This document shows, one piece after another, positions 1-64,000 of a stretch of 64,000 nucleotides of DNA. The notes under the pieces were generated by a model, which did not search any database, was not told the DNA's origin, and was given only the letters and a program-made list of their open reading frames with translations. Source of the stretch: Roseobacter sp. MED193 (lineage in GTDB: Bacteria > Pseudomonadota > Alphaproteobacteria > Rhodobacterales > Rhodobacteraceae); NCBI RefSeq assembly GCF_000152965.1, contig NZ_AANB01000005.1, forward strand, positions 124,001 through 188,000, written 5' to 3'. The stretch's first letter is position 1, and the number at the start of each line of letters is the position of its first letter. A program made the position numbers and the translations under genes.

Positions 1-241
1 GCGTACCGCGGCCCCGAAAGCTGCGGGGGACGCGCTACAGCCAAGGGTATAGACCCCTTCATTGTAAATTTCAATATGTGGAATTCATGTCGCCATAGTG
101 AAACTTGAAACCACTCCTAAGCCCTTGTTCGCCATAGCTCAAAAATTACGCATAGCGCCTTGGGCCTAAGCAGGATTGAGCCAAAACGACCCATAAAAGC
201 CTTGTTTCAGCGCCCTTGGCTCCTTCAAAATCAAAGGAGAA
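1..241. other. Left-edge non-coding region
   Basis: I see no convincing gene here. The stretch becomes AT-richer towards the downstream TRAP operon and presumably holds its regulatory region. A short frame on the minus strand across 166-576 is antisense to the TRAP gene and has no supporting ribosome site or domain. Confidence 0.5.
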
Positions 242-270
242 TTGACATTAATTATGTGCAGACTTAAAAA
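242..270 (+). promoter_or_regulatory. Candidate sigma-70 promoter of TRAP operon
   Basis: TTGACA at 242-247 is followed after a 17-base spacer by TAAAAA at 265-270, about 45 bases before the ATG at 317. The -35 is perfect and the -10 is weak. Inference from sequence only. Confidence 0.35.
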
Positions 271-316
271 ATTCATGCGTATGCTTAATAAAAAATCTTC
301 AGGGACGGAGAGTGAA

Positions 317-1402
317 ATGAAACGCAGAGACTTTATCAAAATTGGCGCCGCGGGTGCCGCGGCCAGCTCTTTGGCTGCGCCAGCAACAGCGCAGGGGATT
401 CGCCAGTGGAACATGGTCACCGCCTGGCCCAAGAACCTCCCCGGGCCCGGTGTCGCCGCGCAGATGCTGGCAGATCGGATCACCACCCTGTCGGGCGGGC
501 GCATTGAAGTGAAACTGCACGCCGCAGGGGAGCTGGTGCCCGGACGCGGTGTGTTTGATGCCGTCTCTGAAGGCACGGCAGAGCTCTATCACGCGGTTCC
601 GGCCTATTGGGGCTCCAAGTCCAAGGGCATGCTGTTGTTTGGCTCGCAACCCTTTGGCCTGCGCGCGGACGAACAGTTTGGCTGGCTGTATCACGGCGGC
701 GGACAGGCGCTCTATGATGAGATCTATGGCCGGTTCAACCTCAAGCCCTTCCTCTGTGGCAACTCTGGCCCGCAATGGCAGGGCTGGTTCCGCGATGAGA
801 TCCACTCGCTAGATGACCTGAAAGGTCTCAAGTTCCGCACCACAGGTCTGGCCTCAGAAATGTGCTCCAAGATCGGCATGGCAGTGCAGGCGATGGGGCC
901 ACGCGACATGTTCCAGGCTCTGCAGACCGGCGCGCTGGATGCCGGCGAATTCATCGGCCCCTGGACCGACAGCGCCGTGGGTTTCTATCAGGTTGCCAAA
1001 AACTACTACTGGCCCGGCGTAGGTGAGCCCTCTTCGGCTGAGGAATGCGCCGTAAACGCCACCGCCTATGCGGAGCTGCCGGATGATCTGAAACAGGCGG
1101 TCAGCTTTGCCTGCGAGAGCCTCTACAACCCGGTCTGGACGGAATACACCACCAAACATGCTCAGGCGTTGAAACAGATGGTGGAAAACGAAGGCGTTCA
1201 GGTCAAAATGCTGCCTGACGATGTGGTCGCCGCCATGGCTGCGGCCGCGGCTGAGGTGATGGCGGAACTGGCGGAGGACGAGGACGAACTGGTGCGCCGC
1301 ATCACTGCAAGCTTCACCGCCTATCGCGACTCGGTTGGCTCTTACATGAGCTATGCCGACAACGGTCAAATGAACGCCCGCGCCAAGGCGCTCGGCTACT
1401 AA
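317..1402 (+). CDS. TRAP transporter substrate-binding protein, DctP family
   Basis: This is the periplasmic solute receptor of a TRAP importer; it delivers an organic anion to the membrane subunits encoded next. The ATG at 317 is chosen because a GGAG-type ribosome site lies just upstream and the protein then begins MKRRDFIKIGAAG, a twin-arginine-style signal peptide ending near ATAQG; a longer frame from 242 lacks both. About 361 residues, normal for the family. The body (WNMVTAWPKNLPG, GELVPGRGVFDAV, LDDLKGLKFR) fits the DctP family and resembles 2-oxoacid receptors of the TakP/FcbT1 type. The substrate is inferred only from this resemblance and from the long DctM partner. First gene of a three-gene operon. 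Confidence 0.88.
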   Translation: MKRRDFIKIGAAGAAASSLAAPATAQGIRQWNMVTAWPKNLPGPGVAAQMLADRITTLSGGRIEVKLHAAGELVPGRGVFDAVSEGTAELYHAVPAYWGSKSKGMLLFGSQPFGLRADEQFGWLYHGGGQALYDEIYGRFNLKPFLCGNSGPQWQGWFRDEIHSLDDLKGLKFRTTGLASEMCSKIGMAVQAMGPRDMFQALQTGALDAGEFIGPWTDSAVGFYQVAKNYYWPGVGEPSSAEECAVNATAYAELPDDLKQAVSFACESLYNPVWTEYTTKHAQALKQMVENEGVQVKMLPDDVVAAMAAAAAEVMAELAEDEDELVRRITASFTAYRDSVGSYMSYADNGQMNARAKALGY

Positions 1403-1471
1403 GAGCCGTTTATATACGAAGCAATACCGGTGCGGGGTCTCTCGCGCCGGTTTTCTGGATTTGAGGCGCAG

Positions 1472-1975
1472 ATGCAGCGAATACTCTCAGTTTTGGACGG
1501 CATCAGCCGGACCACGGGCAATCTGGTGCGCTGGCTGGCGCTGGCCATGTTGCTGGCGCAGTTCCTGATCGTGATCGCGCGCTATGTCTTTGGCTACTCT
1601 TCTATCGCAGCGCAGGAATCAGTGCTCTATATGCATGCCACCCTGTTCATGCTGGGCGCTGGCTATACCCTGCTGAACGATGGCCATGTGCGGGTTGATA
1701 TCTTTTACGACAGGTTGAGCACCTCTGGCAAAAACCGCATTGATCTGGCTGGGCATCTGCTGCTTTTGATGCCCGCCATGGTGATGGTGATCTATTGGTC
1801 CTGGCCCGCTGTCACAAACGCCTGGAAGATCCTGGAAGGCCCCATCTCCGTTGGCGGAATCAAGGCGGTTTTCCTGTTGAAAAGCCTGATCCCCGCCTTC
1901 TGCATCCTTGTCCTGCTGCAATCGCTCTCCTGCGTGCTGCGCATCCTGTTCCAGAGCGAGACCCGTGATGGCTGA
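1472..1975 (+). CDS. TRAP transporter small permease, DctQ family
   Basis: The small membrane subunit of the TRAP importer, with four predicted transmembrane segments and the family-typical stretch around IVIARYVFGYSSIAAQE. A GTG at 1430 could extend the protein by 14 residues, but the ATG at 1472 has GAGG a few bases upstream and gives the usual cytoplasmic N-terminus before the first helix, so I prefer it. It lies 69 bases after the binding-protein stop and overlaps the dctM start by eight bases, which suggests translational coupling. Confidence 0.87.
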   Translation: MQRILSVLDGISRTTGNLVRWLALAMLLAQFLIVIARYVFGYSSIAAQESVLYMHATLFMLGAGYTLLNDGHVRVDIFYDRLSTSGKNRIDLAGHLLLLMPAMVMVIYWSWPAVTNAWKILEGPISVGGIKAVFLLKSLIPAFCILVLLQSLSCVLRILFQSETRDG

Positions 1976-3518
1976 ATATCTCGATATCCTCATGTTTGGC
2001 GCGCTTGTTGTCGCCATTCTCTCTGGCTTTCCGGTGGCCTTCTCGATCGCTGGCACCGCCATACTCTTTGCCATTCTGGGCTGGTCGCTTGGCGTGATGA
2101 ACATCAACCTGCTGGGAGCGATGTCGCAGCGGATCTTTGGGCTGCTGACCAATAACGTGTTGATCGCTATCCCGCTGTTTGTGCTGATGGGAGCCATTCT
2201 GGAGAAAAGCCGCATCGCAGAAGATATGCTCGACACCATGGGGCGTTCCTTCGGCCAGCTGCGCGGGGGCCTGGGCATTTCCGTCATCCTGGTGGGGATG
2301 CTACTGGCCGCCTCCACCGGCATTGTCGGGGCCACGGTGGTGGCTATGGGGATGATCGCCCTGCCGACCATGCTGCGGGCCGGATATGATCCGCGCGTGG
2401 CCTCGGGGCTGGTGTGTTCCGCAGGGACATTGGGACAGATTATTCCGCCCTCAACCCTGTTGATCATTCTGTCTGATGTGGTGTCAAACGCCTATCAGCA
2501 GGCGCAGTATGAACAGGGCAAATTCACCATCGACACCATTTCGGTGGGCCAGATCTTTGCCTCTGCCCTGCTGCCCGGTCTGACACTGGTGGGGCTCTAC
2601 ATCCTCTATGTGCTGCTGCGCGGCTGGATCCGCCCCCAGGACATGCCCCCTGCCCCCGCCGATATGGCGCGCCCGCCCCTGTCTGAGGTGGCCAAGGCGA
2701 TCCTACCTGCGATCCTGCTCATCCTCGCCGTGCTCGGCGCGATTCTCAGTGGGATTGCCTCCCCTACTGAGGCCGCATCTGTCGGCGGCATTGGAGCCGC
2801 CTTGATGGCGGCCGTCAAATCCGGCGCCAACCGCCGCGTTATCCTGATAGGAACGCTGTCTCTGGTTCTCCTCGCGATTGGCGCCGGGTTGTTCCCCGTG
2901 CGGCTGCAACGCAGTGATCTCGGCCTTGGCAGCTATGCTTTGGGGGCCGTTTATGTGGGGCTCACCGTGGCAGGGCTGGTCGCCATCGCCCTGGCTTTGC
3001 GCAGCATGGTGACCCAGAAAGTTCTGCAACCCACGCTGAACTCCACCCTCACCATGACAGCCATGATCTTTGCCACCATCCTGTCGGCCGGGATCTTCTC
3101 GCTGGTCTTTATCGGGCTGGGCGGCGAAGACCGGGTGCAAGAGCTGTTGGCAGCGATGCCGGGCGGCGCAACCGGGGCGCTGATTTTCTCTATGCTGTTT
3201 ATCTTTGTGCTGGGCTTCTTCCTCGATTTTGTCGAGATCTCGGTCATTGTACTGCCACTGGTGATGCCAACCCTCATCATCATGGGCCATGACCCGGTCT
3301 GGCTGTCGGTGCTGATTGCGATCAACCTGCAGACCTCCTTCCTCACGCCCCCCTTTGGTTTTTCACTGTTCTACCTGCGCGGCGCGGCGCCAAAGGAGAT
3401 TTCAACAGGTCAGATCTATGCGGGGGTGACGCCCTTTATCCTCATCCAGATCATAGCCGTCGCGCTGATCTGGTTTCTGCCAGAGATAGCCACCTATCTG
3501 CCAAGCGTGATGTTCTAA
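1968..3518 (+). CDS. TRAP transporter large permease, DctM family (long form)
   Basis: The large permease that forms the translocation path. The ATG at 1968 overlaps the end of the DctQ gene; an upstream in-frame ATG at 1908 would give a Cys-rich N-terminus unlike the family. The protein has 516 residues against about 425-440 for ordinary DctM, because an extra hydrophobic stretch of roughly 80-100 residues sits in the middle (about residues 225-330). That long form is known from TRAP systems of the FcbT3/TakM type. Typical DctM motifs are visible, including the Gly-rich ASTGIVGATVVAMGMIALP near residues 110-130. Together with the two previous genes this is one complete TRAP transporter. Confidence 0.88.
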   Translation: MAEYLDILMFGALVVAILSGFPVAFSIAGTAILFAILGWSLGVMNINLLGAMSQRIFGLLTNNVLIAIPLFVLMGAILEKSRIAEDMLDTMGRSFGQLRGGLGISVILVGMLLAASTGIVGATVVAMGMIALPTMLRAGYDPRVASGLVCSAGTLGQIIPPSTLLIILSDVVSNAYQQAQYEQGKFTIDTISVGQIFASALLPGLTLVGLYILYVLLRGWIRPQDMPPAPADMARPPLSEVAKAILPAILLILAVLGAILSGIASPTEAASVGGIGAALMAAVKSGANRRVILIGTLSLVLLAIGAGLFPVRLQRSDLGLGSYALGAVYVGLTVAGLVAIALALRSMVTQKVLQPTLNSTLTMTAMIFATILSAGIFSLVFIGLGGEDRVQELLAAMPGGATGALIFSMLFIFVLGFFLDFVEISVIVLPLVMPTLIIMGHDPVWLSVLIAINLQTSFLTPPFGFSLFYLRGAAPKEISTGQIYAGVTPFILIQIIAVALIWFLPEIATYLPSVMF

Positions 3519-3549
3519 CAGAAGGGCGGCTCGCGTCGCCGCCTTTCTG
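3519..3549. terminator. Bidirectional terminator between dctM and mltB-like gene
   Basis: CAGAAGGGCGGC (3519-3530) pairs with GCCGCCTTTCTG (3538-3549) over 12 bases with one G-U pair and a seven-base loop. It separates two convergent genes. Confidence 0.75.
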
Positions 3550-3575
3550 TCCTAGATGTCTTGCACCGTTTGCTC

Positions 3576-4760
3576 TTACTTCAAGGACCGCAACAGATCC
3601 TGTGAGGGTGTGCCGGTTGCGGGCTGGCCGATGCTGGTCTGATACGCGCTGATCGCCGCCTGGCTTTTGGGTCCCAAAACGCCATCAGCGCCCCCGGTGT
3701 CAAAACCCTTGGCCGTCAGGCGCGTTTGCAACGCAACCCGGTCATCCTTGGTCAACCCATTGGCGTCTGGTGGAAACTTCCCACGCAATGGCGGGCCACC
3801 TGCGATGCGATCAGCCAAGTGACCAACCCCAATGGCATAGGCATCGGAGTTGTTATAACGCTTGATCGCCTTGAAGTTCCCGGTCACCGCAAAGCTCGGC
3901 CCACCCGCCTGCGGCTGCAAGGCCCCTGCCGCCGCTGCGCCGGTCACCTCACGTCCCCAGCTTTGGCCTCGTGTCCAACCATTGCGCGCCAGATAGGCGG
4001 CGGTAGAGGCCAGGGCATCGGTCGGGTCCTCAGACCAGATATCGCGGCGCCCATCGCCGGTGAAATCCACCGCAAAGGCCTGATAGGAAGTGGGAATAAA
4101 CTGGGTATGGCCCATGGCGCCGGCCCAACTGCCGGTCATTTTGTTGGCGGAGATATCGCCATTTTGCAGGATCTTCAGCGCTGCAATCAGCTGTTTTTCA
4201 AAGAACGCCCCGCGTCGCCCATCATAGGCCAGCGTTGAGGTCGCCGAAACCACTGGCAAATCGCCACGCCGTTCACCGTAAAAGCTCTCTAGCCCCCAGA
4301 TCGCCGCAATGATCGAGGCATCAACACCGTATTTCGCCTCCAGTGCCAACAGGGTTTTCCGGTGTTTCTGATAGGCCGCACGCCCCTTGCTGACCCGCTC
4401 ATCCGAGACGGCAATCGACAGGTAGTCTTCCAATGTGCGTTTAAACTCTGTCTGGTTGCGGTCTCGCTTGACCACGCCGGGCAGGTATCCCGCATTGCGA
4501 AAGCCCGTGCGCAGCGTTGCCTCGGTTATGCCCTTTGCTTGCGCGCGGGTGTAGAACCCCTCTACCCATTTATCATAGCCCGCGTTGGGCGTCGGCTGCA
4601 GATCTGCGGGCAGGCCCGGTTTCGCCACAGGCCTACTGGCTGAATTCACCCGCTGATTGGCTGAGGTGACATTGCCACAGGCTACCAGCCCAAAGGCGGC
4701 AAAGCCAAAGCCAAAGGCCCGCCGGGAGACTTGGGTCGTCACTTTCTTAGAAAAACTCAT
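3576..4760 (-). CDS. Lytic murein transglycosylase, MltB family, lipoprotein
   Basis: Predicted to cleave peptidoglycan glycan strands with formation of 1,6-anhydro-MurNAc ends. The 394-residue protein starts with a twin-arginine (R13-R14), a hydrophobic stretch and the lipobox LVAC (Cys28), so it is probably a lipidated envelope protein. The catalytic domain contains the segment IAAIWGLESFYGE, whose Glu is the expected acid catalyst, and MGHTQFIPTSYQ. A C-terminal peptidoglycan-binding repeat follows (about residues 335-394, DGVLGPKSQAAISAYQ). It is convergent with the TRAP operon. A second MltB-type gene lies at about 8.1 kb, with a membrane protein and a two-component system between the two. 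Confidence 0.88.
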   Translation of the reverse strand: MSFSKKVTTQVSRRAFGFGFAAFGLVACGNVTSANQRVNSASRPVAKPGLPADLQPTPNAGYDKWVEGFYTRAQAKGITEATLRTGFRNAGYLPGVVKRDRNQTEFKRTLEDYLSIAVSDERVSKGRAAYQKHRKTLLALEAKYGVDASIIAAIWGLESFYGERRGDLPVVSATSTLAYDGRRGAFFEKQLIAALKILQNGDISANKMTGSWAGAMGHTQFIPTSYQAFAVDFTGDGRRDIWSEDPTDALASTAAYLARNGWTRGQSWGREVTGAAAAGALQPQAGGPSFAVTGNFKAIKRYNNSDAYAIGVGHLADRIAGGPPLRGKFPPDANGLTKDDRVALQTRLTAKGFDTGGADGVLGPKSQAAISAYQTSIGQPATGTPSQDLLRSLK

Positions 4761-4962
4761 GATCTCTGCTCGCTGTTTTCTTTTACCCTAGCGCATCTCT
4801 CCCCGCTTGCAATCTAGGCGAAACGCGCGTGGGCGTCTCCCCGCCGAACGGGACGCTGCCTATCTGCACAACTCCTGCACATCTCTTGCGCAAGCCCTGC
4901 GCGTGGCCTGTGGCATCTCTCTCCCTGTCCTTTCAAAGAAAATGAAAAACGAGGAACAGACG

Positions 4963-6342
4963 ATGACAGGTGAATACATCATACGCGGGCTGCCCGCTTC
5001 ACTTGAGCGCGACGGCTGGTGGCTGTCCTGTGACAGCGCAGATGAAGCTCCCACTGACAGCCCAACCGAGCAACGCAACTGGGCAGATCTAAGCCGCAAA
5101 GGCAGCAGTGGTCTGCTGGCGCTGGTGGTTCTGGTGGCCCTGGCAGACTGGCTGTTCTGGGGCTATGCGCCCGGAATTTCCGTGGCGCTGTTCAGCTGGG
5201 CCCTGTTTGGCGCAGCGGCCCTGTTAAGCACCCCCAATATGCGGCATATAAAACCTGCCTTGTTGTTCTTGCTGCTCACCAGTCTGCCGGTGATCGAACA
5301 TTATCAGGCTCTATCAATGGGGTTTCAGCTTCTTGGCCTCATCACTGCTGTGGCCTGGCTGCAGCTATCATCCAAGGATCACCTCGCGACCCTACCCGCA
5401 GCAGCGATGCAATTGTTGCGCGCCCTGCCCCTTTCAGCCCTGCGTGCATTTCTTAAGGCCCTGCTTCCCAGCCCCATCGACACAGGCGCAAAGGACACGC
5501 AAAAGAGCAAAAAATCCACACCCACAAAAGCAGCCAAGCCCGAAGAGCGCAGGAGCTTTAGCTTTGGCCTCAATGCAGGATCTGTGCTGAGGGCCTTGGT
5601 CATGTTCAACCTGATCCTGGCAGTACAAAGCGTGATGGATCTCTCCATCCTCATCGGCGGAGCGGCCTTGCCAGAGGGCATGAGCCTGGCGACCTATGCC
5701 CATCGTGGCGCCTACCCTTTGCTGGCCACCGCCATGTTGGCTGGGGGATTTGCCCTGGCAGCACGCCCCTATCTGGGCAGTCATGCCAGCCTGAAACCGC
5801 TGATGATGCTCTGGCTTGGTCAGAATGCCCTGCTGGGCCTCAGCTCAGTCCTGCGCCTTGATCTCTATGTTGCCAGCTTTGGCCTTACCTACCTGCGGCT
5901 CTACGCGATGATCTGGATCGGTTTGGTGGTGGTCGGCCTGATGCTGACTGCCTGGCAAATTCTCAAAGTGCGTTCAAACCGGTGGTTGCTGCTACGGTGT
6001 GCCGGCTTGGGGCTGGGCACGCTCTATATCTGTGCGTTTGTCAATTTTGCCAGCGTGATAGCCACCCAGAACCTCAGCATGAAGTCAACGCAGATGCTGG
6101 ACCTCTACTACCTGTGCACCCTCGGGCCAAATGCCTCTGGTGGTATCCACACTGCCCTGCAAGCAAATCCAGACCTCAAAATACCATCCGGCTATCACAG
6201 CTGCTGGGAGATCTCTGCGGAACAGGATAACTGGCGCGAATGGGGCTTTCGCTCCTGGCGGGTAAGTTCTTATGCAGGGCTGAATTTTGACGGCGCAAGC
6301 GCAGATAAGGCAAAGAGCGATGAAAATCCTATTGGTCGATGA
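4963..6342 (+). CDS. DUF4173-type polytopic membrane protein
   Basis: A 459-residue inner-membrane protein. After a cytoplasmic N-terminus of about 45 residues come several hydrophobic helices, a charged cytoplasmic linker (KDTQKSKKSTPTKAAKPEERR) and a second helical block with AHRGAYPLLATAMLAGGFALAA and YLRLYAMIWIGLVV, which I recognise as DUF4153/DUF4173. The ATG at 4963 is preferred because GAGGAACAG precedes it; an upstream ATG at 4807 lacks a ribosome site. The 3' end overlaps the response regulator start by 23 bases, so the three genes are probably one operon and this protein may feed into the sensor pathway. No biochemical function is known to me. Confidence 0.75.
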   Translation: MTGEYIIRGLPASLERDGWWLSCDSADEAPTDSPTEQRNWADLSRKGSSGLLALVVLVALADWLFWGYAPGISVALFSWALFGAAALLSTPNMRHIKPALLFLLLTSLPVIEHYQALSMGFQLLGLITAVAWLQLSSKDHLATLPAAAMQLLRALPLSALRAFLKALLPSPIDTGAKDTQKSKKSTPTKAAKPEERRSFSFGLNAGSVLRALVMFNLILAVQSVMDLSILIGGAALPEGMSLATYAHRGAYPLLATAMLAGGFALAARPYLGSHASLKPLMMLWLGQNALLGLSSVLRLDLYVASFGLTYLRLYAMIWIGLVVVGLMLTAWQILKVRSNRWLLLRCAGLGLGTLYICAFVNFASVIATQNLSMKSTQMLDLYYLCTLGPNASGGIHTALQANPDLKIPSGYHSCWEISAEQDNWREWGFRSWRVSSYAGLNFDGASADKAKSDENPIGR

Positions 6343-6994
6343 TGATCCCCGCCTGCGTGACCTGGTGCGCATCGCTCTGGAACGCGCAGGCTGGCAGGTG
6401 GTGACCGCCGCCGACGGGCAAGAGGCGCTGCTGCATGCCAGCCGCGAAGACCCGGATTTTATCGTGCTGGATATTGGCCTGCCGGAACTGGACGGGTTTG
6501 AGGTCTGCCGCCGCATCCGGCAGCGTTCAGAGGTGCCGATCCTGTTTCTCACCGCCCGCGACGATGAGGTCGACTGCATTCTGGGTCTTGAACTGGGGGC
6601 GGATGACTATGTCACCAAACCCTTTAGCCCGCGTGAGCTGGTGGCCCGCATCCGGACCATCATGAAACGTAGTCAGAAAGCGCAGGCTTCGACTTCTTTG
6701 ACCCATGGGGAGCTCTCTTTGGACCCGCGCGCCCACCGTTGCCAGATCAACGGGCAGGAAATCGCACTGACCGCCCGCGAGCAGGGCATTCTTGCCCTGC
6801 TGCTGCAGGACCCCGCCCAAATTCGCAGCCGCGCCGAACTGATCTCTCAGATCTGGGGGGCGGGCAGTCAGGTCTCAGATCGGACCCTGGACAGCCACCT
6901 GCGCAATCTGCGCGCCAAGCTGGAACAGGCCGGGGGCAATGATCTAATTGAAACGGTGCATGCCGTTGGCATTCGCCTGAGGGGGTTGAGCTGA
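6320..6994 (+). CDS. OmpR-family response regulator
   Basis: A 224-residue DNA-binding response regulator. The receiver domain (about residues 1-118) has the acidic pair D7-D8, the phospho-acceptor Asp51 (IVLDIGLP) and the conserved TKPF lysine. The C-terminal winged helix (about residues 130-222) has ALTAREQGILALLL and RTLDSHLRNLRAKLE. The start overlaps the preceding membrane-protein gene and the stop shares one base with the histidine kinase ATG. It resembles CreB in size and style but no creD follows, so I give no gene symbol. Likely targets are local envelope genes, since transglycosylase genes flank the locus; that is inference. Confidence 0.9.
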   Translation: MKILLVDDDPRLRDLVRIALERAGWQVVTAADGQEALLHASREDPDFIVLDIGLPELDGFEVCRRIRQRSEVPILFLTARDDEVDCILGLELGADDYVTKPFSPRELVARIRTIMKRSQKAQASTSLTHGELSLDPRAHRCQINGQEIALTAREQGILALLLQDPAQIRSRAELISQIWGAGSQVSDRTLDSHLRNLRAKLEQAGGNDLIETVHAVGIRLRGLS

Positions 6995-7989
6995 TGCGGG
7001 CGCAACTGGTCCAAAAATGGCGTCCGTCTCTGGCGCTGGTGCTGGGTGGCGGGTTGGCGGGCACGCTGGTGCTCTCCCTGATCGGGTTGGTTGCCCTCCG
7101 CTATCTGGGGCCTGAAATCGGCTTTCGCAATGCTGCCGCCCTTCTGGGCTCCCTGATCCTGCTGGCAACCGCCTTTCTGGGCTGGCTCTTGGTGCGCTTG
7201 CTGCTCTCGCCTATTCGCGCGCTCAACGCCTATGCCGCTCAGACCCGCAGCCAACCGGGGCAAACCCTTGATCCCCCTGATCAATCTGGAACCGCAGAGC
7301 TACACGAGATGGCCAGGAATGTGGTCGACATGGCGGATCATCTCCGCAACCGCGAAATGACTATCCGCAGTTTCACCGATCACGTCAGCCATGAGATCAA
7401 AACCCCGGTTTCCGCCATTCGCGCCGCCTCTGAGTTGATCGAAGACAGCGGCACCCTCGCGCCTGACGATCAAAAACTGCTTGCACAGATTGATGGGGCT
7501 GCCCGTCAGATTGAGGACCAACTGACGGCCCTGCGCGAAGTTGCCCGCGCCCGTGAAATGACCCATCAAGGCAGCGCCAGACTCGACACGCTTCGAACCT
7601 GGCTCAGGGAGGATTTTGCCGATCTAGGCCTGTCCTTCTCTGGCGCGGCGCTTTCACTGCCGATCGGCGAAAGCGGCTTACGGGTGATCCTGACGCAGCT
7701 GTTGAACAACGCCCGTGAACAAGGGGCACAAAGCGTCGTGATTGCTGCGCAGGGGTCTCCCTCTGGGCTAGAGCTCAGCGTTTCAGATGATGGCAAGGGC
7801 ATCTCTCCCGGCAATGCCGCGCAGATTTTTGACCCGTTTTTCACCACCAAACGCGACCAGGGCGGCACCGGCATGGGGCTGACAATCCTGCGTAATATGC
7901 TGAGCGTCCATGGCGGCGAGATCTCACTACGCCCAGGCGAGAGCGGGGCCTGCTTTGTTGTCGCTTTTACACCTGTCCCGACGCGCTGA
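6994..7989 (+). CDS. Sensor histidine kinase (partner of preceding regulator)
   Basis: A 331-residue membrane histidine kinase. Two transmembrane helices (about residues 14-37 and 48-70) are separated by only about ten residues, so there is almost no periplasmic sensor domain; the signal may be membrane-borne or come from a partner such as the DUF4173 protein. Then come a HAMP-like linker (LLLSPIRALNAYAAQ), the dimerisation domain with His133 (DHVSHEIKTP) and a HATPase domain with an N box (LNNAREQG), DDGKGI, and GGTGMGLTI. Coupled to the regulator gene by a one-base overlap. Confidence 0.9.
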   Translation: MRAQLVQKWRPSLALVLGGGLAGTLVLSLIGLVALRYLGPEIGFRNAAALLGSLILLATAFLGWLLVRLLLSPIRALNAYAAQTRSQPGQTLDPPDQSGTAELHEMARNVVDMADHLRNREMTIRSFTDHVSHEIKTPVSAIRAASELIEDSGTLAPDDQKLLAQIDGAARQIEDQLTALREVARAREMTHQGSARLDTLRTWLREDFADLGLSFSGAALSLPIGESGLRVILTQLLNNAREQGAQSVVIAAQGSPSGLELSVSDDGKGISPGNAAQIFDPFFTTKRDQGGTGMGLTILRNMLSVHGGEISLRPGESGACFVVAFTPVPTR

Positions 7990-8072
7990 AACCCGCTCAC
8001 GCCTGGGTGGCATTTCTCCGCAACCTCGCTAGGCTGGCAGCAGCTACCCCTTGCGCGCCGGAGCCTGTTTTC

Positions 8073-9314
8073 ATGGTCACTCGTTTTCTCATCCTGCTTA
8101 TGGCCCTCTGGCTGTTGCCCCTGCCCGCCCCGGCGCAAAACCGTGCCAAAGTGGAGCGCCAGTTTCAGAACTGGCTCCAACAGGAGATTTGGCCCGAAGC
8201 AAAGGCGGCGGGCGTCAGCCGCAAGACCTTTAAATCAGCATTTTCAGGCGTGGCCTTGGACTGGGATCTGCCCGATCTGGTACCGCCCGGCAGCACGCCC
8301 CAGGTGCCACGCCAACAACGGCAGGCGGAATTTGGCGTTCCGGCAAAGTACTTTAACCGCGGCGGCCTGAATGGGGCGACATCGACGGGTCGGCAAATGT
8401 TGCAGCGTCACGCTGACACTCTGGCGCGTGTCGAAGCCAAAACCGGCGTACCCGGCCGCATTGTCATTGCAATTTGGGGGCGTGAAAGCGCCCATGGTCG
8501 GGCCAAGATCCCACATAATGTATTCCGGGTGCTGGGCACCAAGGCCTTTATGAGCACCCGCGCAGACTATTTCAGCCAAGAGCTCATCGCTGCGCTACAG
8601 ATTGCGCAGGCAGGACATGTTCAGGCCTCGACCATGAAAAGCAGCTGGGCCGGCGCCTTGGGGCAGCCACAGTTCATGCCCAGCAGTTTCCTGAAATATG
8701 CAGCGGACGGCACGGGCGATGGGCGCGCCGATATTTGGGGTTCTGAGGCCGACACGCTGATGTCCATAGGACATTTCCTAGCCGAACATGGCTGGCAAAA
8801 GGGCCGCGACTGGGGCTTTGAGGTAAAGGTCCCAGCCTCGGTGTCGTGCAGCCTCGAAGGTCCGGATCAAGGGCGCAGTATTGCCGACTGGGAGGCCCTA
8901 GGCATCACCCGGGTTTCAGGCCGGCCGTTCCCAGCAGCTGAACGTCCAGGGCAAGGGTTTTTGATGATGCCAGCCGGGCGCTATGGGCCGGCCTTTATCG
9001 TCACGCCCAACTTCTATGTGCTGAAGGACTACAACAAAAGTGACCTCTATGCGCTGTTTGTCGGCCATGTTGGCGACCGCATCCAATATGGCGTCGGGGA
9101 TTTCACCGCCCCCTGGCAGGGCCTGGATAAGCTTTACCGCTCGGAGGTGGCTGCCATGCAGCGCGGACTAGAGGCCCTGGACCATGATGTCGGCGGCGCC
9201 GATGGCTTGGTTGGCTTCAAAACCCGTCGCTCCATCGGTCTGTGGCAAGAGAGCCAAGGCAAAGAGCCCCGTTGTTTTCCAGATAGTTCAATAAAATCAT
9301 TGACTTCAAACTAG
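8073..9314 (+). CDS. Lytic murein transglycosylase, MltB family (secreted)
   Basis: A 413-residue peptidoglycan-cleaving enzyme with a Sec-type signal peptide ending at about PAPAQ. The catalytic segment IVIAIWGRESAHGR carries the presumed Glu, and GALGQPQFMPSSFLKYA matches the second family motif. A short peptidoglycan-binding region is at the C-terminus (GGADGLVGFKTRRSIGLWQ). The ATG at 8073 is chosen for its signal peptide and an upstream GGAG; an upstream in-frame start at 8007 would spoil the signal peptide. It differs from the 3.6-4.8 kb paralogue in lacking a lipobox, so the pair may act at different sites in the envelope. Confidence 0.87.
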   Translation: MVTRFLILLMALWLLPLPAPAQNRAKVERQFQNWLQQEIWPEAKAAGVSRKTFKSAFSGVALDWDLPDLVPPGSTPQVPRQQRQAEFGVPAKYFNRGGLNGATSTGRQMLQRHADTLARVEAKTGVPGRIVIAIWGRESAHGRAKIPHNVFRVLGTKAFMSTRADYFSQELIAALQIAQAGHVQASTMKSSWAGALGQPQFMPSSFLKYAADGTGDGRADIWGSEADTLMSIGHFLAEHGWQKGRDWGFEVKVPASVSCSLEGPDQGRSIADWEALGITRVSGRPFPAAERPGQGFLMMPAGRYGPAFIVTPNFYVLKDYNKSDLYALFVGHVGDRIQYGVGDFTAPWQGLDKLYRSEVAAMQRGLEALDHDVGGADGLVGFKTRRSIGLWQESQGKEPRCFPDSSIKSLTSN

Positions 9315-9320
9315 TGTGAT

Positions 9321-9354
9321 CAGATCCCCCTGCCCCCTCGCGCAGGGGGATCTG
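9321..9354 (+). terminator. Strong hairpin after the second transglycosylase gene
   Basis: CAGATCCCCCTG (9321-9332) and CAGGGGGATCTG (9343-9354) form a perfect 12-base stem with a ten-base loop, seven bases after the stop codon. There is no long T tract. Confidence 0.7.
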
Positions 9355-9427
9355 TCGTGCTATAGCAACGCGATCATCACCAGGGCGGCCCCTTTGGCGA
9401 CCCGAACGCAGGACTTAAAAACATCAC

Positions 9428-10441
9428 ATGAAACGCGTTCTTGTTACCGGCACGGCCGGCTTCATCGGTTTTCACCTCGCCAAACTGCTGCTGGACGAAG
9501 GCTTTCGTGTGCATGGGTTTGACGGCATGACGGAATACTACGATGTCGCCCTGAAACAGCGCCGCCATGCCATGCTGCTGCAACACCCGAACTTTTCAGC
9601 CACCGAAGCGATGTTGGAGGATACACAAGCCTTTGACGCCATGGCCGATGAATTTGCGCCCCAAGTGATCATTCACCTCGCCGGACAGGCCGGTGTCCGC
9701 TACAGCCTTGAAAATCCTAGATCTTACCTAGAGACCAATGTGATGGGCACCTTCAATGTGATGGAAGCTGCCCGCCGGTTAAAAGTCGAACACCTGCTGA
9801 TGGCCTCCTCCTCCTCTGTCTATGGTGGCAATGATGTGATGCCCTTTACCGAGTTGGATCGCACTGACGCCCCACTGACCATCTATGCCGCCAGTAAAAA
9901 GGCGAACGAGAGCATGGGCCATTCTTACGCGCATCTCTGGGACCTGCCCACCACCATGTTTCGGTTCTTTACCGTCTATGGGCCCTGGGGGCGGCCAGAT
10001 CTGGCCTTTTACAAATTTGGCGATGCCATCCTCGAAGAACGCCCTATCGACATCTACAACCACGGTGAGATGTACCGCGATTTCACCTATGTCGACGACC
10101 TGGTGCGCGGTATCCGCCTGCTGATCGACGTGGTGCCCCAGCGCCCGGCCAGCAAAGAAGAGATCGAAGAGGGCGATAGCCTGTCTCCGGTGGCGCCCTA
10201 CCGGGTGGTCAATATCGGCAATTCCGAGAAAGTGCGCTTGCTGGATTTCATTGACGCGATTGAAATCAGCCTCGGCAAAAAGGCCATTCGCAACTACATG
10301 GAGATGCAGATCGGCGATGTGCCCGCCACCTGGGCCGATGCGACGCTGTTGAAAAAGCTAACGGGCTATCAGCCGCAAACCAATTTCCGCGAGGGGATTG
10401 ATCGCTTTGTCACCTGGTTTCGGGACTACTATCAGAAATAG
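9428..10441 (+). CDS. NAD-dependent sugar epimerase, UDP-glucuronate 4-epimerase type
   Basis: A 337-residue short-chain dehydrogenase/reductase-type nucleotide-sugar epimerase. The N-terminal Rossmann motif is VTGTAGFIGFHLA, and the catalytic pair is in IYAASKKANE (YxxxK). The segments HLAGQAGVRYSLENP, TVYGPWGRPDLA and EMYRDFTYVDD are those of UDP-glucuronate 4-epimerases (CapI/LspL type), which make UDP-galacturonate for polysaccharides. It stands alone, followed by the convergent parB gene, and no other polysaccharide genes are nearby. The exact sugar is inferred from family resemblance. Confidence 0.85.
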   Translation: MKRVLVTGTAGFIGFHLAKLLLDEGFRVHGFDGMTEYYDVALKQRRHAMLLQHPNFSATEAMLEDTQAFDAMADEFAPQVIIHLAGQAGVRYSLENPRSYLETNVMGTFNVMEAARRLKVEHLLMASSSSVYGGNDVMPFTELDRTDAPLTIYAASKKANESMGHSYAHLWDLPTTMFRFFTVYGPWGRPDLAFYKFGDAILEERPIDIYNHGEMYRDFTYVDDLVRGIRLLIDVVPQRPASKEEIEEGDSLSPVAPYRVVNIGNSEKVRLLDFIDAIEISLGKKAIRNYMEMQIGDVPATWADATLLKKLTGYQPQTNFREGIDRFVTWFRDYYQK

Positions 10442-10471
10442 CAGCCCCGATCTAAGCAACGGCGTGTAGCC

Positions 10472-11539
10472 TCAGCCAATCTGACGGGCGATCAATTTCA
10501 GGATCTGCTCTGCCGTATCGGCATTGATCACCCTCCCCTTCAGCTCGATCCGCAGCCCATCGGATGACACCTCCGCACTCAGCGCACCACCTTTGGGCAG
10601 ATCACGGCTTGGCAACCGGGTGATTTCCTGCGGACGCCCCCCCCGAGACCTGTCACGTGGCGCGGCGCTTGCGTCCTTTAGTGTCTTTTGCAGCAGCGCC
10701 CATTCGGATTTGGCGTCCTGTGATTTTGCCTCGGCCAGCGCAGCGCGCAACTGGCCTTGGCGGCCATCCCGCAATGCGGTTGCCAGGGCCAGCCCCGCCT
10801 TTTCGGTCAGGCCGGTTGGGTACTGCAACAGATCGCCCAGGGCCTCATGCACCAGGGCAAAGCTGCGCACCTTGGAGCGTTTCGCCTTGGAGGCCGCTGC
10901 AAACAGCGCATCCACCGCGGCCTCAATGCTGGGAAAAACCTCTTGGCCCTTTGCCAGCACGGCAATGCGCCCGCGTTCATAATGGCTGAGGTTGGCACGC
11001 ACCTCGTTTTCTTCGACCATGGAAACATAGGCCGCCTGCCCTGCGTCGGCCTCGCGCACAAAGGCCGGGATCTGGGCAAATCGCTCATCCCCGCCCGCAA
11101 GCGCGCGATAGGCCTGCAAGCGACGAAAGCCAGAGATCAGGCCATAGCCCGTGCTCGTTTTGGCCACCTCAATCGGTGCGCGCAAACCGTTTTCTTTGAT
11201 CGAGGCTTGCAGCTCCGCCATGGCCTCGGCGTCCTCAACCAGCCGGTCGCGGCGGATAAAGTCCTGATCGATGTCAGAAAGCGCCAGCATCTGCACCACG
11301 AGGCCGTCTTTTTCAGCCGCGCGCCAACGGGCGGCATCGCTTTGGTCATGGGCCAGCGCCACCCGATCCGTGACCCCAGCCATACTGTTCAAACTGGCGG
11401 CCTCGGCGGCAACCTGGGCTATCGGGGGCACCGCAGATTTTGTTTCAAACGGATTGGCCGAGGGTTTCGTCGCGAAACCCTCCTCCAGCTCTTGTAACTC
11501 GCTGGCATCCGGGGCGATCAGTCTTCTACGTTTAGCCAT
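10472..11539 (-). CDS. parB: ParB-family partition protein
   Basis: The centromere-binding protein of the replicon's partition system (355 residues). The N-terminus is basic (MAKRRRLIAP), followed by a ParB N-terminal domain (about residues 90-190) with IKENGLRAPIEV and the GFRRLQAYRAL box, then a helix-turn-helix region (ANLSHYERGRIAVLAKG). The start at 11539 has GGAGA upstream and overlaps the parA stop by eight bases, showing an operon with coupled translation; a start at 11563 would add eight residues. A parS-like palindrome lies inside its own coding sequence (11462-11480). Confidence 0.88.
   Translation of the reverse strand: MAKRRRLIAPDASELQELEEGFATKPSANPFETKSAVPPIAQVAAEAASLNSMAGVTDRVALAHDQSDAARWRAAEKDGLVVQMLALSDIDQDFIRRDRLVEDAEAMAELQASIKENGLRAPIEVAKTSTGYGLISGFRRLQAYRALAGGDERFAQIPAFVREADAGQAAYVSMVEENEVRANLSHYERGRIAVLAKGQEVFPSIEAAVDALFAAASKAKRSKVRSFALVHEALGDLLQYPTGLTEKAGLALATALRDGRQGQLRAALAEAKSQDAKSEWALLQKTLKDASAAPRDRSRGGRPQEITRLPSRDLPKGGALSAEVSSDGLRIELKGRVINADTAEQILKLIARQIG
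11462..11480. promoter_or_regulatory. parS-like palindrome, copy 1 (inside parB)
   Basis: GGGTTTCG-TCG-CGAAACCC: perfect eight-base arms around a three-base centre. The same core recurs at 13032-13048 and 14604-14620. It has the form of a ParB-binding centromere site. Confidence 0.6.
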
Positions 11540-12917
11540 TCTGTTCGTCTCCCATATTTGCATCGCGCCACCAGCAGCCGATCAGCAGTTCTTTGAACTC
11601 GGCATATGTTCGATCAAAGGTCTCCCGCCCTCGCACATAGGTGTCGCGGTTAAAGTCCCGATAGTCGGCCTCATAAATCCCGTTCACCTGCTCGCCAGCC
11701 TGACCAACCAAGGCTGTGTAGTCTTGCCGGTAGGCATTCATGAAATCACCAAAGTAGGCTTGGATCACATTGGCCATATCGGTCTGCTGGCTGGCGTCAA
11801 ACCGTGTGACAATGGCCCGTACTACATCCCATTCGAACTTGATTTCAGGTAACCCCGCCGCGCGCTGTGCGGAATTTTCACCGTCTTCGATCGAGGCAAA
11901 GGTGGTATAGAGCATGTCAAAAAACCGCCCCGTAGAGTCGAATTCTAGATAAGACGCCCCCAGCGGCACCAGCAGAATATCTGCCGCCGCCAAGGCATTG
12001 ATCGTAAGATAGCCAAGCGCAGGCGGTGTATCGAGAAAGACCACATCATATTGCTCGAGGATATCTTCATCCTGCAGGAAATTGGTCAGCCCATCCCACA
12101 GCGGCCAGCTGCGCAGCCCCATGCGCCAGACCGGAATTTGAAACTCGGCCCAGTAGAGATTGAGCTGCGCCCCGATAAGATCGATATTGGGCCAATGGGT
12201 TTTTTGGATGACATCCTGAGGCGTGGTCTTCAACGCCTCTTGCAGGGTTTCGTCTAAAGGGATTTCAGGCTGACCGGCAGCGGCGCGCACCTCATTCTCA
12301 GCTGTGACGGCTTTGGCGTAGTCCTTCGCCACCAGGGGAAAGACCGTTTGCCATTCATCCGCAACCTTCCCCCCCATGATCGAGGTCATGGATCCCTGGC
12401 TGTCGAGATCGATCACAAGCACCTTATAGCCGTCCAGAGCCGCGGACATCGCCAGGTGGGCAGCGGTCGAGGTCTTTCCTACCCCTCCCTTAAAATTCGC
12501 CACTGATACGACCTTGGCTGGCAGGCCTTTGGGGCGGTAAGGCACATATTCTTTGGTGCTCACACCTTCGCTGTCGAAATGCTGGCGCAGGGCCAGAACT
12601 TCTTCCAGCGTGAACCATTTGGATCCGCCTTCGCCCTCTCCCTGTGGCAGGTCAGGATTGGCCTTTAAGACGCGGCGTAGATGGGCTGGGGCGACGGGGA
12701 TCAGGTACTTTGTGATTTCCCAAGTCGAAAACTTTCGCAGACGTTTCTGCCCATCTGGGGCATAGCCTCGGCGCGCCAGATCCTCACGGCCCTTTGTGCA
12801 AAACGCTGCGGCCTTGGCAAAGCGCGCTGTGCCAATGGGGGGCGGCAGTTTCTTCGCAGCCGCTTCTGGGTCCAGATTAAGATAGGGGGGCAGGGCGGGA
12901 GACGTGGGTTTGCTCAT
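11532..12917 (-). CDS. parA: ParA-family partition ATPase
   Basis: A 461-residue partition ATPase. The deviant Walker A box KGGVGKTS is at about residue 145 (VVSVANFKGGVGKTSTAAHL), followed by DLDSQGS and the Walker B-like VVFLDTPPALG. The first 110 residues precede the ATPase domain and include a helix-turn-helix-like segment (FSTWEITKYLIPVAPAHLRRVL), as in large plasmid ParA/RepA proteins that also repress their own operon. The long form and the tight overlap with parB fit a low-copy plasmid. It is transcribed away from the rep gene across a 598-base region that probably contains the origin. Confidence 0.9.
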   Translation of the reverse strand: MSKPTSPALPPYLNLDPEAAAKKLPPPIGTARFAKAAAFCTKGREDLARRGYAPDGQKRLRKFSTWEITKYLIPVAPAHLRRVLKANPDLPQGEGEGGSKWFTLEEVLALRQHFDSEGVSTKEYVPYRPKGLPAKVVSVANFKGGVGKTSTAAHLAMSAALDGYKVLVIDLDSQGSMTSIMGGKVADEWQTVFPLVAKDYAKAVTAENEVRAAAGQPEIPLDETLQEALKTTPQDVIQKTHWPNIDLIGAQLNLYWAEFQIPVWRMGLRSWPLWDGLTNFLQDEDILEQYDVVFLDTPPALGYLTINALAAADILLVPLGASYLEFDSTGRFFDMLYTTFASIEDGENSAQRAAGLPEIKFEWDVVRAIVTRFDASQQTDMANVIQAYFGDFMNAYRQDYTALVGQAGEQVNGIYEADYRDFNRDTYVRGRETFDRTYAEFKELLIGCWWRDANMGDEQNG

Positions 12918-13031
12918 GGGATTGCCTCATATCATGTTCGCCTTTTTGGCGTATATCTGGGAAACTAGCGGACATCCCCGCAGCAATCCAGCATTGTTAT
13001 GAATTATTGTCCAAGAGATGTAAAAATCGCA

Positions 13032-13048
13032 GGTTTCGCGACGAAACT
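13032..13048. promoter_or_regulatory. parS-like palindrome, copy 2 (parA-rep intergenic)
   Basis: GGTTTCG-CGA-CGAAACT: six-base perfect arms (GTTTCG/CGAAAC) around a three-base centre, matching the copies in parB and rep. Confidence 0.55.
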
Positions 13049-13175
13049 GTCTGAAATCAGAATATTAGGCACAACATATGTTTAGGTATTTTAGTAATTT
13101 TAGAATCTTTATTCAGGAAATAGTAATATATTTCAATTCTCTAGCCCACTTTGGGTGCCCGCAAACGGGTCTAAA

Positions 13176-13474
13176 GGTACCTTTCTGCGGTATCAAAGGT
13201 ACCCGGTAGCGGGACAGTAGGTTGCCTGGTTCGGGATGTAAGGTGCCGATTCTCAGGATGGAGCTTAGAGTCTATATTAGGCTCTTGAGAGGGTGTTTAG
13301 GCTCTGAATTGACTCTGTGGCGGGGTCGGGTTGAGGTGCGCTGTATGGCCCGTTATGGCGATTTGGTGGCTGGGCGAGTCGCGAAGCAAAACGGACCGGC
13401 CTGGGTCTTTCCTGTATATGGGTACCTTAGAAGTTCGATGTTGGGAACCTATCATTGATTGATTGGCAGGTACC
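13176..13474. repeat. GGTACC and TTAGGCTCT repeats upstream of rep
   Basis: GGTACC occurs at 13176, 13199, 13421 and 13469, often in an A/T-flanked context (AAAGGTACC twice; GGTACCTTA and GGTACCTTATAT). TTAGGCTCT occurs twice at a 20-base interval. They may be initiator-binding iterons or rep operators. Confidence 0.45.
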
Positions 13475-13515
13475 TTATATGGCATGATGCCAAAAAAATC
13501 GAGCAGGCAAATGGT

Positions 13516-14778
13516 ATGAGCGATTCCCAGATTGACATGGATTCTCTCTCTGGCCCGTTGCGGCGGGAGACAGTGAAAAAGAATGTGGCTGCAATTCATA
13601 TCAGCGGCAAACTCAGCCTGTTGCAGCGGAAGCTGTCCAATGTGCTGCTGCTCAATGCCTATGATGCGCTGACGACGGCGCAGAGCCATACAATCGATGC
13701 GCGGACCTTGGCGACCATCGTTGGCTACAACTCCAATGATTTTGACACCCTGCGCGCCAGCCTAAGGGCCCTGGCCGAAACGGTGGCGGAATGGGATATG
13801 CTGGATGAGAAGGGGCGGCAGGAATGGGGGGTCTCGTCCCTGCTGTCCTTTGCCAAGCTCAAGAATGGGGTTTGCGAATATGCCTATTCGCCAGCCTTGG
13901 CGCAAAAACTGCACGACCCCAAGATCTACGCGCTGATCAATGTGCATATCCAGCGCAACTTCAGCTCCGGCCACGGGTTGGCGCTCTATGAAAACTGCTA
14001 TCGATTTGTACGCACCCGCTCGACGGGCTGGTGGAGCCTTGAGACCTTTCGGAAGCTGATGGGCGTGGATGGCTCGAGCTACTACGAGAGCTTTAAACAT
14101 CTGAACGCCAAGATCATCAAACCGGCGGTGGCAGAGGTAAACAAAAGCTCGGATATCATCATCACGCCAGAGTTCCAGAAAAAGGGCAGGGCGGTTACGG
14201 AAATCCGTTTCCTGATCAAGTCAAACCCGCAGATGGCGATGTTCCAGATCGATGACAGCGATGGCATGCGCAATCTGTCCACTTACAAGGCGCTGCGTGG
14301 GCAGGGGGTCTCTGACCGTTTGGCACGGCAATGGATCACCGAACATGGGGAAGACTATGTGAAGCAGAAACTGTCGCTGATGGGGGAGCAGGCCCAGGTC
14401 AAAAGTTCGGTTGGTTATCTGTCAGCAGCGCTGCGCGATGATTACCAGCCTCAGAAAACACCGGCAAAGGTCGAACCCAGCCCGGAGGCGATTGAGGCCG
14501 CACGTCTGCGGGATCAGCAGCGGGCCCAAGAAGAGGCTGAATATGCGGCGCGTCAGGCGGAGCGGGCAGGGCGCGCGCGCCTGCTTGACCTGGTGGAGGA
14601 CCTGGTTTCGCGGCGAAACCCTACCCAGCGGGATGCAGACAAGCAGCTATTCATGGCCAGCCTTGACGAAGACCTGGAACGCGAAAACTTTCGCGCCCAT
14701 GGCTGGCGATCTGCTCTGAACGCCAGTGCGATCATCGCATTTTGGCAAGAGATGGAGCCGGAGGCTTTTGAGGTCTAA
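13516..14778 (+). CDS. Plasmid replication initiator (Rep_3-like)
   Basis: A 420-residue initiator that presumably binds the adjacent origin and opens it. The N-terminal half (about residues 20-230) shows the tandem winged-helix style of Rep_3/RepB-type initiators: KLSLLQRKLSNVLLLNAYDAL, ALYENCYRFVRTRSTGWWSLETFRKLMGV and KSNPQMA. The C-terminal part is charged and helical (QQRAQEEAEYAARQAER). The ATG at 13516 is preferred over a TTG at 13459, which lies inside the repeat region. A parS-like palindrome lies within the gene at 14604-14620. Roseobacter plasmids fall into RepABC, RepA, RepB and DnaA-like groups; this is clearly not RepC and probably one of the last two. Confidence 0.8.
   Translation: MSDSQIDMDSLSGPLRRETVKKNVAAIHISGKLSLLQRKLSNVLLLNAYDALTTAQSHTIDARTLATIVGYNSNDFDTLRASLRALAETVAEWDMLDEKGRQEWGVSSLLSFAKLKNGVCEYAYSPALAQKLHDPKIYALINVHIQRNFSSGHGLALYENCYRFVRTRSTGWWSLETFRKLMGVDGSSYYESFKHLNAKIIKPAVAEVNKSSDIIITPEFQKKGRAVTEIRFLIKSNPQMAMFQIDDSDGMRNLSTYKALRGQGVSDRLARQWITEHGEDYVKQKLSLMGEQAQVKSSVGYLSAALRDDYQPQKTPAKVEPSPEAIEAARLRDQQRAQEEAEYAARQAERAGRARLLDLVEDLVSRRNPTQRDADKQLFMASLDEDLERENFRAHGWRSALNASAIIAFWQEMEPEAFEV
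14604..14620. promoter_or_regulatory. parS-like palindrome, copy 3 (inside rep)
   Basis: GGTTTCG-CGG-CGAAACC: perfect seven-base arms around a three-base centre. Third copy of the element within 3.2 kb. Confidence 0.55.
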
Positions 14779-14991
14779 CTGGGCGGGGGACAAGGCTCTG
14801 CCGTTTGGTTTCCCCTTGCTCAAAGCTGTGCGCTTTTCCCTAAGGGGTCACACGGAGATCACATAGGGTCTGCATGCTGGTGAAAGCCCCGGGAATCGGA
14901 TAGAAAAAATGGGACAGCTGAAGACCTGTCACTGCTGGATCTGAATCGCTTTGTTGCCCAGTTATATGGGGTAGAGGAAAGAAATGACCGC

Positions 14992-15174
14992 ATGAAACAT
15001 GTTCCAAAAGAAACCACCGATGACGCTCTTATTCAGGAATTTCTGAACAAGGGTGGAACAGTCAGCGTTGGCAAAACCAAACCCATGCCAAGCGAGCTTG
15101 GGTTGAGCAACAATGTCTGGAACAACAAGATGACCAAAGAAGAAAAAGCCGCCCGCGACGGCCCCAAGAAATAG
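14992..15174 (+). CDS. Small hypothetical protein (60 aa)
   Basis: A 60-residue, charged, soluble protein with the segment LIQEFLNKGGTVSVGKTKP and a Lys/Glu-rich tail. I do not recognise a named family, though small alphaproteobacterial proteins with an E-F-L-x-K-G-G motif exist. The upstream GAGGAAAG is a good ribosome site (about 10 bases before the ATG), which supports expression. It sits 213 bases after rep and is followed by the iorB remnant. Function unknown. Confidence 0.55.
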   Translation: MKHVPKETTDDALIQEFLNKGGTVSVGKTKPMPSELGLSNNVWNNKMTKEEKAARDGPKK

Positions 15175-15242
15175 GGCTTCCTGTTTCAACGAGCCAGGTG
15201 TTTGGGGCGGGGTTTAGGCCTGAGCCGTCCAGTTGCACCCTG

Positions 15243-16505
15243 CTATGGTGGGGGAGTTGCTGGAACCGTGCTTGAAAAAGATATCACGGTTTCAATAGCC
15301 CCCTCCAGATCTTTGCCCTCGGCATCCTGTAGTGCTGCGGTACGCAGCCGGGCAACCCACTCAGCAGCATCATCGCGATGGGCCAAGAGCGGGAGAGTCT
15401 CCATGATCCGGGAAAATTTTGACAGTCCCCGACTATGGGTGTCGGAATAGCCTTTGATCAGGCGACGACAAAGAAGAATTTCAATCGCCAAATCATACTT
15501 TTGTGGCAAGGTTTGTTGGCACAGCGACAGCCAGTTCTGTAGATGCGCCTGTTCGATCTTGTGGCGGAGGCTATAGCGCCGGGTGCGGCGCAATCCGGCG
15601 ATCAGGTAGAGCAGAACAAATCCCCGCAGCCGGTGGGTGCGGATGCGACGCCCCTTGTTCAGGCGACGGTCAATCCAGGCTGCCAGTTTTGGGCGGGACT
15701 CTATCCACGCCCCTAGGCGGGCAGGCAGAAGGCTGATGATCTCTTCACCGCGGGGGTGAAAGAACTCGGTGAGGAGGACTGGCTTTTCCTCAGCCTTCAT
15801 CTCGGTTTGGATACGGTCAAACCGGCTCTTGCGGGTTTTGAGATCAGCAACCCGGATAATGTCATCGTAGCACATGGCATTGGCAATATGTTTGGCGGCG
15901 GCCTCGGCCAGGCGCCCGTCACCGGAGTCTTGTCGAGCAAAGGCGGTCAGATGGGAGAGGTATTCTCGCCCATAGGCCAGGTCCTGAAAGGCCACGACGC
16001 GGCGCAGCCCACGCAGCGCCATGTCAGCACCGGGCAGGGCCTCAGCCTGGGCTGCCAGTTCTTGCCAGTGTTGAACCTGTCGGGCAGGTCCTTGGGCAGG
16101 CTGCGTTTGTGTGATCGGCGCAACAGGTCTTGACGGTGCGGTCTCATCGGACTTTGCCTGGGCGCGCGCATAGGCAGCCCCAAAGGCGCGCAGGCTGGCC
16201 TCGACTCCTTTGCCAGAGGCGCGGATTGCTTCCTCAAATGCTGCACGGGGAAAGGGCAGAGCCCCTGACCCGGCCAGAGCCCCAAACAGCGCCGATGAAA
16301 TCACCGACCCGTTTTCCACTGCCAACCGGTCCATATCAAACAGAATAAGGTGATCAGCAGCTATTTCAGCAGCAGCGCGCACTTCGTCACTTGAGGCAAT
16401 GCCATCTCCGGGCGCCATCTTTTCCGACAGGGCTAGGGTGCGGTGGCTGGAGGCAATCAAGGTGGTGCGGTCCGGCGTGACAAAGCCACGCATGATGGCG
16501 CGGCC
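15243..16505 (-). pseudogene. iorB: 5'-truncated iorB (indolepyruvate oxidoreductase beta subunit)
   Basis: The reading frame encodes the C-terminal four-fifths of an IorB-type protein (about 420 residues; full-length proteins have about 510-520). Recognisable segments are GRAIMRGFVTPDRTTLIASS, VENGSVISSALFGALAGSG and the long C-terminal extension typical of alphaproteobacterial IorB. The family's N-terminus, with its GGEGGG-type nucleotide-binding loop, is missing. Homology stops at about 16,505; upstream codons are antisense to the neighbouring synthetase gene. iorA, normally upstream in the same operon, is absent. I infer a non-functional remnant left by a deletion. The open frame itself runs on to 16,694. 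Confidence 0.72.
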
Positions 16506-19025
16506 GCAGGTCAAAACATCGCGATTTTTGCCCCACGCGGCGCAGCACAGGTGCTGGCAATGGCCGCAGTTCTGGAGTGTGGCGGCGTGCTCATGACTCT
16601 TGATCCGGATCTGCCCGAGGATCGACGTGCGGTTATGCTGGAACAAGGGCGGGTCAAGCGCATTCTTTATGGTGGCGGGCTCACTGCTTCGCAAATGAAC
16701 TGGTTAAAAGGGCTGGAGCTTCCGCGCCTTCCGATTACACAGGCTGTATCGCGCCGAGAGGTGCAAACCTTTAGCGCCAATCGTTTTGCGCCACCCTGCG
16801 GGGCGCGGGATCCAGCCTATCTGGTCTTTACATCCGGCTCTACCGGGACCCCCAAAGCAATCTTGGGCACAGCCGGCGGGCTGGCGCATTTTCTCAGCTG
16901 GCAGCGTGATAGCTTTGAGATTGGGCCCGGTGATCGTGCTGCGCAGTTTACCGGGCTGTCCTTTGATGTGCTGCTGCGCGATGTCTTTGTCCCCTTGATT
17001 TCAGGGGCGACACTTGTGATCCCCCCAGAGGGGACCGGACCTGCCCAGCCTGGGGCGCTCGGCTGGATGGATCAGGCCGAAATAACTCTGCTTCACAGTG
17101 TGCCTTCGCTCCTGCAAAGCTGGGTGTCGACAGAGCTTTCTGTATCAAAACTTCCGCATCTGCGACTTGCATTTATTGCTGGGGAACCTTTGGAGGGCGC
17201 CCTGCTGCGCCGATGGCGCCACCGTTTCGGTCAGGCTGTGAGGTTGGTCAACCTCTATGGGCCGACCGAAACGACGCTGGCCAAATTCGCGTTTGAGCCA
17301 GGCCCTGATGTCTTTGAGGCTGGGCAGCCCGTGGGATATGCGCTGCCTCAGACCAGGGCGGTTATCGTGACTGCGCGTGGCAAACCTGCCGCTTCGGGTG
17401 AACTGGGTGAAATTGCCATCGCCACTCCATTTATGTCCTTGGGATACGTCAATGACCCCTCTTTGACCAAGGCAAGGTTTATTCCCTCTCCTGACGCGGG
17501 CGATAGGGATAGAGGTAAAGAGGATTTCATTTATCTGACCGGAGATCTGGGTTGGCTCGATCCGGCGGGGCGGTTGCATGTCGCGGGCCGAATTGATGAT
17601 CAGGTCAAAATCCGTGGTATTCGGGTGGAACCCCTTGAGATCTCTGCGCTGTTGGAGCAGCACCCCGCAGTCGCTGCCAGCGCGGTTGTGGCACGCCGGA
17701 ACGCAGCAGGGGAGATGGAGCTGGACGCCTATTATGTTATGGCGCACGCCAACCTGAACAATACCCAAACAACAGAGCCGCAAATGCGGGCCCAATTGCG
17801 CAGCTATCTGCGCGCGCGTCTGCCTGCTGCATTGGTACCTAATGGGCCCTTGCTGCTGCCAGAGTTGCCGCTAACGCCAAATCATAAACTAGACCGTCGT
17901 CAACTGCCCCCTATAGTCCCGCTGCAAAATAGCCCCTCTGGGCAAGCGCCCAGCTCTGCTGTTGAGGGTCAGATGTTGCAGATCTGGGAAGAGGTGTTAG
18001 AAAAGTCGGACTTAGGGGTCAATGATGACTTTTTTGATGTCGGAGGTCATTCGCTCCTGGCCTTGCGGTTGGTGCTGCTAATTGAACAACGCATGGGGGT
18101 CAAAATTCCCCTGGCGGAGCTGTTCAAATCTGCCACCATCGCCCATCTTGCTGAGGTGGCGCAGACGAGGGAGACAGGCGATGGCCTGGTTCCTCTTTGG
18201 TTGCGTGGGGAGGGGCCGCCACTTTGGATAGTACATACTGGCGGTGGGATGCTGTGGAATTACCAGCCTTTGGTGCGCGCCCTTGCGGCAGATTTCCCAA
18301 TCTACGGGTTCGAAGCCAAAGGCCTGTTTGACGGGGCTGAGCCGCAGGACAGTATTGCAGCGATGGCGTCATCCTTTATCCAAAATATGCGTCATCATCA
18401 GCCACAGGGGCCCTATCGCTTGGCTGGGCACTCCTTTGGGGGCCTGGTGGCCTGGGAGATGGCCTGTCAATTGCAGGCAGCCGGGGAAGAGGTGTCTGGG
18501 GTCTATCTATTCGACAGTAGCTTGACCCGTCCTGATGACGCCTGGCACGCCGACCATAGTGCGGCGCGTGTGGCGGCGCGGGATCTTTCTGTTGCGGTCC
18601 AGGTATATGCCCGTTTTACCCAGAGTGACCTGAGCCTGGAGGAAGGGGCCTTGTCCGATCTCTCCCTGGAGGAACAGCTTGGGCGCGCCGCTGATGTGAT
18701 GGCCGCCAGTATCGGGTCGAAACCGGCCGCGCGCAAATTGGTCGAGGGGGTGTTGCGGATTTCCAATTCCCACCGCGCGGCACGGCTTGCGTATCACCCT
18801 GGGCGTCACACCGCCCCAGTGGTCCTGTTTCAGGCGGAGGACGATCGCAAAGCGGATCCGGATTGGGCACAGTTTTGGCGCGAAACGGCTGGGGGTGCGT
18901 TTGAGACCCAGGTGGTGCCCGGTGATCATGTCACCATGATGGCTCAGCCTCATGTCGAGGTTCTGGCCCAGGCACTGAAAGCGAGCCTTGACCAAAGAGA
19001 GGTGAGCCGATCCTCAGCGGTCTAG
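16443..19025 (+). pseudogene. 5'-truncated NRPS-like synthetase (A-PCP-TE)
   Basis: The frame encodes an adenylation domain that begins inside the fold (homology from about 16,509, GQNIAIFAP), then a peptidyl-carrier domain and a thioesterase. Visible motifs are FTSGSTGTPKA (A3), NLYGPTETT (A5), YLTGDLGWL (A7), GRIDDQVKIRG (A8), LTPNHKLDRRQLPP (A10), DVGGHSLLALRL with the phosphopantetheine Ser (about residue 537 of the frame) and GHSFGG with the thioesterase Ser (about 664). The family N-terminus and any proper start codon are lost: codons 16,443-16,508 are antisense iorB. The rest has no stop or frameshift, so the damage may be recent. It overlaps the convergent phosphatase gene by 12 bases. 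A truncated but expressed protein cannot be excluded. Confidence 0.7.
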
Positions 19026-20732
19026 AATTTCTGGCAACATGCGTCCGGTTGTGCCCGATGGCAGTCGGGTGCCTGCATAGCCGGCGATTGTGGGTGCCAC
19101 ATCGACGGTCTGCACTTTGCGATGCACCACCTGAGCCGGAATTCCGGGGCCCATGAAAAATATCGGGACATGCCGGTCATAGGCATAGGGAGAACCATGC
19201 TGTGATGCACCTGCTAGCGGGTCTGGATCTTTCATGAACCAGCCAGGAGAGAGTATCGGATATAAATCCCCGGACCGGGAGGGCATGAAATTCGCTGTCA
19301 CGGCCCGTCCAATATGCGTATCCGGCAGGCTTCCCTGTGCGATGTGGTCCCTTTCAAAGACCCAGGCCAGCCCCGGCAGCCCGCGCAGGGTCGCAATTAT
19401 CAGCGCCTCAGCCTCAGCCGCGCCAGCCCTTGTGAACCGCAGGAGGTCATGATCCAGATAGATCCAGGGAGAGGTGTAGCTGCTGATGGGGTCATTGATA
19501 CCGTATTTGGCCTTGAAGGCCTGTATGGCCGGTGCCTGTTCAACCTGATCATAGTCAAAGAGATCCAAGTTTGTGCGCAGCCGTGCATTCATATAATCGG
19601 GAACTTCGGTCGCGCCATGATCGGCCGAAAGAACCACCAGCGTGTTCTCTAGCCCAACAACCCGCTCCAAGTGGTCAAAAAACGCGGCCAATTGCGCATC
19701 AAGCCGTTTGAGAGTGTCTTCGGCCTCCAGCGAGGAGGGGCCAAAGGTGTGGCCAACATAATCGACGGAGTTTAGGCTGACGGCCAGGTAATCCGTCACC
19801 TCATCCGTGCCAAGTTGCTCGCCCGCGATCAGGGCCTTTGCAAAGCTGAGCGTGAGCTCATCCGCTGCTGGCGATGTCTCCAGGAAGGCTTGATAAAACC
19901 CATCTGACGGATCTGGGTATTGATGCTCCGGGAAGGTGATACCCCAGCCGGGATAGTCTTTCTCCCAGGGTTGGTCATCAAAGGCGGCAAACACATAGTT
20001 GGCTATGTCGTAAAGCAGCTCCCAGCCTGAACCGGCGTAGCTCTCGGGTAGCTGCCTGTCGGTCCAGTTTTGATGCCATTGCGGGTACGCTTCGACATAG
20101 AAGGTAGAGCTGAGAAAAGTCGATTTTTCAGTGTTGTACCAATAGGCCGTCCCCGCATGGCCTGTTGCCCCAATGGCGGCGCGGTCTTTCATCGAAACCC
20201 CAAAGATCTTGGCCTTTGCGCCACGGGACAGGCGAATCTCATCGCCGATTGTCGTTACCAGAAGATCGCGCGGGGACCGGCCTGCTTCTGGAGCAGACAG
20301 GCTGCCGTCTGGGTACAGCAAGGGGGCGCTGGAATCCTGGGTGGCAAAGTGCAGCGCATCCGACACGTCCAGCACGATACCCTGTGTGTCACTGCCTGTT
20401 GTATTTACATCGGAACTTGGAAGCTGGGTGTCGAGATAATTATTGCCGATGAGCCCATGAACCGCGGGATCTGCCCCGGTTGAGAGGGTGGTGTGCCCAA
20501 CCACCGTCTCCGTATTGGCGTGGCGATGTTCTGCATCCCTGAACCAGGTGCCTTTGGTCATGAGGCGTTGAAACCCGCCCTCGGTGAAACCGGTCGAATA
20601 TCGCAGCAAAAGGTCGGCCCTGAGTTGATCCACGGTAATTTGCACGATCAGTTTCGGCGGCAGGTCCCGCCCTTGAGCAGAGAGCAGCGTTGATGTTCCC
20701 AACAGGAGCGAAACCAAAAATATGAGGCGCAT
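19014..20732 (-). CDS. PafA-like alkaline phosphatase/phosphodiesterase (secreted)
   Basis: A 572-residue alkaline-phosphatase-superfamily enzyme with a Sec signal peptide (cleavage near LLSAQG). The N-terminal metal ligand segment is LIVQITVDQLRADLL; ANTETVVGHTTLSTG holds the nucleophilic Thr region; further metal ligands are suggested by VDYVGHTFG, LSADHGATE and ASQHGSPYAYDRHVPIF. This pattern fits PafA/nucleotide-pyrophosphatase-type monoesterases, which release phosphate from organic esters in the periplasm. It is a single gene converging on the synthetase remnant. No Pho-box was identified. Substrate unproven. Confidence 0.85.
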   Translation of the reverse strand: MRLIFLVSLLLGTSTLLSAQGRDLPPKLIVQITVDQLRADLLLRYSTGFTEGGFQRLMTKGTWFRDAEHRHANTETVVGHTTLSTGADPAVHGLIGNNYLDTQLPSSDVNTTGSDTQGIVLDVSDALHFATQDSSAPLLYPDGSLSAPEAGRSPRDLLVTTIGDEIRLSRGAKAKIFGVSMKDRAAIGATGHAGTAYWYNTEKSTFLSSTFYVEAYPQWHQNWTDRQLPESYAGSGWELLYDIANYVFAAFDDQPWEKDYPGWGITFPEHQYPDPSDGFYQAFLETSPAADELTLSFAKALIAGEQLGTDEVTDYLAVSLNSVDYVGHTFGPSSLEAEDTLKRLDAQLAAFFDHLERVVGLENTLVVLSADHGATEVPDYMNARLRTNLDLFDYDQVEQAPAIQAFKAKYGINDPISSYTSPWIYLDHDLLRFTRAGAAEAEALIIATLRGLPGLAWVFERDHIAQGSLPDTHIGRAVTANFMPSRSGDLYPILSPGWFMKDPDPLAGASQHGSPYAYDRHVPIFFMGPGIPAQVVHRKVQTVDVAPTIAGYAGTRLPSGTTGRMLPEILDR

Positions 20733-20961
20733 AGCTTATCCAATCATAAGGGGCCTAGACAAAGAACTGGAGATGTCGCGATCTTGGAGTGCGGATTTTG
20801 GGCCCCCAGGGGTCGGGACCATCTTCCACGATGTCAGAGAACAGGGGGCTTTAGACCCTTATAGGTGATTTTTTGGATAAAAAACACCCTTAAGTAGTGC
20901 TCTTGGTGTCTGGCAGTCTGTCGCGTGAAAGCGCCCTGGTTCGGACCCGTCGTTAGGGACC

Positions 20962-21618
20962 TTATTCGGCAGCGTTTTTCAGGCCTGCCATCAAGCTGTG
21001 AAACTTTTCGCCTTGGATTGCCACATGGCCGCGAAGCGCATGGGCGGCAGCCTCTGAATCACCAGCCTCCAAGGCTTCCAGTATGGCTTTGTGTTCGCTC
21101 ATGGACTGCGCCATACGACCGCGAAACCGCAACTGCTGGCGGCGAAAAGGCTGAAGCCGACGGTGCAAATTTCCGGTCTCTTTTGCAAGAAACCCGTTGC
21201 CTGCCTCTTGGTAGATGATTTTGTGGAACTTTTCGTTTTCGGCGTAATAGTCATCAGTGTTCTGGGCACTGACCGCCGCCTGACATTTCTCATTGGCGCT
21301 ATGTAACTCTGCCAGCGCAGCGTCTGAAATGCGTTTCGCTGCCAACCGACCGCAGGCGGCCTCCATCTCGGCCATGACCTCGAACATCTCTAAGAGCTCA
21401 ACCGGTCCAGGCTGGCGGACAAAGGCCCCGCGGCGGGGAATAAGCTCTACCAGGCCAGAACGTGCAAGCCTTTGTAACGCCTCTCTTAAAGGGGTTCTGG
21501 AAACGCCAAAATGTTCTGCAAGACGGACCTCATCCAACCGGTCCCCATCTGAATGGGTTCCGTCAAAAATCCGCTCTTCCAATTGTTCGGCGATAAGATC
21601 CGCGTGACGTTTTTCCAT
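20962..21618 (-). CDS. matR: GntR-family (FCD) regulator, probable malonate regulator
   Basis: A 218-residue transcription factor: N-terminal winged helix (about residues 8-70, DEVRLAEHFGVSRTPLREALQRL) and a C-terminal all-helical FCD ligand domain (about 78-205) with the expected FHKIIYQEAGN and MSEHKAILEALEAGD metal/ligand segments. It is divergent from the malonate TRAP/matAB operon and separated from it by 138 bases that contain a perfect palindrome (21663-21676). Position and family make it the likely MatR; malonate or methylmalonate would be the ligand (inference). Confidence 0.85.
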   Translation of the reverse strand: MEKRHADLIAEQLEERIFDGTHSDGDRLDEVRLAEHFGVSRTPLREALQRLARSGLVELIPRRGAFVRQPGPVELLEMFEVMAEMEAACGRLAAKRISDAALAELHSANEKCQAAVSAQNTDDYYAENEKFHKIIYQEAGNGFLAKETGNLHRRLQPFRRQQLRFRGRMAQSMSEHKAILEALEAGDSEAAAHALRGHVAIQGEKFHSLMAGLKNAAE

Positions 21619-21662
21619 GGTTTCAAGCTAACAAACGCGACTATGAAATTCAAGAGTTGGCA

Positions 21663-21676
21663 TCTTGTATACAAGA
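21663..21676. promoter_or_regulatory. Operator-like palindrome in matR-dctP intergenic region
   Basis: TCTTGTATACAAGA is a perfect 14-base palindrome. From memory it is very close to the operator reported for Rhizobium MatR. It ends three bases before a possible -35 (TTGACT, 21680-21685), which is followed after 17 bases by CTATCG as a poor -10. Confidence 0.7.
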
Positions 21677-21756
21677 ATGTTGACTTGAAAAACACAATCC
21701 GCCTATCGTGAAGGCCACCCGGCTTGTTCCGGGTTGGATTCTTTTGGGAGGAAGAC

Positions 21757-22743
21757 ATGACATCTATTTTGAAGACCGCCGTTGCCACGCTGGCACTTGC
21801 GTCCTTTGGGACATTGGCCGGGGCAACTGAACTGCGCCTATCGCACCAATGGTCCACCAAAGACATCCGGCATCAGGTCGCCCAGATTGTTGCTGACGAA
21901 GTTGCTGCGGCAGATGTGGATTTGGACATCAAGATTTTTGGCTCGAAATCGCTCTTTAAGCCACGTGAGCAGTATAAGCCGTTGAGCCGGGGTCAATTGG
22001 ATATGACCGTGCTGCCCCTGTCTTATGCCGGTGGCCAGCAGCCAGCATATAACCTCACTCTTATGCCGGGCCTGGTAAAGAACCACGACCACGCTGCGCG
22101 TCTGTCAAACTCTCCGTTTATGGAGGCGCTTGAGGCCAAGATGGCCGAAGATGATGTGATGGTCTTGGTGCACGGCTATCTTGCAGGCGGATTTGCAGGC
22201 AAAGACAAATGCATCACCAGCCCCGAAGACGTGAAGGGATTGCAGACCCGTGCCGCGGGCAAGTCTTTTGAGCAGATGCTGGCAGGTGCGGATGCTTCGA
22301 TCGCATCCATGGCTTCGTCTGAGATCTACAACGCGATGCAGACGGGTGTGCTTCAGGCCGCAAATACCTCGTCCTCGTCCTTTGTCAGCTATCGTATCTA
22401 CGAGCAGGTCAGCTGCTATACGCCTGCAGGCGATGTGGCTCTGTGGTTCATGTATCAGCCCCTGTTGATGAATAAACGCACCTTTGAAGGTCTGAATGAG
22501 GCCCAGCAGAACGCGCTGTTGGCAGCGTCAGAGAAGGCAGAAGCCTATTATCTGGAAGAGGCCAGAAAGCAGGATGCAGCCTCCGCCAAGGTCTTTGCAG
22601 ATGCGGGCGTGGAAATCGCTCATATGAGCTCTGAGGATTTTGCGGCCTGGCGCCAGTTGGCGATGGAGACCTCATACCAGAAGTTTGTGGAAGAGGTCGC
22701 TGACGGACAAGAACTGCTCGATCTGGCTTTGGCCGTCGAATGA
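21757..22743 (+). CDS. dctP: TRAP substrate-binding protein, probable malonate receptor
   Basis: The periplasmic receptor of a second TRAP system (328 residues). The ATG at 21757 follows GGGAGGA and gives a Sec signal peptide ending near LAGATE. DctP-type segments include LRLSHQWSTKDIRHQ, FKPREQYKPLSRGQLD, VKGLQTRAAGK and YNAMQTGVLQAANTS, with the conserved Arg that grips a carboxylate. The genes downstream are DctQ, DctM, malonyl-CoA decarboxylase and malonyl-CoA synthetase; malonate is therefore the likely substrate, as for the DctPQM proteins of rhizobial malonate loci. Confidence 0.87.
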   Translation: MTSILKTAVATLALASFGTLAGATELRLSHQWSTKDIRHQVAQIVADEVAAADVDLDIKIFGSKSLFKPREQYKPLSRGQLDMTVLPLSYAGGQQPAYNLTLMPGLVKNHDHAARLSNSPFMEALEAKMAEDDVMVLVHGYLAGGFAGKDKCITSPEDVKGLQTRAAGKSFEQMLAGADASIASMASSEIYNAMQTGVLQAANTSSSSFVSYRIYEQVSCYTPAGDVALWFMYQPLLMNKRTFEGLNEAQQNALLAASEKAEAYYLEEARKQDAASAKVFADAGVEIAHMSSEDFAAWRQLAMETSYQKFVEEVADGQELLDLALAVE

Positions 22744-22824
22744 GTCTTGGGCGGGGCGGGCTTTGTTAGCCGCGCCCTGCCACCGCTTTTTCTCTTTCTG
22801 CATTCATACCAACAAGAGGTGCAA

Positions 22825-23373
22825 ATGGCTGGTCATAGCTCTGCCGTTGCTTCCCATACGGGGAACAATCTTTTTCTACGCGTCGTTGCGGCGTTATCCA
22901 CTGTGGCTGGCTGGTGCTCCGCTGCCATGATTGTTTCTGCCGTGGCAATCACCTGTCAGATGATCGTTGTACGTTTCGTGCTGAACAAGTCCACCATCTG
23001 GCAAACCGAAGCAGTGATCTATTTGGTCATTGCGGCAACTCTGATTGGCCTGCCCTATGTTCAGCGCCTGCGCGGGCATGTGAACGTGGACCTGATCCCG
23101 ATTTCGCTGCCGCCACGGCCACGTTTCTTTATGGCGATTGTGACCTCTCTTCTGTCTATCACAATCGTTTCGATCATGCTGTTTTACGGCTACGAGTACT
23201 GGCATTTTGCCTGGCAGCGTGGATGGAAATCAGACACCGTTTGGGGCGTTCGACTGTGGATCCCCTATCTTGCAATCCCTGTTGGATTTGGCCTGCTGCT
23301 GCTGCAGCTGATTGCCGATCTGTTCGCCGTCTTGATTGGCATAGACAAGCCCTTTGGCTTGGAGGACACCTAA
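22825..23373 (+). CDS. dctQ: TRAP small permease (malonate system)
   Basis: The small membrane subunit (182 residues) with four hydrophobic helices and the family pattern CQMIVVRFVLNKSTIWQTEAV. The ATG at 22825 has AGAGG just before it; a start at 22747 would add an N-terminal hydrophobic stretch not seen in DctQ. It ends directly before the DctM ATG. Confidence 0.86.
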   Translation: MAGHSSAVASHTGNNLFLRVVAALSTVAGWCSAAMIVSAVAITCQMIVVRFVLNKSTIWQTEAVIYLVIAATLIGLPYVQRLRGHVNVDLIPISLPPRPRFFMAIVTSLLSITIVSIMLFYGYEYWHFAWQRGWKSDTVWGVRLWIPYLAIPVGFGLLLLQLIADLFAVLIGIDKPFGLEDT

Positions 23374-24690
23374 ATGGACCCACTTCTGCTTGGGGCAATT
23401 GTAGCAATTGCCACCATCCTCGTACTGTTTTCAGGCGTCTCCGTGGCTCTGGGCCTGCTGATCGTTTCTGCAGCCTTTCTGCTCATCTTTGACGGGGCGC
23501 GTTCACTGGAGCTGATGCCGGAACTCTTGTTCGGCAAGCTGGATAACTTTGCGCTTTTGTCTATCCCGATGTTTATCATCATGGGATCCTCCATCGCCTC
23601 GACGCGGGCAGGTGCCGATCTGTATGAAGCGCTGGAACGCTGGCTGACCCGTGTTCCCGGTGGGCTGGTGGTGTCCAACCTCGGGGCCTGTGCGCTTTTT
23701 GCCGCGATGTCTGGCTCATCGCCAGCGACCTGTGCGGCGATTGGCAAAATGGGCATCCCAGAGATGCGCAAGCGTGGCTATCCGGATGGCGTGGCGGCTG
23801 GATCAATTGCAGCCGGTGGCACGCTGGGCATTCTGATCCCTCCCTCTGTCACGATGATCGTCTATGGCATTGCTACTGAAACCTCCATTGGTCGGTTGTT
23901 TCTGGCCGGAGTAATCCCCGGGTTGATGTTGGTAGGATTGTTCATGGCCTGGTCGCTCTATTCCACATGGAAATCCGGCAATGCGGCCCAACTGGGCGCA
24001 GGCAGCTATACCTGGGCCGAGCGCTTTGAAATTCTGCCACGGGTTCTGCCTTTCCTGGGCATCATTTTGGGGGTGCTCTATGCCATGTATGGCGGCATTG
24101 CGACCCCTTCCGAGACCGCGGCCGTCGGCGCATTGCTCTGTCTACTGATCGCGATGGTCATCTATAAGCTATGGAATCCAAAGGATCTTTGGGTGGTGCT
24201 GCGCGACAGTACCAAAGAATCGGTGATGATCCTCTTTATCATCGCAGCGGCCGGTGTGTTTTCTTACATGCTCAGCTCGCTCTTTATCACCCAATCGATT
24301 GCCGAATGGATCGGGACGCTTGAGGTAAACCGCTGGGTCTTGATGGGCGTTGTGAATGTCTTTTTGCTGATCGCCGGGTTCTTTCTGCCACCTGTTGCGG
24401 TGATCCTGATGGCTGCCCCGATCCTGTTACCGATCATCGACACGGCGGGGTTTGACCCGATCTGGTTCGCAGTGGTTCTGACCATCAATATGGAGATCGG
24501 CCTGATTTCTCCGCCTGTGGGTTTGAACCTCTATGTGATCAACGGTATCGCACCGGATATCTCGCTCAAGACCATTCTCACGGGGTCGTTGCCCTTTGTC
24601 GGCTGTATGGTACTGGCCATCGTTCTGCTGTGCCTGTTTCCGAGCCTGGCGACCTGGTTACCTGATCTGGTTATGGGGGCAACCCGATGA
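23374..24690 (+). CDS. dctM: TRAP large permease (malonate system)
   Basis: A 438-residue DctM of normal length with about 12 hydrophobic segments and typical Gly-rich loops (LFAAMSGSSPATCAAIGKMG, AGGTLGILIPPSVTMIVYG, GGIATPSETAAVGAL). The gene starts immediately after the dctQ stop and overlaps the decarboxylase gene by four bases, so transport and catabolism are translationally linked. Confidence 0.9.
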   Translation: MDPLLLGAIVAIATILVLFSGVSVALGLLIVSAAFLLIFDGARSLELMPELLFGKLDNFALLSIPMFIIMGSSIASTRAGADLYEALERWLTRVPGGLVVSNLGACALFAAMSGSSPATCAAIGKMGIPEMRKRGYPDGVAAGSIAAGGTLGILIPPSVTMIVYGIATETSIGRLFLAGVIPGLMLVGLFMAWSLYSTWKSGNAAQLGAGSYTWAERFEILPRVLPFLGIILGVLYAMYGGIATPSETAAVGALLCLLIAMVIYKLWNPKDLWVVLRDSTKESVMILFIIAAAGVFSYMLSSLFITQSIAEWIGTLEVNRWVLMGVVNVFLLIAGFFLPPVAVILMAAPILLPIIDTAGFDPIWFAVVLTINMEIGLISPPVGLNLYVINGIAPDISLKTILTGSLPFVGCMVLAIVLLCLFPSLATWLPDLVMGATR

Positions 24691-25958
24691 CATTGCTCGC
24701 GGATCTTCTTTCAACGGTGTTTGAGCGGCGTTATCGCCGCGATGCATCGGAGCTGGTCGAAGATGGTCGGCCATTGATCGAATTGGCAACGGATTTGGTG
24801 GGATCAACGGGTGAGACATCAGGGCTCGCCCTGGCCCGGCAGATACTGTCCCGGTTTGCTGATTTGGACGACGCGCAAAAGCTGTCTTTCTTTTGCGACA
24901 TTGCCACCACGATGAACATTGATCCCGAAGAGGTTCGCAGCGCCCTGGATGCCTATGAACAGGCCCCATCCAAGGCCACCTACCGGGCCTTTTCGGAGGC
25001 TGCGGAACCTGCCCGCCAAGAGCTGGTGCGTCGCCTGAACAGTGTGCCTGGTGCCACCGGCGCCTTGGTAAATATGCGGGCAGATCTGCTGAGGCTAGGT
25101 CGTCGGGATCCAGAGCTGGAAGCCCTGGATCTGGATTTCCGTCATCTCTTTGCCTCCTGGTTCAATCGGGGCTTTTTGGTTCTGCGCCCGATAAACTGGG
25201 AAAGCCCGGCGCATATTCTGGAGAAAATCATCGCCTATGAGGCGGTGCATGCGATCGACAGCTGGGAAGATCTGCGCCGCAGGTTGGAGCCTGCGGACCG
25301 CCGTTGTTTTGCCTTTTTCCATCCCTCCATGCCTGACGAACCCCTGATTTTTGTCGAGGTCGCTTTGACCCGAGGAATTCCAGGATCGGTTCAGGCGCTC
25401 TTGGCGGAAGACCGTGATGCCATGGCAGCAGGAGACGCAGATACGGCTGTCTTCTACTCGATTTCCAACTGTCAGGCGGGCCTGGCCAGCATTTCCTTTG
25501 GCAACTCTTTGATCAAACAGGTGGCCTCTGACCTCTCTGCTGAGCTGTCGAAACTGAACACCTTTGTGACCCTATCGCCTATTCCGGGGCTGACCAAATG
25601 GCTGGATCAGGTTGGGTTGAGCTGGGACGTTGAAGCGCCAGAGGCCATGCAGGCTCTGGCCGCGCATTATCTGCTGAACGCCAAATCCCGTGGGACGTTA
25701 CCCTTTGATCCGGTCGCTCGGTTCCACCTTGGCAATGGCGCCATCGTTCATGCGGTGCATGCTGACGCAGATACCTCGGAAAAGGGGCGATCTCAGTCAG
25801 GAGGCACCATGGTAAACTACCTCTACGACCTTTCAAAAGTCGGCCAGAACCACGAAAATTTTGCCACCACCCGTGAAGTCGTTGCCGCCTCTCCCGTCAA
25901 AGCTCTGGCGGCATCCGTGGCTGTTCCAACGACCCAAGAAAGGACCTCCCATGGCTAA
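24687..25958 (+). CDS. matA: Malonyl-CoA decarboxylase
   Basis: A 423-residue enzyme converting malonyl-CoA to acetyl-CoA and CO2. It has the helical N-terminal domain and the GNAT-like catalytic domain of the family; the segments LVNMRADLL, FNRGFLVLRPINWESPAHILEKIIAYEAVHAI, RRCFAFFHPSMPDEPLIFVEVALT and FYSISNCQAGLASISFGN are diagnostic, with the catalytic Ser and His expected in the last of these and in the HPSMP region. An overlap with dctM on one side and an eight-base overlap with matB on the other place it in the centre of the malonate operon. Cytoplasmic. Confidence 0.92.
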   Translation: MTLLADLLSTVFERRYRRDASELVEDGRPLIELATDLVGSTGETSGLALARQILSRFADLDDAQKLSFFCDIATTMNIDPEEVRSALDAYEQAPSKATYRAFSEAAEPARQELVRRLNSVPGATGALVNMRADLLRLGRRDPELEALDLDFRHLFASWFNRGFLVLRPINWESPAHILEKIIAYEAVHAIDSWEDLRRRLEPADRRCFAFFHPSMPDEPLIFVEVALTRGIPGSVQALLAEDRDAMAAGDADTAVFYSISNCQAGLASISFGNSLIKQVASDLSAELSKLNTFVTLSPIPGLTKWLDQVGLSWDVEAPEAMQALAAHYLLNAKSRGTLPFDPVARFHLGNGAIVHAVHADADTSEKGRSQSGGTMVNYLYDLSKVGQNHENFATTREVVAASPVKALAASVAVPTTQERTSHG

Positions 25959-27462
25959 TCCGCTTTATGATGGTCTTTTTGGTATTCATGCCGAAAAGAC
26001 CACAGCCTTCCTTTATTTGCCCAATGGCCAGGTGATCACGCATAGGGATTTTCTGGCGAAAAGTGCCCAGATCGCCCATGTGACGGCGCAGATAGGGCTG
26101 AAGCCGGGAGACCGCGTTGCAGTTCAGGTTGAAAAATCCGCAGAGGCCCTGGCGCTTTATGCCGCCTGTGCCCAGGCGGGACTGGTCTTTTTGCCGCTCA
26201 ACACCGCCTACACAGTGGATGAGCTAAGCTATTTTATTGAGAACAGCGGCGCATCGTTGATTGTGTGCGATGGCGGCAGTGCAGATCAGTTGGGGATCGT
26301 GGCCAAGGACCTGAATGCAAAGATCGAAACCCTGAACAGTGATGGCGGCGGCAGCCTTATGGAACAGGCCCGCGAGATGGCGACCAGTTTTGCCACGGTT
26401 GAGCGTGACGGTGATGATCTGGCAGCCTTTCTCTATACCTCTGGCACGACGGGGCGTTCAAAAGGGGCGATGCTGACCCAGAACAACCTGTTGTCGAACG
26501 CGCAGACCCTGGTGGAGGAATGGCGTTTTACCTCGGCGGACGTGCTGCTGCATGCCCTGCCGATCTTTCACACCCATGGATTGTTCGTGGCGACAAATGT
26601 GACGCTGGCCGCAGGCGGCAGCATGATATTCCTGCCGAAATTCGATCTGGATCAGGTGCTTGATCGCCTGCCAGAGGCAACCACCATGATGGGGGTGCCG
26701 ACCTTTTATACCCGTCTGCTGGGGGATGCGCGTTTTACCAAAGAACTCAGCGCTCATATGCGCCTCTTCGTGTCAGGCTCGGCCCCCTTGCTGGCGGAAA
26801 CCCATGTTCAGTTTGAGCACCGTACTGGCCACCGGATACTGGAACGCTACGGCATGACAGAAACCAATATGAACACCTCAAACCCCTATGAGGGAGAGCG
26901 GCGGGCAGGCACAGTTGGCTTTCCCTTGCCTGGGGTCGAAGTCAGGATCTGCGATGCGGAGGGTACAGCCATGCCGCAGGGGGAGATTGGCGAAATAGAG
27001 GTGCGCGGCCCCAATGTCTTTAGGGGGTACTGGCAGATGCCAGAAAAAACGGCCGCTGAGCTGCGCGAGAACGGCTTTTTCATCACCGGGGATCTGGGGC
27101 GCATTGACCAGGACGGCTATGTTCAAATTGTCGGCCGCAACAAGGATCTGATTATCTCGGGAGGCTACAATATCTACCCCAAAGAAATCGAACTGGTTCT
27201 CGACGATCAGCCCGGCGTTCTGGAAAGCGCAGTGATTGGCGTGCCGCACCCAGATTTTGGGGAAACCGTCCTAGGGGTCATTGTTCCCGAAAACGGCGTG
27301 ACCCCGGATGTGGAAAGTATAGAGAAAGCTGTGAGCCAAAGCCTGGCCCGTTTCAAACATCCGCGCAAGCTCGTCATGCTGGAGGAGCTGCCGCGGAACA
27401 CCATGGGCAAGGTGCAAAAGAACATCCTGCGTGAGCAGTATCAAGGCATGTTCACATCCTGA
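25951..27462 (+). CDS. matB: Malonyl-CoA synthetase (AMP-forming)
   Basis: A 503-residue ANL-superfamily ligase activating malonate to malonyl-CoA with ATP and CoA. The P-loop LYTSGTTGRSKGAML, the YGMTETNMNTSNPYEGERRAGTVG segment typical of MatB, FITGDLGRID, and the C-terminal GGYNIYPKEIE hinge and PRNTMGKVQKN lysine are all present. The ATG at 25951 follows AAAGGACC and overlaps the decarboxylase stop; an earlier start at 25861 would be inside that gene. Last gene of the operon, followed by a strong terminator. Methylmalonate may also be accepted, as in other MatB enzymes. Confidence 0.93.
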   Translation: MANPLYDGLFGIHAEKTTAFLYLPNGQVITHRDFLAKSAQIAHVTAQIGLKPGDRVAVQVEKSAEALALYAACAQAGLVFLPLNTAYTVDELSYFIENSGASLIVCDGGSADQLGIVAKDLNAKIETLNSDGGGSLMEQAREMATSFATVERDGDDLAAFLYTSGTTGRSKGAMLTQNNLLSNAQTLVEEWRFTSADVLLHALPIFHTHGLFVATNVTLAAGGSMIFLPKFDLDQVLDRLPEATTMMGVPTFYTRLLGDARFTKELSAHMRLFVSGSAPLLAETHVQFEHRTGHRILERYGMTETNMNTSNPYEGERRAGTVGFPLPGVEVRICDAEGTAMPQGEIGEIEVRGPNVFRGYWQMPEKTAAELRENGFFITGDLGRIDQDGYVQIVGRNKDLIISGGYNIYPKEIELVLDDQPGVLESAVIGVPHPDFGETVLGVIVPENGVTPDVESIEKAVSQSLARFKHPRKLVMLEELPRNTMGKVQKNILREQYQGMFTS

Positions 27463-27494
27463 AGAAAGCTGCAGTTGTCCGCCGGACCTAAAGC

Positions 27495-27540
27495 GCGGCT
27501 CTTGTTGTACAATGAAACTTTCACAACAAGAGCCGCTTTT
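27495..27540 (+). terminator. Rho-independent terminator of the malonate operon
   Basis: GCGGCTCTTGTTGT (27495-27508) and ACAACAAGAGCCGC (27523-27536) form a perfect 14-base stem, followed by TTTT. Confidence 0.9.
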
Positions 27541-27881
27541 CGGCAGGGCGGGTCACACTGAATTTCGGTCCTGCAACGCAATTTCCCCTCAATTCCCGTG
27601 AAATCACCAGCTGGTTGACCTTTGATAAGGGCGCAGTTCAATTGACTGCGCCCCTTGGTTTTTGAGCCAATTATGCCTGTGGCAACGCGCCCCTAGGCGG
27701 AGGTCGATGAAAGGGAGTGCTGCCCTTTAGCAAGTCTCGGTGATTTTGGGCTTGCTGAAAATCTGAGATCCAGTAATTATACAAGTGAATAATTACTGGA
27801 TCTCACAGGATTCCTGAACGTTACCGACCTGCCTGTCACGGCAGGGGCGCCTTGGGACCTGTTTTCTGATGGGTGGGAAAG
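27541..27881. other. Intergenic region before aruH
   Basis: No gene is seen. The only clear structure is the 17-base inverted repeat described separately; the first half has no recognisable signal. Confidence 0.5.
27764..27805 (+). promoter_or_regulatory. Perfect 17-base inverted repeat upstream of aruH
   Basis: TGAGATCCAGTAATTAT (27764-27780) and its exact reverse complement (27789-27805) flank the eight-base spacer ACAAGTGA, 77 bases before the aruH ATG. There is no T tract, and the preceding operon already has its own terminator, so an operator or an attenuator/leader hairpin is more likely than a terminator. Confidence 0.6.
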
Positions 27882-29066
27882 ATGAAAACCACGGATGTTA
27901 CTAAACGACTGGCTTCCTTTGGTGGTGCCAAATGGGATCTCCACCTGGCCGCGCGTGACCGCATCGCGGCTGGCGCGGATATCGTCGAGATGACCATCGG
28001 CGAGCCCGATGTTCCGGTTCCGGCAGAGTTGATGGAGCGCTCCATCTCCTCGATGCGCGCCGGGCGCACGGGGTATTCCGATGGGCGAGGTGAAATCAAT
28101 CTGCGTCGTGCCCTGGCTGAAAGCTATAGCGCCAGCCGTGGACGAGAGTTTGAGCCGGATAATTTCCTGTGTTTTCCCGGCACCCAGACGGCTCTCTTTG
28201 CGGCGATGATGGGGGTAGCGCAGCACGGGGACGAAGTGCTGGTCGGAGACCCAATGTATGCGACCTATGAGGGTGTTGTGGCTGCCACAGGGGCGACTTT
28301 GGTGCCGGTGCCGCTCAGCCCGGAAAACGGCTTCCGCATGCAGGCTGCCGATGTGGCCGATCGGATCACGCCGCGTACCCGCGCGCTATTGCTCACCAGT
28401 CCCCACAACCCTACAGGTGCCATCTTGGGCAGATCCGAACTGTTGGAGCTGTGCGAATTGGCCCGGGTCCATGATTTCTGGATCATTTCAGATGAGGTCT
28501 ATGAGCAATTGGTTTTTGAGGGCTCGGAATTTGCCTCCCCTCTGTCGCTTGCGGAGTATGCTGATCGGGTTATTGCGGTCTCTTCGATTTCCAAGTCCCA
28601 CGCCTCTCCGGGGTTTCGCAGTGGCTGGTGCGTTGGTTCCAAGGCCTTCTGTGATGCGCTGCTGCCGTTCTCGGAAACCATGCTCTTTGGGAACCAGCCC
28701 TTTATTGCCGATATGACTGAACTGGCGATCCGCGAAGGCTCTTCTGTTTCTGCGGGGATGTGCGCGCGTTTCAGCCGCCGTGCCCGGCTGCTGTCGGAGC
28801 GGGTCGAAGCGGAAACCGCCCTGCAGGTGCATCGGCCCGAAGCGGGTATGTTTGCGATGATCAATGTTGCTGCAACGGGCATGACCGGTGATGACTATGC
28901 CTGGGATCTGTTGGACCACGGCGTTGCGGTGATGCCGGGTTCTGCTTTCAGTGAAAGCCTGACCTCCTGGGTCCGTGTGGCTTTGACAATTGATGACGCA
29001 GAGTTCGAGACCGCCCTCACCCGATTGATTTCTCACGCACAAAAATTGGCCAAGGGGGCAGCATGA
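27882..29066 (+). CDS. aruH: Class I aminotransferase, arginine:pyruvate transaminase type
   Basis: A PLP enzyme of 394 residues. Family marks are TIGEPDVPVPAEL, LLTSPHNPTGAILG, ISDEVYEQLVFEG and the PLP-lysine segment SSISKSHASPGFRSGW; the last is typical of AruH-type transaminases. In the arginine transaminase pathway AruH moves the amino group of arginine to pyruvate, giving 2-ketoarginine. The next gene encodes the matching decarboxylase, which supports the assignment. The ATG at 27882 with GGGTGGGAAAG upstream is preferred over a GTG three codons earlier. The stop overlaps aruI by four bases. Confidence 0.82.
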   Translation: MKTTDVTKRLASFGGAKWDLHLAARDRIAAGADIVEMTIGEPDVPVPAELMERSISSMRAGRTGYSDGRGEINLRRALAESYSASRGREFEPDNFLCFPGTQTALFAAMMGVAQHGDEVLVGDPMYATYEGVVAATGATLVPVPLSPENGFRMQAADVADRITPRTRALLLTSPHNPTGAILGRSELLELCELARVHDFWIISDEVYEQLVFEGSEFASPLSLAEYADRVIAVSSISKSHASPGFRSGWCVGSKAFCDALLPFSETMLFGNQPFIADMTELAIREGSSVSAGMCARFSRRARLLSERVEAETALQVHRPEAGMFAMINVAATGMTGDDYAWDLLDHGVAVMPGSAFSESLTSWVRVALTIDDAEFETALTRLISHAQKLAKGAA

Positions 29067-30670
29067 GCGAGGCAGTCAAGACCATTGGAGAGGCCCTGGT
29101 TGACGGGCTGAAGGCGCGCGAAGTCTCTTGCGTGTTTGGCATTCCCGGTGTGCACACGGTTGAGCTCTATCGTGGGGTTGCGGCTTCTGGCCTGCGCCAC
29201 GTGACACCGCGTCATGAACAGGGAGCGGGCTTTATGGCCGATGGCTATGCGCGCGTGTCTGGCAAGCCAGGTGTCGCCTTTGTCATCACCGGGCCGGGGC
29301 TGACCAATGTGCTGACGCCAATGGCACAGGCGCGCGCGGATTCGGTGCCGATGCTCGTGGTTTCAGGCGTCAATGCCCAGGCGAGCCTGGGCAAGGGCAT
29401 GGGGCATCTGCATGAGCTGCCAAACCAGCATGCGCTGGCCCAAACAGTTGCCTTGACATCGGAGCATATTGCCAAGGCAGAGGCTCTGGATCCGGCTCTA
29501 AACAAGGCTTTTGCGCCCTTTACCTCCGGTCGGCCGGGCCCAACCCATATTCAGATCCCGCTGGATGTTGCCGGTGATGCTGCGACGGATCTCTCGATGC
29601 CTGCGGTGGCTGAGCCCGCCCCTGTGAAGGCCGCGCAGCTGCAGGAGGCCGCGCGCCTTTTGGCACAGGCAAAGCACCCGGTTATTCTGGCAGGCGGTGG
29701 CGCCAAACGGGCAGCGGAGGCACTTCAGGCGCTGGCGGAACGCCTGGATGCTCCGGTTGTGCAAACCGCAAATGGCCGGGGGTTGATGCATCAACATGCT
29801 CTTGGTGTGCCTGCAAGCCCGAGCCTTGTGTCGGTGCGTGCCTTGATTGAAGGAGCCGATGTTGTGTTGGCCCTGGGAACTGAATTCGGCCCCACGGATT
29901 ACGACATGTATGCCACGGGTGAGTGGCCACAGATACAGCAATTGATCCGGGTCGATATCTGTGATCAGCAACTGTCCCGTCACCCGGCTTTGGTTCCGGT
30001 TCAGGCCGATGCGGTTGCCTTTGCAACAGATCTGCTGGCGGTCCTGCCGGCAGATTGCGCGGGCACAGATGGGGAGATCAGAGCTGCAGAAACCCGCGCG
30101 GCTGCGCTGCAGGAAATTGGGGCAGACTACCGGGGGCAGGTTGCCGTTTTAGGGGCTATGCGGGACGCCGTGCCAGGCAGTTTGATGGTGGGGGATTCCA
30201 CCCAGCCCATCTATGCAGGCAATCTCTATTATGATCACGACCGGCCAGGTGGCTGGTTCAATGCCGCTACGGGCTATGGTGCACTTGGCTATGGCATTCC
30301 TGCTGCCATTGGCGCTGCGATTGCTGCCCCTGATACGCCTGTTATCTGCATCGTTGGCGATGGGGGGGCGCAGTTCTCTCTGCCTGAGATCATGACCGCC
30401 GTGGACGAGAACCTTTCGATCACTTTTGTGATTTGGAACAATCAGGGGTACCGCGAAATCGCCACCTCGATGGAGGATGTAGGGGTCGAAGTTATCGGCT
30501 GCGATCCAACCCCCCCAAGTTTCGCAGGTACTGCCCAGTCCTTTGGGATCCCCCATGTTACGGTGACAACTGACCCCGCTGAGATATCTGCGGCCATTAC
30601 GAAAAATCAGGGCCAAGGGCCCAGAATTGTTGAAATTACTGCGCCTGTCTTTGCGCCAGCTAAGGATTAA
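29063..30670 (+). CDS. aruI: ThDP-dependent 2-ketoarginine (5-guanidino-2-oxopentanoate) decarboxylase
   Basis: A 535-residue thiamine-diphosphate enzyme of the acetolactate-synthase superfamily. The N-terminal domain has the catalytic Glu in PRHEQGAGFMADGYA, the middle domain a nucleotide-type fold (VILAGGGAKRAAEAL), and the C-terminal domain the ThDP/Mg motif IVGDGGAQFSLPEI with IWNNQGY. Next to aruH the assignment as AruI (2-ketoarginine to 4-guanidinobutanal + CO2) is strong. Four-base overlap with aruH. No guanidinobutyraldehyde dehydrogenase is present in the operon. Confidence 0.83.
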   Translation: MSEAVKTIGEALVDGLKAREVSCVFGIPGVHTVELYRGVAASGLRHVTPRHEQGAGFMADGYARVSGKPGVAFVITGPGLTNVLTPMAQARADSVPMLVVSGVNAQASLGKGMGHLHELPNQHALAQTVALTSEHIAKAEALDPALNKAFAPFTSGRPGPTHIQIPLDVAGDAATDLSMPAVAEPAPVKAAQLQEAARLLAQAKHPVILAGGGAKRAAEALQALAERLDAPVVQTANGRGLMHQHALGVPASPSLVSVRALIEGADVVLALGTEFGPTDYDMYATGEWPQIQQLIRVDICDQQLSRHPALVPVQADAVAFATDLLAVLPADCAGTDGEIRAAETRAAALQEIGADYRGQVAVLGAMRDAVPGSLMVGDSTQPIYAGNLYYDHDRPGGWFNAATGYGALGYGIPAAIGAAIAAPDTPVICIVGDGGAQFSLPEIMTAVDENLSITFVIWNNQGYREIATSMEDVGVEVIGCDPTPPSFAGTAQSFGIPHVTVTTDPAEISAAITKNQGQGPRIVEITAPVFAPAKD

Positions 30671-30674
30671 GCTG

Positions 30675-31457
30675 ATGAAGAACCCGAGTTTTGAATTCTC
30701 CCGCGCTATTACCCGTCGTCCTGCGTCCAGTATCGTTGACGGGTTGCGCGCCACCGATATGGGCACACCCAGCTTGACCGGCATGCTGGCCGCCCATGCG
30801 CAATATGTGGCGGCGCTCAAAAGCACGGGTGCAGAGGTGATCGAGTTGGAACCGCTGGAGGCTTTTCCAGATGCGGTTTTTGTAGAGGACACCGCGCTTT
30901 GCCTGCCACAGGGGGCAGTACTGATGCGCCCTGGGGCCCCGTCGCGTATGGGGGAAGTGGCCGAGATGGCGCCTACCCTGCGGCAGTGCTACGCCGATGT
31001 TCGTGAAATCAGCGGCCCCGGCCATATTGAGGGCGGCGATATCCTGGTGACGGGGCGCGAAGTGCTGGTTGGTCGCTCGGACCGGACCGATGCGGCGGGC
31101 GTTGCCGAACTGGCGGAGATAGTTGCGGAGTGGGGGCACAGCCTGCGCGAGGTTTTCACCCCCCCGGGTGTTTTGCATTTTAAGACGGATTGTTCACTGA
31201 TGGACGGTGAGACGATTCTGTCGACCAAACGTCTGTCGGCTTCTGGCTGTTTTGAGGGCTACAGGATTCTGGATGTGGCCGAGGGGGAAGAGGCCGCAGC
31301 CAATGCCATCCGCTTTAACAACTTGGTGCTGTGCCCTGCGGGGTTCCCGCGCACGGTAGAGATGCTGGATAAGGCCGGTTTTGAAGTGGTGCAGATCGAC
31401 AATGCTGACTGTGCCAAACTGGATGGTGGCATGTCCTGCCTGTCCTTGCGGTTTTGA
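30675..31457 (+). CDS. Dimethylarginine dimethylaminohydrolase (DDAH) family
   Basis: A 260-residue guanidino-modifying enzyme. The family residues are visible: the DAVFVEDTA acid pair region (about residues 66-73), Glu119 in GHIEGGD, the catalytic His168 in LHFKTDCS and the nucleophile Cys255 in DGGMSCLSL. DDAHs hydrolyse N-omega-methylated arginines to citrulline plus methylamines. The gene starts five bases after aruI (AAGGA upstream of the ATG at 30675). It may handle methylarginines for the same operon, or act on another guanidino compound; the substrate is not decided by sequence. Confidence 0.85.
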   Translation: MKNPSFEFSRAITRRPASSIVDGLRATDMGTPSLTGMLAAHAQYVAALKSTGAEVIELEPLEAFPDAVFVEDTALCLPQGAVLMRPGAPSRMGEVAEMAPTLRQCYADVREISGPGHIEGGDILVTGREVLVGRSDRTDAAGVAELAEIVAEWGHSLREVFTPPGVLHFKTDCSLMDGETILSTKRLSASGCFEGYRILDVAEGEEAAANAIRFNNLVLCPAGFPRTVEMLDKAGFEVVQIDNADCAKLDGGMSCLSLRF

Positions 31458-31469
31458 ATTCATGCCCCG

Positions 31470-31499
31470 CCGCAGATCTGCTTAACTGCGGATCTGTGG
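31470..31499. terminator. Possible terminator between DDAH and rpiR-like genes
   Basis: CCGCAGATCTGC and GCGGATCTGTGG (31488-31499) can pair over 12 bases with G-U or mismatched positions. The right arm lies in the 3' end of the regulator gene. Weak. Confidence 0.4.
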
Positions 31500-32393
31500 C
31501 AGTTTAGATCCTGTCCAATAGGCGCCGCTGTCCTGTCTTAGGGCCTCATAGGCCTCTATGCGCTGACGTGCCTCGGCGCCGCCTGCCTCAATCAGATGGG
31601 ACAGCAGGCAATCAAGCACTGCCATTGCCCCCCCATAGGCGCCAAAGGGATGTGCAGAGGCGGTGGTTACTGGGAGCACATGATCGACGTCTACGCCTGG
31701 CGCGATAACCTCGCTGTCTGAAATCAGCACAATTTGGGCTCCAAGCCTGCGGGCCTGACGCAGAGCTTTGATGGTGCTGGCGGAATAGGGTGCAAAGGTG
31801 ATGGCGATCAGGCAATCCTCAGCTCCGAGCCCGATCAGATCATCCAGGGTCGTGCCAATGTGACGGGGCACCAAATCGATCGTGGGTAGCGCCATGCGAG
31901 CGACGTAGTGAAAATAATACGCCAGTGCATAGCTGGCGCGACTGCCCGTCACATAGCAGTGCTTCGCCTGTCGTAGGGTTTTAACAATCGCTTGCGTGCG
32001 GTCCGCCCCCATCTGCCGCAGCGACCGAGAGACCATGTTCAGCTCGCTCTGCACCATGCGTGCCTGCTGAGCCGCTGTCGGCCCAGCCTCGGCCATCTGC
32101 GCGATCCAATCCGCCCCAAGGTTGCTTTCGTTGGTGGTGATCAACGCATCGCGGAAGGGGCGGCGCAGGGCTTCAAAACTGTCATAGCCAAGGCGATCAG
32201 CGAGCCGCACAAAGCTATTTGCGCTGATCTGTGCTTTTCGCGCGGTGTCGCGGACGGGATCCAGTGCAAAACTGCCTGGGTTGTCGATAATATATTTTGC
32301 CGCCTGCGCCAGTTTGGTAGGCATCTGCACGATCTGGTCCTTCAGAGCGGCGATCAGGCGGGCGGTTTGTTTCGGGTCAAGATGTGGGTCCAT
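31482..32393 (-). CDS. RpiR/MurR-family transcriptional regulator
   Basis: A regulator with an N-terminal helix-turn-helix of the RpiR type (DTARKAQISANSFVRLADRLGYDSFEALRRPFRDAL, about residues 45-90) and a C-terminal SIS domain (about 125-270; HCYVTGSRASYALAYYF, LIAITFAPYSASTIKALRQARRLGAQIVLISDS). It converges on the aruH-aruI-DDAH operon and is the only local regulator, so it may control that operon. Start choice is uncertain: ATG at 32393 (303 residues) or ATG at 32438 (318 residues); neither has a strong ribosome site. Confidence 0.83.
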   Translation of the reverse strand: MDPHLDPKQTARLIAALKDQIVQMPTKLAQAAKYIIDNPGSFALDPVRDTARKAQISANSFVRLADRLGYDSFEALRRPFRDALITTNESNLGADWIAQMAEAGPTAAQQARMVQSELNMVSRSLRQMGADRTQAIVKTLRQAKHCYVTGSRASYALAYYFHYVARMALPTIDLVPRHIGTTLDDLIGLGAEDCLIAITFAPYSASTIKALRQARRLGAQIVLISDSEVIAPGVDVDHVLPVTTASAHPFGAYGGAMAVLDCLLSHLIEAGGAEARQRIEAYEALRQDSGAYWTGSKLPQIRS

Positions 32394-32438
32394 GGTGTGA
32401 TAGAAGCATATGATCTCTTCGTGCGAAATCCAAAACAT

Positions 32439-32717
32439 GTGTATTTAGCTTGATCTGCCGTCAACTAATAGCTGGCCGTGAAGTCCTGCTTTTGGTGGCC
32501 GTTATGTTTGGTCTGGGAAAGCGGCTATGATTGTGGGGTTGTAAAAAAGGCCAATCAACATGTCTCAGATCAGTAAAGTGGCAGAAAACGCGATCGCCTC
32601 ATTTTAATTCGCTGACAAGAGTGCAAGGATCACTCACGTGATGATTGCAATTCTTGATTGCGGCTTGCAGTGTCTTTGGGGAGCTGAGACAAAGCGAAAG
32701 AGCCAGGAGGTTCAGAC
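32439..32717. other. Intergenic region between rpiR-like and phnD-like genes
   Basis: About 280-320 bases without a supported gene. A 15-codon frame at 32560-32607 is too short to support. The last bases carry the CAGGAGG ribosome site of the next gene. Confidence 0.45.
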
Positions 32718-33608
32718 ATGAAGCAGACGGAAAGCAGCGTTTCCTCGGCTGCATTAAAATGCCGACGTATCTGCGGCACTGTCTTGCTAATTGCTCTGAT
32801 GCTTTTGACAATTGGCCTTAGCGAGGCGCGCGCTGAAATCTCTCTGACCTTTGGGACCTATGCTGCGGATAAACCCACGGAAACCGTGCGTCAGTACCGG
32901 CCCTTTTTGGCCTTCCTGGAAGAGCGTTTGTCTCAGCGGCTGGGGAAACCTGTTACGATCAAGATGTCAATCTCCAAGCAATATGTCGAGGCCGTGCGCC
33001 AGCTGGCCGAGGGCAAGATTGATTTGGCCCGCTTTGGTCCTGCTTCCTATGTCAGGGCCAAGCAGCTCAACCCTGGGATCCGTATCGTTGCGATTGAGAC
33101 GAAAAAAGGTAAGAAGCGCTTTACAGGGGTGATTGTGGTGCATCGCGACAGTCCCATTCAGTCCTTGGAGGAGCTGGCTGGCCTGACCTTTGCTTTTGGG
33201 GATCAGCTGTCAACAACCGGGCGATATCTGGCGCAGGCGCAGCTCCTTGGCGCGGGTATCACCAGTGTGGATCTGCGCGGATTTTCCTACTTGGGGCGGC
33301 ATGATCTGGTGGGTGAGGCGGTTGGCGCCAGAAAATTTGCAGCGGGGGCCCTAAAGCAGAGCACGTTTCGAACACTTGTTGCCAAGGGTGTCCCGATCCG
33401 AGTTCTGGTCTCATTTGAAAATGTGACAAACCCTTGGCTGGCCTCTGCTGATTTAGATTTGGAGATATTGCAGGCAATCCGGGATGTCATGTTGGCACCG
33501 CAGAACGTAGAGATCATCCGGAATATTTCTAACAATGGATTTTTGCCGAGTGACGATGCAGATTTTAATTTGATCCGCGAAGCCATCGAGCAAAGTCGCA
33601 GCTTTTAG
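32718..33608 (+). CDS. PhnD-like periplasmic binding protein
   Basis: A 296-residue secreted protein with a long signal region (hydrophobic stretch about residues 19-38, cleavage near EARAE). The body (LTFGTYAADKPTETVRQYRPFLAFLEERL, EGKIDLARFGPASYVRAKQL, IQSLEELAGLTFAFGDQLSTTG) is that of phosphate/phosphonate/phosphite-type binding proteins. No ABC permease or ATPase gene is nearby; instead a hybrid histidine kinase follows after 18 bases. I infer that it serves as the periplasmic sensory partner of that kinase. The ATG at 32718 has CAGGAGG nearby. Ligand unknown. Confidence 0.82.
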   Translation: MKQTESSVSSAALKCRRICGTVLLIALMLLTIGLSEARAEISLTFGTYAADKPTETVRQYRPFLAFLEERLSQRLGKPVTIKMSISKQYVEAVRQLAEGKIDLARFGPASYVRAKQLNPGIRIVAIETKKGKKRFTGVIVVHRDSPIQSLEELAGLTFAFGDQLSTTGRYLAQAQLLGAGITSVDLRGFSYLGRHDLVGEAVGARKFAAGALKQSTFRTLVAKGVPIRVLVSFENVTNPWLASADLDLEILQAIRDVMLAPQNVEIIRNISNNGFLPSDDADFNLIREAIEQSRSF

Positions 33609-33626
33609 CGCGGGAAGAATAGAGAA

Positions 33627-35918
33627 ATGAAACGCCACGGCATCCTGTTTCAGATTGTCCTGTCGCTGTCTCTGGCGGCCTTTTTGGTTGCCATGGTTGT
33701 GGGAGCCGTTGCCCGGCGGTATGAGAGTGACCGGTCACGTGAAGAATTGACCGAGCAGGCGGGACTGACAATCTCGCTGGTTGGCGGGTTGATGCTTGAA
33801 TCGATCATTGTGGAAGACGTACCAGTCCTGGAAACAGGTCTCTACGAGACGCTGGCTCGAGTACCCAAAATCCTGTCCATTCAGATATTGAACAATGACG
33901 GCCTCGTAATTGCATCTGCCAACCGGCGCCAGATCCTCGCAGAGGAAGACACTGTTACCTACGAGCAACCGGTTGAATTGGCGGGATTTACGTTTGGAAC
34001 CATGGTGGTTCAGTGGTCGCTGCGGGAAGGGAAGGCTCTCGTTCAAGATCGGGTGCAATTTACGATCATGTGGACCGTTCTCGCTGTCGTGGGGCTATCT
34101 GCGGTTATGTTGGTTTTGCTCAACATGCTGGCACTGCAGCCGCTGAAAACCATCCATGACCGTATGTCGGACGCGCTCTCTGGGGTGCAGGGGCAGGTGA
34201 GGAAATTACCTTGGTATGCCTCGCGTGAGTTCTGGGCACTCAACTTTTCCGTTGGCGTGCTAGAAGATACCTTTGTCGAGCGCGATGAGCGCGAAGCGGC
34301 GCTGGAACGGGCCTGTGAGGACGCAGATATTGCCAATCAGGCCAAATCGGATTTCCTTGCCAATATGAGCCATGAGATCCGTACGCCTATGAATGGTGTG
34401 ATTGGTATGGCAGAGCTGATCATGGAAACCGATCTGGACGAGGATCAACAGATCTATGCAGAAACGATATCAAAATCCGGTACTGCACTACTGACAATTA
34501 TCAATGATATTCTCAACTTCTCCAAGATCGAAGCCGGCAAGGTGGAGTTAAACCTGGCGCCGTTCAACCTGTTGACCGCGATCGAAGACGTGGTCACGTT
34601 GCTCTCTCCCAGGGCCAATGCAAAAGGGGTTGAGATAATTTTACGCTATGATCCAAACCTGCCTGAGTTTTTTGAGGGAGATGTTGGCCGGGTCCGTCAG
34701 GTGATTACCAATATCATTGGCAATGCGGTGAAGTTTACCGACGTGGGCTATGTCCATGTTGATGTTTCGGGTGGCAAAAATTCTGAGAACTATAGCCTGA
34801 CGATCAAGGTGGCTGACACCGGGATTGGAATTCCGGCAAACCGTCTAGAAGCGGTCTTTAGTGCCTTTGAACAGGTGGACAGTGGCGCAACTCGCAGTTT
34901 CGAAGGGACGGGTTTGGGACTGGCAATTTCCGCGCGTCTTCTTGCCCTTATGGGGGGTGAGGTGGCGGTGGCCTCTAAGGCGGGGGAAGGCTCTATCTTT
35001 ACGGTGCAGCTGCCGCTGCCAAGAGCAGAGCGAGTTGGCGAAATCAAAGTAAACACTACAGCTTTCCAGGGGCTGACGGGACTGATTGTAGATGATTTGG
35101 AGTTGAACCGATCCGTTCTGACTGAACGGCTGCGGGCCTGGGGTGTCGATTGTCTTGAGGCTGGGAGCGCAATCCAGGCTTTGGAACGGATTTCCGACCT
35201 GAGGCGGGAAGGGCGGTCTGTAGATTTTTTCATTCTGGACTACCAGATGCCCGAGACTGACGGCTGCGAGTTGGCGCAGCGCATTCGGGCAATCCCTGCT
35301 TACGCCACATCTCCAATTGTTGTGCTGTCAGCGGTTGATCATGCTTTAGATCGATCAGATCCGAACGCGTTACAAGACTTTGAAATAGCGCAAAAACCTC
35401 TGCGGGTTGCGCAACTAAAGCAGGTTCTGCGGCGGGCTCTTCATCTTGAGAAACAGCCGCTCAGCGTGCCTCAGTCCAGCCAGGCGACCTACCAAACCTC
35501 CAATCTTGTCAAGTTGTTGATCGCTGAGGACAACAGAACCAACCAATTGGTAGTGACCCGAATGCTCAAGGATGCTGGGTTCGATATCACCATTGCTGCT
35601 AACGGCGTTGAAGCGGTCGAGCGGTTCAAGGAGGTTCAGCCGGATATCATTTTGATGGATATGATGATGCCGGTGATGGACGGCGTTGCGGCTACAGTGA
35701 AAATCCGAGAGATCGAACGGGCTGCTCGGTCTAGGGGCTGCCACATTATTGCACTGACCGCGAATGCGATGGAGTCCCATCGCAACAAATGCATGCGCGC
35801 GGGGATGGATGATTTCCTCAGCAAGCCAATTAACAAGAAGGCCTTGATTGCGACCATTCAAAAATGGGTCGAAGTCGACGAGGATGCGCCAGTCGACATC
35901 AGGACCCGCCGCAACTAG
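33627..35918 (+). CDS. Hybrid sensor histidine kinase with two receiver domains
   Basis: A 763-residue membrane kinase: transmembrane helix about residues 8-28, periplasmic region about 30-145, second helix about 147-169, HAMP-like linker, HisKA with His249 ([15 protein letters not shown]), HATPase ([26 protein letters not shown]), receiver 1 with Asp538 (FFILDYQMP) and receiver 2 with Asp678 (IILMDMMMP). There is no Hpt domain, so an external phosphotransfer partner is expected if a relay is used. Receiver 1 begins [10 protein letters not shown] and looks intact. Its periplasmic domain may contact the binding protein encoded 18 bases upstream. No dedicated output regulator is in the operon. 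Confidence 0.9.
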
Positions 35919-35920
35919 CC

Positions 35921-35949
35921 AGGGACTGGTGTGTTTACCAGGCCCTTTC
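35921..35949. terminator. Hairpin between hybrid kinase and znuB
   Basis: AGGGACTGGT (35921-35930) and ACCAGGCCCT (35937-35946) pair with one mismatch around a six-base loop, followed by a short T-rich stretch. It separates two convergent genes. Confidence 0.6.
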
Positions 35950-36762
35950 TTATGCCGCGGTTATTTGCCGATAAATCGTGCCACCCAGATTGGTCAGCGC
36001 AAACAGCACCGCCGCAACGCAGACAATTGTTGGCCCGGTCGGGGTGTCGAGCATAAAAGACAGCTGCAAACCAGCAAGTGCAGACAGGGCTCCGATCCCG
36101 GCGGCGATGGCAGCCATGCGCTCAGGTGTGGCGGCAAAGGGGCGGGCCGCTGCCGCAGGGACAAGCAAGAGGGCTGAGATCAGCAAAACACCCACCACCT
36201 TGATGGCAACGGCCACAACCAGAGCCAGGGCAATGGTCAGAACCAGCTGTTCGCGCTTGGGGTTGATCCCTGCCGCATAGGCCAAATCGGGGCTGAGCGT
36301 GGCCGTTAGCAAAGCCGACCATCTGGCCCAAAGCAGCAGCAGGACCAGCGAAGCTCCGCCCCAGATCACAGCGAGGTCGATGCGGCTCACCGCCAGGATA
36401 TCGCCAAACAGATAGGCCATCAGATCAATGCGGATACCCTGTAAAAAGGATACCGCCACCAGACCAAAGGCCAGTGAGGAATGCGCCAAAACTCCCAGCA
36501 AAGTGTCCATCGCAAAGCCTCGCCCGCTGAGGCCAGAAACGGCGGTCGCCATCAGTAAGGCTATGATCAGAACCCCAGCAAAAATAGGCACTTGGAACCC
36601 TAACGCCAAGGCCACCCCCAGGATGGAGGCATGGGCGGTGGCATCGCCAAAGTAGGCCATGCGGCGCCAGACAACAAAGCAGCCCAATGGTGCGGCCGCA
36701 ACGGCGACGCCGGTACCAGCCAGGGCGGCGCGCAGCAGAAAGCTATCCAACAGCGTGATCAT
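35950..36762 (-). CDS. znuB: Zinc ABC transporter permease
   Basis: A 270-residue ABC-3-type membrane protein with about eight hydrophobic segments. Family segments are VVWRRMAYFGDATAHASILGVALA near the N-terminus, GDILAVSRIDL and VVGVLLISALLLVPAAAA. It forms the channel of the ZnuABC zinc importer. It overlaps the znuC stop by four bases and is the last gene of zur-znuC-znuB. Confidence 0.92.
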   Translation of the reverse strand: MITLLDSFLLRAALAGTGVAVAAAPLGCFVVWRRMAYFGDATAHASILGVALALGFQVPIFAGVLIIALLMATAVSGLSGRGFAMDTLLGVLAHSSLAFGLVAVSFLQGIRIDLMAYLFGDILAVSRIDLAVIWGGASLVLLLLWARWSALLTATLSPDLAYAAGINPKREQLVLTIALALVVAVAIKVVGVLLISALLLVPAAAARPFAATPERMAAIAAGIGALSALAGLQLSFMLDTPTGPTIVCVAAVLFALTNLGGTIYRQITAA

Positions 36763-37544
36763 CCTCGGGCCTCTTGTATAACATCCGGGCTGTGGGAGCC
36801 GGGGTGTTCCTTGCCGTGGTCATGGCCACAACTATGGTCATGGCTGTGATTGTGTTCATGGCGATACAAGGCCAGGGCTCCCTGGGTGCCGCTGCCAAAC
36901 AGGGCGCGATACTCTGGCGCCGAGGCCACATGTTCAGGCTCCCCCTCACAGCAGATATGACCGTTCAGACAAATCACCCGGTCTGAGGCTGCCATCACCA
37001 CATGCAGCTCATGGCTGACCATCAAAATGGCGCATCCCAAGGTTTGGCGCAGGATTTCGATCTGTTGATAAAAGGCGGCGGATCCCGGTTGATCCAGCCC
37101 CTGGGTGGCTTCGTCCAGGATCAAGAGCTGCGGTTTGCACAGCAGGGCACGTGCAAGCAACACCCGTTGAAACTGCCCGCCTGAAAGATCAACCATCTGG
37201 CGGTTGGACAGTTGCCCGGCGCCTGCCTGTTCCAATGCCTCTTTGGCCTGTTTGTCTGACACTTTGATCGGCAGGCTGAGAAAACGACGCACTGTCATTG
37301 GCAGGGTTGGGTCGATATGCAATTTTTGTGGAACATAGCCAATGCGCAGACCCGGGCTGCGGATCACCTTGCCCTGGCTCGGTAGCTGTGCCCCTATGAC
37401 GCTGCGCAGAAGGGTGGATTTGCCAGACCCATTGGGACCAACAATCGTGACGATCTCACCAGGTGAGATGCCGACAGTCACATGCGACAAAACTGTATTG
37501 CCGCCATAGCTGACAGAGAGATCCTGTAGGGAGATCAGTTGCAT
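36759..37544 (-). CDS. znuC: Zinc ABC transporter ATPase with His-rich tail
   Basis: A 261-residue ATPase: Walker A GPNGSGKST, signature LSGGQFQRVLLARALL, Walker B LLILDEATQGLD and the switch His in VSHE. The last 35 residues are rich in His (HEHNHSHDHSCGHDHGKEH), a likely metal-binding tail known in ZnuC proteins. Overlaps zur by ten bases at its start and znuB by four at its end, so the three genes are one operon. Confidence 0.92.
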   Translation of the reverse strand: MQLISLQDLSVSYGGNTVLSHVTVGISPGEIVTIVGPNGSGKSTLLRSVIGAQLPSQGKVIRSPGLRIGYVPQKLHIDPTLPMTVRRFLSLPIKVSDKQAKEALEQAGAGQLSNRQMVDLSGGQFQRVLLARALLCKPQLLILDEATQGLDQPGSAAFYQQIEILRQTLGCAILMVSHELHVVMAASDRVICLNGHICCEGEPEHVASAPEYRALFGSGTQGALALYRHEHNHSHDHSCGHDHGKEHPGSHSPDVIQEARG

Positions 37545-38023
37545 TTATTGGCGGATTCTTGGCATTTTGGGCAGAGACCTTCGGCCTCGACTACTGTGCG
37601 TTCGATCTGAAACCCTGCGTCGCGTGCGGCCTGACCGAGCTGACCGTTGGTCGGCACCGCCTGAGCTTCAGCCACTGATTTGCACATCCGGCAGATCATG
37701 AATACTGGGGCGTGATCCTCGCCGGGATGGGTGCAGGCAATAAAGGCATTCAGGCGTTCGATTTTGTGGGCAAACCCGTTGCTTACCAGAAAGTCCAGCG
37801 CGCGATAGGCAATAGGCGGCTGTGAGCCAAGGCCCTCTTCGCGCAGACGATCTAGGATTTCATAGGCCCCGAGCGCCCGGTGTTCTTGCAGCAAGATTTC
37901 CAAAACCCGTTTGCGCACGGGGGTAAATTGCAGCCCCTGCGCTTTGCATTGGGCATCGGCCGTTTCAATGCAGTCAGCAATGCAGCTTGCGTGGTCGTGA
38001 GTTTCAAACCCGATGGAATCCAT
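37535..38023 (-). CDS. zur: Zinc uptake regulator, Fur family
   Basis: A 162-residue Fur-family repressor. The winged helix contains RKRVLEILLQEHRALGAYEILDRL and PPIAYRALDFL; metal sites are suggested by HPGEDHAPVFMICRMC and the C-terminal LCPKCQES, with further Cys near the N-terminus (SCIADCIETADAQC). When zinc-loaded it should repress both its own operon and the divergent znuA. Size and location make Zur far more likely than Fur. Confidence 0.9.
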   Translation of the reverse strand: MDSIGFETHDHASCIADCIETADAQCKAQGLQFTPVRKRVLEILLQEHRALGAYEILDRLREEGLGSQPPIAYRALDFLVSNGFAHKIERLNAFIACTHPGEDHAPVFMICRMCKSVAEAQAVPTNGQLGQAARDAGFQIERTVVEAEGLCPKCQESANKCN

Positions 38024-38079
38024 GGTCTTGGGTCTCCGCTGAGAGGGGCGTCGCCTGGCCTGTGATGATCTTGGCTCTT

Positions 38080-38131
38080 GATATGTTATGGTATGACGTT
38101 TAACAAGCCGTGAGATGTTATAAAATTACAT
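38080..38131. promoter_or_regulatory. Candidate Zur boxes in zur-znuA intergenic region
   Basis: Two imperfect AT-rich dyads resemble the alphaproteobacterial Zur box: one at about 38081-38099 (ATATGTTATGGTATGACGT) and one at 38115-38131 (ATGTTATAAAATTACAT). They lie between the divergent zur and znuA starts, as expected for joint zinc control. Confidence 0.6.
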
Positions 38132-38141
38132 GAGAGCTCCC

Positions 38142-39251
38142 ATGCTAAATACTCCTCTGACTTCCGTTGCTGCCCTTATGGGGTTGGCAGGCGTTTCTCT
38201 GGCCGATGTGCCAAAGGTTGCAACCGATATCACGCCAGTACATGGCCTGGTGGCGCGGGTTATGCAGGGGCTGGGTGAGCCGAGCTTGGTGGTGCCGGCG
38301 GGTGCCTCACCACATCAGCATTCCATGCGCCCTTCTGAGGCCCTCGCGCTGTCGCAGGCGGATGTCGTTTTTTGGATGGGCGAGGCGCTGACACCTTGGT
38401 TGGAGGGCGCCGTGGATGAGCTGGCCAAAGATGCCCATGTGATCGAGTTGTTGGAGCTTGAAGGCGGTCTGGCGCTTCCCTTCCGTGAGGGCGTTGGGTT
38501 TGAGGCCCATGATCATGGCGATCACGATGACCATGGTGACCACGAAGACCATGAGGGTCATGACCATGGTGACCACGACGACCATGGAGGTCATGACCAC
38601 GATGACCATGGCAACCATGAAGGTCATGACCACGCGGGCCACGCTGAGGCGGGGCATGCCCATGAAGATGAGCACGAAGAAGGCCACGATGAAGATCACG
38701 TGGGACACGATCACGAAGGCCATGAGGGCCACGCCCATGAGGGAGTGGATCCCCATGCCTGGTTGGCACCTGAAAACGCGATGCTCTGGCTTGATGTGAT
38801 TGCAGCCGAACTGTCGGAGCATGACGCCGAAAACGCCGCAACCTATGCCGCCAATGCTGCGGCTGGGAAGTTGGAAATCAAAGAGGCTAAAGCAGAAATC
38901 ATGGCTAGCCTTGGGGAAGTACGCGACGGCGGTTTTGTGGTGTTCCACGATGCCTATCAGTATTTCGAGCACAGCTTTGGCCTTCAGGCCGCCGGCGCAA
39001 TCTCTCTGGGTGATTCCTCCGATCCAAGCCCCGCGCGTATCGCGGAAATCCAGCAGGTGGTGAAGGAGAAACAGGTCTCTTGTGTCTTCTCAGAACCGCA
39101 GTTCAATCCGGAACTGGTGGCAACTGTGCTAGAGGGAAGCGGCGCTCAAACCGTGGTCATTGATCCTTTGGGAACGGGACTGGAGCTGGGCGCTAACTTC
39201 TATCCGGCGCTGCTGAAAGAGCTGGGCGCAGCCATGGCGGCTTGTCACTAA
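38142..39251 (+). CDS. znuA: Zinc-binding periplasmic protein with long His/Asp-rich loop
   Basis: The zinc receptor of ZnuABC (about 369 residues). After a signal peptide (cleavage near SLADV) it has the cluster A-I motifs VHGLVARVM, SPHQHSMRPSEALAL, VDPHAWLAPENA and VVFHDAYQYFE. Between about residues 120 and 205 lies an unusually long acidic His-rich loop of repeated HDH/HGD/HEG units. Such loops are known in ZnuA and buffer or capture zinc; this one is at the long end. The ATG at 38142 has GAGAG upstream; a start four codons earlier (38130) would overlap a Zur box. Confidence 0.92.
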   Translation: MLNTPLTSVAALMGLAGVSLADVPKVATDITPVHGLVARVMQGLGEPSLVVPAGASPHQHSMRPSEALALSQADVVFWMGEALTPWLEGAVDELAKDAHVIELLELEGGLALPFREGVGFEAHDHGDHDDHGDHEDHEGHDHGDHDDHGGHDHDDHGNHEGHDHAGHAEAGHAHEDEHEEGHDEDHVGHDHEGHEGHAHEGVDPHAWLAPENAMLWLDVIAAELSEHDAENAATYAANAAAGKLEIKEAKAEIMASLGEVRDGGFVVFHDAYQYFEHSFGLQAAGAISLGDSSDPSPARIAEIQQVVKEKQVSCVFSEPQFNPELVATVLEGSGAQTVVIDPLGTGLELGANFYPALLKELGAAMAACH

Positions 39252-39282
39252 ATAGGGGTTTGAACTGAACCGTGAAAAATTC

Positions 39283-39314
39283 AAAAGGGTCAGGGAAAAC
39301 TCTGACCCTTTTTT
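39283..39314. terminator. Terminator after znuA
   Basis: AAAAGGGTCAG (39283-39293) and CTGACCCTTTT (39302-39312) form a perfect 11-base stem with an eight-base loop, followed by more T. It serves znuA and probably the convergent oxidoreductase gene. Confidence 0.88.
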
Positions 39315-39317
39315 GCT

Positions 39318-40592
39318 TTATATCCTGTCGTTGACGAGATGGGTCAGCGTTGCGCCTGCCTCATAATAGGCGCCGCGGAGCCGGGCAAAGGGCAGTTTGT
39401 GATCCGTGCTTGCAGGCAAGGGCAGCAGGCCCTCGTCGCCGGAGATCAGCGCCTCTGCGATCTTGTGGCCAAAGAGCGTACCGGGCCCTATACCGCGCCC
39501 TGAATAGCCAAAGCTGACATAGCCATCTTCCAGCTTGCCAATCTTGGGCAAATATTCCTGGGTCATAGCGATGCGGCCAAACCACTCACTTTCAAATTTT
39601 GCACCAGTAAGCGCTGGGAAAACGGCAGCCATTTTCCTTGTGAGCCAGCTCTGGTGAATGCTGCTGCCAAAATGGTCCAAGGCGCCCATGGCGCCGATGA
39701 TCAGTCGGCCCTGTTGATCCATTCGCCAGGAGGACATCACCAGGGCGGAGTCCCAGCAGCCTTCGAGCCCCGGCAGAATCTGCGCTTGTTGCGCCGGGCT
39801 AAGTGGCGCGGTAGCGCCCTGGAAATAGTGCACGGGCACAATCGCCGGCGCGCTGTAACCGGTCATCGCACGGGCATAGCCATTTGTGGCCATAACCAAA
39901 TACTTGGCGCGGATGCTGCCCTTGGGGGTGGTGACTTGCCAGTGGCCTTTGTTGCGGTTGATGGCTGTGGCTGGAGTTTGATCATGGAGCTGCGCGCCAG
40001 CTTTGATTGCGGCGCGGGCAAGGCCACGCGCAAAGCCCAAGGGTTGGATGGTGCCTGCGCGTGGATCGAACAGGGCCCCGTGGATGGCCTCTGAACCAAC
40101 GCGGCTCTGTGCCTGGGCCGCATCCAGCAACAGAACTGGCGCGCCAATGGACTGCAATTGATCGGCGCGGCGCTGTAGATCCTGCATGCCGCTGGGGGCA
40201 TGGGCGCAGTGCAGGGTGCCATTGCGCACGGGCTCGCATGAAATACCATGGCGCTCAATAAGCCCATAAACCAGGTCTGGCGCCTTCCCCAGCTCCTGGG
40301 ACAGGGCGTTGCCCTTTACGGGACCAAGGCGGGTATTGATGTCCTCTGGCGGCAGCCACAGCCCTGCATTGACCAAACCAACATTTCGCCCAGATCCACC
40401 ATGGCCAAAGACCTCCGCCTCAATCAGGCAGACAGAGGCCCCCATCTCGGCTGCCTTTAGGGCGGCAGAGCACCCGGTATAGCCGCCGCCAATGACGACC
40501 AGATCTGCCGTGACCTCCCCGGTCAGAACCGAGGAGGCGGGGTTTTCCTGGCAGGTCTGATGCCAGAGGCTCGTGGTTAGGTCAGATGTCAA
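39318..40592 (-). CDS. FAD-dependent amine/amino-acid oxidoreductase, pipecolate oxidase-like
   Basis: A 424-residue flavoprotein of the DAO family: the dinucleotide-binding motif is VVIGGGYTGCSAALKAAEMG, followed by FGHGGSGRNVGLVNAG, and the C-terminal FAD segment is SFGYSGRGIGPGTLFG. The family includes gamma-glutamylputrescine oxidase (PuuB) and L-pipecolate oxidase (AmaA). Its gene overlaps by 11 bases the end of an ALDH7-type gene, the usual partner in the pipecolate branch of lysine catabolism, so I favour pipecolate oxidation to P6C. PuuB-like activity cannot be excluded. Confidence 0.78.
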   Translation of the reverse strand: MTSDLTTSLWHQTCQENPASSVLTGEVTADLVVIGGGYTGCSAALKAAEMGASVCLIEAEVFGHGGSGRNVGLVNAGLWLPPEDINTRLGPVKGNALSQELGKAPDLVYGLIERHGISCEPVRNGTLHCAHAPSGMQDLQRRADQLQSIGAPVLLLDAAQAQSRVGSEAIHGALFDPRAGTIQPLGFARGLARAAIKAGAQLHDQTPATAINRNKGHWQVTTPKGSIRAKYLVMATNGYARAMTGYSAPAIVPVHYFQGATAPLSPAQQAQILPGLEGCWDSALVMSSWRMDQQGRLIIGAMGALDHFGSSIHQSWLTRKMAAVFPALTGAKFESEWFGRIAMTQEYLPKIGKLEDGYVSFGYSGRGIGPGTLFGHKIAEALISGDEGLLPLPASTDHKLPFARLRGAYYEAGATLTHLVNDRI

Positions 40593-42084
40593 ATTTTATT
40601 CCCTGTGCAAGCGGCAGTTCCCGCGAGTAGTTGACGGTATTGGTCTGGCGGCGCATGTAGCCTTTCCAGGCATCTGAGCCGCTTTCCCGTCCACCGCCGG
40701 TTTCCTTTTCACCGCCAAAGGCGCCACCGATCTCAGCGCCTGAGGGGCCGATGTTGACATTGGCGATACCGCAATCAGATCCGGCTGCCGAGAGGAAATA
40801 TTCACTCTCACGCAGATCCGTCGAGAAGATGCAGGAGCTCAACCCTTGCGGGACTTCGTTCTGTAGCTCAATTGCTTGATCCAAATCGTGATATTTCACC
40901 ACATAGAGGATCGGTGCAAAGGTCTCGGTATGCATGATCGCCGATTGCGCGGGCATCTCGACAATGGCCGGATGCACATAGGCGGCAGCAGCGTGGCTAT
41001 CGGTTAGGGCCTGGCCGCCGCCATGAACCTTGCCGCCTTCTGCCTTGGCCTGGGTCAAGGCGCGATCCATGGTTTTTAACGCCTGTTCGTCAATCAGAGG
41101 TCCCACCAAGGTGCCATCGACCAGAGGATCGCCAATGGGCAGGCCGGCATAGGCCTTGATCAAGCGCGGGATCAGCGCGTCATAGATGTCGGCATGGACA
41201 ATCAGACGACGCAGCGAAGTGCAGCGCTGACCGGCGGTGCCCACGGCTGAGAACACAATGGCGCGCAGGGCCATTTCCAGATCCGCCGAGGGCGCTACGA
41301 TCATCGCGTTATTGCCGCCAAGTTCCAGAATGGTGCGGCCCAGTCGCTGGGACATATCCTGCGCCACAGCCTTGCCCATGGGTACCGACCCGGTTGCGGA
41401 AATGATCGCCACATCCTTGGAGGCCGTCAGGGCTTCGCCCAGATCGCGTTCGCCGATCAGGGTCTGGATCAGACCGTCGGGCGCATCCTCGCCGAATTGC
41501 GCGGTGACCCGGTTACAGATTTTCTGCACGGCAAGGGCGGTCAGCGGCGTCTTTTCCGAAGGTTTCCAGATCACCGGATCGCCACAGACCAGTGCCAGAG
41601 CGGCGTTCCAGCACCAGGGTGCTACGGGGAAGTTAAACGCGGTGATCACGCCGCAGGTTCCCATCGGGTGCCAGGTTTCTCGCATGGCGTGGCCGGGGCG
41701 TTCCGAGGCGATGGTCAGGCCATAAAGCTGACGCGACAAACCGACTGCGAAATCACAGATGTCGATCATCTCCTGCACTTCGCCCAGACCTTCCCGATAG
41801 ATCTTGCCGCACTCCAGCGTCACCAGGCGCCCAAGGTTTTCTTTCTCCCGGCGCAGCTCTTCGCCCAGCAGACGCACCAGTTCGCCACGACGGGGGGCGG
41901 GGACAAGCCGCCAGGATTTGAAGGCGTCTTTGGCCTTTGCGATCTGCGCCTCTGCATCGGTCAGGCTGTGCATGGGGATACAGGCGATCTCGCTGCCATC
42001 AACCGGGGTTTTGACACTGAGACTGCCGCCGGTCAGCGCGTCTTTGGTGAAACCGGCAGCGGCAAGAATCTGGGTATGAGGCAT
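40582..42084 (-). CDS. Aldehyde dehydrogenase, ALDH7 type (P6C/aminoadipate semialdehyde)
   Basis: A 500-residue NAD-dependent aldehyde dehydrogenase. The cofactor region is VITAFNFPVAPWCWNAALALVCG, the Glu segment ILELGGNNAMIV and the catalytic Cys is in GTAGQRCTSLRRLIVH, the last being characteristic of ALDH7/antiquitin. Such enzymes oxidise piperideine-6-carboxylate/aminoadipate semialdehyde to 2-aminoadipate. First gene of a two-gene minus-strand operon with the FAD oxidoreductase; divergent from two LysR genes across 143 bases. Confidence 0.85.
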   Translation of the reverse strand: MPHTQILAAAGFTKDALTGGSLSVKTPVDGSEIACIPMHSLTDAEAQIAKAKDAFKSWRLVPAPRRGELVRLLGEELRREKENLGRLVTLECGKIYREGLGEVQEMIDICDFAVGLSRQLYGLTIASERPGHAMRETWHPMGTCGVITAFNFPVAPWCWNAALALVCGDPVIWKPSEKTPLTALAVQKICNRVTAQFGEDAPDGLIQTLIGERDLGEALTASKDVAIISATGSVPMGKAVAQDMSQRLGRTILELGGNNAMIVAPSADLEMALRAIVFSAVGTAGQRCTSLRRLIVHADIYDALIPRLIKAYAGLPIGDPLVDGTLVGPLIDEQALKTMDRALTQAKAEGGKVHGGGQALTDSHAAAAYVHPAIVEMPAQSAIMHTETFAPILYVVKYHDLDQAIELQNEVPQGLSSCIFSTDLRESEYFLSAAGSDCGIANVNIGPSGAEIGGAFGGEKETGGGRESGSDAWKGYMRRQTNTVNYSRELPLAQGIKFDI

Positions 42085-42227
42085 GGTCTATCCTTTCAGG
42101 GGATCTATCAAGCCATGAGCTCATTGCGGGGTTATTGTCTGGCAACTCACGGCACTTTTCTATAAATCACAAGACAAATCGCAAAATGCACATGATACTA
42201 AATCCTGAAGCTATGAGGTAAGGTTAT

Positions 42228-43124
42228 ATGATAGCACCCCGTCGGTTCTTGCCCTCTATCTCTTCCCTGCTCGCACTGGAGGCTGTGGACCGCCTCGGGA
42301 GTGCTTCGGCAGCGGCAGAAGATCTCAACCTTACGCAAAGTGCTATCAGTCGCCAGTTAAAGCAGTTGGAACAGCAGATGGAGGTCGATCTGATCGCGCG
42401 GGACCAGATGCGGATGCAGTTAACGCCGGGCGGGGCAAACTATGCCAAAGAGGCCCGGGCCATCCTGTCCCGATTGGCGCAGGCTTCGATCAAACTGCGG
42501 GCAAATCCGGATGGGGGTAGCCTCAATCTGTCGATTCTGGCCTCCTTTGGGCTGCATTGGTTGGCGCCCCGGCTCAAAGGTTTTGTCGGTCAGCATCCGG
42601 GTATCACTGTCAATTTGCAGACCCACAACCTGCCTTTCAGCTTTGAGGCAGGCACCGCGCAGGCGGCCATTCACTATGGCACCCGTGACTGGCCAGGGGT
42701 GCAATACCTTCCTCTGATGCCCAAACATGTGCTCCCGGTTTGTGCGCCAGACCTTTTGCCCAGCCCCCTGCACCGGCCCCAGGATCTGCTGGACTATCCC
42801 CTGCTGCACCTGGAAACGCATCCCGACAGTTGGGAGCAGTGGTTTGGCCTGCATGATGTGGAAGCAGCGCGGTTACAGGGCATGCTGTTTGACCAGTCTT
42901 CAGCCATGACACAGGCGGCGGTGCACGGGCTGGGGATCGCCCTGCTGCCGACCTTCCTGGCGGAGGGGGAGATCGCTGCTGGTCGCTTGCAACTGGCCAT
43001 CAGCGGAGCCCCGGTCACACTGGGGGAGTATTTCCTGGTCTGGCCTGCGGAACACGCCGATGACTATCCGCTTATGCAGTTTCGCAATTGGCTGCTGGAT
43101 CAAATCAAAGCAGAGGAGTGCTGA
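42228..43124 (+). CDS. LysR-family regulator (GcvA-like), first of two
   Basis: A 298-residue LysR protein: N-terminal helix-turn-helix (about residues 12-65, LGSASAAAEDLNLTQSAISRQLKQLEQQM) and an effector domain of the GcvA subclass (FEAGTAQAAIHYGTRDWPGVQYLPLM). It is divergent from the ALDH7/FAD-oxidase operon, the classic arrangement for its regulator; ligand unknown. Followed after one base by a second LysR gene. Confidence 0.87.
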   Translation: MIAPRRFLPSISSLLALEAVDRLGSASAAAEDLNLTQSAISRQLKQLEQQMEVDLIARDQMRMQLTPGGANYAKEARAILSRLAQASIKLRANPDGGSLNLSILASFGLHWLAPRLKGFVGQHPGITVNLQTHNLPFSFEAGTAQAAIHYGTRDWPGVQYLPLMPKHVLPVCAPDLLPSPLHRPQDLLDYPLLHLETHPDSWEQWFGLHDVEAARLQGMLFDQSSAMTQAAVHGLGIALLPTFLAEGEIAAGRLQLAISGAPVTLGEYFLVWPAEHADDYPLMQFRNWLLDQIKAEEC

Positions 43125-43125
43125 T

Positions 43126-44013
43126 ATGCGTTTGCCGAGCCTCACACATCTGCGCTGCTTTGACAGTGCTGCACGTCACCAGAGCTTTACAGCAGCGGGT
43201 GAAGAAATTGGCCTGACCCAAAGTGCTGTCAGTAAGAAGGTTAAGGAGCTGGAAGCGGATCTTGGCTTTGCTCTGTTTCAGCGGGTGGGGCGCGGTGTGG
43301 TGTTGACGGCAGCTGGTGCCAGCCTCGCGGCAGATCTGGCCCAGGATCTTGGGGCGCTGCGCAACTCAGTGCAAAAGGCTGTGGCGGCTGGGGCCGGGCG
43401 TAGTGCACTGCGCATTGCGGTGCTGCCAACCTTTGCCAATCGCTGGCTTATCCCGCGCTTGCCGGACTTTTTTACGCGCCATCCAGAGATCGAGCTGAGC
43501 CTGTCGACGCGGCTGGAGCCCTTTGATTTTGCCCGCGACCCTTTTGATCTTGCGATCCACTATGGGCGCGACAATTGGCCCGGAGCCCGCATGGTGGAGC
43601 TGTTTGGCGAACAGATGGTGCCGATTGCGGCACCAGAGTTATTTGCCAGCCATGACCTGGCGAGTGTGAACAGGCTGACAGATGTGCCCCTGGTGCATCT
43701 GGAAAGCCGCAGTGATGCCTGGGCGGACTGGTTTCTTGCCGCCGATATGCGTGGCCAACCCCGCCAGGATGGGCGCTATTTTGATCAGTATTCCATGGTG
43801 ATCGGCGCGGCTACTGCTGGGCTTGGGGCAGCGATTGTGCCCTTTGATATGGTGGCGGCGGAGCTGGATGCAGGCACTTTGCTACAGTTGCCGGGGCCGG
43901 TTCTGAGGTCGAGTAAACGCTACTATCTGACCCGCCCGCATGGGGCCGCGCCAGAGGCTGTGCGCAAATTTGAGACCTGGATCACGCGGCAATTGCGACA
44001 GAAACCTGGCTAG
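43126..44013 (+). CDS. LysR-family regulator (GcvA-like), second of two
   Basis: A 295-residue LysR protein with the helix-turn-helix FTAAGEEIGLTQSAVSKKVKELE and a GcvA-type effector domain (FDFARDPFDLAIHYGRDNWPGARMVELF). The ATG at 43126 has GAGGAG upstream and directly follows the stop of the first regulator; the two are close enough in style to be an old tandem duplication. It might act with the first regulator on the ALDH7 operon or on the downstream aminotransferase gene. Confidence 0.87.
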   Translation: MRLPSLTHLRCFDSAARHQSFTAAGEEIGLTQSAVSKKVKELEADLGFALFQRVGRGVVLTAAGASLAADLAQDLGALRNSVQKAVAAGAGRSALRIAVLPTFANRWLIPRLPDFFTRHPEIELSLSTRLEPFDFARDPFDLAIHYGRDNWPGARMVELFGEQMVPIAAPELFASHDLASVNRLTDVPLVHLESRSDAWADWFLAADMRGQPRQDGRYFDQYSMVIGAATAGLGAAIVPFDMVAAELDAGTLLQLPGPVLRSSKRYYLTRPHGAAPEAVRKFETWITRQLRQKPG

Positions 44014-44176
44014 TTTACCTGCTCAACGGTGCATCTGTTTGCGCCCATTCATGCAGTGGTGGAATGAGTGCTGTCCGATTTGAGGAGTATTCTGCAAGCC
44101 TGCCCAGCGTAGGTTCGACGGTGAGCTTCGGGCGGTAAGTCTGGGCGCCAGTTCTTGCAGCGAGAGGACCCCATCC

Positions 44177-45385
44177 ATGTCAGAGTTTCGTAAGGCCAGC
44201 CGTATTGATGCCATTGAAGTTTCGGAGATCCTGCAGATCGGAGCTCGGGCTGCGGAGCTGAAGCGCCAAGGGCGAGAGGTGATCGTATTGGGCGCAGGGG
44301 AGCCGGATTTCGACACGCCAGACGCGATCAAACAGGCGGCTGTTGATGCCATTTGGACGGGAGAAACCAAATACACGGCCCTGGGCGGAACCCCGGCGTT
44401 GAAGCAGGCGATCCGCGCCAAGTTTGCTCGCGACCATGATCTGGACTACGGGCTGGATGAAATCATCGTCTCTACTGGTGCCAAACAGGTGCTCTACAAT
44501 GCCTTCATGGCCAGTCTGGAACCGGGGGATGAGGTCATTGTGCCTACCCCCTATTGGACGTCCTATGTGGATATTATTGCTCTGGCGGGAGGTAAGCCGG
44601 TGCTGGTGCCCTGCGGTGCTGAGGCCGGTTTTCGGATGACACCGGAGCAGTTGCAGCAGGCGCTCACACCGCGCACGCGCTGGGTTTTGTTCAACTCTCC
44701 CTCCAACCCATCTGGCGCGGCGTATTCGGCAAAGGACTATGCGCCCCTGCTGGAGCTGTTGTTGCAGCATCCTCATGTCTGGATCATGGCCGATGACATG
44801 TATGAGCACATCACCTACCCGGGGTTCGATTTTGCCACCCCGGCTGCGGTTGAGCCGCGATTGAAATCGCGCTGCCTAACCATCAATGGTGTGTCCAAAG
44901 CCTACGCTATGACTGGCTGGCGTATTGGTTATGCCGGCGGGCCAGCTGCTCTGATTGCCGCCATGGCGGTGATCCAAGGGCAGTCGACCTCTTGTGCCTC
45001 TTCGGTGTCGCAGGCGGCGGCTGAGGCGGCACTGAACGGGCCACAAGAGATCCTGCGCGAGCGGCGCGCCAGTTTTCAGGCCCGTCGTGATCTGGTGGTT
45101 GATGGGTTGAACGCTATCGACGGTATCAGTTGTCCGCGTCCCGAGGGCGCCTTTTACACCTTTGCCAGTTGTGCAGGTGTTCTAGGATGCCGAACCCCGC
45201 AGGGCTCAGTTTTGCACACAGATGCTGATTTTTGCGCCTATGTCTTGGAACATCACGATGTGGCCATGGTACCAGGGCGGGCATTTGGCCTGTCGCCCTA
45301 TTTCCGGATCTCCTATGCGACCAGCACGGCTGAGCTGCGCGAGGCCCTGGCGCGACTGACGCGGGCGGTGGCGCAGTTGAGCTGA
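44177..45385 (+). CDS. Class I/II aminotransferase (aspartate-aminotransferase-like)
   Basis: A 402-residue PLP enzyme of fold type I: VLGAGEPDFDTPDAI, TKYTALGGTPALKQAI, LFNSPSNPSGAAYS, ADDMYEHITYPG, PLP-lysine segment TINGVSKAYAMTGWRIGY, and FRISYATS near the C-terminus. Substrate cannot be read from the sequence. Its position next to a likely pipecolate/P6C operon allows 2-aminoadipate transamination as a guess. GAGAGGA about 10 bases upstream supports the ATG. Confidence 0.85.
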   Translation: MSEFRKASRIDAIEVSEILQIGARAAELKRQGREVIVLGAGEPDFDTPDAIKQAAVDAIWTGETKYTALGGTPALKQAIRAKFARDHDLDYGLDEIIVSTGAKQVLYNAFMASLEPGDEVIVPTPYWTSYVDIIALAGGKPVLVPCGAEAGFRMTPEQLQQALTPRTRWVLFNSPSNPSGAAYSAKDYAPLLELLLQHPHVWIMADDMYEHITYPGFDFATPAAVEPRLKSRCLTINGVSKAYAMTGWRIGYAGGPAALIAAMAVIQGQSTSCASSVSQAAAEAALNGPQEILRERRASFQARRDLVVDGLNAIDGISCPRPEGAFYTFASCAGVLGCRTPQGSVLHTDADFCAYVLEHHDVAMVPGRAFGLSPYFRISYATSTAELREALARLTRAVAQLS

Positions 45386-45398
45386 GGGTCACACAGAA

Positions 45399-45884
45399 CT
45401 ACAATCGTTTTTGCATCAGAATCAGGTCCAGCCATTGATCCCATTTGCGCCCAACTTGGGGCATCAGGCCGGTCTGGGTGAACCCTATGGCGCTGTGAAA
45501 CCCAACGGCCTTGGGATTGGCGCTGCTGATGCCAGCCACCAAGACATGCACCTCCCTGGCACGGGCGGCATCTTCCAACTTGGCCATTAGGGCCCGCCCC
45601 AAGCCATGGCCCTGCGCGTCGGGCAATAGCTGGATAGAGTGTTCCTGCGTGTGGCGATACCCCGGCCCTGTGCGGAAGTCACCGTAGGTGGCAAAGCCCA
45701 GAAGCCGCCCGTCCAGCTCCGCCACTAGAAACGGCCGTGGGTCCTCACGCAGGCGCAGGGCGATTTCTTCAGGTCGACGCTCCTGAGTAGTGAAGGTAAA
45801 CAGTGTTTCGCGGATCATTGAATTGGCAATGCGCGCAATGCCGGTCGCGTCCCGTGGCTGGGCCTGGCGAATTTCTACGGGCAT
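45399..45884 (-). CDS. GNAT acetyltransferase, phosphinothricin-acetyltransferase-like
   Basis: A 161-residue GNAT enzyme. The N-terminal IRQAQPRDATGIARI and the acetyl-CoA loop LLPDAQGHGLGRALMAKLEDAARAREVHVLVAGI are typical of PAT/MddA-type N-acetyltransferases that act on amino-acid analogues such as methionine sulfoximine/sulfone. Start at 45884 is supported by AAAGGAGAG on the minus strand; a longer frame to 45947 lacks this. Convergent with the aminotransferase gene. Confidence 0.82.
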   Translation of the reverse strand: MPVEIRQAQPRDATGIARIANSMIRETLFTFTTQERRPEEIALRLREDPRPFLVAELDGRLLGFATYGDFRTGPGYRHTQEHSIQLLPDAQGHGLGRALMAKLEDAARAREVHVLVAGISSANPKAVGFHSAIGFTQTGLMPQVGRKWDQWLDLILMQKRL

Positions 45885-46052
45885 GGGCTGGCTCTCCTTT
45901 GGGCGCCGTTGGTGCCAGGGACAGGAACATGCATTTTGAGTGACCACAAGTGCGGCCTGGAACTCGGCCGCTGCAGCTTTTGCGTGAAAGGCGATTGAAC
46001 TTGGCGCTGGTGCGCTTCAAAGATGGGGCAACGCAGCCAGGGAGCTTTTAAT

Positions 46053-47195
46053 ATGCAGCGCAATGATTTGAAACCCGCGACAATTGCGGCCCAGGCCGCT
46101 GGAACAATTGACGCGGCCAGTGGCGGCGTTGTGCCGCCCTTGCAGCCCTCGACGACATTTGTGCGAGACCGTGACTATCAGCTGGTCAATGAAAGCAACG
46201 TCTATCTGCGGTCCCATAATGAGGCGGTGCGCCTGGGTGAGGAAATCCTATCCCGTCTAGAAGGCGCTGAGGATACCCAGTTGTTTCCATCGGGCATGGC
46301 GGCCATCGCGGCGGTGTTCCGCACTGTGCCAAATGGCGGCGCAGTGATTGTGCAGTCCGGTATCTATTGGGGCACCACAAAATGGATCCGTGATTTTTGC
46401 ACCCGCCGCGATATCGCTCTGCACGAAGTTGATGCCAGCGACATCGGGGCCCTGCAGGCGGTGTGTGCCGTGCATCAGGCGCAGCTCTTGTTCATTGAAA
46501 CCCCGTCGAACCCCTGGTTGAAAACTGTTGATATCAAAGCTGCAAAGGCCTGTGCGCAGACCGCGGGTGCCAGTCTGGTTGTGGATAGCACGGCGGCGAC
46601 ACCGCTGCTGACCCGTCCTTTGGAAATGGGGGCGGATATTGTCATGCATTCGGCGACCAAGGTGATCAACGGTCATTCCGATGTGTTGGGGGGCGTGCTG
46701 AGCACGCGTCTGCGCACGCCGCTTTGGGAGGCGATCTGTATGGATCGCAACGAGGCAGGCGCAGTAATGGGGCCATTTGAAGCCTGGCTGCTGGTGCGCA
46801 GCATGCGCACATTACCGCTACGGGTGGAAAAGATGTGCGCAAATGCAATGGCTGTGGCAGAATTTCTTGCCAGTCACCCTGAGGTCGAAGATGTGCTATA
46901 TCCAGGCCTCCCCAGCCACGCAGGACATGGGCTGGCCAGTCAGCAGATGTCGGGAGGCTATGGGTTCTTGATGTCGTTTCTCGTCAAGGGTGGGCGTGAG
47001 GCAGCCTTGGCGGTGGCGGGGCGCCTGAACCTGTTTCACCGCGCCACCTCGCTTGGTGGGGTCGAAAGCCTGGTAGAACATCGCCACACCATTGAACCCC
47101 ATACCGGTATTCCCGAAAACCTGTTGCGGATCTCAATCGGGATTGAGGATGCCAATGATCTGATCTCAGATTTGAATCAGGCTCTGCTTGGCTAG
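46053..47195 (+). CDS. Cystathionine gamma-synthase/lyase family PLP enzyme
   Basis: A 380-residue trans-sulfuration family enzyme: SGGVVPPLQPSTTFVRD, LFPSGMAAIAAVF, VQSGIYWGTT, FIETPSNPWLKTVDI, VDSTAATPLLTRPLE and the PLP-lysine in MHSATKVINGHSDVLGG, plus SLGGVESLVEHRH. Whether it is a cystathionine synthase, lyase, methionine gamma-lyase or sulfhydrylase is not decidable here. GGGAG upstream supports ATG 46053 over an ATG at 46023. Confidence 0.85.
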   Translation: MQRNDLKPATIAAQAAGTIDAASGGVVPPLQPSTTFVRDRDYQLVNESNVYLRSHNEAVRLGEEILSRLEGAEDTQLFPSGMAAIAAVFRTVPNGGAVIVQSGIYWGTTKWIRDFCTRRDIALHEVDASDIGALQAVCAVHQAQLLFIETPSNPWLKTVDIKAAKACAQTAGASLVVDSTAATPLLTRPLEMGADIVMHSATKVINGHSDVLGGVLSTRLRTPLWEAICMDRNEAGAVMGPFEAWLLVRSMRTLPLRVEKMCANAMAVAEFLASHPEVEDVLYPGLPSHAGHGLASQQMSGGYGFLMSFLVKGGREAALAVAGRLNLFHRATSLGGVESLVEHRHTIEPHTGIPENLLRISIGIEDANDLISDLNQALLG

Positions 47196-47213
47196 CGATC
47201 GCGTTAATGGGAA

Positions 47214-47254
47214 CGACACCCCCTGTTTTGTTGAAAACAGAGCCGGGGGTGTCG
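47214..47254. terminator. Hairpin after cystathionine-lyase-family gene
   Basis: CGACACCCCC with inner TGTTTT pairs with AAAACA and CGGGGGTGTCG (47214-47229 with 47234-47254), with a small bulge. Between convergent genes; no T tract. Confidence 0.65.
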
Positions 47255-47277
47255 CTGACCTGCCGCTTGGCCAGTCG

Positions 47278-49446
47278 TTAGGGCAGCGCTGTTTCCAGGA
47301 TTTTGCTATCCATGGAGAGGATCAGATTGGCATCATTGGCACTGTTTTCTTTAAGGGCCTCGGCAAAGCCAACGGCGCTTTCGGAGGTTGGGCGCAGTCC
47401 TGCAAACAGAGGTTCGGATGAGTGCAGCACCAGAATGCGGCTTTTGCCAAGTGTGCTGTCATCAACCCGGAAGGCCAGGCCACCGTTCAGTGCTGACTCC
47501 GCCAGAGTATAGGCAACGCGCACAGAAATCTGGCCTGTTCTGCCCTCTCGTAGATCCGTGATCGAATTCTCCTGACGCGAGATATTAGGCAGCAAATGAA
47601 ATACGTTACCTGATACATCCAGTATGGAGACCGTCAGGTAGCCCGAGGTGATCGACGCTGGGATCGTGACATCGATGACCGGGTTTTCCCCGACAAAAAA
47701 GCGACCTGAAGGATTGGGTGTGTTGTCGTTACCTGTGCTAAAATTAACATCGAACTTGCCAGCAGGGGCCTTGGGCAAAGCGCCTTCGACGACGCAAAGG
47801 GAGGGGTTCAGGATCTCTAGATCCAGGGAAATTTTGCGGGTTTCAGCGAGACCGCGCAAAGCATCAAACAGACGGACACGTGCTTCGGATCCTGCAAGCC
47901 GTCCGGTCACCGTTACGGTATCCTCCGGACCAAACCCGCCACCAACTGACCCCGGAGCCACATGGAGCGGTCCGCAGTCCTCAAATCCGCCAACCAGACC
48001 ACGGACTTCTGAAATGGCCAGAACCGGCAGCCGGTAAGTGATTATGGCCACGCCGTCCAAGCCCCCGGGCAACCCGTCCTCGAACTGGGCGTTGAGTGTA
48101 GCGGCCAGATCTGGATCGCTGGTGATCCCGCTCAGCTTTGCCTGGTTGTCGCTGACTGTTAGGCGCCACTGCTGCAGATCCGATAGGGGGGTAAGTGTTG
48201 TCAGAACATCCTCAGCCCAGGTATCGGCAATGGCTCCGCTTGAAAGGGTGATATCGGCCTGATCCACCAGGGCCGTCAGTGCATCGCGGCTCTCTTCTGA
48301 CGGCATGTTTCCAATGGCCCGGCGTGGCCCGGGTTTTGTTTTTTCAACAATCAGAGTAAAGGGCTGCGCCACTGGATAGCTTGGTCCTAGGAGGGGATCC
48401 AGCAGGCCAGAGAAAAATGCGCCAGCCCCGGCAAGGGCGAGTGCAAGCACAGCCACCAAGGCCAAGAGAGGGGCCTTGCTGCGGCTGGGCTCTTCCTTGA
48501 TTGATCTGCCCTTGGTGGCTCCTGAGGTTTTGGGAGCTGCAGCCGCACTGGGGACAATGATGGTTGCCTCTTCATCCGAGGGCGCGACTGGACGCGCCTC
48601 AACGCTTGCGTTTGGATCACTCTCGATGCGGTCCAAAAAGTCCAATACCTCCGCCGCACTGCCGAGGCGGCTGTCCGGGTTGGGGTCACACATCCGTTCG
48701 ATAAGCTGCTTGAAGGGCGCAGGAAGTCCCTCCGTGTCTACTGGTTTTTGTTTGTTTTCAACAACCTCCATTGGGTTCGCGCCCAGCTGAGGCGAGGCTC
48801 CCCGGAAGTTGGCCAACAAAAGCGCCCCAAGCGAATAGATATCGGCGCGGGCATCGGTATTGCCGGACAACTGTTCAGGCGCGGCATAGGAGTACTTACC
48901 GGCGAATTCGTTGCCCACAATTGTTTCTGCACCGGGGTTGGTGTCCTTGGCGATGCCAAAATCAATAATCACGGCTTGGGCAGGATCGCCGTCGCGCAGG
49001 ATGATATTATCTGGGCTTAGATCCCGGTGAACGATGTTGCGGGCATGCGCGGCCTTCAGCCCCTCAGCGACGCGCCGACAGATCACCAACAGATCGGCAG
49101 CTTCCATTGGTCCTTGTTTGAGCTTTTTGTCCAGTCCGGGACCGTCGATGTAATCCATCAACAAATAGATATGGCCATCCGGTGTGCGGTGGTTTTCCGA
49201 ATACCGCACAACCGCATCATGGCGAATTTCGCGGATGTTTTCTTCGCGGGCCATCAGGACGGTGAAATCCTCGTTCCCGGAAAACTCCTGCTTTAGCACC
49301 TTGATGGCAACAAGGTTTCCTGAAATCTCTGAACGCGCTTTGTAGACGTTTGAAGTCCCGCCCCGACCCAAAAGCATTTCAATGCGATAGGTGTTATTCA
49401 GCAAGTCACCTGGCTGAAAAAGGTCACTGGGATGAGATGCGATCAT
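47278..49446 (-). CDS. Transmembrane Ser/Thr protein kinase with BON-like and DUF4384-like tail
   Basis: A 722-residue kinase of the PknB type. The kinase domain (about residues 20-275) has the Gly loop LLGRGGTSNVYKA, Lys49, the catalytic HRDLSPDN (Asp142), the IDFG motif (Asp162) and AAPEQLSG. A Pro/Ser-rich linker leads to one transmembrane helix (about 326-348). The outer part has two repeat-like segments in BON style (about 420-560) and a C-terminal domain resembling DUF4384 (VIDVTIPASITSGYLTVSILDVSGNVF, about 610-715). It probably signals from the envelope. Neighbours are an OmpA protein, a VanY-type peptidase and a caspase-like protein. Partners and targets unknown. Confidence 0.85.
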   Translation of the reverse strand: MIASHPSDLFQPGDLLNNTYRIEMLLGRGGTSNVYKARSEISGNLVAIKVLKQEFSGNEDFTVLMAREENIREIRHDAVVRYSENHRTPDGHIYLLMDYIDGPGLDKKLKQGPMEAADLLVICRRVAEGLKAAHARNIVHRDLSPDNIILRDGDPAQAVIIDFGIAKDTNPGAETIVGNEFAGKYSYAAPEQLSGNTDARADIYSLGALLLANFRGASPQLGANPMEVVENKQKPVDTEGLPAPFKQLIERMCDPNPDSRLGSAAEVLDFLDRIESDPNASVEARPVAPSDEEATIIVPSAAAAPKTSGATKGRSIKEEPSRSKAPLLALVAVLALALAGAGAFFSGLLDPLLGPSYPVAQPFTLIVEKTKPGPRRAIGNMPSEESRDALTALVDQADITLSSGAIADTWAEDVLTTLTPLSDLQQWRLTVSDNQAKLSGITSDPDLAATLNAQFEDGLPGGLDGVAIITYRLPVLAISEVRGLVGGFEDCGPLHVAPGSVGGGFGPEDTVTVTGRLAGSEARVRLFDALRGLAETRKISLDLEILNPSLCVVEGALPKAPAGKFDVNFSTGNDNTPNPSGRFFVGENPVIDVTIPASITSGYLTVSILDVSGNVFHLLPNISRQENSITDLREGRTGQISVRVAYTLAESALNGGLAFRVDDSTLGKSRILVLHSSEPLFAGLRPTSESAVGFAEALKENSANDANLILSMDSKILETALP

Positions 49447-49555
49447 CGCAGCCTGTCCTTGTCAAAAATCGCGGTGATTGCACGGCTCCAGCCCACAGCA
49501 AAAACAGCTGTGCAACTCCAAGAGGGGTTTGCATCATCAGGCCGCGCGGGGGCCG

Positions 49556-49579
49556 GGGCTAACGGCATCAGGTTAGCCC
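49556..49579 (-). terminator. Short hairpin at 3' end of ompA-like gene
   Basis: GGGCTAAC (49556-49563) and GTTAGCCC (49572-49579) pair perfectly over eight bases and include the stop codon of the OmpA gene. No T tract. Confidence 0.4.
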
Positions 49580-50157
49580 AGAGCCTGGAATTCTACCCGG
49601 CGGTTTTCATCTGCACGGGGATTGGCGGAATTATAGGGGGCAGCCTCTCCCATTCCGATTGCCTTGAGCATGTCTTCATCAATACCGCAGTTGCTGATCA
49701 GATGGCGGCGCACTTCCTGAGCGCGCAGCAAAGAGAGACGTTCGTTATAGCGCGCAGATCCAGAGCTGTCCGTATGACCAATGATCTGGAAAACGGTGCC
49801 CTGCAGGGCCTGCATCGATGCGCACATATTGACCAATTTGGGCTGTTGATCTGGGCGCAGGGTGGCGCTGTCAAAGTCGAAGGAAATCTGCAGGTTGATC
49901 TGTGATTGACGATCAACGGGAGAATAATCGGTATTTGCAGTCGCAACCGTTGCGGTCTCCTGCGCATCCGAGGCCTGAGGTGCCGGGGCCGCAGCGCTGC
50001 TGGGGGCGATCACCAAACCACGGGTTTTTTGCTGTTGAAGAATTTTGGTAATTTCTTCGACAGACTGTCCCTCGCTACTGGCCTGAGCATGGAGCCCGGA
50101 GGTCGGCAGGAGCAGCGCAGAACACATAAAGGCGGCAATAATACTGACGCGGACCAT
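49573..50157 (-). CDS. OmpA-family peptidoglycan-associated protein
   Basis: A 194-residue secreted protein. A signal peptide (cleavage near LHAQA) is followed by a short linker and a C-terminal OmpA domain (about residues 90-193): FDFDSATLRPDQQPKL, IIGHTDSSGSARYNERLSLLRAQEVRRHL and ADENRRVEF, with the Asp and Arg that bind diaminopimelate. No beta-barrel or lipobox is present. Start at 50157 gives a proper signal peptide; an ATG at 50190 would add 11 residues. Lies 126 bases downstream of nothing else on its strand until the kinase gene, so the two may be co-transcribed. Confidence 0.85.
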   Translation of the reverse strand: MVRVSIIAAFMCSALLLPTSGLHAQASSEGQSVEEITKILQQQKTRGLVIAPSSAAAPAPQASDAQETATVATANTDYSPVDRQSQINLQISFDFDSATLRPDQQPKLVNMCASMQALQGTVFQIIGHTDSSGSARYNERLSLLRAQEVRRHLISNCGIDEDMLKAIGMGEAAPYNSANPRADENRRVEFQALG

Positions 50158-50333
50158 AACTTGTCCCCTATACTGAAAAACATTACCCAAAAAAGACTAT
50201 ACCACATGAACGGTTCTGCCAATGGGCTGGATAGGAATAAGAACTTTGTCAGTTGATCTGACAAATCTGGACAAAGGGCTTTACTCGCCTGCCTGCTCGG
50301 CCTTGAATGGGGTGGTATTAAGTAGAGGGTGTT

Positions 50334-51173
50334 ATGCGGGTTTTACCGGCGATTATTATTTGTATCGGGCTGCTCTTGGCCCCGGCTGTTTGGATTGGTC
50401 TCAAATGGATGCTGTCCGAAGAGGATTTCCAGGGGGCCTCGGTTGATTCCACCGCCCGAATCGAAATTGAGATGCTGCGCCAGCAAATCGAAGACCTGCA
50501 ATTGCGCCTGACGGATCTGCAAACAGAGGTAACGCGCCTGCCGCTGGGAAATGGCGGCCAGATGGCGCCTGCGGCCTCTTCGGCTGAGGCCGAGCGGGAG
50601 ATCTGGGATCAAACCGAAGGTGCAGACCTGGATTATGCACAGGTTGTGTTGATTGCGGATCGTGTGAACGTCAATCGCGGCCTGCAGGTGACGGGTGGCC
50701 GCTACCTCACCGAGCGGCTGGGACGTCCACGTGAGACCTTGAACGATACCTGCCAGCCGATGACCAACCCAGAGCTAAAAGAAAAGCTGGTGACGGAGCA
50801 GGTTGGGCCAATTCGTGTCAGTATGCTGCGCCCAGCAATCGAAAGTCTGAAAGTGGTGTTTGAGAATATCCGCCAAGCGGATCCTGATCTGTACAATCGT
50901 ATCAACACGGCCGGCGCGCTCTGTGTGCGGCGGATCCGGGGCACAACCAATTCACTGTCCACCCATAGTTACGGCCTGGCAGTTGATCTGAATATCGATG
51001 GCCAGTTGGATAATTTCACCGATGGGAAGACCCAATTGGGCCTGACCATCATGGCAGATTTTTTCTTTGCAGAGGGCTGGGTTTGGGGCGCGGGTTTCCG
51101 CCGCGAAGACAGCATGCATTTTGAAATCAGCCGCCGCCAGCTAGATAGCTGGATCGCAGAAGGCCGCCTCTAG
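50334..51173 (+). CDS. VanY/M15-type D-Ala-D-Ala carboxypeptidase-like, membrane-anchored
   Basis: A 279-residue envelope protein: N-terminal membrane anchor (about residues 4-26), coiled coil (EIEMLRQQIEDLQLRLTDLQ), linker, and an M15-type zinc peptidase domain. The zinc/catalytic motifs are LSTHSYGLAVDLN (His and Asp ligands) and the final SMHFEIS (His). The family trims peptidoglycan stem peptides. It is the only plus-strand gene in the kinase/caspase cluster and is divergent from the OmpA gene. It is close to extensin-like/M15_4 proteins as well; substrate untested. Confidence 0.8.
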   Translation: MRVLPAIIICIGLLLAPAVWIGLKWMLSEEDFQGASVDSTARIEIEMLRQQIEDLQLRLTDLQTEVTRLPLGNGGQMAPAASSAEAEREIWDQTEGADLDYAQVVLIADRVNVNRGLQVTGGRYLTERLGRPRETLNDTCQPMTNPELKEKLVTEQVGPIRVSMLRPAIESLKVVFENIRQADPDLYNRINTAGALCVRRIRGTTNSLSTHSYGLAVDLNIDGQLDNFTDGKTQLGLTIMADFFFAEGWVWGAGFRREDSMHFEISRRQLDSWIAEGRL

Positions 51174-51209
51174 GAGACCTTCAATATAGAAATGTCTTAG
51201 ATAGGGGGC

Positions 51210-51800
51210 TCAGGAGCGCAGCAGAACCTTGTTTGACCCCAAGGCCGCCGCCACCTGCTGATATTGGCTGGCCCGTGCGGCGGATTGCGTCGATGAACGC
51301 AGCAGTTTGGTTTCGGCTTCCTGGAGGATTGCGATAGCCTGCCTTTGGGCGCTTGCACGGCGTTCGGGGGTCACTGCGACCAGGGGACGTGCGGAGCGCT
51401 GGCCGTCATTGCTGCTGATGCGTGCCCGGGCTGCGGTTTTGTCACTATTCGCGCGGGCCAGAAGGCGCAGTTCTTCCGCAGTCTCGCGCAGAATCTGTTT
51501 GAGTTCTGTGTGACCGTTCATATTGGCAGCATCCAATCCCAAAGTTTCAATTCGCTCTGCGAGACAATCGACAACATATCCGCCGGTGGCGGTACAAAGG
51601 TTCTTCATTTGCGATAGCCGGGTGGCCAGTTGCGGTACGGATGCCACCTGGGTGGATGGCGAGCGACCTGTTGGTGACCCGCTGGGGTCGCCGCTGTAAC
51701 CGCTTTGTGAGTCACCGGTTTCTTGCGCTGTGACAGGGTGGGTCAGAGCCAGAAAAACAACCCCGATACAGCTCAGAGCAAATCTCAATAGCTTTCTCAT
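51210..51800 (-). CDS. Secreted hypothetical protein
   Basis: A 196-residue protein with a signal peptide (cleavage near PVTAQE), a Gly/Ser/Pro-rich linker (SGYSGDPSGSPTGRSPS) and a helical C-terminal part with two Cys (NLCTATGGYVVDCLAERIE) that may form a disulfide. No family recognised. It lies 39 bases after the stop of the caspase-like gene on the same strand and probably shares its transcript. Confidence 0.65.
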   Translation of the reverse strand: MRKLLRFALSCIGVVFLALTHPVTAQETGDSQSGYSGDPSGSPTGRSPSTQVASVPQLATRLSQMKNLCTATGGYVVDCLAERIETLGLDAANMNGHTELKQILRETAEELRLLARANSDKTAARARISSNDGQRSARPLVAVTPERRASAQRQAIAILQEAETKLLRSSTQSAARASQYQQVAAALGSNKVLLRS

Positions 51801-51839
51801 AATACAACCTCCGTAACTCGCTAATCTGTGGCTTGGCCC

Positions 51840-53339
51840 TTAGCCATCAAGCCCATAGGCCCGGCGAATACCCCGCTGGGTTCCGGGACCAAAATCACCA
51901 TCAATAGAGCCTTGATAAAACTTGTTTTCTTTTAGTTTGTCCTGCAGCGCCCTGCGGGTGTTTAATGTGAACATGTTGGGGCGTTTGCTCAGCAGGTCCA
52001 GCACATCTGCACTGCCGGACCGGAGCGCGGCATAAAGGAAATGCGCCGCTTCAGTTGGGCCTTTTCCGGGAACCAAGCCATCGTCAATGAGTGCGGCAAA
52101 GTTGAACTGCGCCTGTGGGTGCCTCAGCTCAGCTGCACGCTGGAAAAAACCATAGGCTTTTTGCGGGTTGGCTTGCAGGCCAAGACCACCCTGATGATGC
52201 AGGAAGCCCAAGTCGTTGATGGCATCGGCAAAGTTTTGGGCGGCCGCAGCTTGATAAAGTTCCAGAGCTTTTTGCGGGTTGGCAGGAACGCCAGTGCCAC
52301 GCTCATAAAGCTTGGCCAGTTCAAACTGGGCCTCTGGCGCGCCTGCATCCGCCGCACGTTGCAGAAAATCTACCGCAGCGACGGGATCAAACCGCCCGGC
52401 ATTGGGGTTGAGCCGCATATAGGCCAGCCCCAGCATCGAACGGGTATCCCCCTGTTCAGCGAGGGCGAGAAGCTGTTCTTCCTGGTCAGGTTTTATTGCC
52501 GACCAGGCTTCGGAGGTGCCTGCTGGAACGGCTTCGGCACCGTCTTGCGTCGCGGCGGCAAGATAAAAGGGCACCCCGGTCAAGGAGCCATAAGTATGAG
52601 GCTCCTGAAGATTGCCGGTTTTTTCTAGAACCAGATCTCGCACCTGACGGAACATCAGGCTGATTTCCAACCCAGGCTGCGCCATTTTTTGCATCAGGGC
52701 TTGGGCGTAGGGGCTATTGTTCCCAGTACCGTCGAGGGCGACCTGACCATCGCGGGCAGCAAAGGCCACTAAAGTGCCGCGATCAGGATCTACGGCGGCC
52801 ATACCGCCCCCTCCACCGCGGGTTTCTTCTGAGGCCGTCCCAGACGCATTGCTTTGGTCCAGTGCGATAGAGTCCCCCAGCGGATTGTCGCGGCAGCTAT
52901 CAAGGATAACAATCCTCATCTTCCGGGCACGATCCACGGCAGCAAGCAGCTGCTTCAGGGAGGCGGACTGACGTTGAACATCCCTATTGCTGGTCACATT
53001 GGCATCAATTGGGATGAGGAAGTTCTCGCCCTGCACTTCGATTCCATGCCCTGCAAAATAGACCAATGCAAGATCTGCCACTTCAGACCGGAAGGCAAAA
53101 TCATCCAGAAGCCCAACCATTTGCTGGGCGGTGGCGTCTAACGCTAGGGTGACGTCAAAGCCAATATTTTCAAGGCTTTGTGCCATTCCATTGGCATCAT
53201 TATGGGTGTTCTCCAGAGGCGGGAGATATTGATAATCGGCCATGCCAATGACCAGCGCGATTCGATCCCGCGCCGCCTCTGCGATCTGGGGGAGAGCAAA
53301 ACAGACTATCGCTGTCAGAACCTTGAAAAACCGCGTCAT
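51840..53339 (-). CDS. Caspase-like (C14) secreted protein with Sel1 repeats
   Basis: A 499-residue protein. Signal peptide (cleavage near IAEAA); caspase-like p20 domain (about residues 24-235) with the His-Cys dyad His98 (VYFAGHGIE) and Cys149 (ILDSCRDNP); Sel1/TPR-like repeats (about 285-430, EAQFELAKLYERGTGVPANP and related units); and a C-terminal peptidoglycan-binding-like repeat (ALQDKLKENKFYQGSIDGDFG). The signal peptide puts a caspase-type fold in the periplasm, possibly bound to the cell wall. Lies next to the Ser/Thr kinase cluster. Confidence 0.85.
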   Translation of the reverse strand: MTRFFKVLTAIVCFALPQIAEAARDRIALVIGMADYQYLPPLENTHNDANGMAQSLENIGFDVTLALDATAQQMVGLLDDFAFRSEVADLALVYFAGHGIEVQGENFLIPIDANVTSNRDVQRQSASLKQLLAAVDRARKMRIVILDSCRDNPLGDSIALDQSNASGTASEETRGGGGGMAAVDPDRGTLVAFAARDGQVALDGTGNNSPYAQALMQKMAQPGLEISLMFRQVRDLVLEKTGNLQEPHTYGSLTGVPFYLAAATQDGAEAVPAGTSEAWSAIKPDQEEQLLALAEQGDTRSMLGLAYMRLNPNAGRFDPVAAVDFLQRAADAGAPEAQFELAKLYERGTGVPANPQKALELYQAAAAQNFADAINDLGFLHHQGGLGLQANPQKAYGFFQRAAELRHPQAQFNFAALIDDGLVPGKGPTEAAHFLYAALRSGSADVLDLLSKRPNMFTLNTRRALQDKLKENKFYQGSIDGDFGPGTQRGIRRAYGLDG

Positions 53340-53406
53340 ACCAATACCAATGAAAATTCACCTATCTCGTGGTAATCTAACGCGCTGGTGCAGCAAAGAA
53401 AGAGAA

Positions 53407-53439
53407 AAAGCCGCTCAAGCAAAATGCTCAAACGGCTTT
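53407..53439 (-). terminator. Terminator of the minus-strand chemotaxis operon
   Basis: AAAGCCG and CGGCTTT flank a paired inner stem; read on the minus strand the hairpin is followed by TTTTTCTC. It lies about 40 bases past the last che-operon gene. Confidence 0.8.
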
Positions 53440-53479
53440 AGAGAGTTCGTAGGGGCGCGGACAGGCCGCAGTAGGCCGC

Positions 53480-53806
53480 TTAGTTGGCCACAAAGCTGCC
53501 AATTTCCCGCAGACGTTCCCGCAGTTTTTGCAGCGTGACAGTCTCCGTCGCGGCTTGGATATCGGCCTCGCCGGTATCCATAATCTGCGTTTCCACCTTC
53601 TCAAAGAAGCTGGCCATCCCTGCGAGTGTCTGCATGACCAGATCAAAGTCTTGCAGCGATTGTGTTTCTTGCCGGGTTGGCTTGGTTCCACGATCGAAGA
53701 TGTCATGCACCACGTCTTCCAAGGTTTGCACCTTGGAATAGAGCTGCCGCATTTCTCGTGCTGAGATCGCGCTAAGGCCAGAAATTGTTTGGTGCTGTCC
53801 TTCCAT
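53480..53806 (-). CDS. Small chemotaxis-operon protein with CheZ-like DxxxQ motif
   Basis: A 108-residue helical protein at the end of the che operon, starting two bases after the stop of a cheY gene. I do not know an established name. The helix QSLQDFDLVMQTLAGMASFF contains D55-L-V-M-Q59, the DxxxQ spacing of the catalytic Asp/Gln in CheZ (QDFQDLTGQ) and of the rhizobial CheT proteins. By position and motif it may be a CheY-P phosphatase. The motif is seen; the function is inference. Confidence 0.62.
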   Translation of the reverse strand: MEGQHQTISGLSAISAREMRQLYSKVQTLEDVVHDIFDRGTKPTRQETQSLQDFDLVMQTLAGMASFFEKVETQIMDTGEADIQAATETVTLQKLRERLREIGSFVAN

Positions 53807-53808
53807 GG

Positions 53809-54195
53809 TTACAGCCGCCCGACGACCTGTTCGATCGCCTGTTTCATGGTCGCCACAGTAAAGGGCTTACGGATGATGTTGTTCAAACCGAGCTTTTTGC
53901 CCACCTCGATGATTTCAGGCGTCGGTTTACCTGTGACCAGAATAAAGCCAAGCCGCTGTGTCACCTGGTGACCCCGGACAGCCTGAAGAAGGCCTAGCCC
54001 ATCCATTCCTGGCATGTTGTAGTCTGACAAGACCAGATGCACAGGGGTTGTCGTCAGTTTTTGAAAAGCAGACTGGCCGTTGTTTTCAACCATGTAATTT
54101 TTGATGCCGAGCTCATCCAAACACTGGGTAATAATACCGCGGCTTGTGGACATGTCATCGACGACCATAACGCGTAAAGAGTCTTTTAGGCTCAT
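53809..54195 (-). CDS. cheY: CheY-type single-domain response regulator
   Basis: A 128-residue receiver: acidic pair D13-D14, phospho-acceptor Asp58 (LVLSDYNMPGMDG), Thr in ILVTGK and Lys in IIRKPF. One of two CheY proteins in the locus; it lies directly between cheR and the small DxxxQ protein. Typical for binding flagellar FliM or acting as a phosphate sink. Confidence 0.9.
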   Translation of the reverse strand: MSLKDSLRVMVVDDMSTSRGIITQCLDELGIKNYMVENNGQSAFQKLTTTPVHLVLSDYNMPGMDGLGLLQAVRGHQVTQRLGFILVTGKPTPEIIEVGKKLGLNNIIRKPFTVATMKQAIEQVVGRL

Positions 54196-54231
54196 GTCAT
54201 TTTTCCTCGTGTTGCTCTTACTGCTCGTTAG

Positions 54232-55095
54232 TTAAGCAGCGCCTCCAGGGGGCGTGTTGATATAAGTTGTAATGCCAGACGTCGTCAGTTTTGCCTCAGC
54301 GGGCCCAGACATCCGTTCGGAGTGACCGATGAACAGATAGCCGCCGGGATTCAAACTGCGCTGGAAGGCTTGCCAGACCTTCTGCTGGGTTGGTGTGTCA
54401 AAGTAGATGGCCACGTTGCGGCAGAAAATTGCATCAAACTTGCCCTTGAACGGGAAAGGTTCGATCAAATTCAATACCCCAAATGTGATCATCGATCTCA
54501 GGTTTTCAGGCATGCGCCCACCAGCTTCCATCTTTGGTACCAAGCTACGGTACTCTGCAGGGATCTGGTCGAGTTCTTCCTGCGGGTATTTTGCCGCTTT
54601 GGCGAATTGAACCACCTGCGGGTCGATATCCGTGCCCAAGATCTTGAAGTCATAGCGCCCAATGTCGGGGCACATATTGTGAATGATCATAGCCATTGTG
54701 AAGGGTTCTGGCCCCTTGGAACAGCCTGCAGACCAGATCCGAACCCGCCCACCGTTGCGTGCTTTTTCAATCAGTGGAGGCAGCACATCCTTACGCAGGG
54801 TTTCAAAGTGATGTGGCTCGCGGAAGAAATGAGTGACATTTGTGGTCAGGAGAGACAGCAGCTTGCTACGTTCCTGTTCACTGTTTTTGCCATTCAAACG
54901 CGCCAGGTACTCTTTGAAGTTGACGACTTTCTGCTGCCTCAATTGTCGGGCAAGCCGAGCAGAAACCAGAGGTTTCTTGCTGCTCGACATCGCCAGCCCA
55001 AAGTGCTTGTAGGCAAAATCAGCGATTGCTTCAAAATCCTGATCCGTCAGGGTAAACCCGTCGTTATTGGGTTCAATAGAGCCAGCAGCCATCAT
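54232..55095 (-). CDS. cheR: CheR chemotaxis protein methyltransferase
   Basis: A 287-residue S-adenosylmethionine-dependent methyltransferase that methylates Glu side chains on chemoreceptors. The N-terminal helical domain is followed by the catalytic domain with VTHFFREPHHFETL, IWSAGCSKGPEPFTMAM (motif I) and IFCRNVAIYFD. The start overlaps the cheW stop, and a second Met follows immediately. Confidence 0.93.
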   Translation of the reverse strand: MMAAGSIEPNNDGFTLTDQDFEAIADFAYKHFGLAMSSSKKPLVSARLARQLRQQKVVNFKEYLARLNGKNSEQERSKLLSLLTTNVTHFFREPHHFETLRKDVLPPLIEKARNGGRVRIWSAGCSKGPEPFTMAMIIHNMCPDIGRYDFKILGTDIDPQVVQFAKAAKYPQEELDQIPAEYRSLVPKMEAGGRMPENLRSMITFGVLNLIEPFPFKGKFDAIFCRNVAIYFDTPTQQKVWQAFQRSLNPGGYLFIGHSERMSGPAEAKLTTSGITTYINTPPGGAA

Positions 55096-55574
55096 TACAG
55101 TACTTGCTCCGGAACCGAGATCACAGCGTCGAGATTGATGATCCGCACCATAGTTTCATCATGCGAGATGATACCTTGGATATATTCCTTGGTGTTGCGG
55201 CTATCGACCGGCGGTGTTTCCTGGATCTCTTCGGGATTGATCGAAATGATCTCGGACACAGATTCCGCCAGAAGGCCAACTGGTTTTCCAGCAGAGGAGA
55301 CCACGATCACAACGTTGCGCTCGCTGGCTTCGGTTGTTTCCAGGCCAAACCGGGCCGACAGATCGTAGATCGGGATCACCGCGCCCCGCAGGTTCATCAC
55401 GCCCAAAACGTCCGAAGGCGCATGGGGCAGGATGGTGACTGGGGACCAGCGCCGGATTTCCCGGATCTGGGTGATTTTCAGACAGAAGGCCTGCCCGGCG
55501 ACGGTGAAGCTGACAAACTCGCTAAACTGAGCGTGCTTAACTTCTTGGTCATTACTTTTTACTTCAGCTTGCAT
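55095..55574 (-). CDS. cheW: CheW coupling protein
   Basis: A 159-residue CheW with VSFTVAGQAFCLKITQIREIRRW, MNLRGAVIPIYDLSARFGL and VGLLAESVSEII, the three-part SH3-like pattern. It links the receptor to CheA. Overlaps cheA (11 bases) and cheR (about one base). Confidence 0.93.
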   Translation of the reverse strand: MQAEVKSNDQEVKHAQFSEFVSFTVAGQAFCLKITQIREIRRWSPVTILPHAPSDVLGVMNLRGAVIPIYDLSARFGLETTEASERNVVIVVSSAGKPVGLLAESVSEIISINPEEIQETPPVDSRNTKEYIQGIISHDETMVRIINLDAVISVPEQVL

Positions 55575-57729
55575 TGCTCATTCTCCGCTCGGTATCAAAG
55601 GCTCCCACCGCAGGCGAGGTCGCCAGGATGCTTTCAGGGTCAAGGATCATCGCGATCTTGCCGTCCCCCAGAATGGTTGCGGCTGCGACGCCGGCAATCT
55701 CTCCGCAGACACCGTCCAGACTTTTGATCACAACCTGCCGCTGGTCATGGATGTCATCCACTGCCAAGGCGCTGCGCTGGCCCGTTTCGGTTTCCACCAA
55801 CAGATAGACGCCGGGTGGTTGGTCATCTTTCTTTTCGAGACCCAGGGCGCCGGCGACATCACAGATCGGAACAAAGCTGCCGCGGATCGACAGCAAGGTG
55901 CCATCTGCGCCTAGGTTGTTGATCATGTCGTCGTTGCCACGCATTGTTTCGACAATCGAGGTGATCGGAACCACCATTGTCTGATCTGCGACTGAAACCA
56001 CCATGCCATCCATAACCGCAAGGGTCAGAGGTAGAATGATCGTGAAGGTCGATCCTTTGCCAGGCGACGATGAAATGTTGATCCGGCCACCCAGGCCAGT
56101 CACAGCATTTTTCACCACATCCATGCCAACGCCGCGACCGGAGAGGTTGGACACCTCTTTGGCGGTGGAGAAGCCGGGAGCAAACAGAAGATTGTCGATT
56201 TCGCTATCCGTAAGCTCGGCATTCTCAGGGATCAGACCCTTTTCGATGGCAATCTGTTTCACGCGAGGACGGTTGACCCCTGCGCCATCATCTTTGACTT
56301 CGATACAGACCGAGCCAGAGCGATGCGAGGCAGTGAGGCGGATCTCGCCGACCCTGTCCTTGTTTGTCCCTTCACGATCTTCGGGCTTTTCGATGCCGTG
56401 GTCGACCGCATTCCGCAAGATATGCGTCAAAGGATCTGCAAGGCGTTCAATCACCGTCTTATCGACTTCGGTGTTTTCACCTTCGGTCACCAGCTTACAG
56501 GTCTTGCCGGTAGCACTGGAGGCTTCGCGAACGATCCGAGCCATCCGCTGGAACAGCGGTTTGACGGGCTGCGCACGAATGGACATTACGCCTTCCTGGA
56601 TATCACGGGCCAGGTTCTTAAAGCCCTCCAGTTCGGTTTCGACGTCCCGTACATCGGCCACATCCAAATTGGCAATTTGCTGTGCCAACATCGAGTGGTT
56701 GATGATCAGCTCCCCAACAGCGTTGATAAGCCGGTCCACCCGCTCGAGATCAACGCGCAGTGTTGGATTTGGCCCACGCTGCTCAGATTTTGCGTTCTCG
56801 GCTTTGGGGGCCGCAGGCTTGCCGCCGGACGCTTCCGGTTTTGCCTCCGGTGTTGGTGCGGGGGCCGGCTGTTCAAAAGGGGCTGCGGGGGTCTCTTCAA
56901 CCATGGCTGCGGGCTCCGATACAGGCGTTGGGTCTGCTGGGGCACCACCAAAAGCGGCTTCTAGTGCTGCTAGGGCTGCAGCATCCGCTTCCGCGTCACC
57001 GGCACCTTCGATGGACAGTTCGCAGAGGCCTTCGACAAATTCGAAAACCGCTTCAACTGTGGATCGTGCTTCGGTGGTGACAAGGGTCAGGTTCCAGCTC
57101 AGATAGCTCTCCTCTGGGTCTATACTGTCAAACCCGGGCAGCTCCATGACATCAAGTTCGATGCTCAGCTCACCCATCTCTTGGAGAGCTTGGAACAGGA
57201 AGATAGGCTCATTGCCGGTGCTATACATATCCTTGAGGGGACGGAAATGGATCTGATAAGTCTCTTCGGTCGGGGCCGCAGGAATATCGATCGCGCTTAC
57301 ATCCATCGGACCACCAAGCCCCATAGGCTCAAAGGTCAGATCTTCTTCCTCTTCAGGAATATATTTGTCCAGAGCTTCGATCAGCATGTCGTGATGCGCC
57401 TGGTCGGTTTCGCCGCCATCGCGGGCAACGGCAACCAGGTTGTACAGGTGATCGCAGGAGCGCAGCAGCAGCTGGATCAGCGGCTCATCAAGCTCCATCC
57501 GGTTGGCCCGGACCTCATCAAAAACAGTCTCAAATCTGTGGGCAAAAGCCACCAACTCGTCCAAGCCAAATGCGCCCGCGCCACCCTTGATCGAGTGAAC
57601 CGCGCGGAAAACGGCATTGACTACCTCTGGGTTATGATCGCCTCCTTCGATGGCGCTCAAACCCTCATCCGTTGCTTCAAGGAGTTCTTCGCACTCCTCA
57701 AAGAAGGTATCTTGAATAGACCCCGACAT
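55564..57729 (-). CDS. cheA: CheA chemotaxis histidine kinase
   Basis: A 721-residue kinase with the full domain order: Hpt P1 (His45 in FRAVHSIKGGAGAFG), a P2-like region and Pro/Ala-rich linker (about 260-325), dimerisation P3 (NPTLRVDLERVDRLINAVGELI), HATPase P4 (HILRNAVDHGIE, VKDDGAGVN, SNLSGRGVGMDVV) and the CheW-like P5 at the C-terminus. Co-transcribed with cheY upstream and cheW downstream. Confidence 0.95.
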   Translation of the reverse strand: MSGSIQDTFFEECEELLEATDEGLSAIEGGDHNPEVVNAVFRAVHSIKGGAGAFGLDELVAFAHRFETVFDEVRANRMELDEPLIQLLLRSCDHLYNLVAVARDGGETDQAHHDMLIEALDKYIPEEEEDLTFEPMGLGGPMDVSAIDIPAAPTEETYQIHFRPLKDMYSTGNEPIFLFQALQEMGELSIELDVMELPGFDSIDPEESYLSWNLTLVTTEARSTVEAVFEFVEGLCELSIEGAGDAEADAAALAALEAAFGGAPADPTPVSEPAAMVEETPAAPFEQPAPAPTPEAKPEASGGKPAAPKAENAKSEQRGPNPTLRVDLERVDRLINAVGELIINHSMLAQQIANLDVADVRDVETELEGFKNLARDIQEGVMSIRAQPVKPLFQRMARIVREASSATGKTCKLVTEGENTEVDKTVIERLADPLTHILRNAVDHGIEKPEDREGTNKDRVGEIRLTASHRSGSVCIEVKDDGAGVNRPRVKQIAIEKGLIPENAELTDSEIDNLLFAPGFSTAKEVSNLSGRGVGMDVVKNAVTGLGGRINISSSPGKGSTFTIILPLTLAVMDGMVVSVADQTMVVPITSIVETMRGNDDMINNLGADGTLLSIRGSFVPICDVAGALGLEKKDDQPPGVYLLVETETGQRSALAVDDIHDQRQVVIKSLDGVCGEIAGVAAATILGDGKIAMILDPESILATSPAVGAFDTERRMSNAS

Positions 57730-57730
57730 T

Positions 57731-58105
57731 TTATGCCGCAGCTCCGGTCACGCGCTTGAGTGCAAAGATCAGCGAAGCATCGTCAAAGGGCTTGGTGATC
57801 CAGCCGGTGGCACCGGCGTTACGGGCACGCGCCTTCATTTCTGGTGCACTTTCTGTGGTCAGTACCAGGATTGGAACTTTGGAATTGATGTCAGTGCCGC
57901 GCAGTTCTTCGATCACGCCAAAACCGTCGAGGTTGGGCATGTTGATATCGGTGATCACAACATCCGGTGCGACATCATCATACATGTCGACGCCTTCGCG
58001 GCCGTCAACCGCGCTTACATACTCAAATCCGGCCTCTTCCAGGGTGGCCGCGAGCAGATTCCGGATGGTGCGGGAATCATCGATTGCCAGTACTTTGGTT
58101 TTCAT
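57731..58105 (-). CDS. cheY: CheY-type response regulator (second)
   Basis: A 124-residue receiver with D9-D10, Asp53 (VVITDINMPNLDG), Thr in LVLTTE and Lys in WITKPF. It lies between the STAS gene and cheA, with a four-base overlap to the former. Confidence 0.92.
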   Translation of the reverse strand: MKTKVLAIDDSRTIRNLLAATLEEAGFEYVSAVDGREGVDMYDDVAPDVVITDINMPNLDGFGVIEELRGTDINSKVPILVLTTESAPEMKARARNAGATGWITKPFDDASLIFALKRVTGAAA

Positions 58106-58389
58106 GCTGTTACCTCGTCTTCAAATCGGTTGGGCTCAAGACCCAAGAGCGTCAGGGACTTGCGGCAGGAATCGTTGATATGGGTTACCGCGAACCCCAG
58201 TTCTTCGGAGCGCCATTGTTGTTCGGCGCTAAGCAACAGTTGCAGACAGCGCGAAGGCATGGCTGCAACATTACTGCAGTCAATCTCCACTGCAGCGGAG
58301 CGTGCCCCGCTCAGAAATGCTGTGAGCGGACTCAACTCTGCAAATGCATTTGGCAATTCCAAAAGGTGTTTCTGCGTTTCTGTGGTCAT
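58102..58389 (-). CDS. STAS-domain protein of the chemotaxis operon
   Basis: A 95-residue single STAS domain. The segment AAVEIDCSNVAAMPSRCLQLLLSAEQQWR is the STAS core; the Ser/Cys at the helix start would be the site phosphorylated in anti-sigma-factor antagonists. Such STAS genes often begin alphaproteobacterial che operons; the role is not established. First gene of the minus-strand operon. Confidence 0.75.
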   Translation of the reverse strand: MTTETQKHLLELPNAFAELSPLTAFLSGARSAAVEIDCSNVAAMPSRCLQLLLSAEQQWRSEELGFAVTHINDSCRKSLTLLGLEPNRFEDEVTA

Positions 58390-58837
58390 CTTCCGCGATT
58401 CTCACCCCCATTGTCGGTGACATGTTTGTATTCGATAGCTTCATAGTTAGGCCTTTGGGCTTAACAATTGATTGCTGCAAACAGTGAGAACAGAGGTTTT
58501 GTGCGATTGAAAACCAGGGAGATCTACGCATTTTCCTAAAGTTTTCTGCTTCCTGCGGCGTCGCTGAATCAAAAGGAATGATTTGGCTTCTGTACAGAAT
58601 TAAAGGGGACAGCGTAAGAGTACCGTATATATAGGCGCCATTTGCTGACTGTTCCAACTGGGCGACTATTTGAAGGAAAAGGCCGCTTTCTGGACACAGA
58701 AAACAGCAAGAAATCACTTTAGATTTCTAAAATTGAAATTACTGACGGGATCCGTAAGCCGCAAATTAACATCTCTTCTGCAATCTAGCCGCTAGTCATT
58801 ACGCGGTTTGCCGCGACACATGCCGCAGGAGAATAAC
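58390..58837. other. Divergent regulatory region of the chemotaxis locus
   Basis: About 450 bases between the STAS gene and the receptor gene with no gene seen. It must hold two divergent promoters; I can point to no clear -35/-10 or sigma-28/sigma-54 motif with confidence. Confidence 0.5.
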
Positions 58838-61210
58838 ATGCAGGGTTTGAAGTCTCTGAAAATTGCCCACAAACTACCGCTGTTCGTCGTCGGGTTTGGG
58901 GTGCTGCTGACCGCGATTATCGTCACGATCAGTACGATCAACTTTCAGAAAAGCGCCTTTCAACAGGCTGAAAATCAGTTCGAGTCGCTGATTGCCGGGC
59001 GCAAAACGGCTTTTCAGGCGCTGTTGCGTGGGGTCAACGCCGACCTGCTGACGTTGGCAAGCACGCCTTCCACAGCAACGGCCATTCAGCGGCTTTCAGC
59101 AGCCTGGAGCAACCTTGGGGCTGAGGCCTCGGATATCGCACGCCAGACCTACATCGCAGAGAATCCCTTTCCGGCTGGTGAGCGCCACATGCTCGACCGG
59201 GGCAAACAGACGATTCCCTACAATATCCATCACTCCAAGTTTCATCCTTCCTTCCGGACGCTGCTGACTGCGAAAGGCTACTATGATGCCTTCCTGATCA
59301 GCATGCCTGGCGATGTGATCTATTCAGTCTTTAAAGAAGACGACTATGGCACCAACCTGATGAATGGTGCCTATAAGGATAGCGATCTCGCTGTGCTCTT
59401 CCGCGAAGCGCTGGAGGCCGAGGCCGGCAGGGCCGTCTTTTCTGATGTTGCTCCTTTTGCGCCAAGTGGCAATGCACCCGCTGCTTTTGCTGCAACTAAG
59501 ATCGTGGCACCTTCGGGCCAAACGGTAGGTGTTGTGGTCCTGCAAATCTCAATGAACATGATCAACAGCATTATGAACGATGACCAGGGTATTGGCGATT
59601 CGGTCGATATCTTTTTGGCGGGGCCCGACCTCACCGCGCGCTCGTCTTCCCGCTTTGAAGATGGCCATGCGGTTTTGGATCAGCTGCCTGCCAGCGACTA
59701 CCTGACACAAGCCCTCGAAGGCAACGGTCACTTTACCACAGAAGCAACTGGCCTGCGCGGCCAACCTGTCGCGGCCTATGCCGAAAGCATTCCACTGGAA
59801 AGAGGCACCTGGGTTATTGCCATTGAACAAGATCGCCAAGAGTTGCTGGCGCCAGTGGTAAGAGATCGCAATATCTTGGCGATTGCCTCGCTGTTGGGTG
59901 CGGCCGTCATGTCGGTCTTTGGCTGGCTGTTTGCTGGCCGGATTACCCGCCCCTTGGCTCGGATCTGTCGCAATATGGATGCTGTATCTTCTGGCAACCT
60001 GGATACTGACGTGCCGGATGCAAACCGTGGGGACGAAATTGGCGAGATTGGCAAAACTCTGGTCTCGATGCAGGAAGATCTGCAGCAGGCCCGCATCGCC
60101 GAAGAACATCGCGCAGAGCTGCAACAGGAACAGCAGATTGTTGTAGAGAACCTGAGCGCGGGTCTGGTCAGGCTTTCTGAGGGCGATTTCTCTCTCCCTA
60201 TTGAACAGGTCTTCTCTGGTGAGCACGAAAAACTGCGTCTGAACTACAATCAGACAATCGAGACCCTTAGCGGGACTGTTTCTCAAGTCATTGATTCCTC
60301 TAGTTCCATTCGCAACGGTGCGACAGAGATCAGCCGTGCCTCTGATGATCTGTCCAATCGGACAGAAAGTCAGGCCGCGACCTTGGAAGAAACAGCGGCC
60401 GCTTTGGATGAATTGACCGCAAGTGTGAAATCCGCGGCCGATGGCGCCCGTAGTGTTGAAGCCACCATGGACGAAGCAAAGAAAGAGGCAGAGAACACCG
60501 GTGAAGTTGTGCAAAGTGCGGTTTCAGCCATGACTGAAATCGAACAGAGTTCGAATCACATCGGTCAGATCATCTCGGTTATCGATGATATTGCGTTCCA
60601 GACCAATTTGCTTGCGCTTAATGCGGGCGTAGAAGCGGCCCGAGCCGGTGAGGCTGGCAAGGGCTTTGCGGTTGTGGCCTCTGAAGTCCGGGCTCTGGCG
60701 CAGCGGTCCTCTGATGCGGCGATGGAGATCAAGACCCTTATCAGTGACAGCTCGAAACAGGTCGAACGCGGTGTTGATCTGGTCGGCAAAGCTGGGGATG
60801 CGCTCAACAATATCGTTGAACGCGTCAGCCACATCTCCAAGCTGGTGTCCGGTATTGCGGAGGGGGCCGTGGAACAATCCACGGGGCTCAATGAGATCAA
60901 TACTGGCGTGACCCAGTTGGACCAGGTGACGCAGCAAAATGCTGCGATGGTGGAACAAGCGACAGCGGCTGGACATTTGCTGAGCGCAGATTCGACGCAG
61001 CTGGCGCAGCTGGTTTCCCGCTTTAGCATCAAGGATGGCGCAAAGGTCGTCCAGATGAAGACAGAGGATTCACTGCCTGCGGCGCAGGATCAAATTCCCT
61101 CAGCTCATGGAAATGACGACTGGGATTTGGACGAGGCGACGCCGGCACCATCCCCCGTGGCCGCCCAGACCGGTGGAAATGCCGCAGAGGACCTGTGGCA
61201 AGATTTTTGA
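58838..61210 (+). CDS. mcp: Methyl-accepting chemotaxis protein (membrane)
   Basis: A 790-residue receptor: transmembrane helix about residues 14-36, Cache-like periplasmic sensor domain (about 40-320), second helix (about 335-360), HAMP (RITRPLARICRNMDAVSSGNLDT), and a signalling domain with the conserved hairpin (IDDIAFQTNLLALNAGVEAARAGEAGKGFAVVASEVRALAQRS). The protein ends LWQDF, matching the C-terminal CheR/CheB docking peptide pattern NWETF. ATG 58838 is preceded by AGGAGA; an ATG ten codons earlier has no ribosome site. The gene heads a plus-strand operon with cheB and cheD. Confidence 0.92.
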   Translation: MQGLKSLKIAHKLPLFVVGFGVLLTAIIVTISTINFQKSAFQQAENQFESLIAGRKTAFQALLRGVNADLLTLASTPSTATAIQRLSAAWSNLGAEASDIARQTYIAENPFPAGERHMLDRGKQTIPYNIHHSKFHPSFRTLLTAKGYYDAFLISMPGDVIYSVFKEDDYGTNLMNGAYKDSDLAVLFREALEAEAGRAVFSDVAPFAPSGNAPAAFAATKIVAPSGQTVGVVVLQISMNMINSIMNDDQGIGDSVDIFLAGPDLTARSSSRFEDGHAVLDQLPASDYLTQALEGNGHFTTEATGLRGQPVAAYAESIPLERGTWVIAIEQDRQELLAPVVRDRNILAIASLLGAAVMSVFGWLFAGRITRPLARICRNMDAVSSGNLDTDVPDANRGDEIGEIGKTLVSMQEDLQQARIAEEHRAELQQEQQIVVENLSAGLVRLSEGDFSLPIEQVFSGEHEKLRLNYNQTIETLSGTVSQVIDSSSSIRNGATEISRASDDLSNRTESQAATLEETAAALDELTASVKSAADGARSVEATMDEAKKEAENTGEVVQSAVSAMTEIEQSSNHIGQIISVIDDIAFQTNLLALNAGVEAARAGEAGKGFAVVASEVRALAQRSSDAAMEIKTLISDSSKQVERGVDLVGKAGDALNNIVERVSHISKLVSGIAEGAVEQSTGLNEINTGVTQLDQVTQQNAAMVEQATAAGHLLSADSTQLAQLVSRFSIKDGAKVVQMKTEDSLPAAQDQIPSAHGNDDWDLDEATPAPSPVAAQTGGNAAEDLWQDF

Positions 61211-61294
61211 ATAACCATTCTCGGGGCGCCAAAGCTGCCCCGAGGCGACCGTAAACTTCGGTTTTTTTACCGATCAACCTGACTGGGTGACACA

Positions 61295-62299
61295 TTGCCG
61301 TCTCAGAACTTATTGATCATTACAACTGACCGGGCTTTTGCCCGTTCCATTCAACAGCACATGGAATCCACCTATCCTGGGATGAAAGTGCTTTTGGCCA
61401 ACAACCTGATGATGGCCTACAATCAGGCAGAGGCCGCAGGACCGGTTTTTGCCTTCGTTGAAGATGGATTCACCAAGCTGCCAGAATTTGAAATGATGTT
61501 GGCGCTGTTCTCGGCGCTAGATACCCGGTGGGTCGCGGTGATGGATAGTCTCGGGGCCACGCCGGCGCGGAAATCCTCGCCTTTGCTCAATGTCGGAGCC
61601 GGGATTTTTGAACTGACAAAAACGGATTCTCCGGTACAGTTCTCGCAGTACTTTGACATGATGGTCAAAGCTCCCAGACGTGATCAAACCAGGGCCGGAA
61701 AACGAAACGGCGCAGCTGGCTCTGCGACAGACTTTAAAAAGATCATTCTGATTGGTTCCTCCACAGGTGGGGTAGAAGCTTTGCGCAGCGTTCTCGTCGG
61801 TTTTCCGGCGCAGTGCCCACCAACCTTGATTGTGCAGCACACGGGCAAGAATTTTGGCCAGGGTCTGGTCTCGCTGTTGGATCGGATCTGCGCCGCCAAA
61901 GTTCTCCCAGCAGACGACAATATGACGCTGGAGCCAGGACACGTCTATGTAGCGGCGGGTCAACGACGCCATATGGGCATGACCCAACGCAAGCCAATGC
62001 GGGTCCGCCTCAAAGAAGGCCCACCTATTTCAGGTCATATGCCTTCTGTTGACGCATTGTTCACCTCTGCCGTGCCATATGGAAAAGAGGTGGTTGCAAC
62101 CATCTTGACCGGCATGGGTCAGGACGGAGCCAAAGGGCTCTTGGCCCTGCGCAAAGCAGGGGCAACCACATTCGCGCAGGATGAGAAATCCTCGGTCGTC
62201 TATGGTATGCCACGTGTCGCCTGGGAAACCGGAGCTGCTGAGAAACAAGTTTCCCTTGCCCGCATGGCTGGGGCCCTTTTACAGGCTGCAAAAGCCTGA
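61295..62299 (+). CDS. cheB: CheB protein-glutamate methylesterase with degenerate receiver
   Basis: A 334-residue methylesterase. The catalytic domain (about residues 145-332) is intact: IGSSTGGVEAL (Ser), LIVQHTGKNFG (His) and LTGMGQDGAKG (Asp). The N-terminal domain (about 1-130) is receiver-like but lacks the usual acidic pair near residue 10 (IITTDRAF) and the DxxMP acceptor; the aligned stretch is VFAFVEDGFTK, with Glu where Asp is expected. Start is probably the TTG at 61295 (GGGTGA upstream). 84 bases after the receptor gene. Confidence 0.9.
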   Translation: MPSQNLLIITTDRAFARSIQQHMESTYPGMKVLLANNLMMAYNQAEAAGPVFAFVEDGFTKLPEFEMMLALFSALDTRWVAVMDSLGATPARKSSPLLNVGAGIFELTKTDSPVQFSQYFDMMVKAPRRDQTRAGKRNGAAGSATDFKKIILIGSSTGGVEALRSVLVGFPAQCPPTLIVQHTGKNFGQGLVSLLDRICAAKVLPADDNMTLEPGHVYVAAGQRRHMGMTQRKPMRVRLKEGPPISGHMPSVDALFTSAVPYGKEVVATILTGMGQDGAKGLLALRKAGATTFAQDEKSSVVYGMPRVAWETGAAEKQVSLARMAGALLQAAKA

Positions 62300-62322
62300 G
62301 TTTAGTTGATAAGGAGTGTGCT

Positions 62323-62886
62323 GTGACAACAGTTTTTGCCAATACTACCTCGGTCACGGTTCTGCAGGGGGAATACCGGGTCACTACAGATCCCAAAGTG
62401 ATGTTTTCTACCGTTCTCGGCTCCTGTATTGCCGCCTGTATTTATGACGCCGAAAATGGTGTCGGCGGTATGAACCATTTCCTGCTGGCCAATGCCAATG
62501 GTAACGGTGTGAGCGCCCGCTACGGCATCCACGCTATGGAGCTGTTGATCAACGGCATCATGAAAAAGGGAGCGCAGCGGAGCAACCTCAAGGCCAAGGT
62601 CTTTGGCGGCGCAAAAATGTCGGTGAATCTCTCCGATATCGGCGCGTCTAACTCTGCCTTCGTGCAGCAGTTCCTACAGGACGAAGGCATTCCAGTCATT
62701 TCTTCCAGTGTTGGTGGCACCTCTGCGCGGCGTGTCCGGTTTCATGCGGTCTCGGGCAGTGCGCAGCAAACGCGGGTGGCAAATGACCGGCGCCTTGGTG
62801 AACAGGAATTGGCGGCAGCGCGGCCGGCTCCAAAGCCCGCCCCAACGCCAGCTGCAGCCGATCCAGGTGGGCTGACGCTCTTCTGA
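62323..62886 (+). CDS. cheD: CheD chemoreceptor glutamine deamidase
   Basis: A 187-residue deamidase: VLGSCIAACIYD (catalytic Cys), GGMNHFLLA (His), and the KAKVFGGAKM and FVQQFLQDEGIPVISSSVGGTSARRVRFH segments of the family. GTG start at 62323 with AAGGAG upstream. A Pro/Ala-rich tail extends the C-terminus. Last gene of the receptor operon. Confidence 0.93.
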   Translation: MTTVFANTTSVTVLQGEYRVTTDPKVMFSTVLGSCIAACIYDAENGVGGMNHFLLANANGNGVSARYGIHAMELLINGIMKKGAQRSNLKAKVFGGAKMSVNLSDIGASNSAFVQQFLQDEGIPVISSSVGGTSARRVRFHAVSGSAQQTRVANDRRLGEQELAAARPAPKPAPTPAAADPGGLTLF

Positions 62887-62906
62887 TCGTGCACACAGAA
62901 TTCGCC

Positions 62907-62939
62907 AAAGCCCGCCCCAGGAAACATGGGGTGGGCTTT
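62907..62939 (+). terminator. Terminator of the mcp-cheB-cheD operon
   Basis: AAAGCCCGCCCCA (62907-62919) and TGGGGTGGGCTTT (62927-62939) pair over 13 bases with one G-U, followed by T. Confidence 0.88.
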
Positions 62940-63076
62940 TTATGTCTCGTCCCCGTGTCTCGGTTCCCTCTGGGCAGGCACTAGGCATCGATGATCTGCA
63001 TATTTGACTTGCCCAAGGACAATGGCAGAGCTACCCAAAAGGGACGCATTTGTAGCTGGCCCAGGGAGGCTTTGAC

Positions 63077-63853
63077 ATCAAATCTCGCATCCGATGTTTC
63101 CTTGCAGCTTTGGTCTGCGTGAGCGGCTTTGGCTCTGCCGCGCCTGCCTTGGCCGCGGATGTGACGGTCTTTGCGGCTGCCAGTCTGAAGACGGCATTGG
63201 ATGAAATCAGTGCGAAATTTGAGGCTGATACTGGTCATAGCACTGCCCTATCGTTGGCGGGGTCTTCGCTATTGGCGCGCCAGATCGCATTGGGAGCGCC
63301 CGCAGATATCTACCTTCCCGCTAGCCCGGAATGGATGGATTACCTGCAGACCCAAGACCGCATTGTCCCAGGCAGTCGCCTGAACCTTCTTGGCAACAAA
63401 TTGGTACTGGTGGCGCCAAAACAGAGCGCTCGCGCCATTACCGGATTTGAGGATCCAGTACTTTTCGAACAGCTGGGACAGGGGAAACTGGCCATGGCCA
63501 TGGTCGAGGCTGTTCCAGCAGGAATATATGGAAAATCCGCGTTGGAAACCCTGGGGCTTTGGCAGGATCTGGCGCCACATATCGCTCAGACAGATAATGT
63601 GCGCGCAGCACTTGCCCTTGTCGCGGCCGGAGCCGCCCCGCTTGGCGTGGTCTATGCCAGCGATGCCATAGCTGATCCACGCGTGACAGTTCTGGCAGTA
63701 TTCCCTGCCTACGCTCACGACCCGATCCGCTACCCGCTCGCCAGGGTTCGAGGGGCGGGTGGCCCCGCCGCCGCGGCCTTTCATGCCTATCTGCAAAGCC
63801 CAAAGGCGCGTGAGGCCTTTGTTGCTGCTGGCTTTGACGTGATTGCGGAGTAG
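63077..63853 (+). CDS. modA: Molybdate-binding periplasmic protein
   Basis: The receptor of the molybdate ABC importer. The mature part begins ADVTVFAAASLKTALDEI and has the typical LSLAGSSLLARQIALGAPADIYLPAS, AMVEAVPAGIYGKSALETL and GVVYASDA. The expected start is a problem: a strong GGGAGG (63064-63069) lies seven bases before an ATC codon at 63077, and translation from there gives a perfect signal peptide (MKSRIRCFLAALVCVSG). The first usual start codon in frame is TTG at 63110, which would remove the charged n-region. So either a rare AUC start is used or a base change damaged the ATG. Confidence 0.82.
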   Translation: MKSRIRCFLAALVCVSGFGSAAPALAADVTVFAAASLKTALDEISAKFEADTGHSTALSLAGSSLLARQIALGAPADIYLPASPEWMDYLQTQDRIVPGSRLNLLGNKLVLVAPKQSARAITGFEDPVLFEQLGQGKLAMAMVEAVPAGIYGKSALETLGLWQDLAPHIAQTDNVRAALALVAAGAAPLGVVYASDAIADPRVTVLAVFPAYAHDPIRYPLARVRGAGGPAAAAFHAYLQSPKAREAFVAAGFDVIAE

Positions 63854-63859
63854 TGGCGC

Positions 63860-64000
63860 ATGACCTGGCTTGGCCCCGAAGAATGGCAGGCGGTTGCGCT
63901 GTCTCTCAAAGTGTCGATCTGGGCCAGCCTTGTAACTCTGCCTTTTGGTATCTTTACGGCCTACGCGCTGGCGCGCTGGCAGTTTCCTGGCAAACAAGTG
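63860..64000 (+). CDS. modB: Molybdate ABC transporter permease, N-terminal part (runs off the window)
   Basis: An ATG at 63860 begins a frame MTWLGPEEWQAVALSLKVSI with a first membrane helix (WASLVTLPFGIFTAYALA), typical of ModB. It starts six bases after the modA stop and continues past the window end; 47 codons are visible. Confidence 0.8.
   Translation, partial: MTWLGPEEWQAVALSLKVSIWASLVTLPFGIFTAYALARWQFPGKQV

Follow-up and report, generated by a model that had tools for sequence, protein, structure and literature searches.

Within the window, by which we mean the whole stretch of 64,000 nucleotides analysed here (bases 124,001-188,000 of the 262,888-bp contig C4), two unrelated metabolic genes have been truncated and joined head to head, and we put the probability that their junction is a rearrangement scar at about 0.9. 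This figure refers to a rearrangement scar in general and not to a deletion in particular. The two truncations have a common breakpoint, the other halves of the two genes were not found in the genome, which comprises 4,674,070 bases in four contigs and is 99.99% complete, and the remaining part of iorB carries no excess of amino-acid changes. The features that bear on the argument are as follows, in window coordinates.

10,472-11,563, minus strand: ParB-like partition gene, part of the plasmid backbone left of the scar.
11,532-12,917, minus strand: ParA/RepA-like partition ATPase, of the same backbone as the ParB-like gene.
13,459-14,778, plus strand: Rep3-family replication initiator, which adjoins the iorB stump here and the intact iorB in the congener G003.
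15,243-16,506, minus strand: 3' part of iorB (indolepyruvate oxidoreductase subunit beta family), from a profile match and from blastn against G003.
16,497-16,508, no strand: the junction, whose exact point is blurred by 8 bp common to the G003 iorB and one of three NRPS proxies.
16,497-19,025, plus strand: 3' part of an NRPS gene, with an A domain that has no start, a PCP and a thioesterase (TE); the C domain is gone.
19,014-20,732, minus strand: type I phosphodiesterase / nucleotide pyrophosphatase, a full open frame.

The left-hand gene is best understood from G003. From 8 to 16,506 the window is collinear with the congener contig G003:C5 at about 96% identity in blastn, interrupted by a small extra piece of G003:C5 near 5.5 kb. 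Beyond the break, G003 continues into an intact iorB (524 aa) followed by iorA (716 aa). The placement of a replication gene next to iorB is common to G003 and C4. The stump represents the last 420 codons of the 524-codon iorB, without a stop or a frameshift, and about 104 N-terminal codons are gone. Correspondingly, the minus-strand frame that contains it (15,243-16,694) covers 95-511 of the 514 positions of the NCBIfam profile NF006179, whereas the intact G003 homologue matches from position 9. The Pfam POR domain is matched at 74-172 of 173, just under the Pfam cut-off, as against a match from position 1 in G003, and DUF6537 is also present in the stump. The same end point was seen in more distant sequences: a blastn search of 16,300-16,720 against 72,556 plasmid records matched 29 of them, and the best 20 of the 29 were all iorB and ended at window 16,505 or 16,506.

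The right-hand gene has relatives of C-A-PCP-TE organization, of whose roughly 1,380 codons the last 840 or so remain here and about 540 are missing. The plus-strand frame (16,443-19,025) matches 21-409 of the 409 positions of TIGR01733, whereas the full-length NRPS of EL27 matches from position 2. The stump is free of stops over 838 codons, and all eight of the A, PCP and TE motif patterns checked are present. In blastn the window aligns with Phaeobacter sp. 11ANDIMAR09 (G007:C16) from 16,509 to 20,752 and with the congener G008:C1 from 16,497 to 20,752, collinearly in both cases, and with EL27 (G004:C1) in two blocks, 16,509-18,977 and 19,003-20,745, these three congeners all showing 70-78% identity. 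In the more distant P. leonis (G001) the blastn match runs only from 16,809, but at the protein level the alignment begins near query residue 16-19, like those of the other relatives. The longer NRPS of the relatives measures 1,378 aa in EL27 and 1,380 aa in 11ANDIMAR09, and has an open frame of 1,429 aa in G008. That of P. leonis (L014, 6,370-10,508) is listed only from a late TTG, at 1,289 aa; since this TTG lies well inside the gene, the start of the P. leonis gene may be damaged. In 11ANDIMAR09 and P. leonis the NRPS gene stands behind polyketide synthase genes (identified by eye from translations), and a phosphodiesterase gene comes after it in four relatives: 11ANDIMAR09, P. leonis, G008 and, one gene further on, EL27. 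In a search of annotated plasmids, 37 records matched the NRPS stump; the best 15 of them were all less than 60% identical, the top one at 34%. As a separate observation, the matches on either side of G004:C1 64,511-64,580 in EL27 lie about 15-16 kb apart in G001, G007 and G008, and EL27 seems, from these alignments, to have lost DNA from the same cluster independently.

The initial annotation had iorB stopping at about 16,505 on the minus strand and adenylation sequence beginning at about 16,509 on the plus strand, and neither position was off by more than a few bases. Agreement between the window and G003 iorB extends through 16,506, and the NRPS frame agrees with its relatives from about 16,497 (G008) or from 16,509 (EL27 and 11ANDIMAR09), so that collinearity with one parent ends where collinearity with the other starts. 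At most two bases (16,507-16,508) belong to neither homology. The annotation also described both genes as having no N-terminus and each frame as continuing into the antisense of the other, as is indeed seen in the two open frames. Homologues that naturally start at these points would have told against a scar; the longer homologues of both genes start elsewhere.

The eight base pairs at 16,497-16,504 are the same in the G008 NRPS gene as in the intact G003 iorB, while the NRPS genes of EL27 and 11ANDIMAR09 have only 2 bp in common with iorB at the join. When iorB and the NRPS gene were paired at random, a run of at least 8 bp occurred in 50 of 200,000 pairings. The comparison suggests microhomology-mediated joining at up to 8 bp, and we leave it at a suggestion because the NRPS proxies are 70-74% relatives and not the true parent. 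Deletion mediated by an insertion sequence was considered and rejected: two coding sequences abut, with no insertion sequence or end of one at the junction, in agreement with the initial view that the breakpoints fell within a few bases of each other and involved no such element.

A NotI site (GCGGCCGC) arises at the join, C4 having 14 such sites by our count, and this would be in keeping with an assembly artefact, two unrelated plasmid pieces having been wrongly joined. Such an artefact is, in our judgement, highly improbable. The G003 parent iorB has no NotI site at the join, which fits poorly with a chimera made by restriction and ligation, and we rejected a NotI ligation chimera for that reason. 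The two parents have no more than 8 bp in common there, and an assembler would not be misled by so short a stretch. Each stump has itself as its sole close relative in the genome; the missing halves were not found, as opposed to turning up in a wrong place. Finally, C4 repeats its opening 1,742 bases from base 261,139 onwards, at its end, the pattern expected of a closed circle, and it is probably a circular plasmid of about 261 kb.

We found no junction common to relatives among the 120 genomes searched per query, our own included. An NRPS match (E <= 1e-120) was present in 5 of the 120 and an IorB match (E <= 1e-60) in 21 of the 120. Both occurred together in our own genome and in G001 alone; the G001 matches sit on separate contigs. 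Among the titles listed in a literature search, none concerned this junction.

The missing 5' ends were sought elsewhere in the genome by both protein and DNA searches, and were not found. With iorA of G003 as query, only two fused IOR paralogues were recovered, at 25-27% identity, in keeping with the early view that iorA is missing. These fused genes are chromosomal, with open frames of 1,157 and 1,167 aa, and may cover the lost activity. With the C-domain region of the EL27 NRPS as query, only a 24% chromosomal relative was recovered. At the DNA level, neither the 8.2 kb that continue iorB in G003 nor, in 11ANDIMAR09, the 8.0 kb that precede the NRPS break had a match in the genome; a control search of this kind, made with another query, gave a match in 12 of 12 genus genomes. 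The G003 stretch searched beyond the iorB break came to 25 kb, and the last 17 kb of G003:C5 gave one 0.5-kb match at 70%, the other matches being multicopy or shorter conserved ones. The start of iorB, iorA, the C domain and the upstream cluster DNA, not found in these searches, appear to have been lost rather than moved.

The age of the scar can be gauged from the iorB stump. Over 419 codons compared with G003, its dS is 0.155 and its dN 0.035 (ratio 0.226), as against dN/dS values of 0.011-0.067 (dS 0.128-0.177) for four flanking genes. The higher ratio of the stump could suggest decay. Of the 26 amino-acid differences from G003, the branch leading here accounts for 8 and that of G003 for 13, with 5 undecided, as judged with seven outgroup genomes at one locus per genome; with the two nearest outgroups only, the counts are 5 here, 10 in G003 and 11 undecided. 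Had iorB been dead for the whole branch since the split, about 72 nonsynonymous changes would be expected. Comparison of 8 with 13 changes, and with about 72, indicates that the stump was constrained for most of the branch, and the scar is hence probably young compared with the split from G003. The early impression that the event may be recent is thus supported.

The NRPS stump shows changes at 27 of 450 positions that are invariant in four relatives, within the range of the controls (15/438, 41/464, 15/438 and 60/483). In relative-rate comparisons its unique changes numbered 60 versus 42, 56 versus 60 and 62 versus 38, the last significantly faster here. The rate comparison being mixed, it was left out of the dating.

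Both remaining pieces are probably dead stumps whose function has been lost. They could instead be working genes with new starts, for instance a stand-alone A-PCP-TE protein or an IorB fragment, and the open frames over 420 and 838 codons, which the initial annotation had also called intact, fit such a reading, as does the full set of motif patterns in the NRPS stump. A young event accounts equally well for the open frames. The IorB fragment has neither the N-terminal part of its POR domain nor its partner IorA, and the A domain has no beginning, its C domain and upstream cluster DNA being nowhere found. In addition, a scan for sigma-70-type promoters detected no promoter-like site of that type in 16,300-16,800. 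We therefore give the working-gene reading very little credence. The idea that loss of the C domain freed an A-PCP-TE gene, with a start arising within the antisense of iorB and selection keeping the frame open, is likewise very improbable.

The sequence of events may be pictured as follows. The ancestor would have had an intact iorBA beside the plasmid replication gene, as G003 still has; at another place it would have had a biosynthetic cluster with a C-A-PCP-TE NRPS gene and a phosphodiesterase gene at its end, like those of EL27, 11ANDIMAR09 and G008. The interior of iorB would have been linked to the interior of the A-domain sequence by end joining, for which a microhomology of up to 8 bp was perhaps used. 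Most economically, a single deletion would have taken away the 5' end of iorB together with iorA and its neighbours, as well as the C domain and the cluster DNA upstream of it, and the youth of the event would account for the stumps being still open. One deletion between divergent genes suffices, without additional steps, and we lean towards it.

The arrangement of the relatives' plasmids bears on this choice. In EL27, 11ANDIMAR09 and G008 the replication block and the NRPS gene lie on one contig, in a relative orientation opposite to that on C4, so that an inversion, followed by loss of the other junction, is a natural outcome too. In such an inversion the breaks would fall in iorB and in the NRPS A domain, the two genes pointing in the same direction, and the reciprocal junction would later be lost; an inversion inside an EL27-like plasmid would give the same junction. 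Another form of this alternative is a segment replacement, in which the DNA right of iorB was swapped for an NRPS-phosphodiesterase fragment during plasmid reshuffling. The relatives' plasmids are indeed heavily reshuffled, which leaves room for inversion or segment replacement followed by loss. Stretches that neighbour the NRPS gene in relatives are scattered on C4, at 10.4-13.6, 90.8-92.3, 95.0-97.1 and 97.2-99.6 kb, and the window has a second break at 20,752, behind the phosphodiesterase gene. Against an inversion, the searches of the genome recovered no reciprocal product, in which the C domain would be linked to the 5' part of iorB, and an inversion consequently needs the added later loss. 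Taken together, inversion and segment replacement have, in our estimate, a real chance that falls short of even. For the single deletion, we found no genome with both parents intact in an order and orientation compatible with deletion, and G003, whose assembly is 86% complete, gave no NRPS match at E <= 1e-120. The initial proposal of a deletion or a replicon rearrangement is supported in this general form, longer homologues of both genes being known and the missing 5' ends not having been found in the searches described above.

To the right of the phosphodiesterase gene and the break at 20,752, window positions 20,968-27,465 (6.5 kb) carry regulator, TRAP-type transporter and acyl-CoA ligase genes, which we take to be a malonate-use operon. 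The closest relatives of this stretch sit on other contigs, including the chromosome-sized G006:C1 (77%), and no match of similar quality is present in G003. On the other side of the scar, collinearity with EL27, 11ANDIMAR09 and G001 is lost directly behind the replication initiator, at C4 138,771-138,985 (window 14,771-14,985), and the G008 contig starts directly behind the same gene. This site is possibly a recurrent breakpoint.

C4 as a whole is a mosaic. It has a Rep3-type backbone, here called A and represented by EL27 C1 (95.8 kb), together with other DNA, within an 82-kb block at 69,612-151,700 (ending at window 27,700), and this block is flanked by parts of a second plasmid type, B, whose relatives are EL27 C3, G006:C6 and G001:C109. 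Extra A-type DNA is found outside the block, at C4 10.4-25.5 kb. In the three B relatives the two flanks are only 3.9-4.2 kb apart, and between them all three have a ParA-like gene of 434 aa and a ParB-like one, 377-393 aa long (both confirmed by Pfam in EL27, and the ParA in G006 too). The EL27 module also has a 243-aa gene with a weak DnaA_N match, below the Pfam cut-off. The partition/replication stretches of the three relatives have no blastn match on C4, and the one PF13614 ParA-family gene on C4 belongs to A. The simplest reading is that C4 is a fusion of two plasmids of the genus, in which the replication module of A replaces the lost module of B.

Annotation of 15,243-16,694 and 16,443-19,025 as intact iorB and NRPS genes would be misleading. 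The scar offers a roughly dated case of the loss of a gene cluster from a plasmid, and it fixes the position of one breakpoint in a plasmid that itself seems to have arisen by fusion of two replicon types.

The scar is an ordinary product of DNA rearrangement, and two known systems can be set beside it. In chemostat cultures of Salmonella, Sun et al. (2012; PMC3411829) found deletions, duplications and inversions with short repeats at their endpoints; microhomology exceeded 10 bp in the confirmed events, and the deletions showed an enrichment in intergenic DNA. The likeness lies in spontaneous rearrangements flanked by microhomology, with junctions that were not near the IS200 elements of that genome. 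Unlike those events, the present junction lies inside two genes, has at most 8 bp in common and is deduced from relatives. For the plasmid, the counterpart is pMM259, a composite 259-kb plasmid of Martelella mediterranea (Bartling et al., 2017; PMC5613091), which is likewise a large alphaproteobacterial plasmid formed by the fusion of two replicons. As described there, pMM259 has the RepABC modules of both parents, whereas C4 has the partition/replication module of one plasmid type and shows no match to that of the other.
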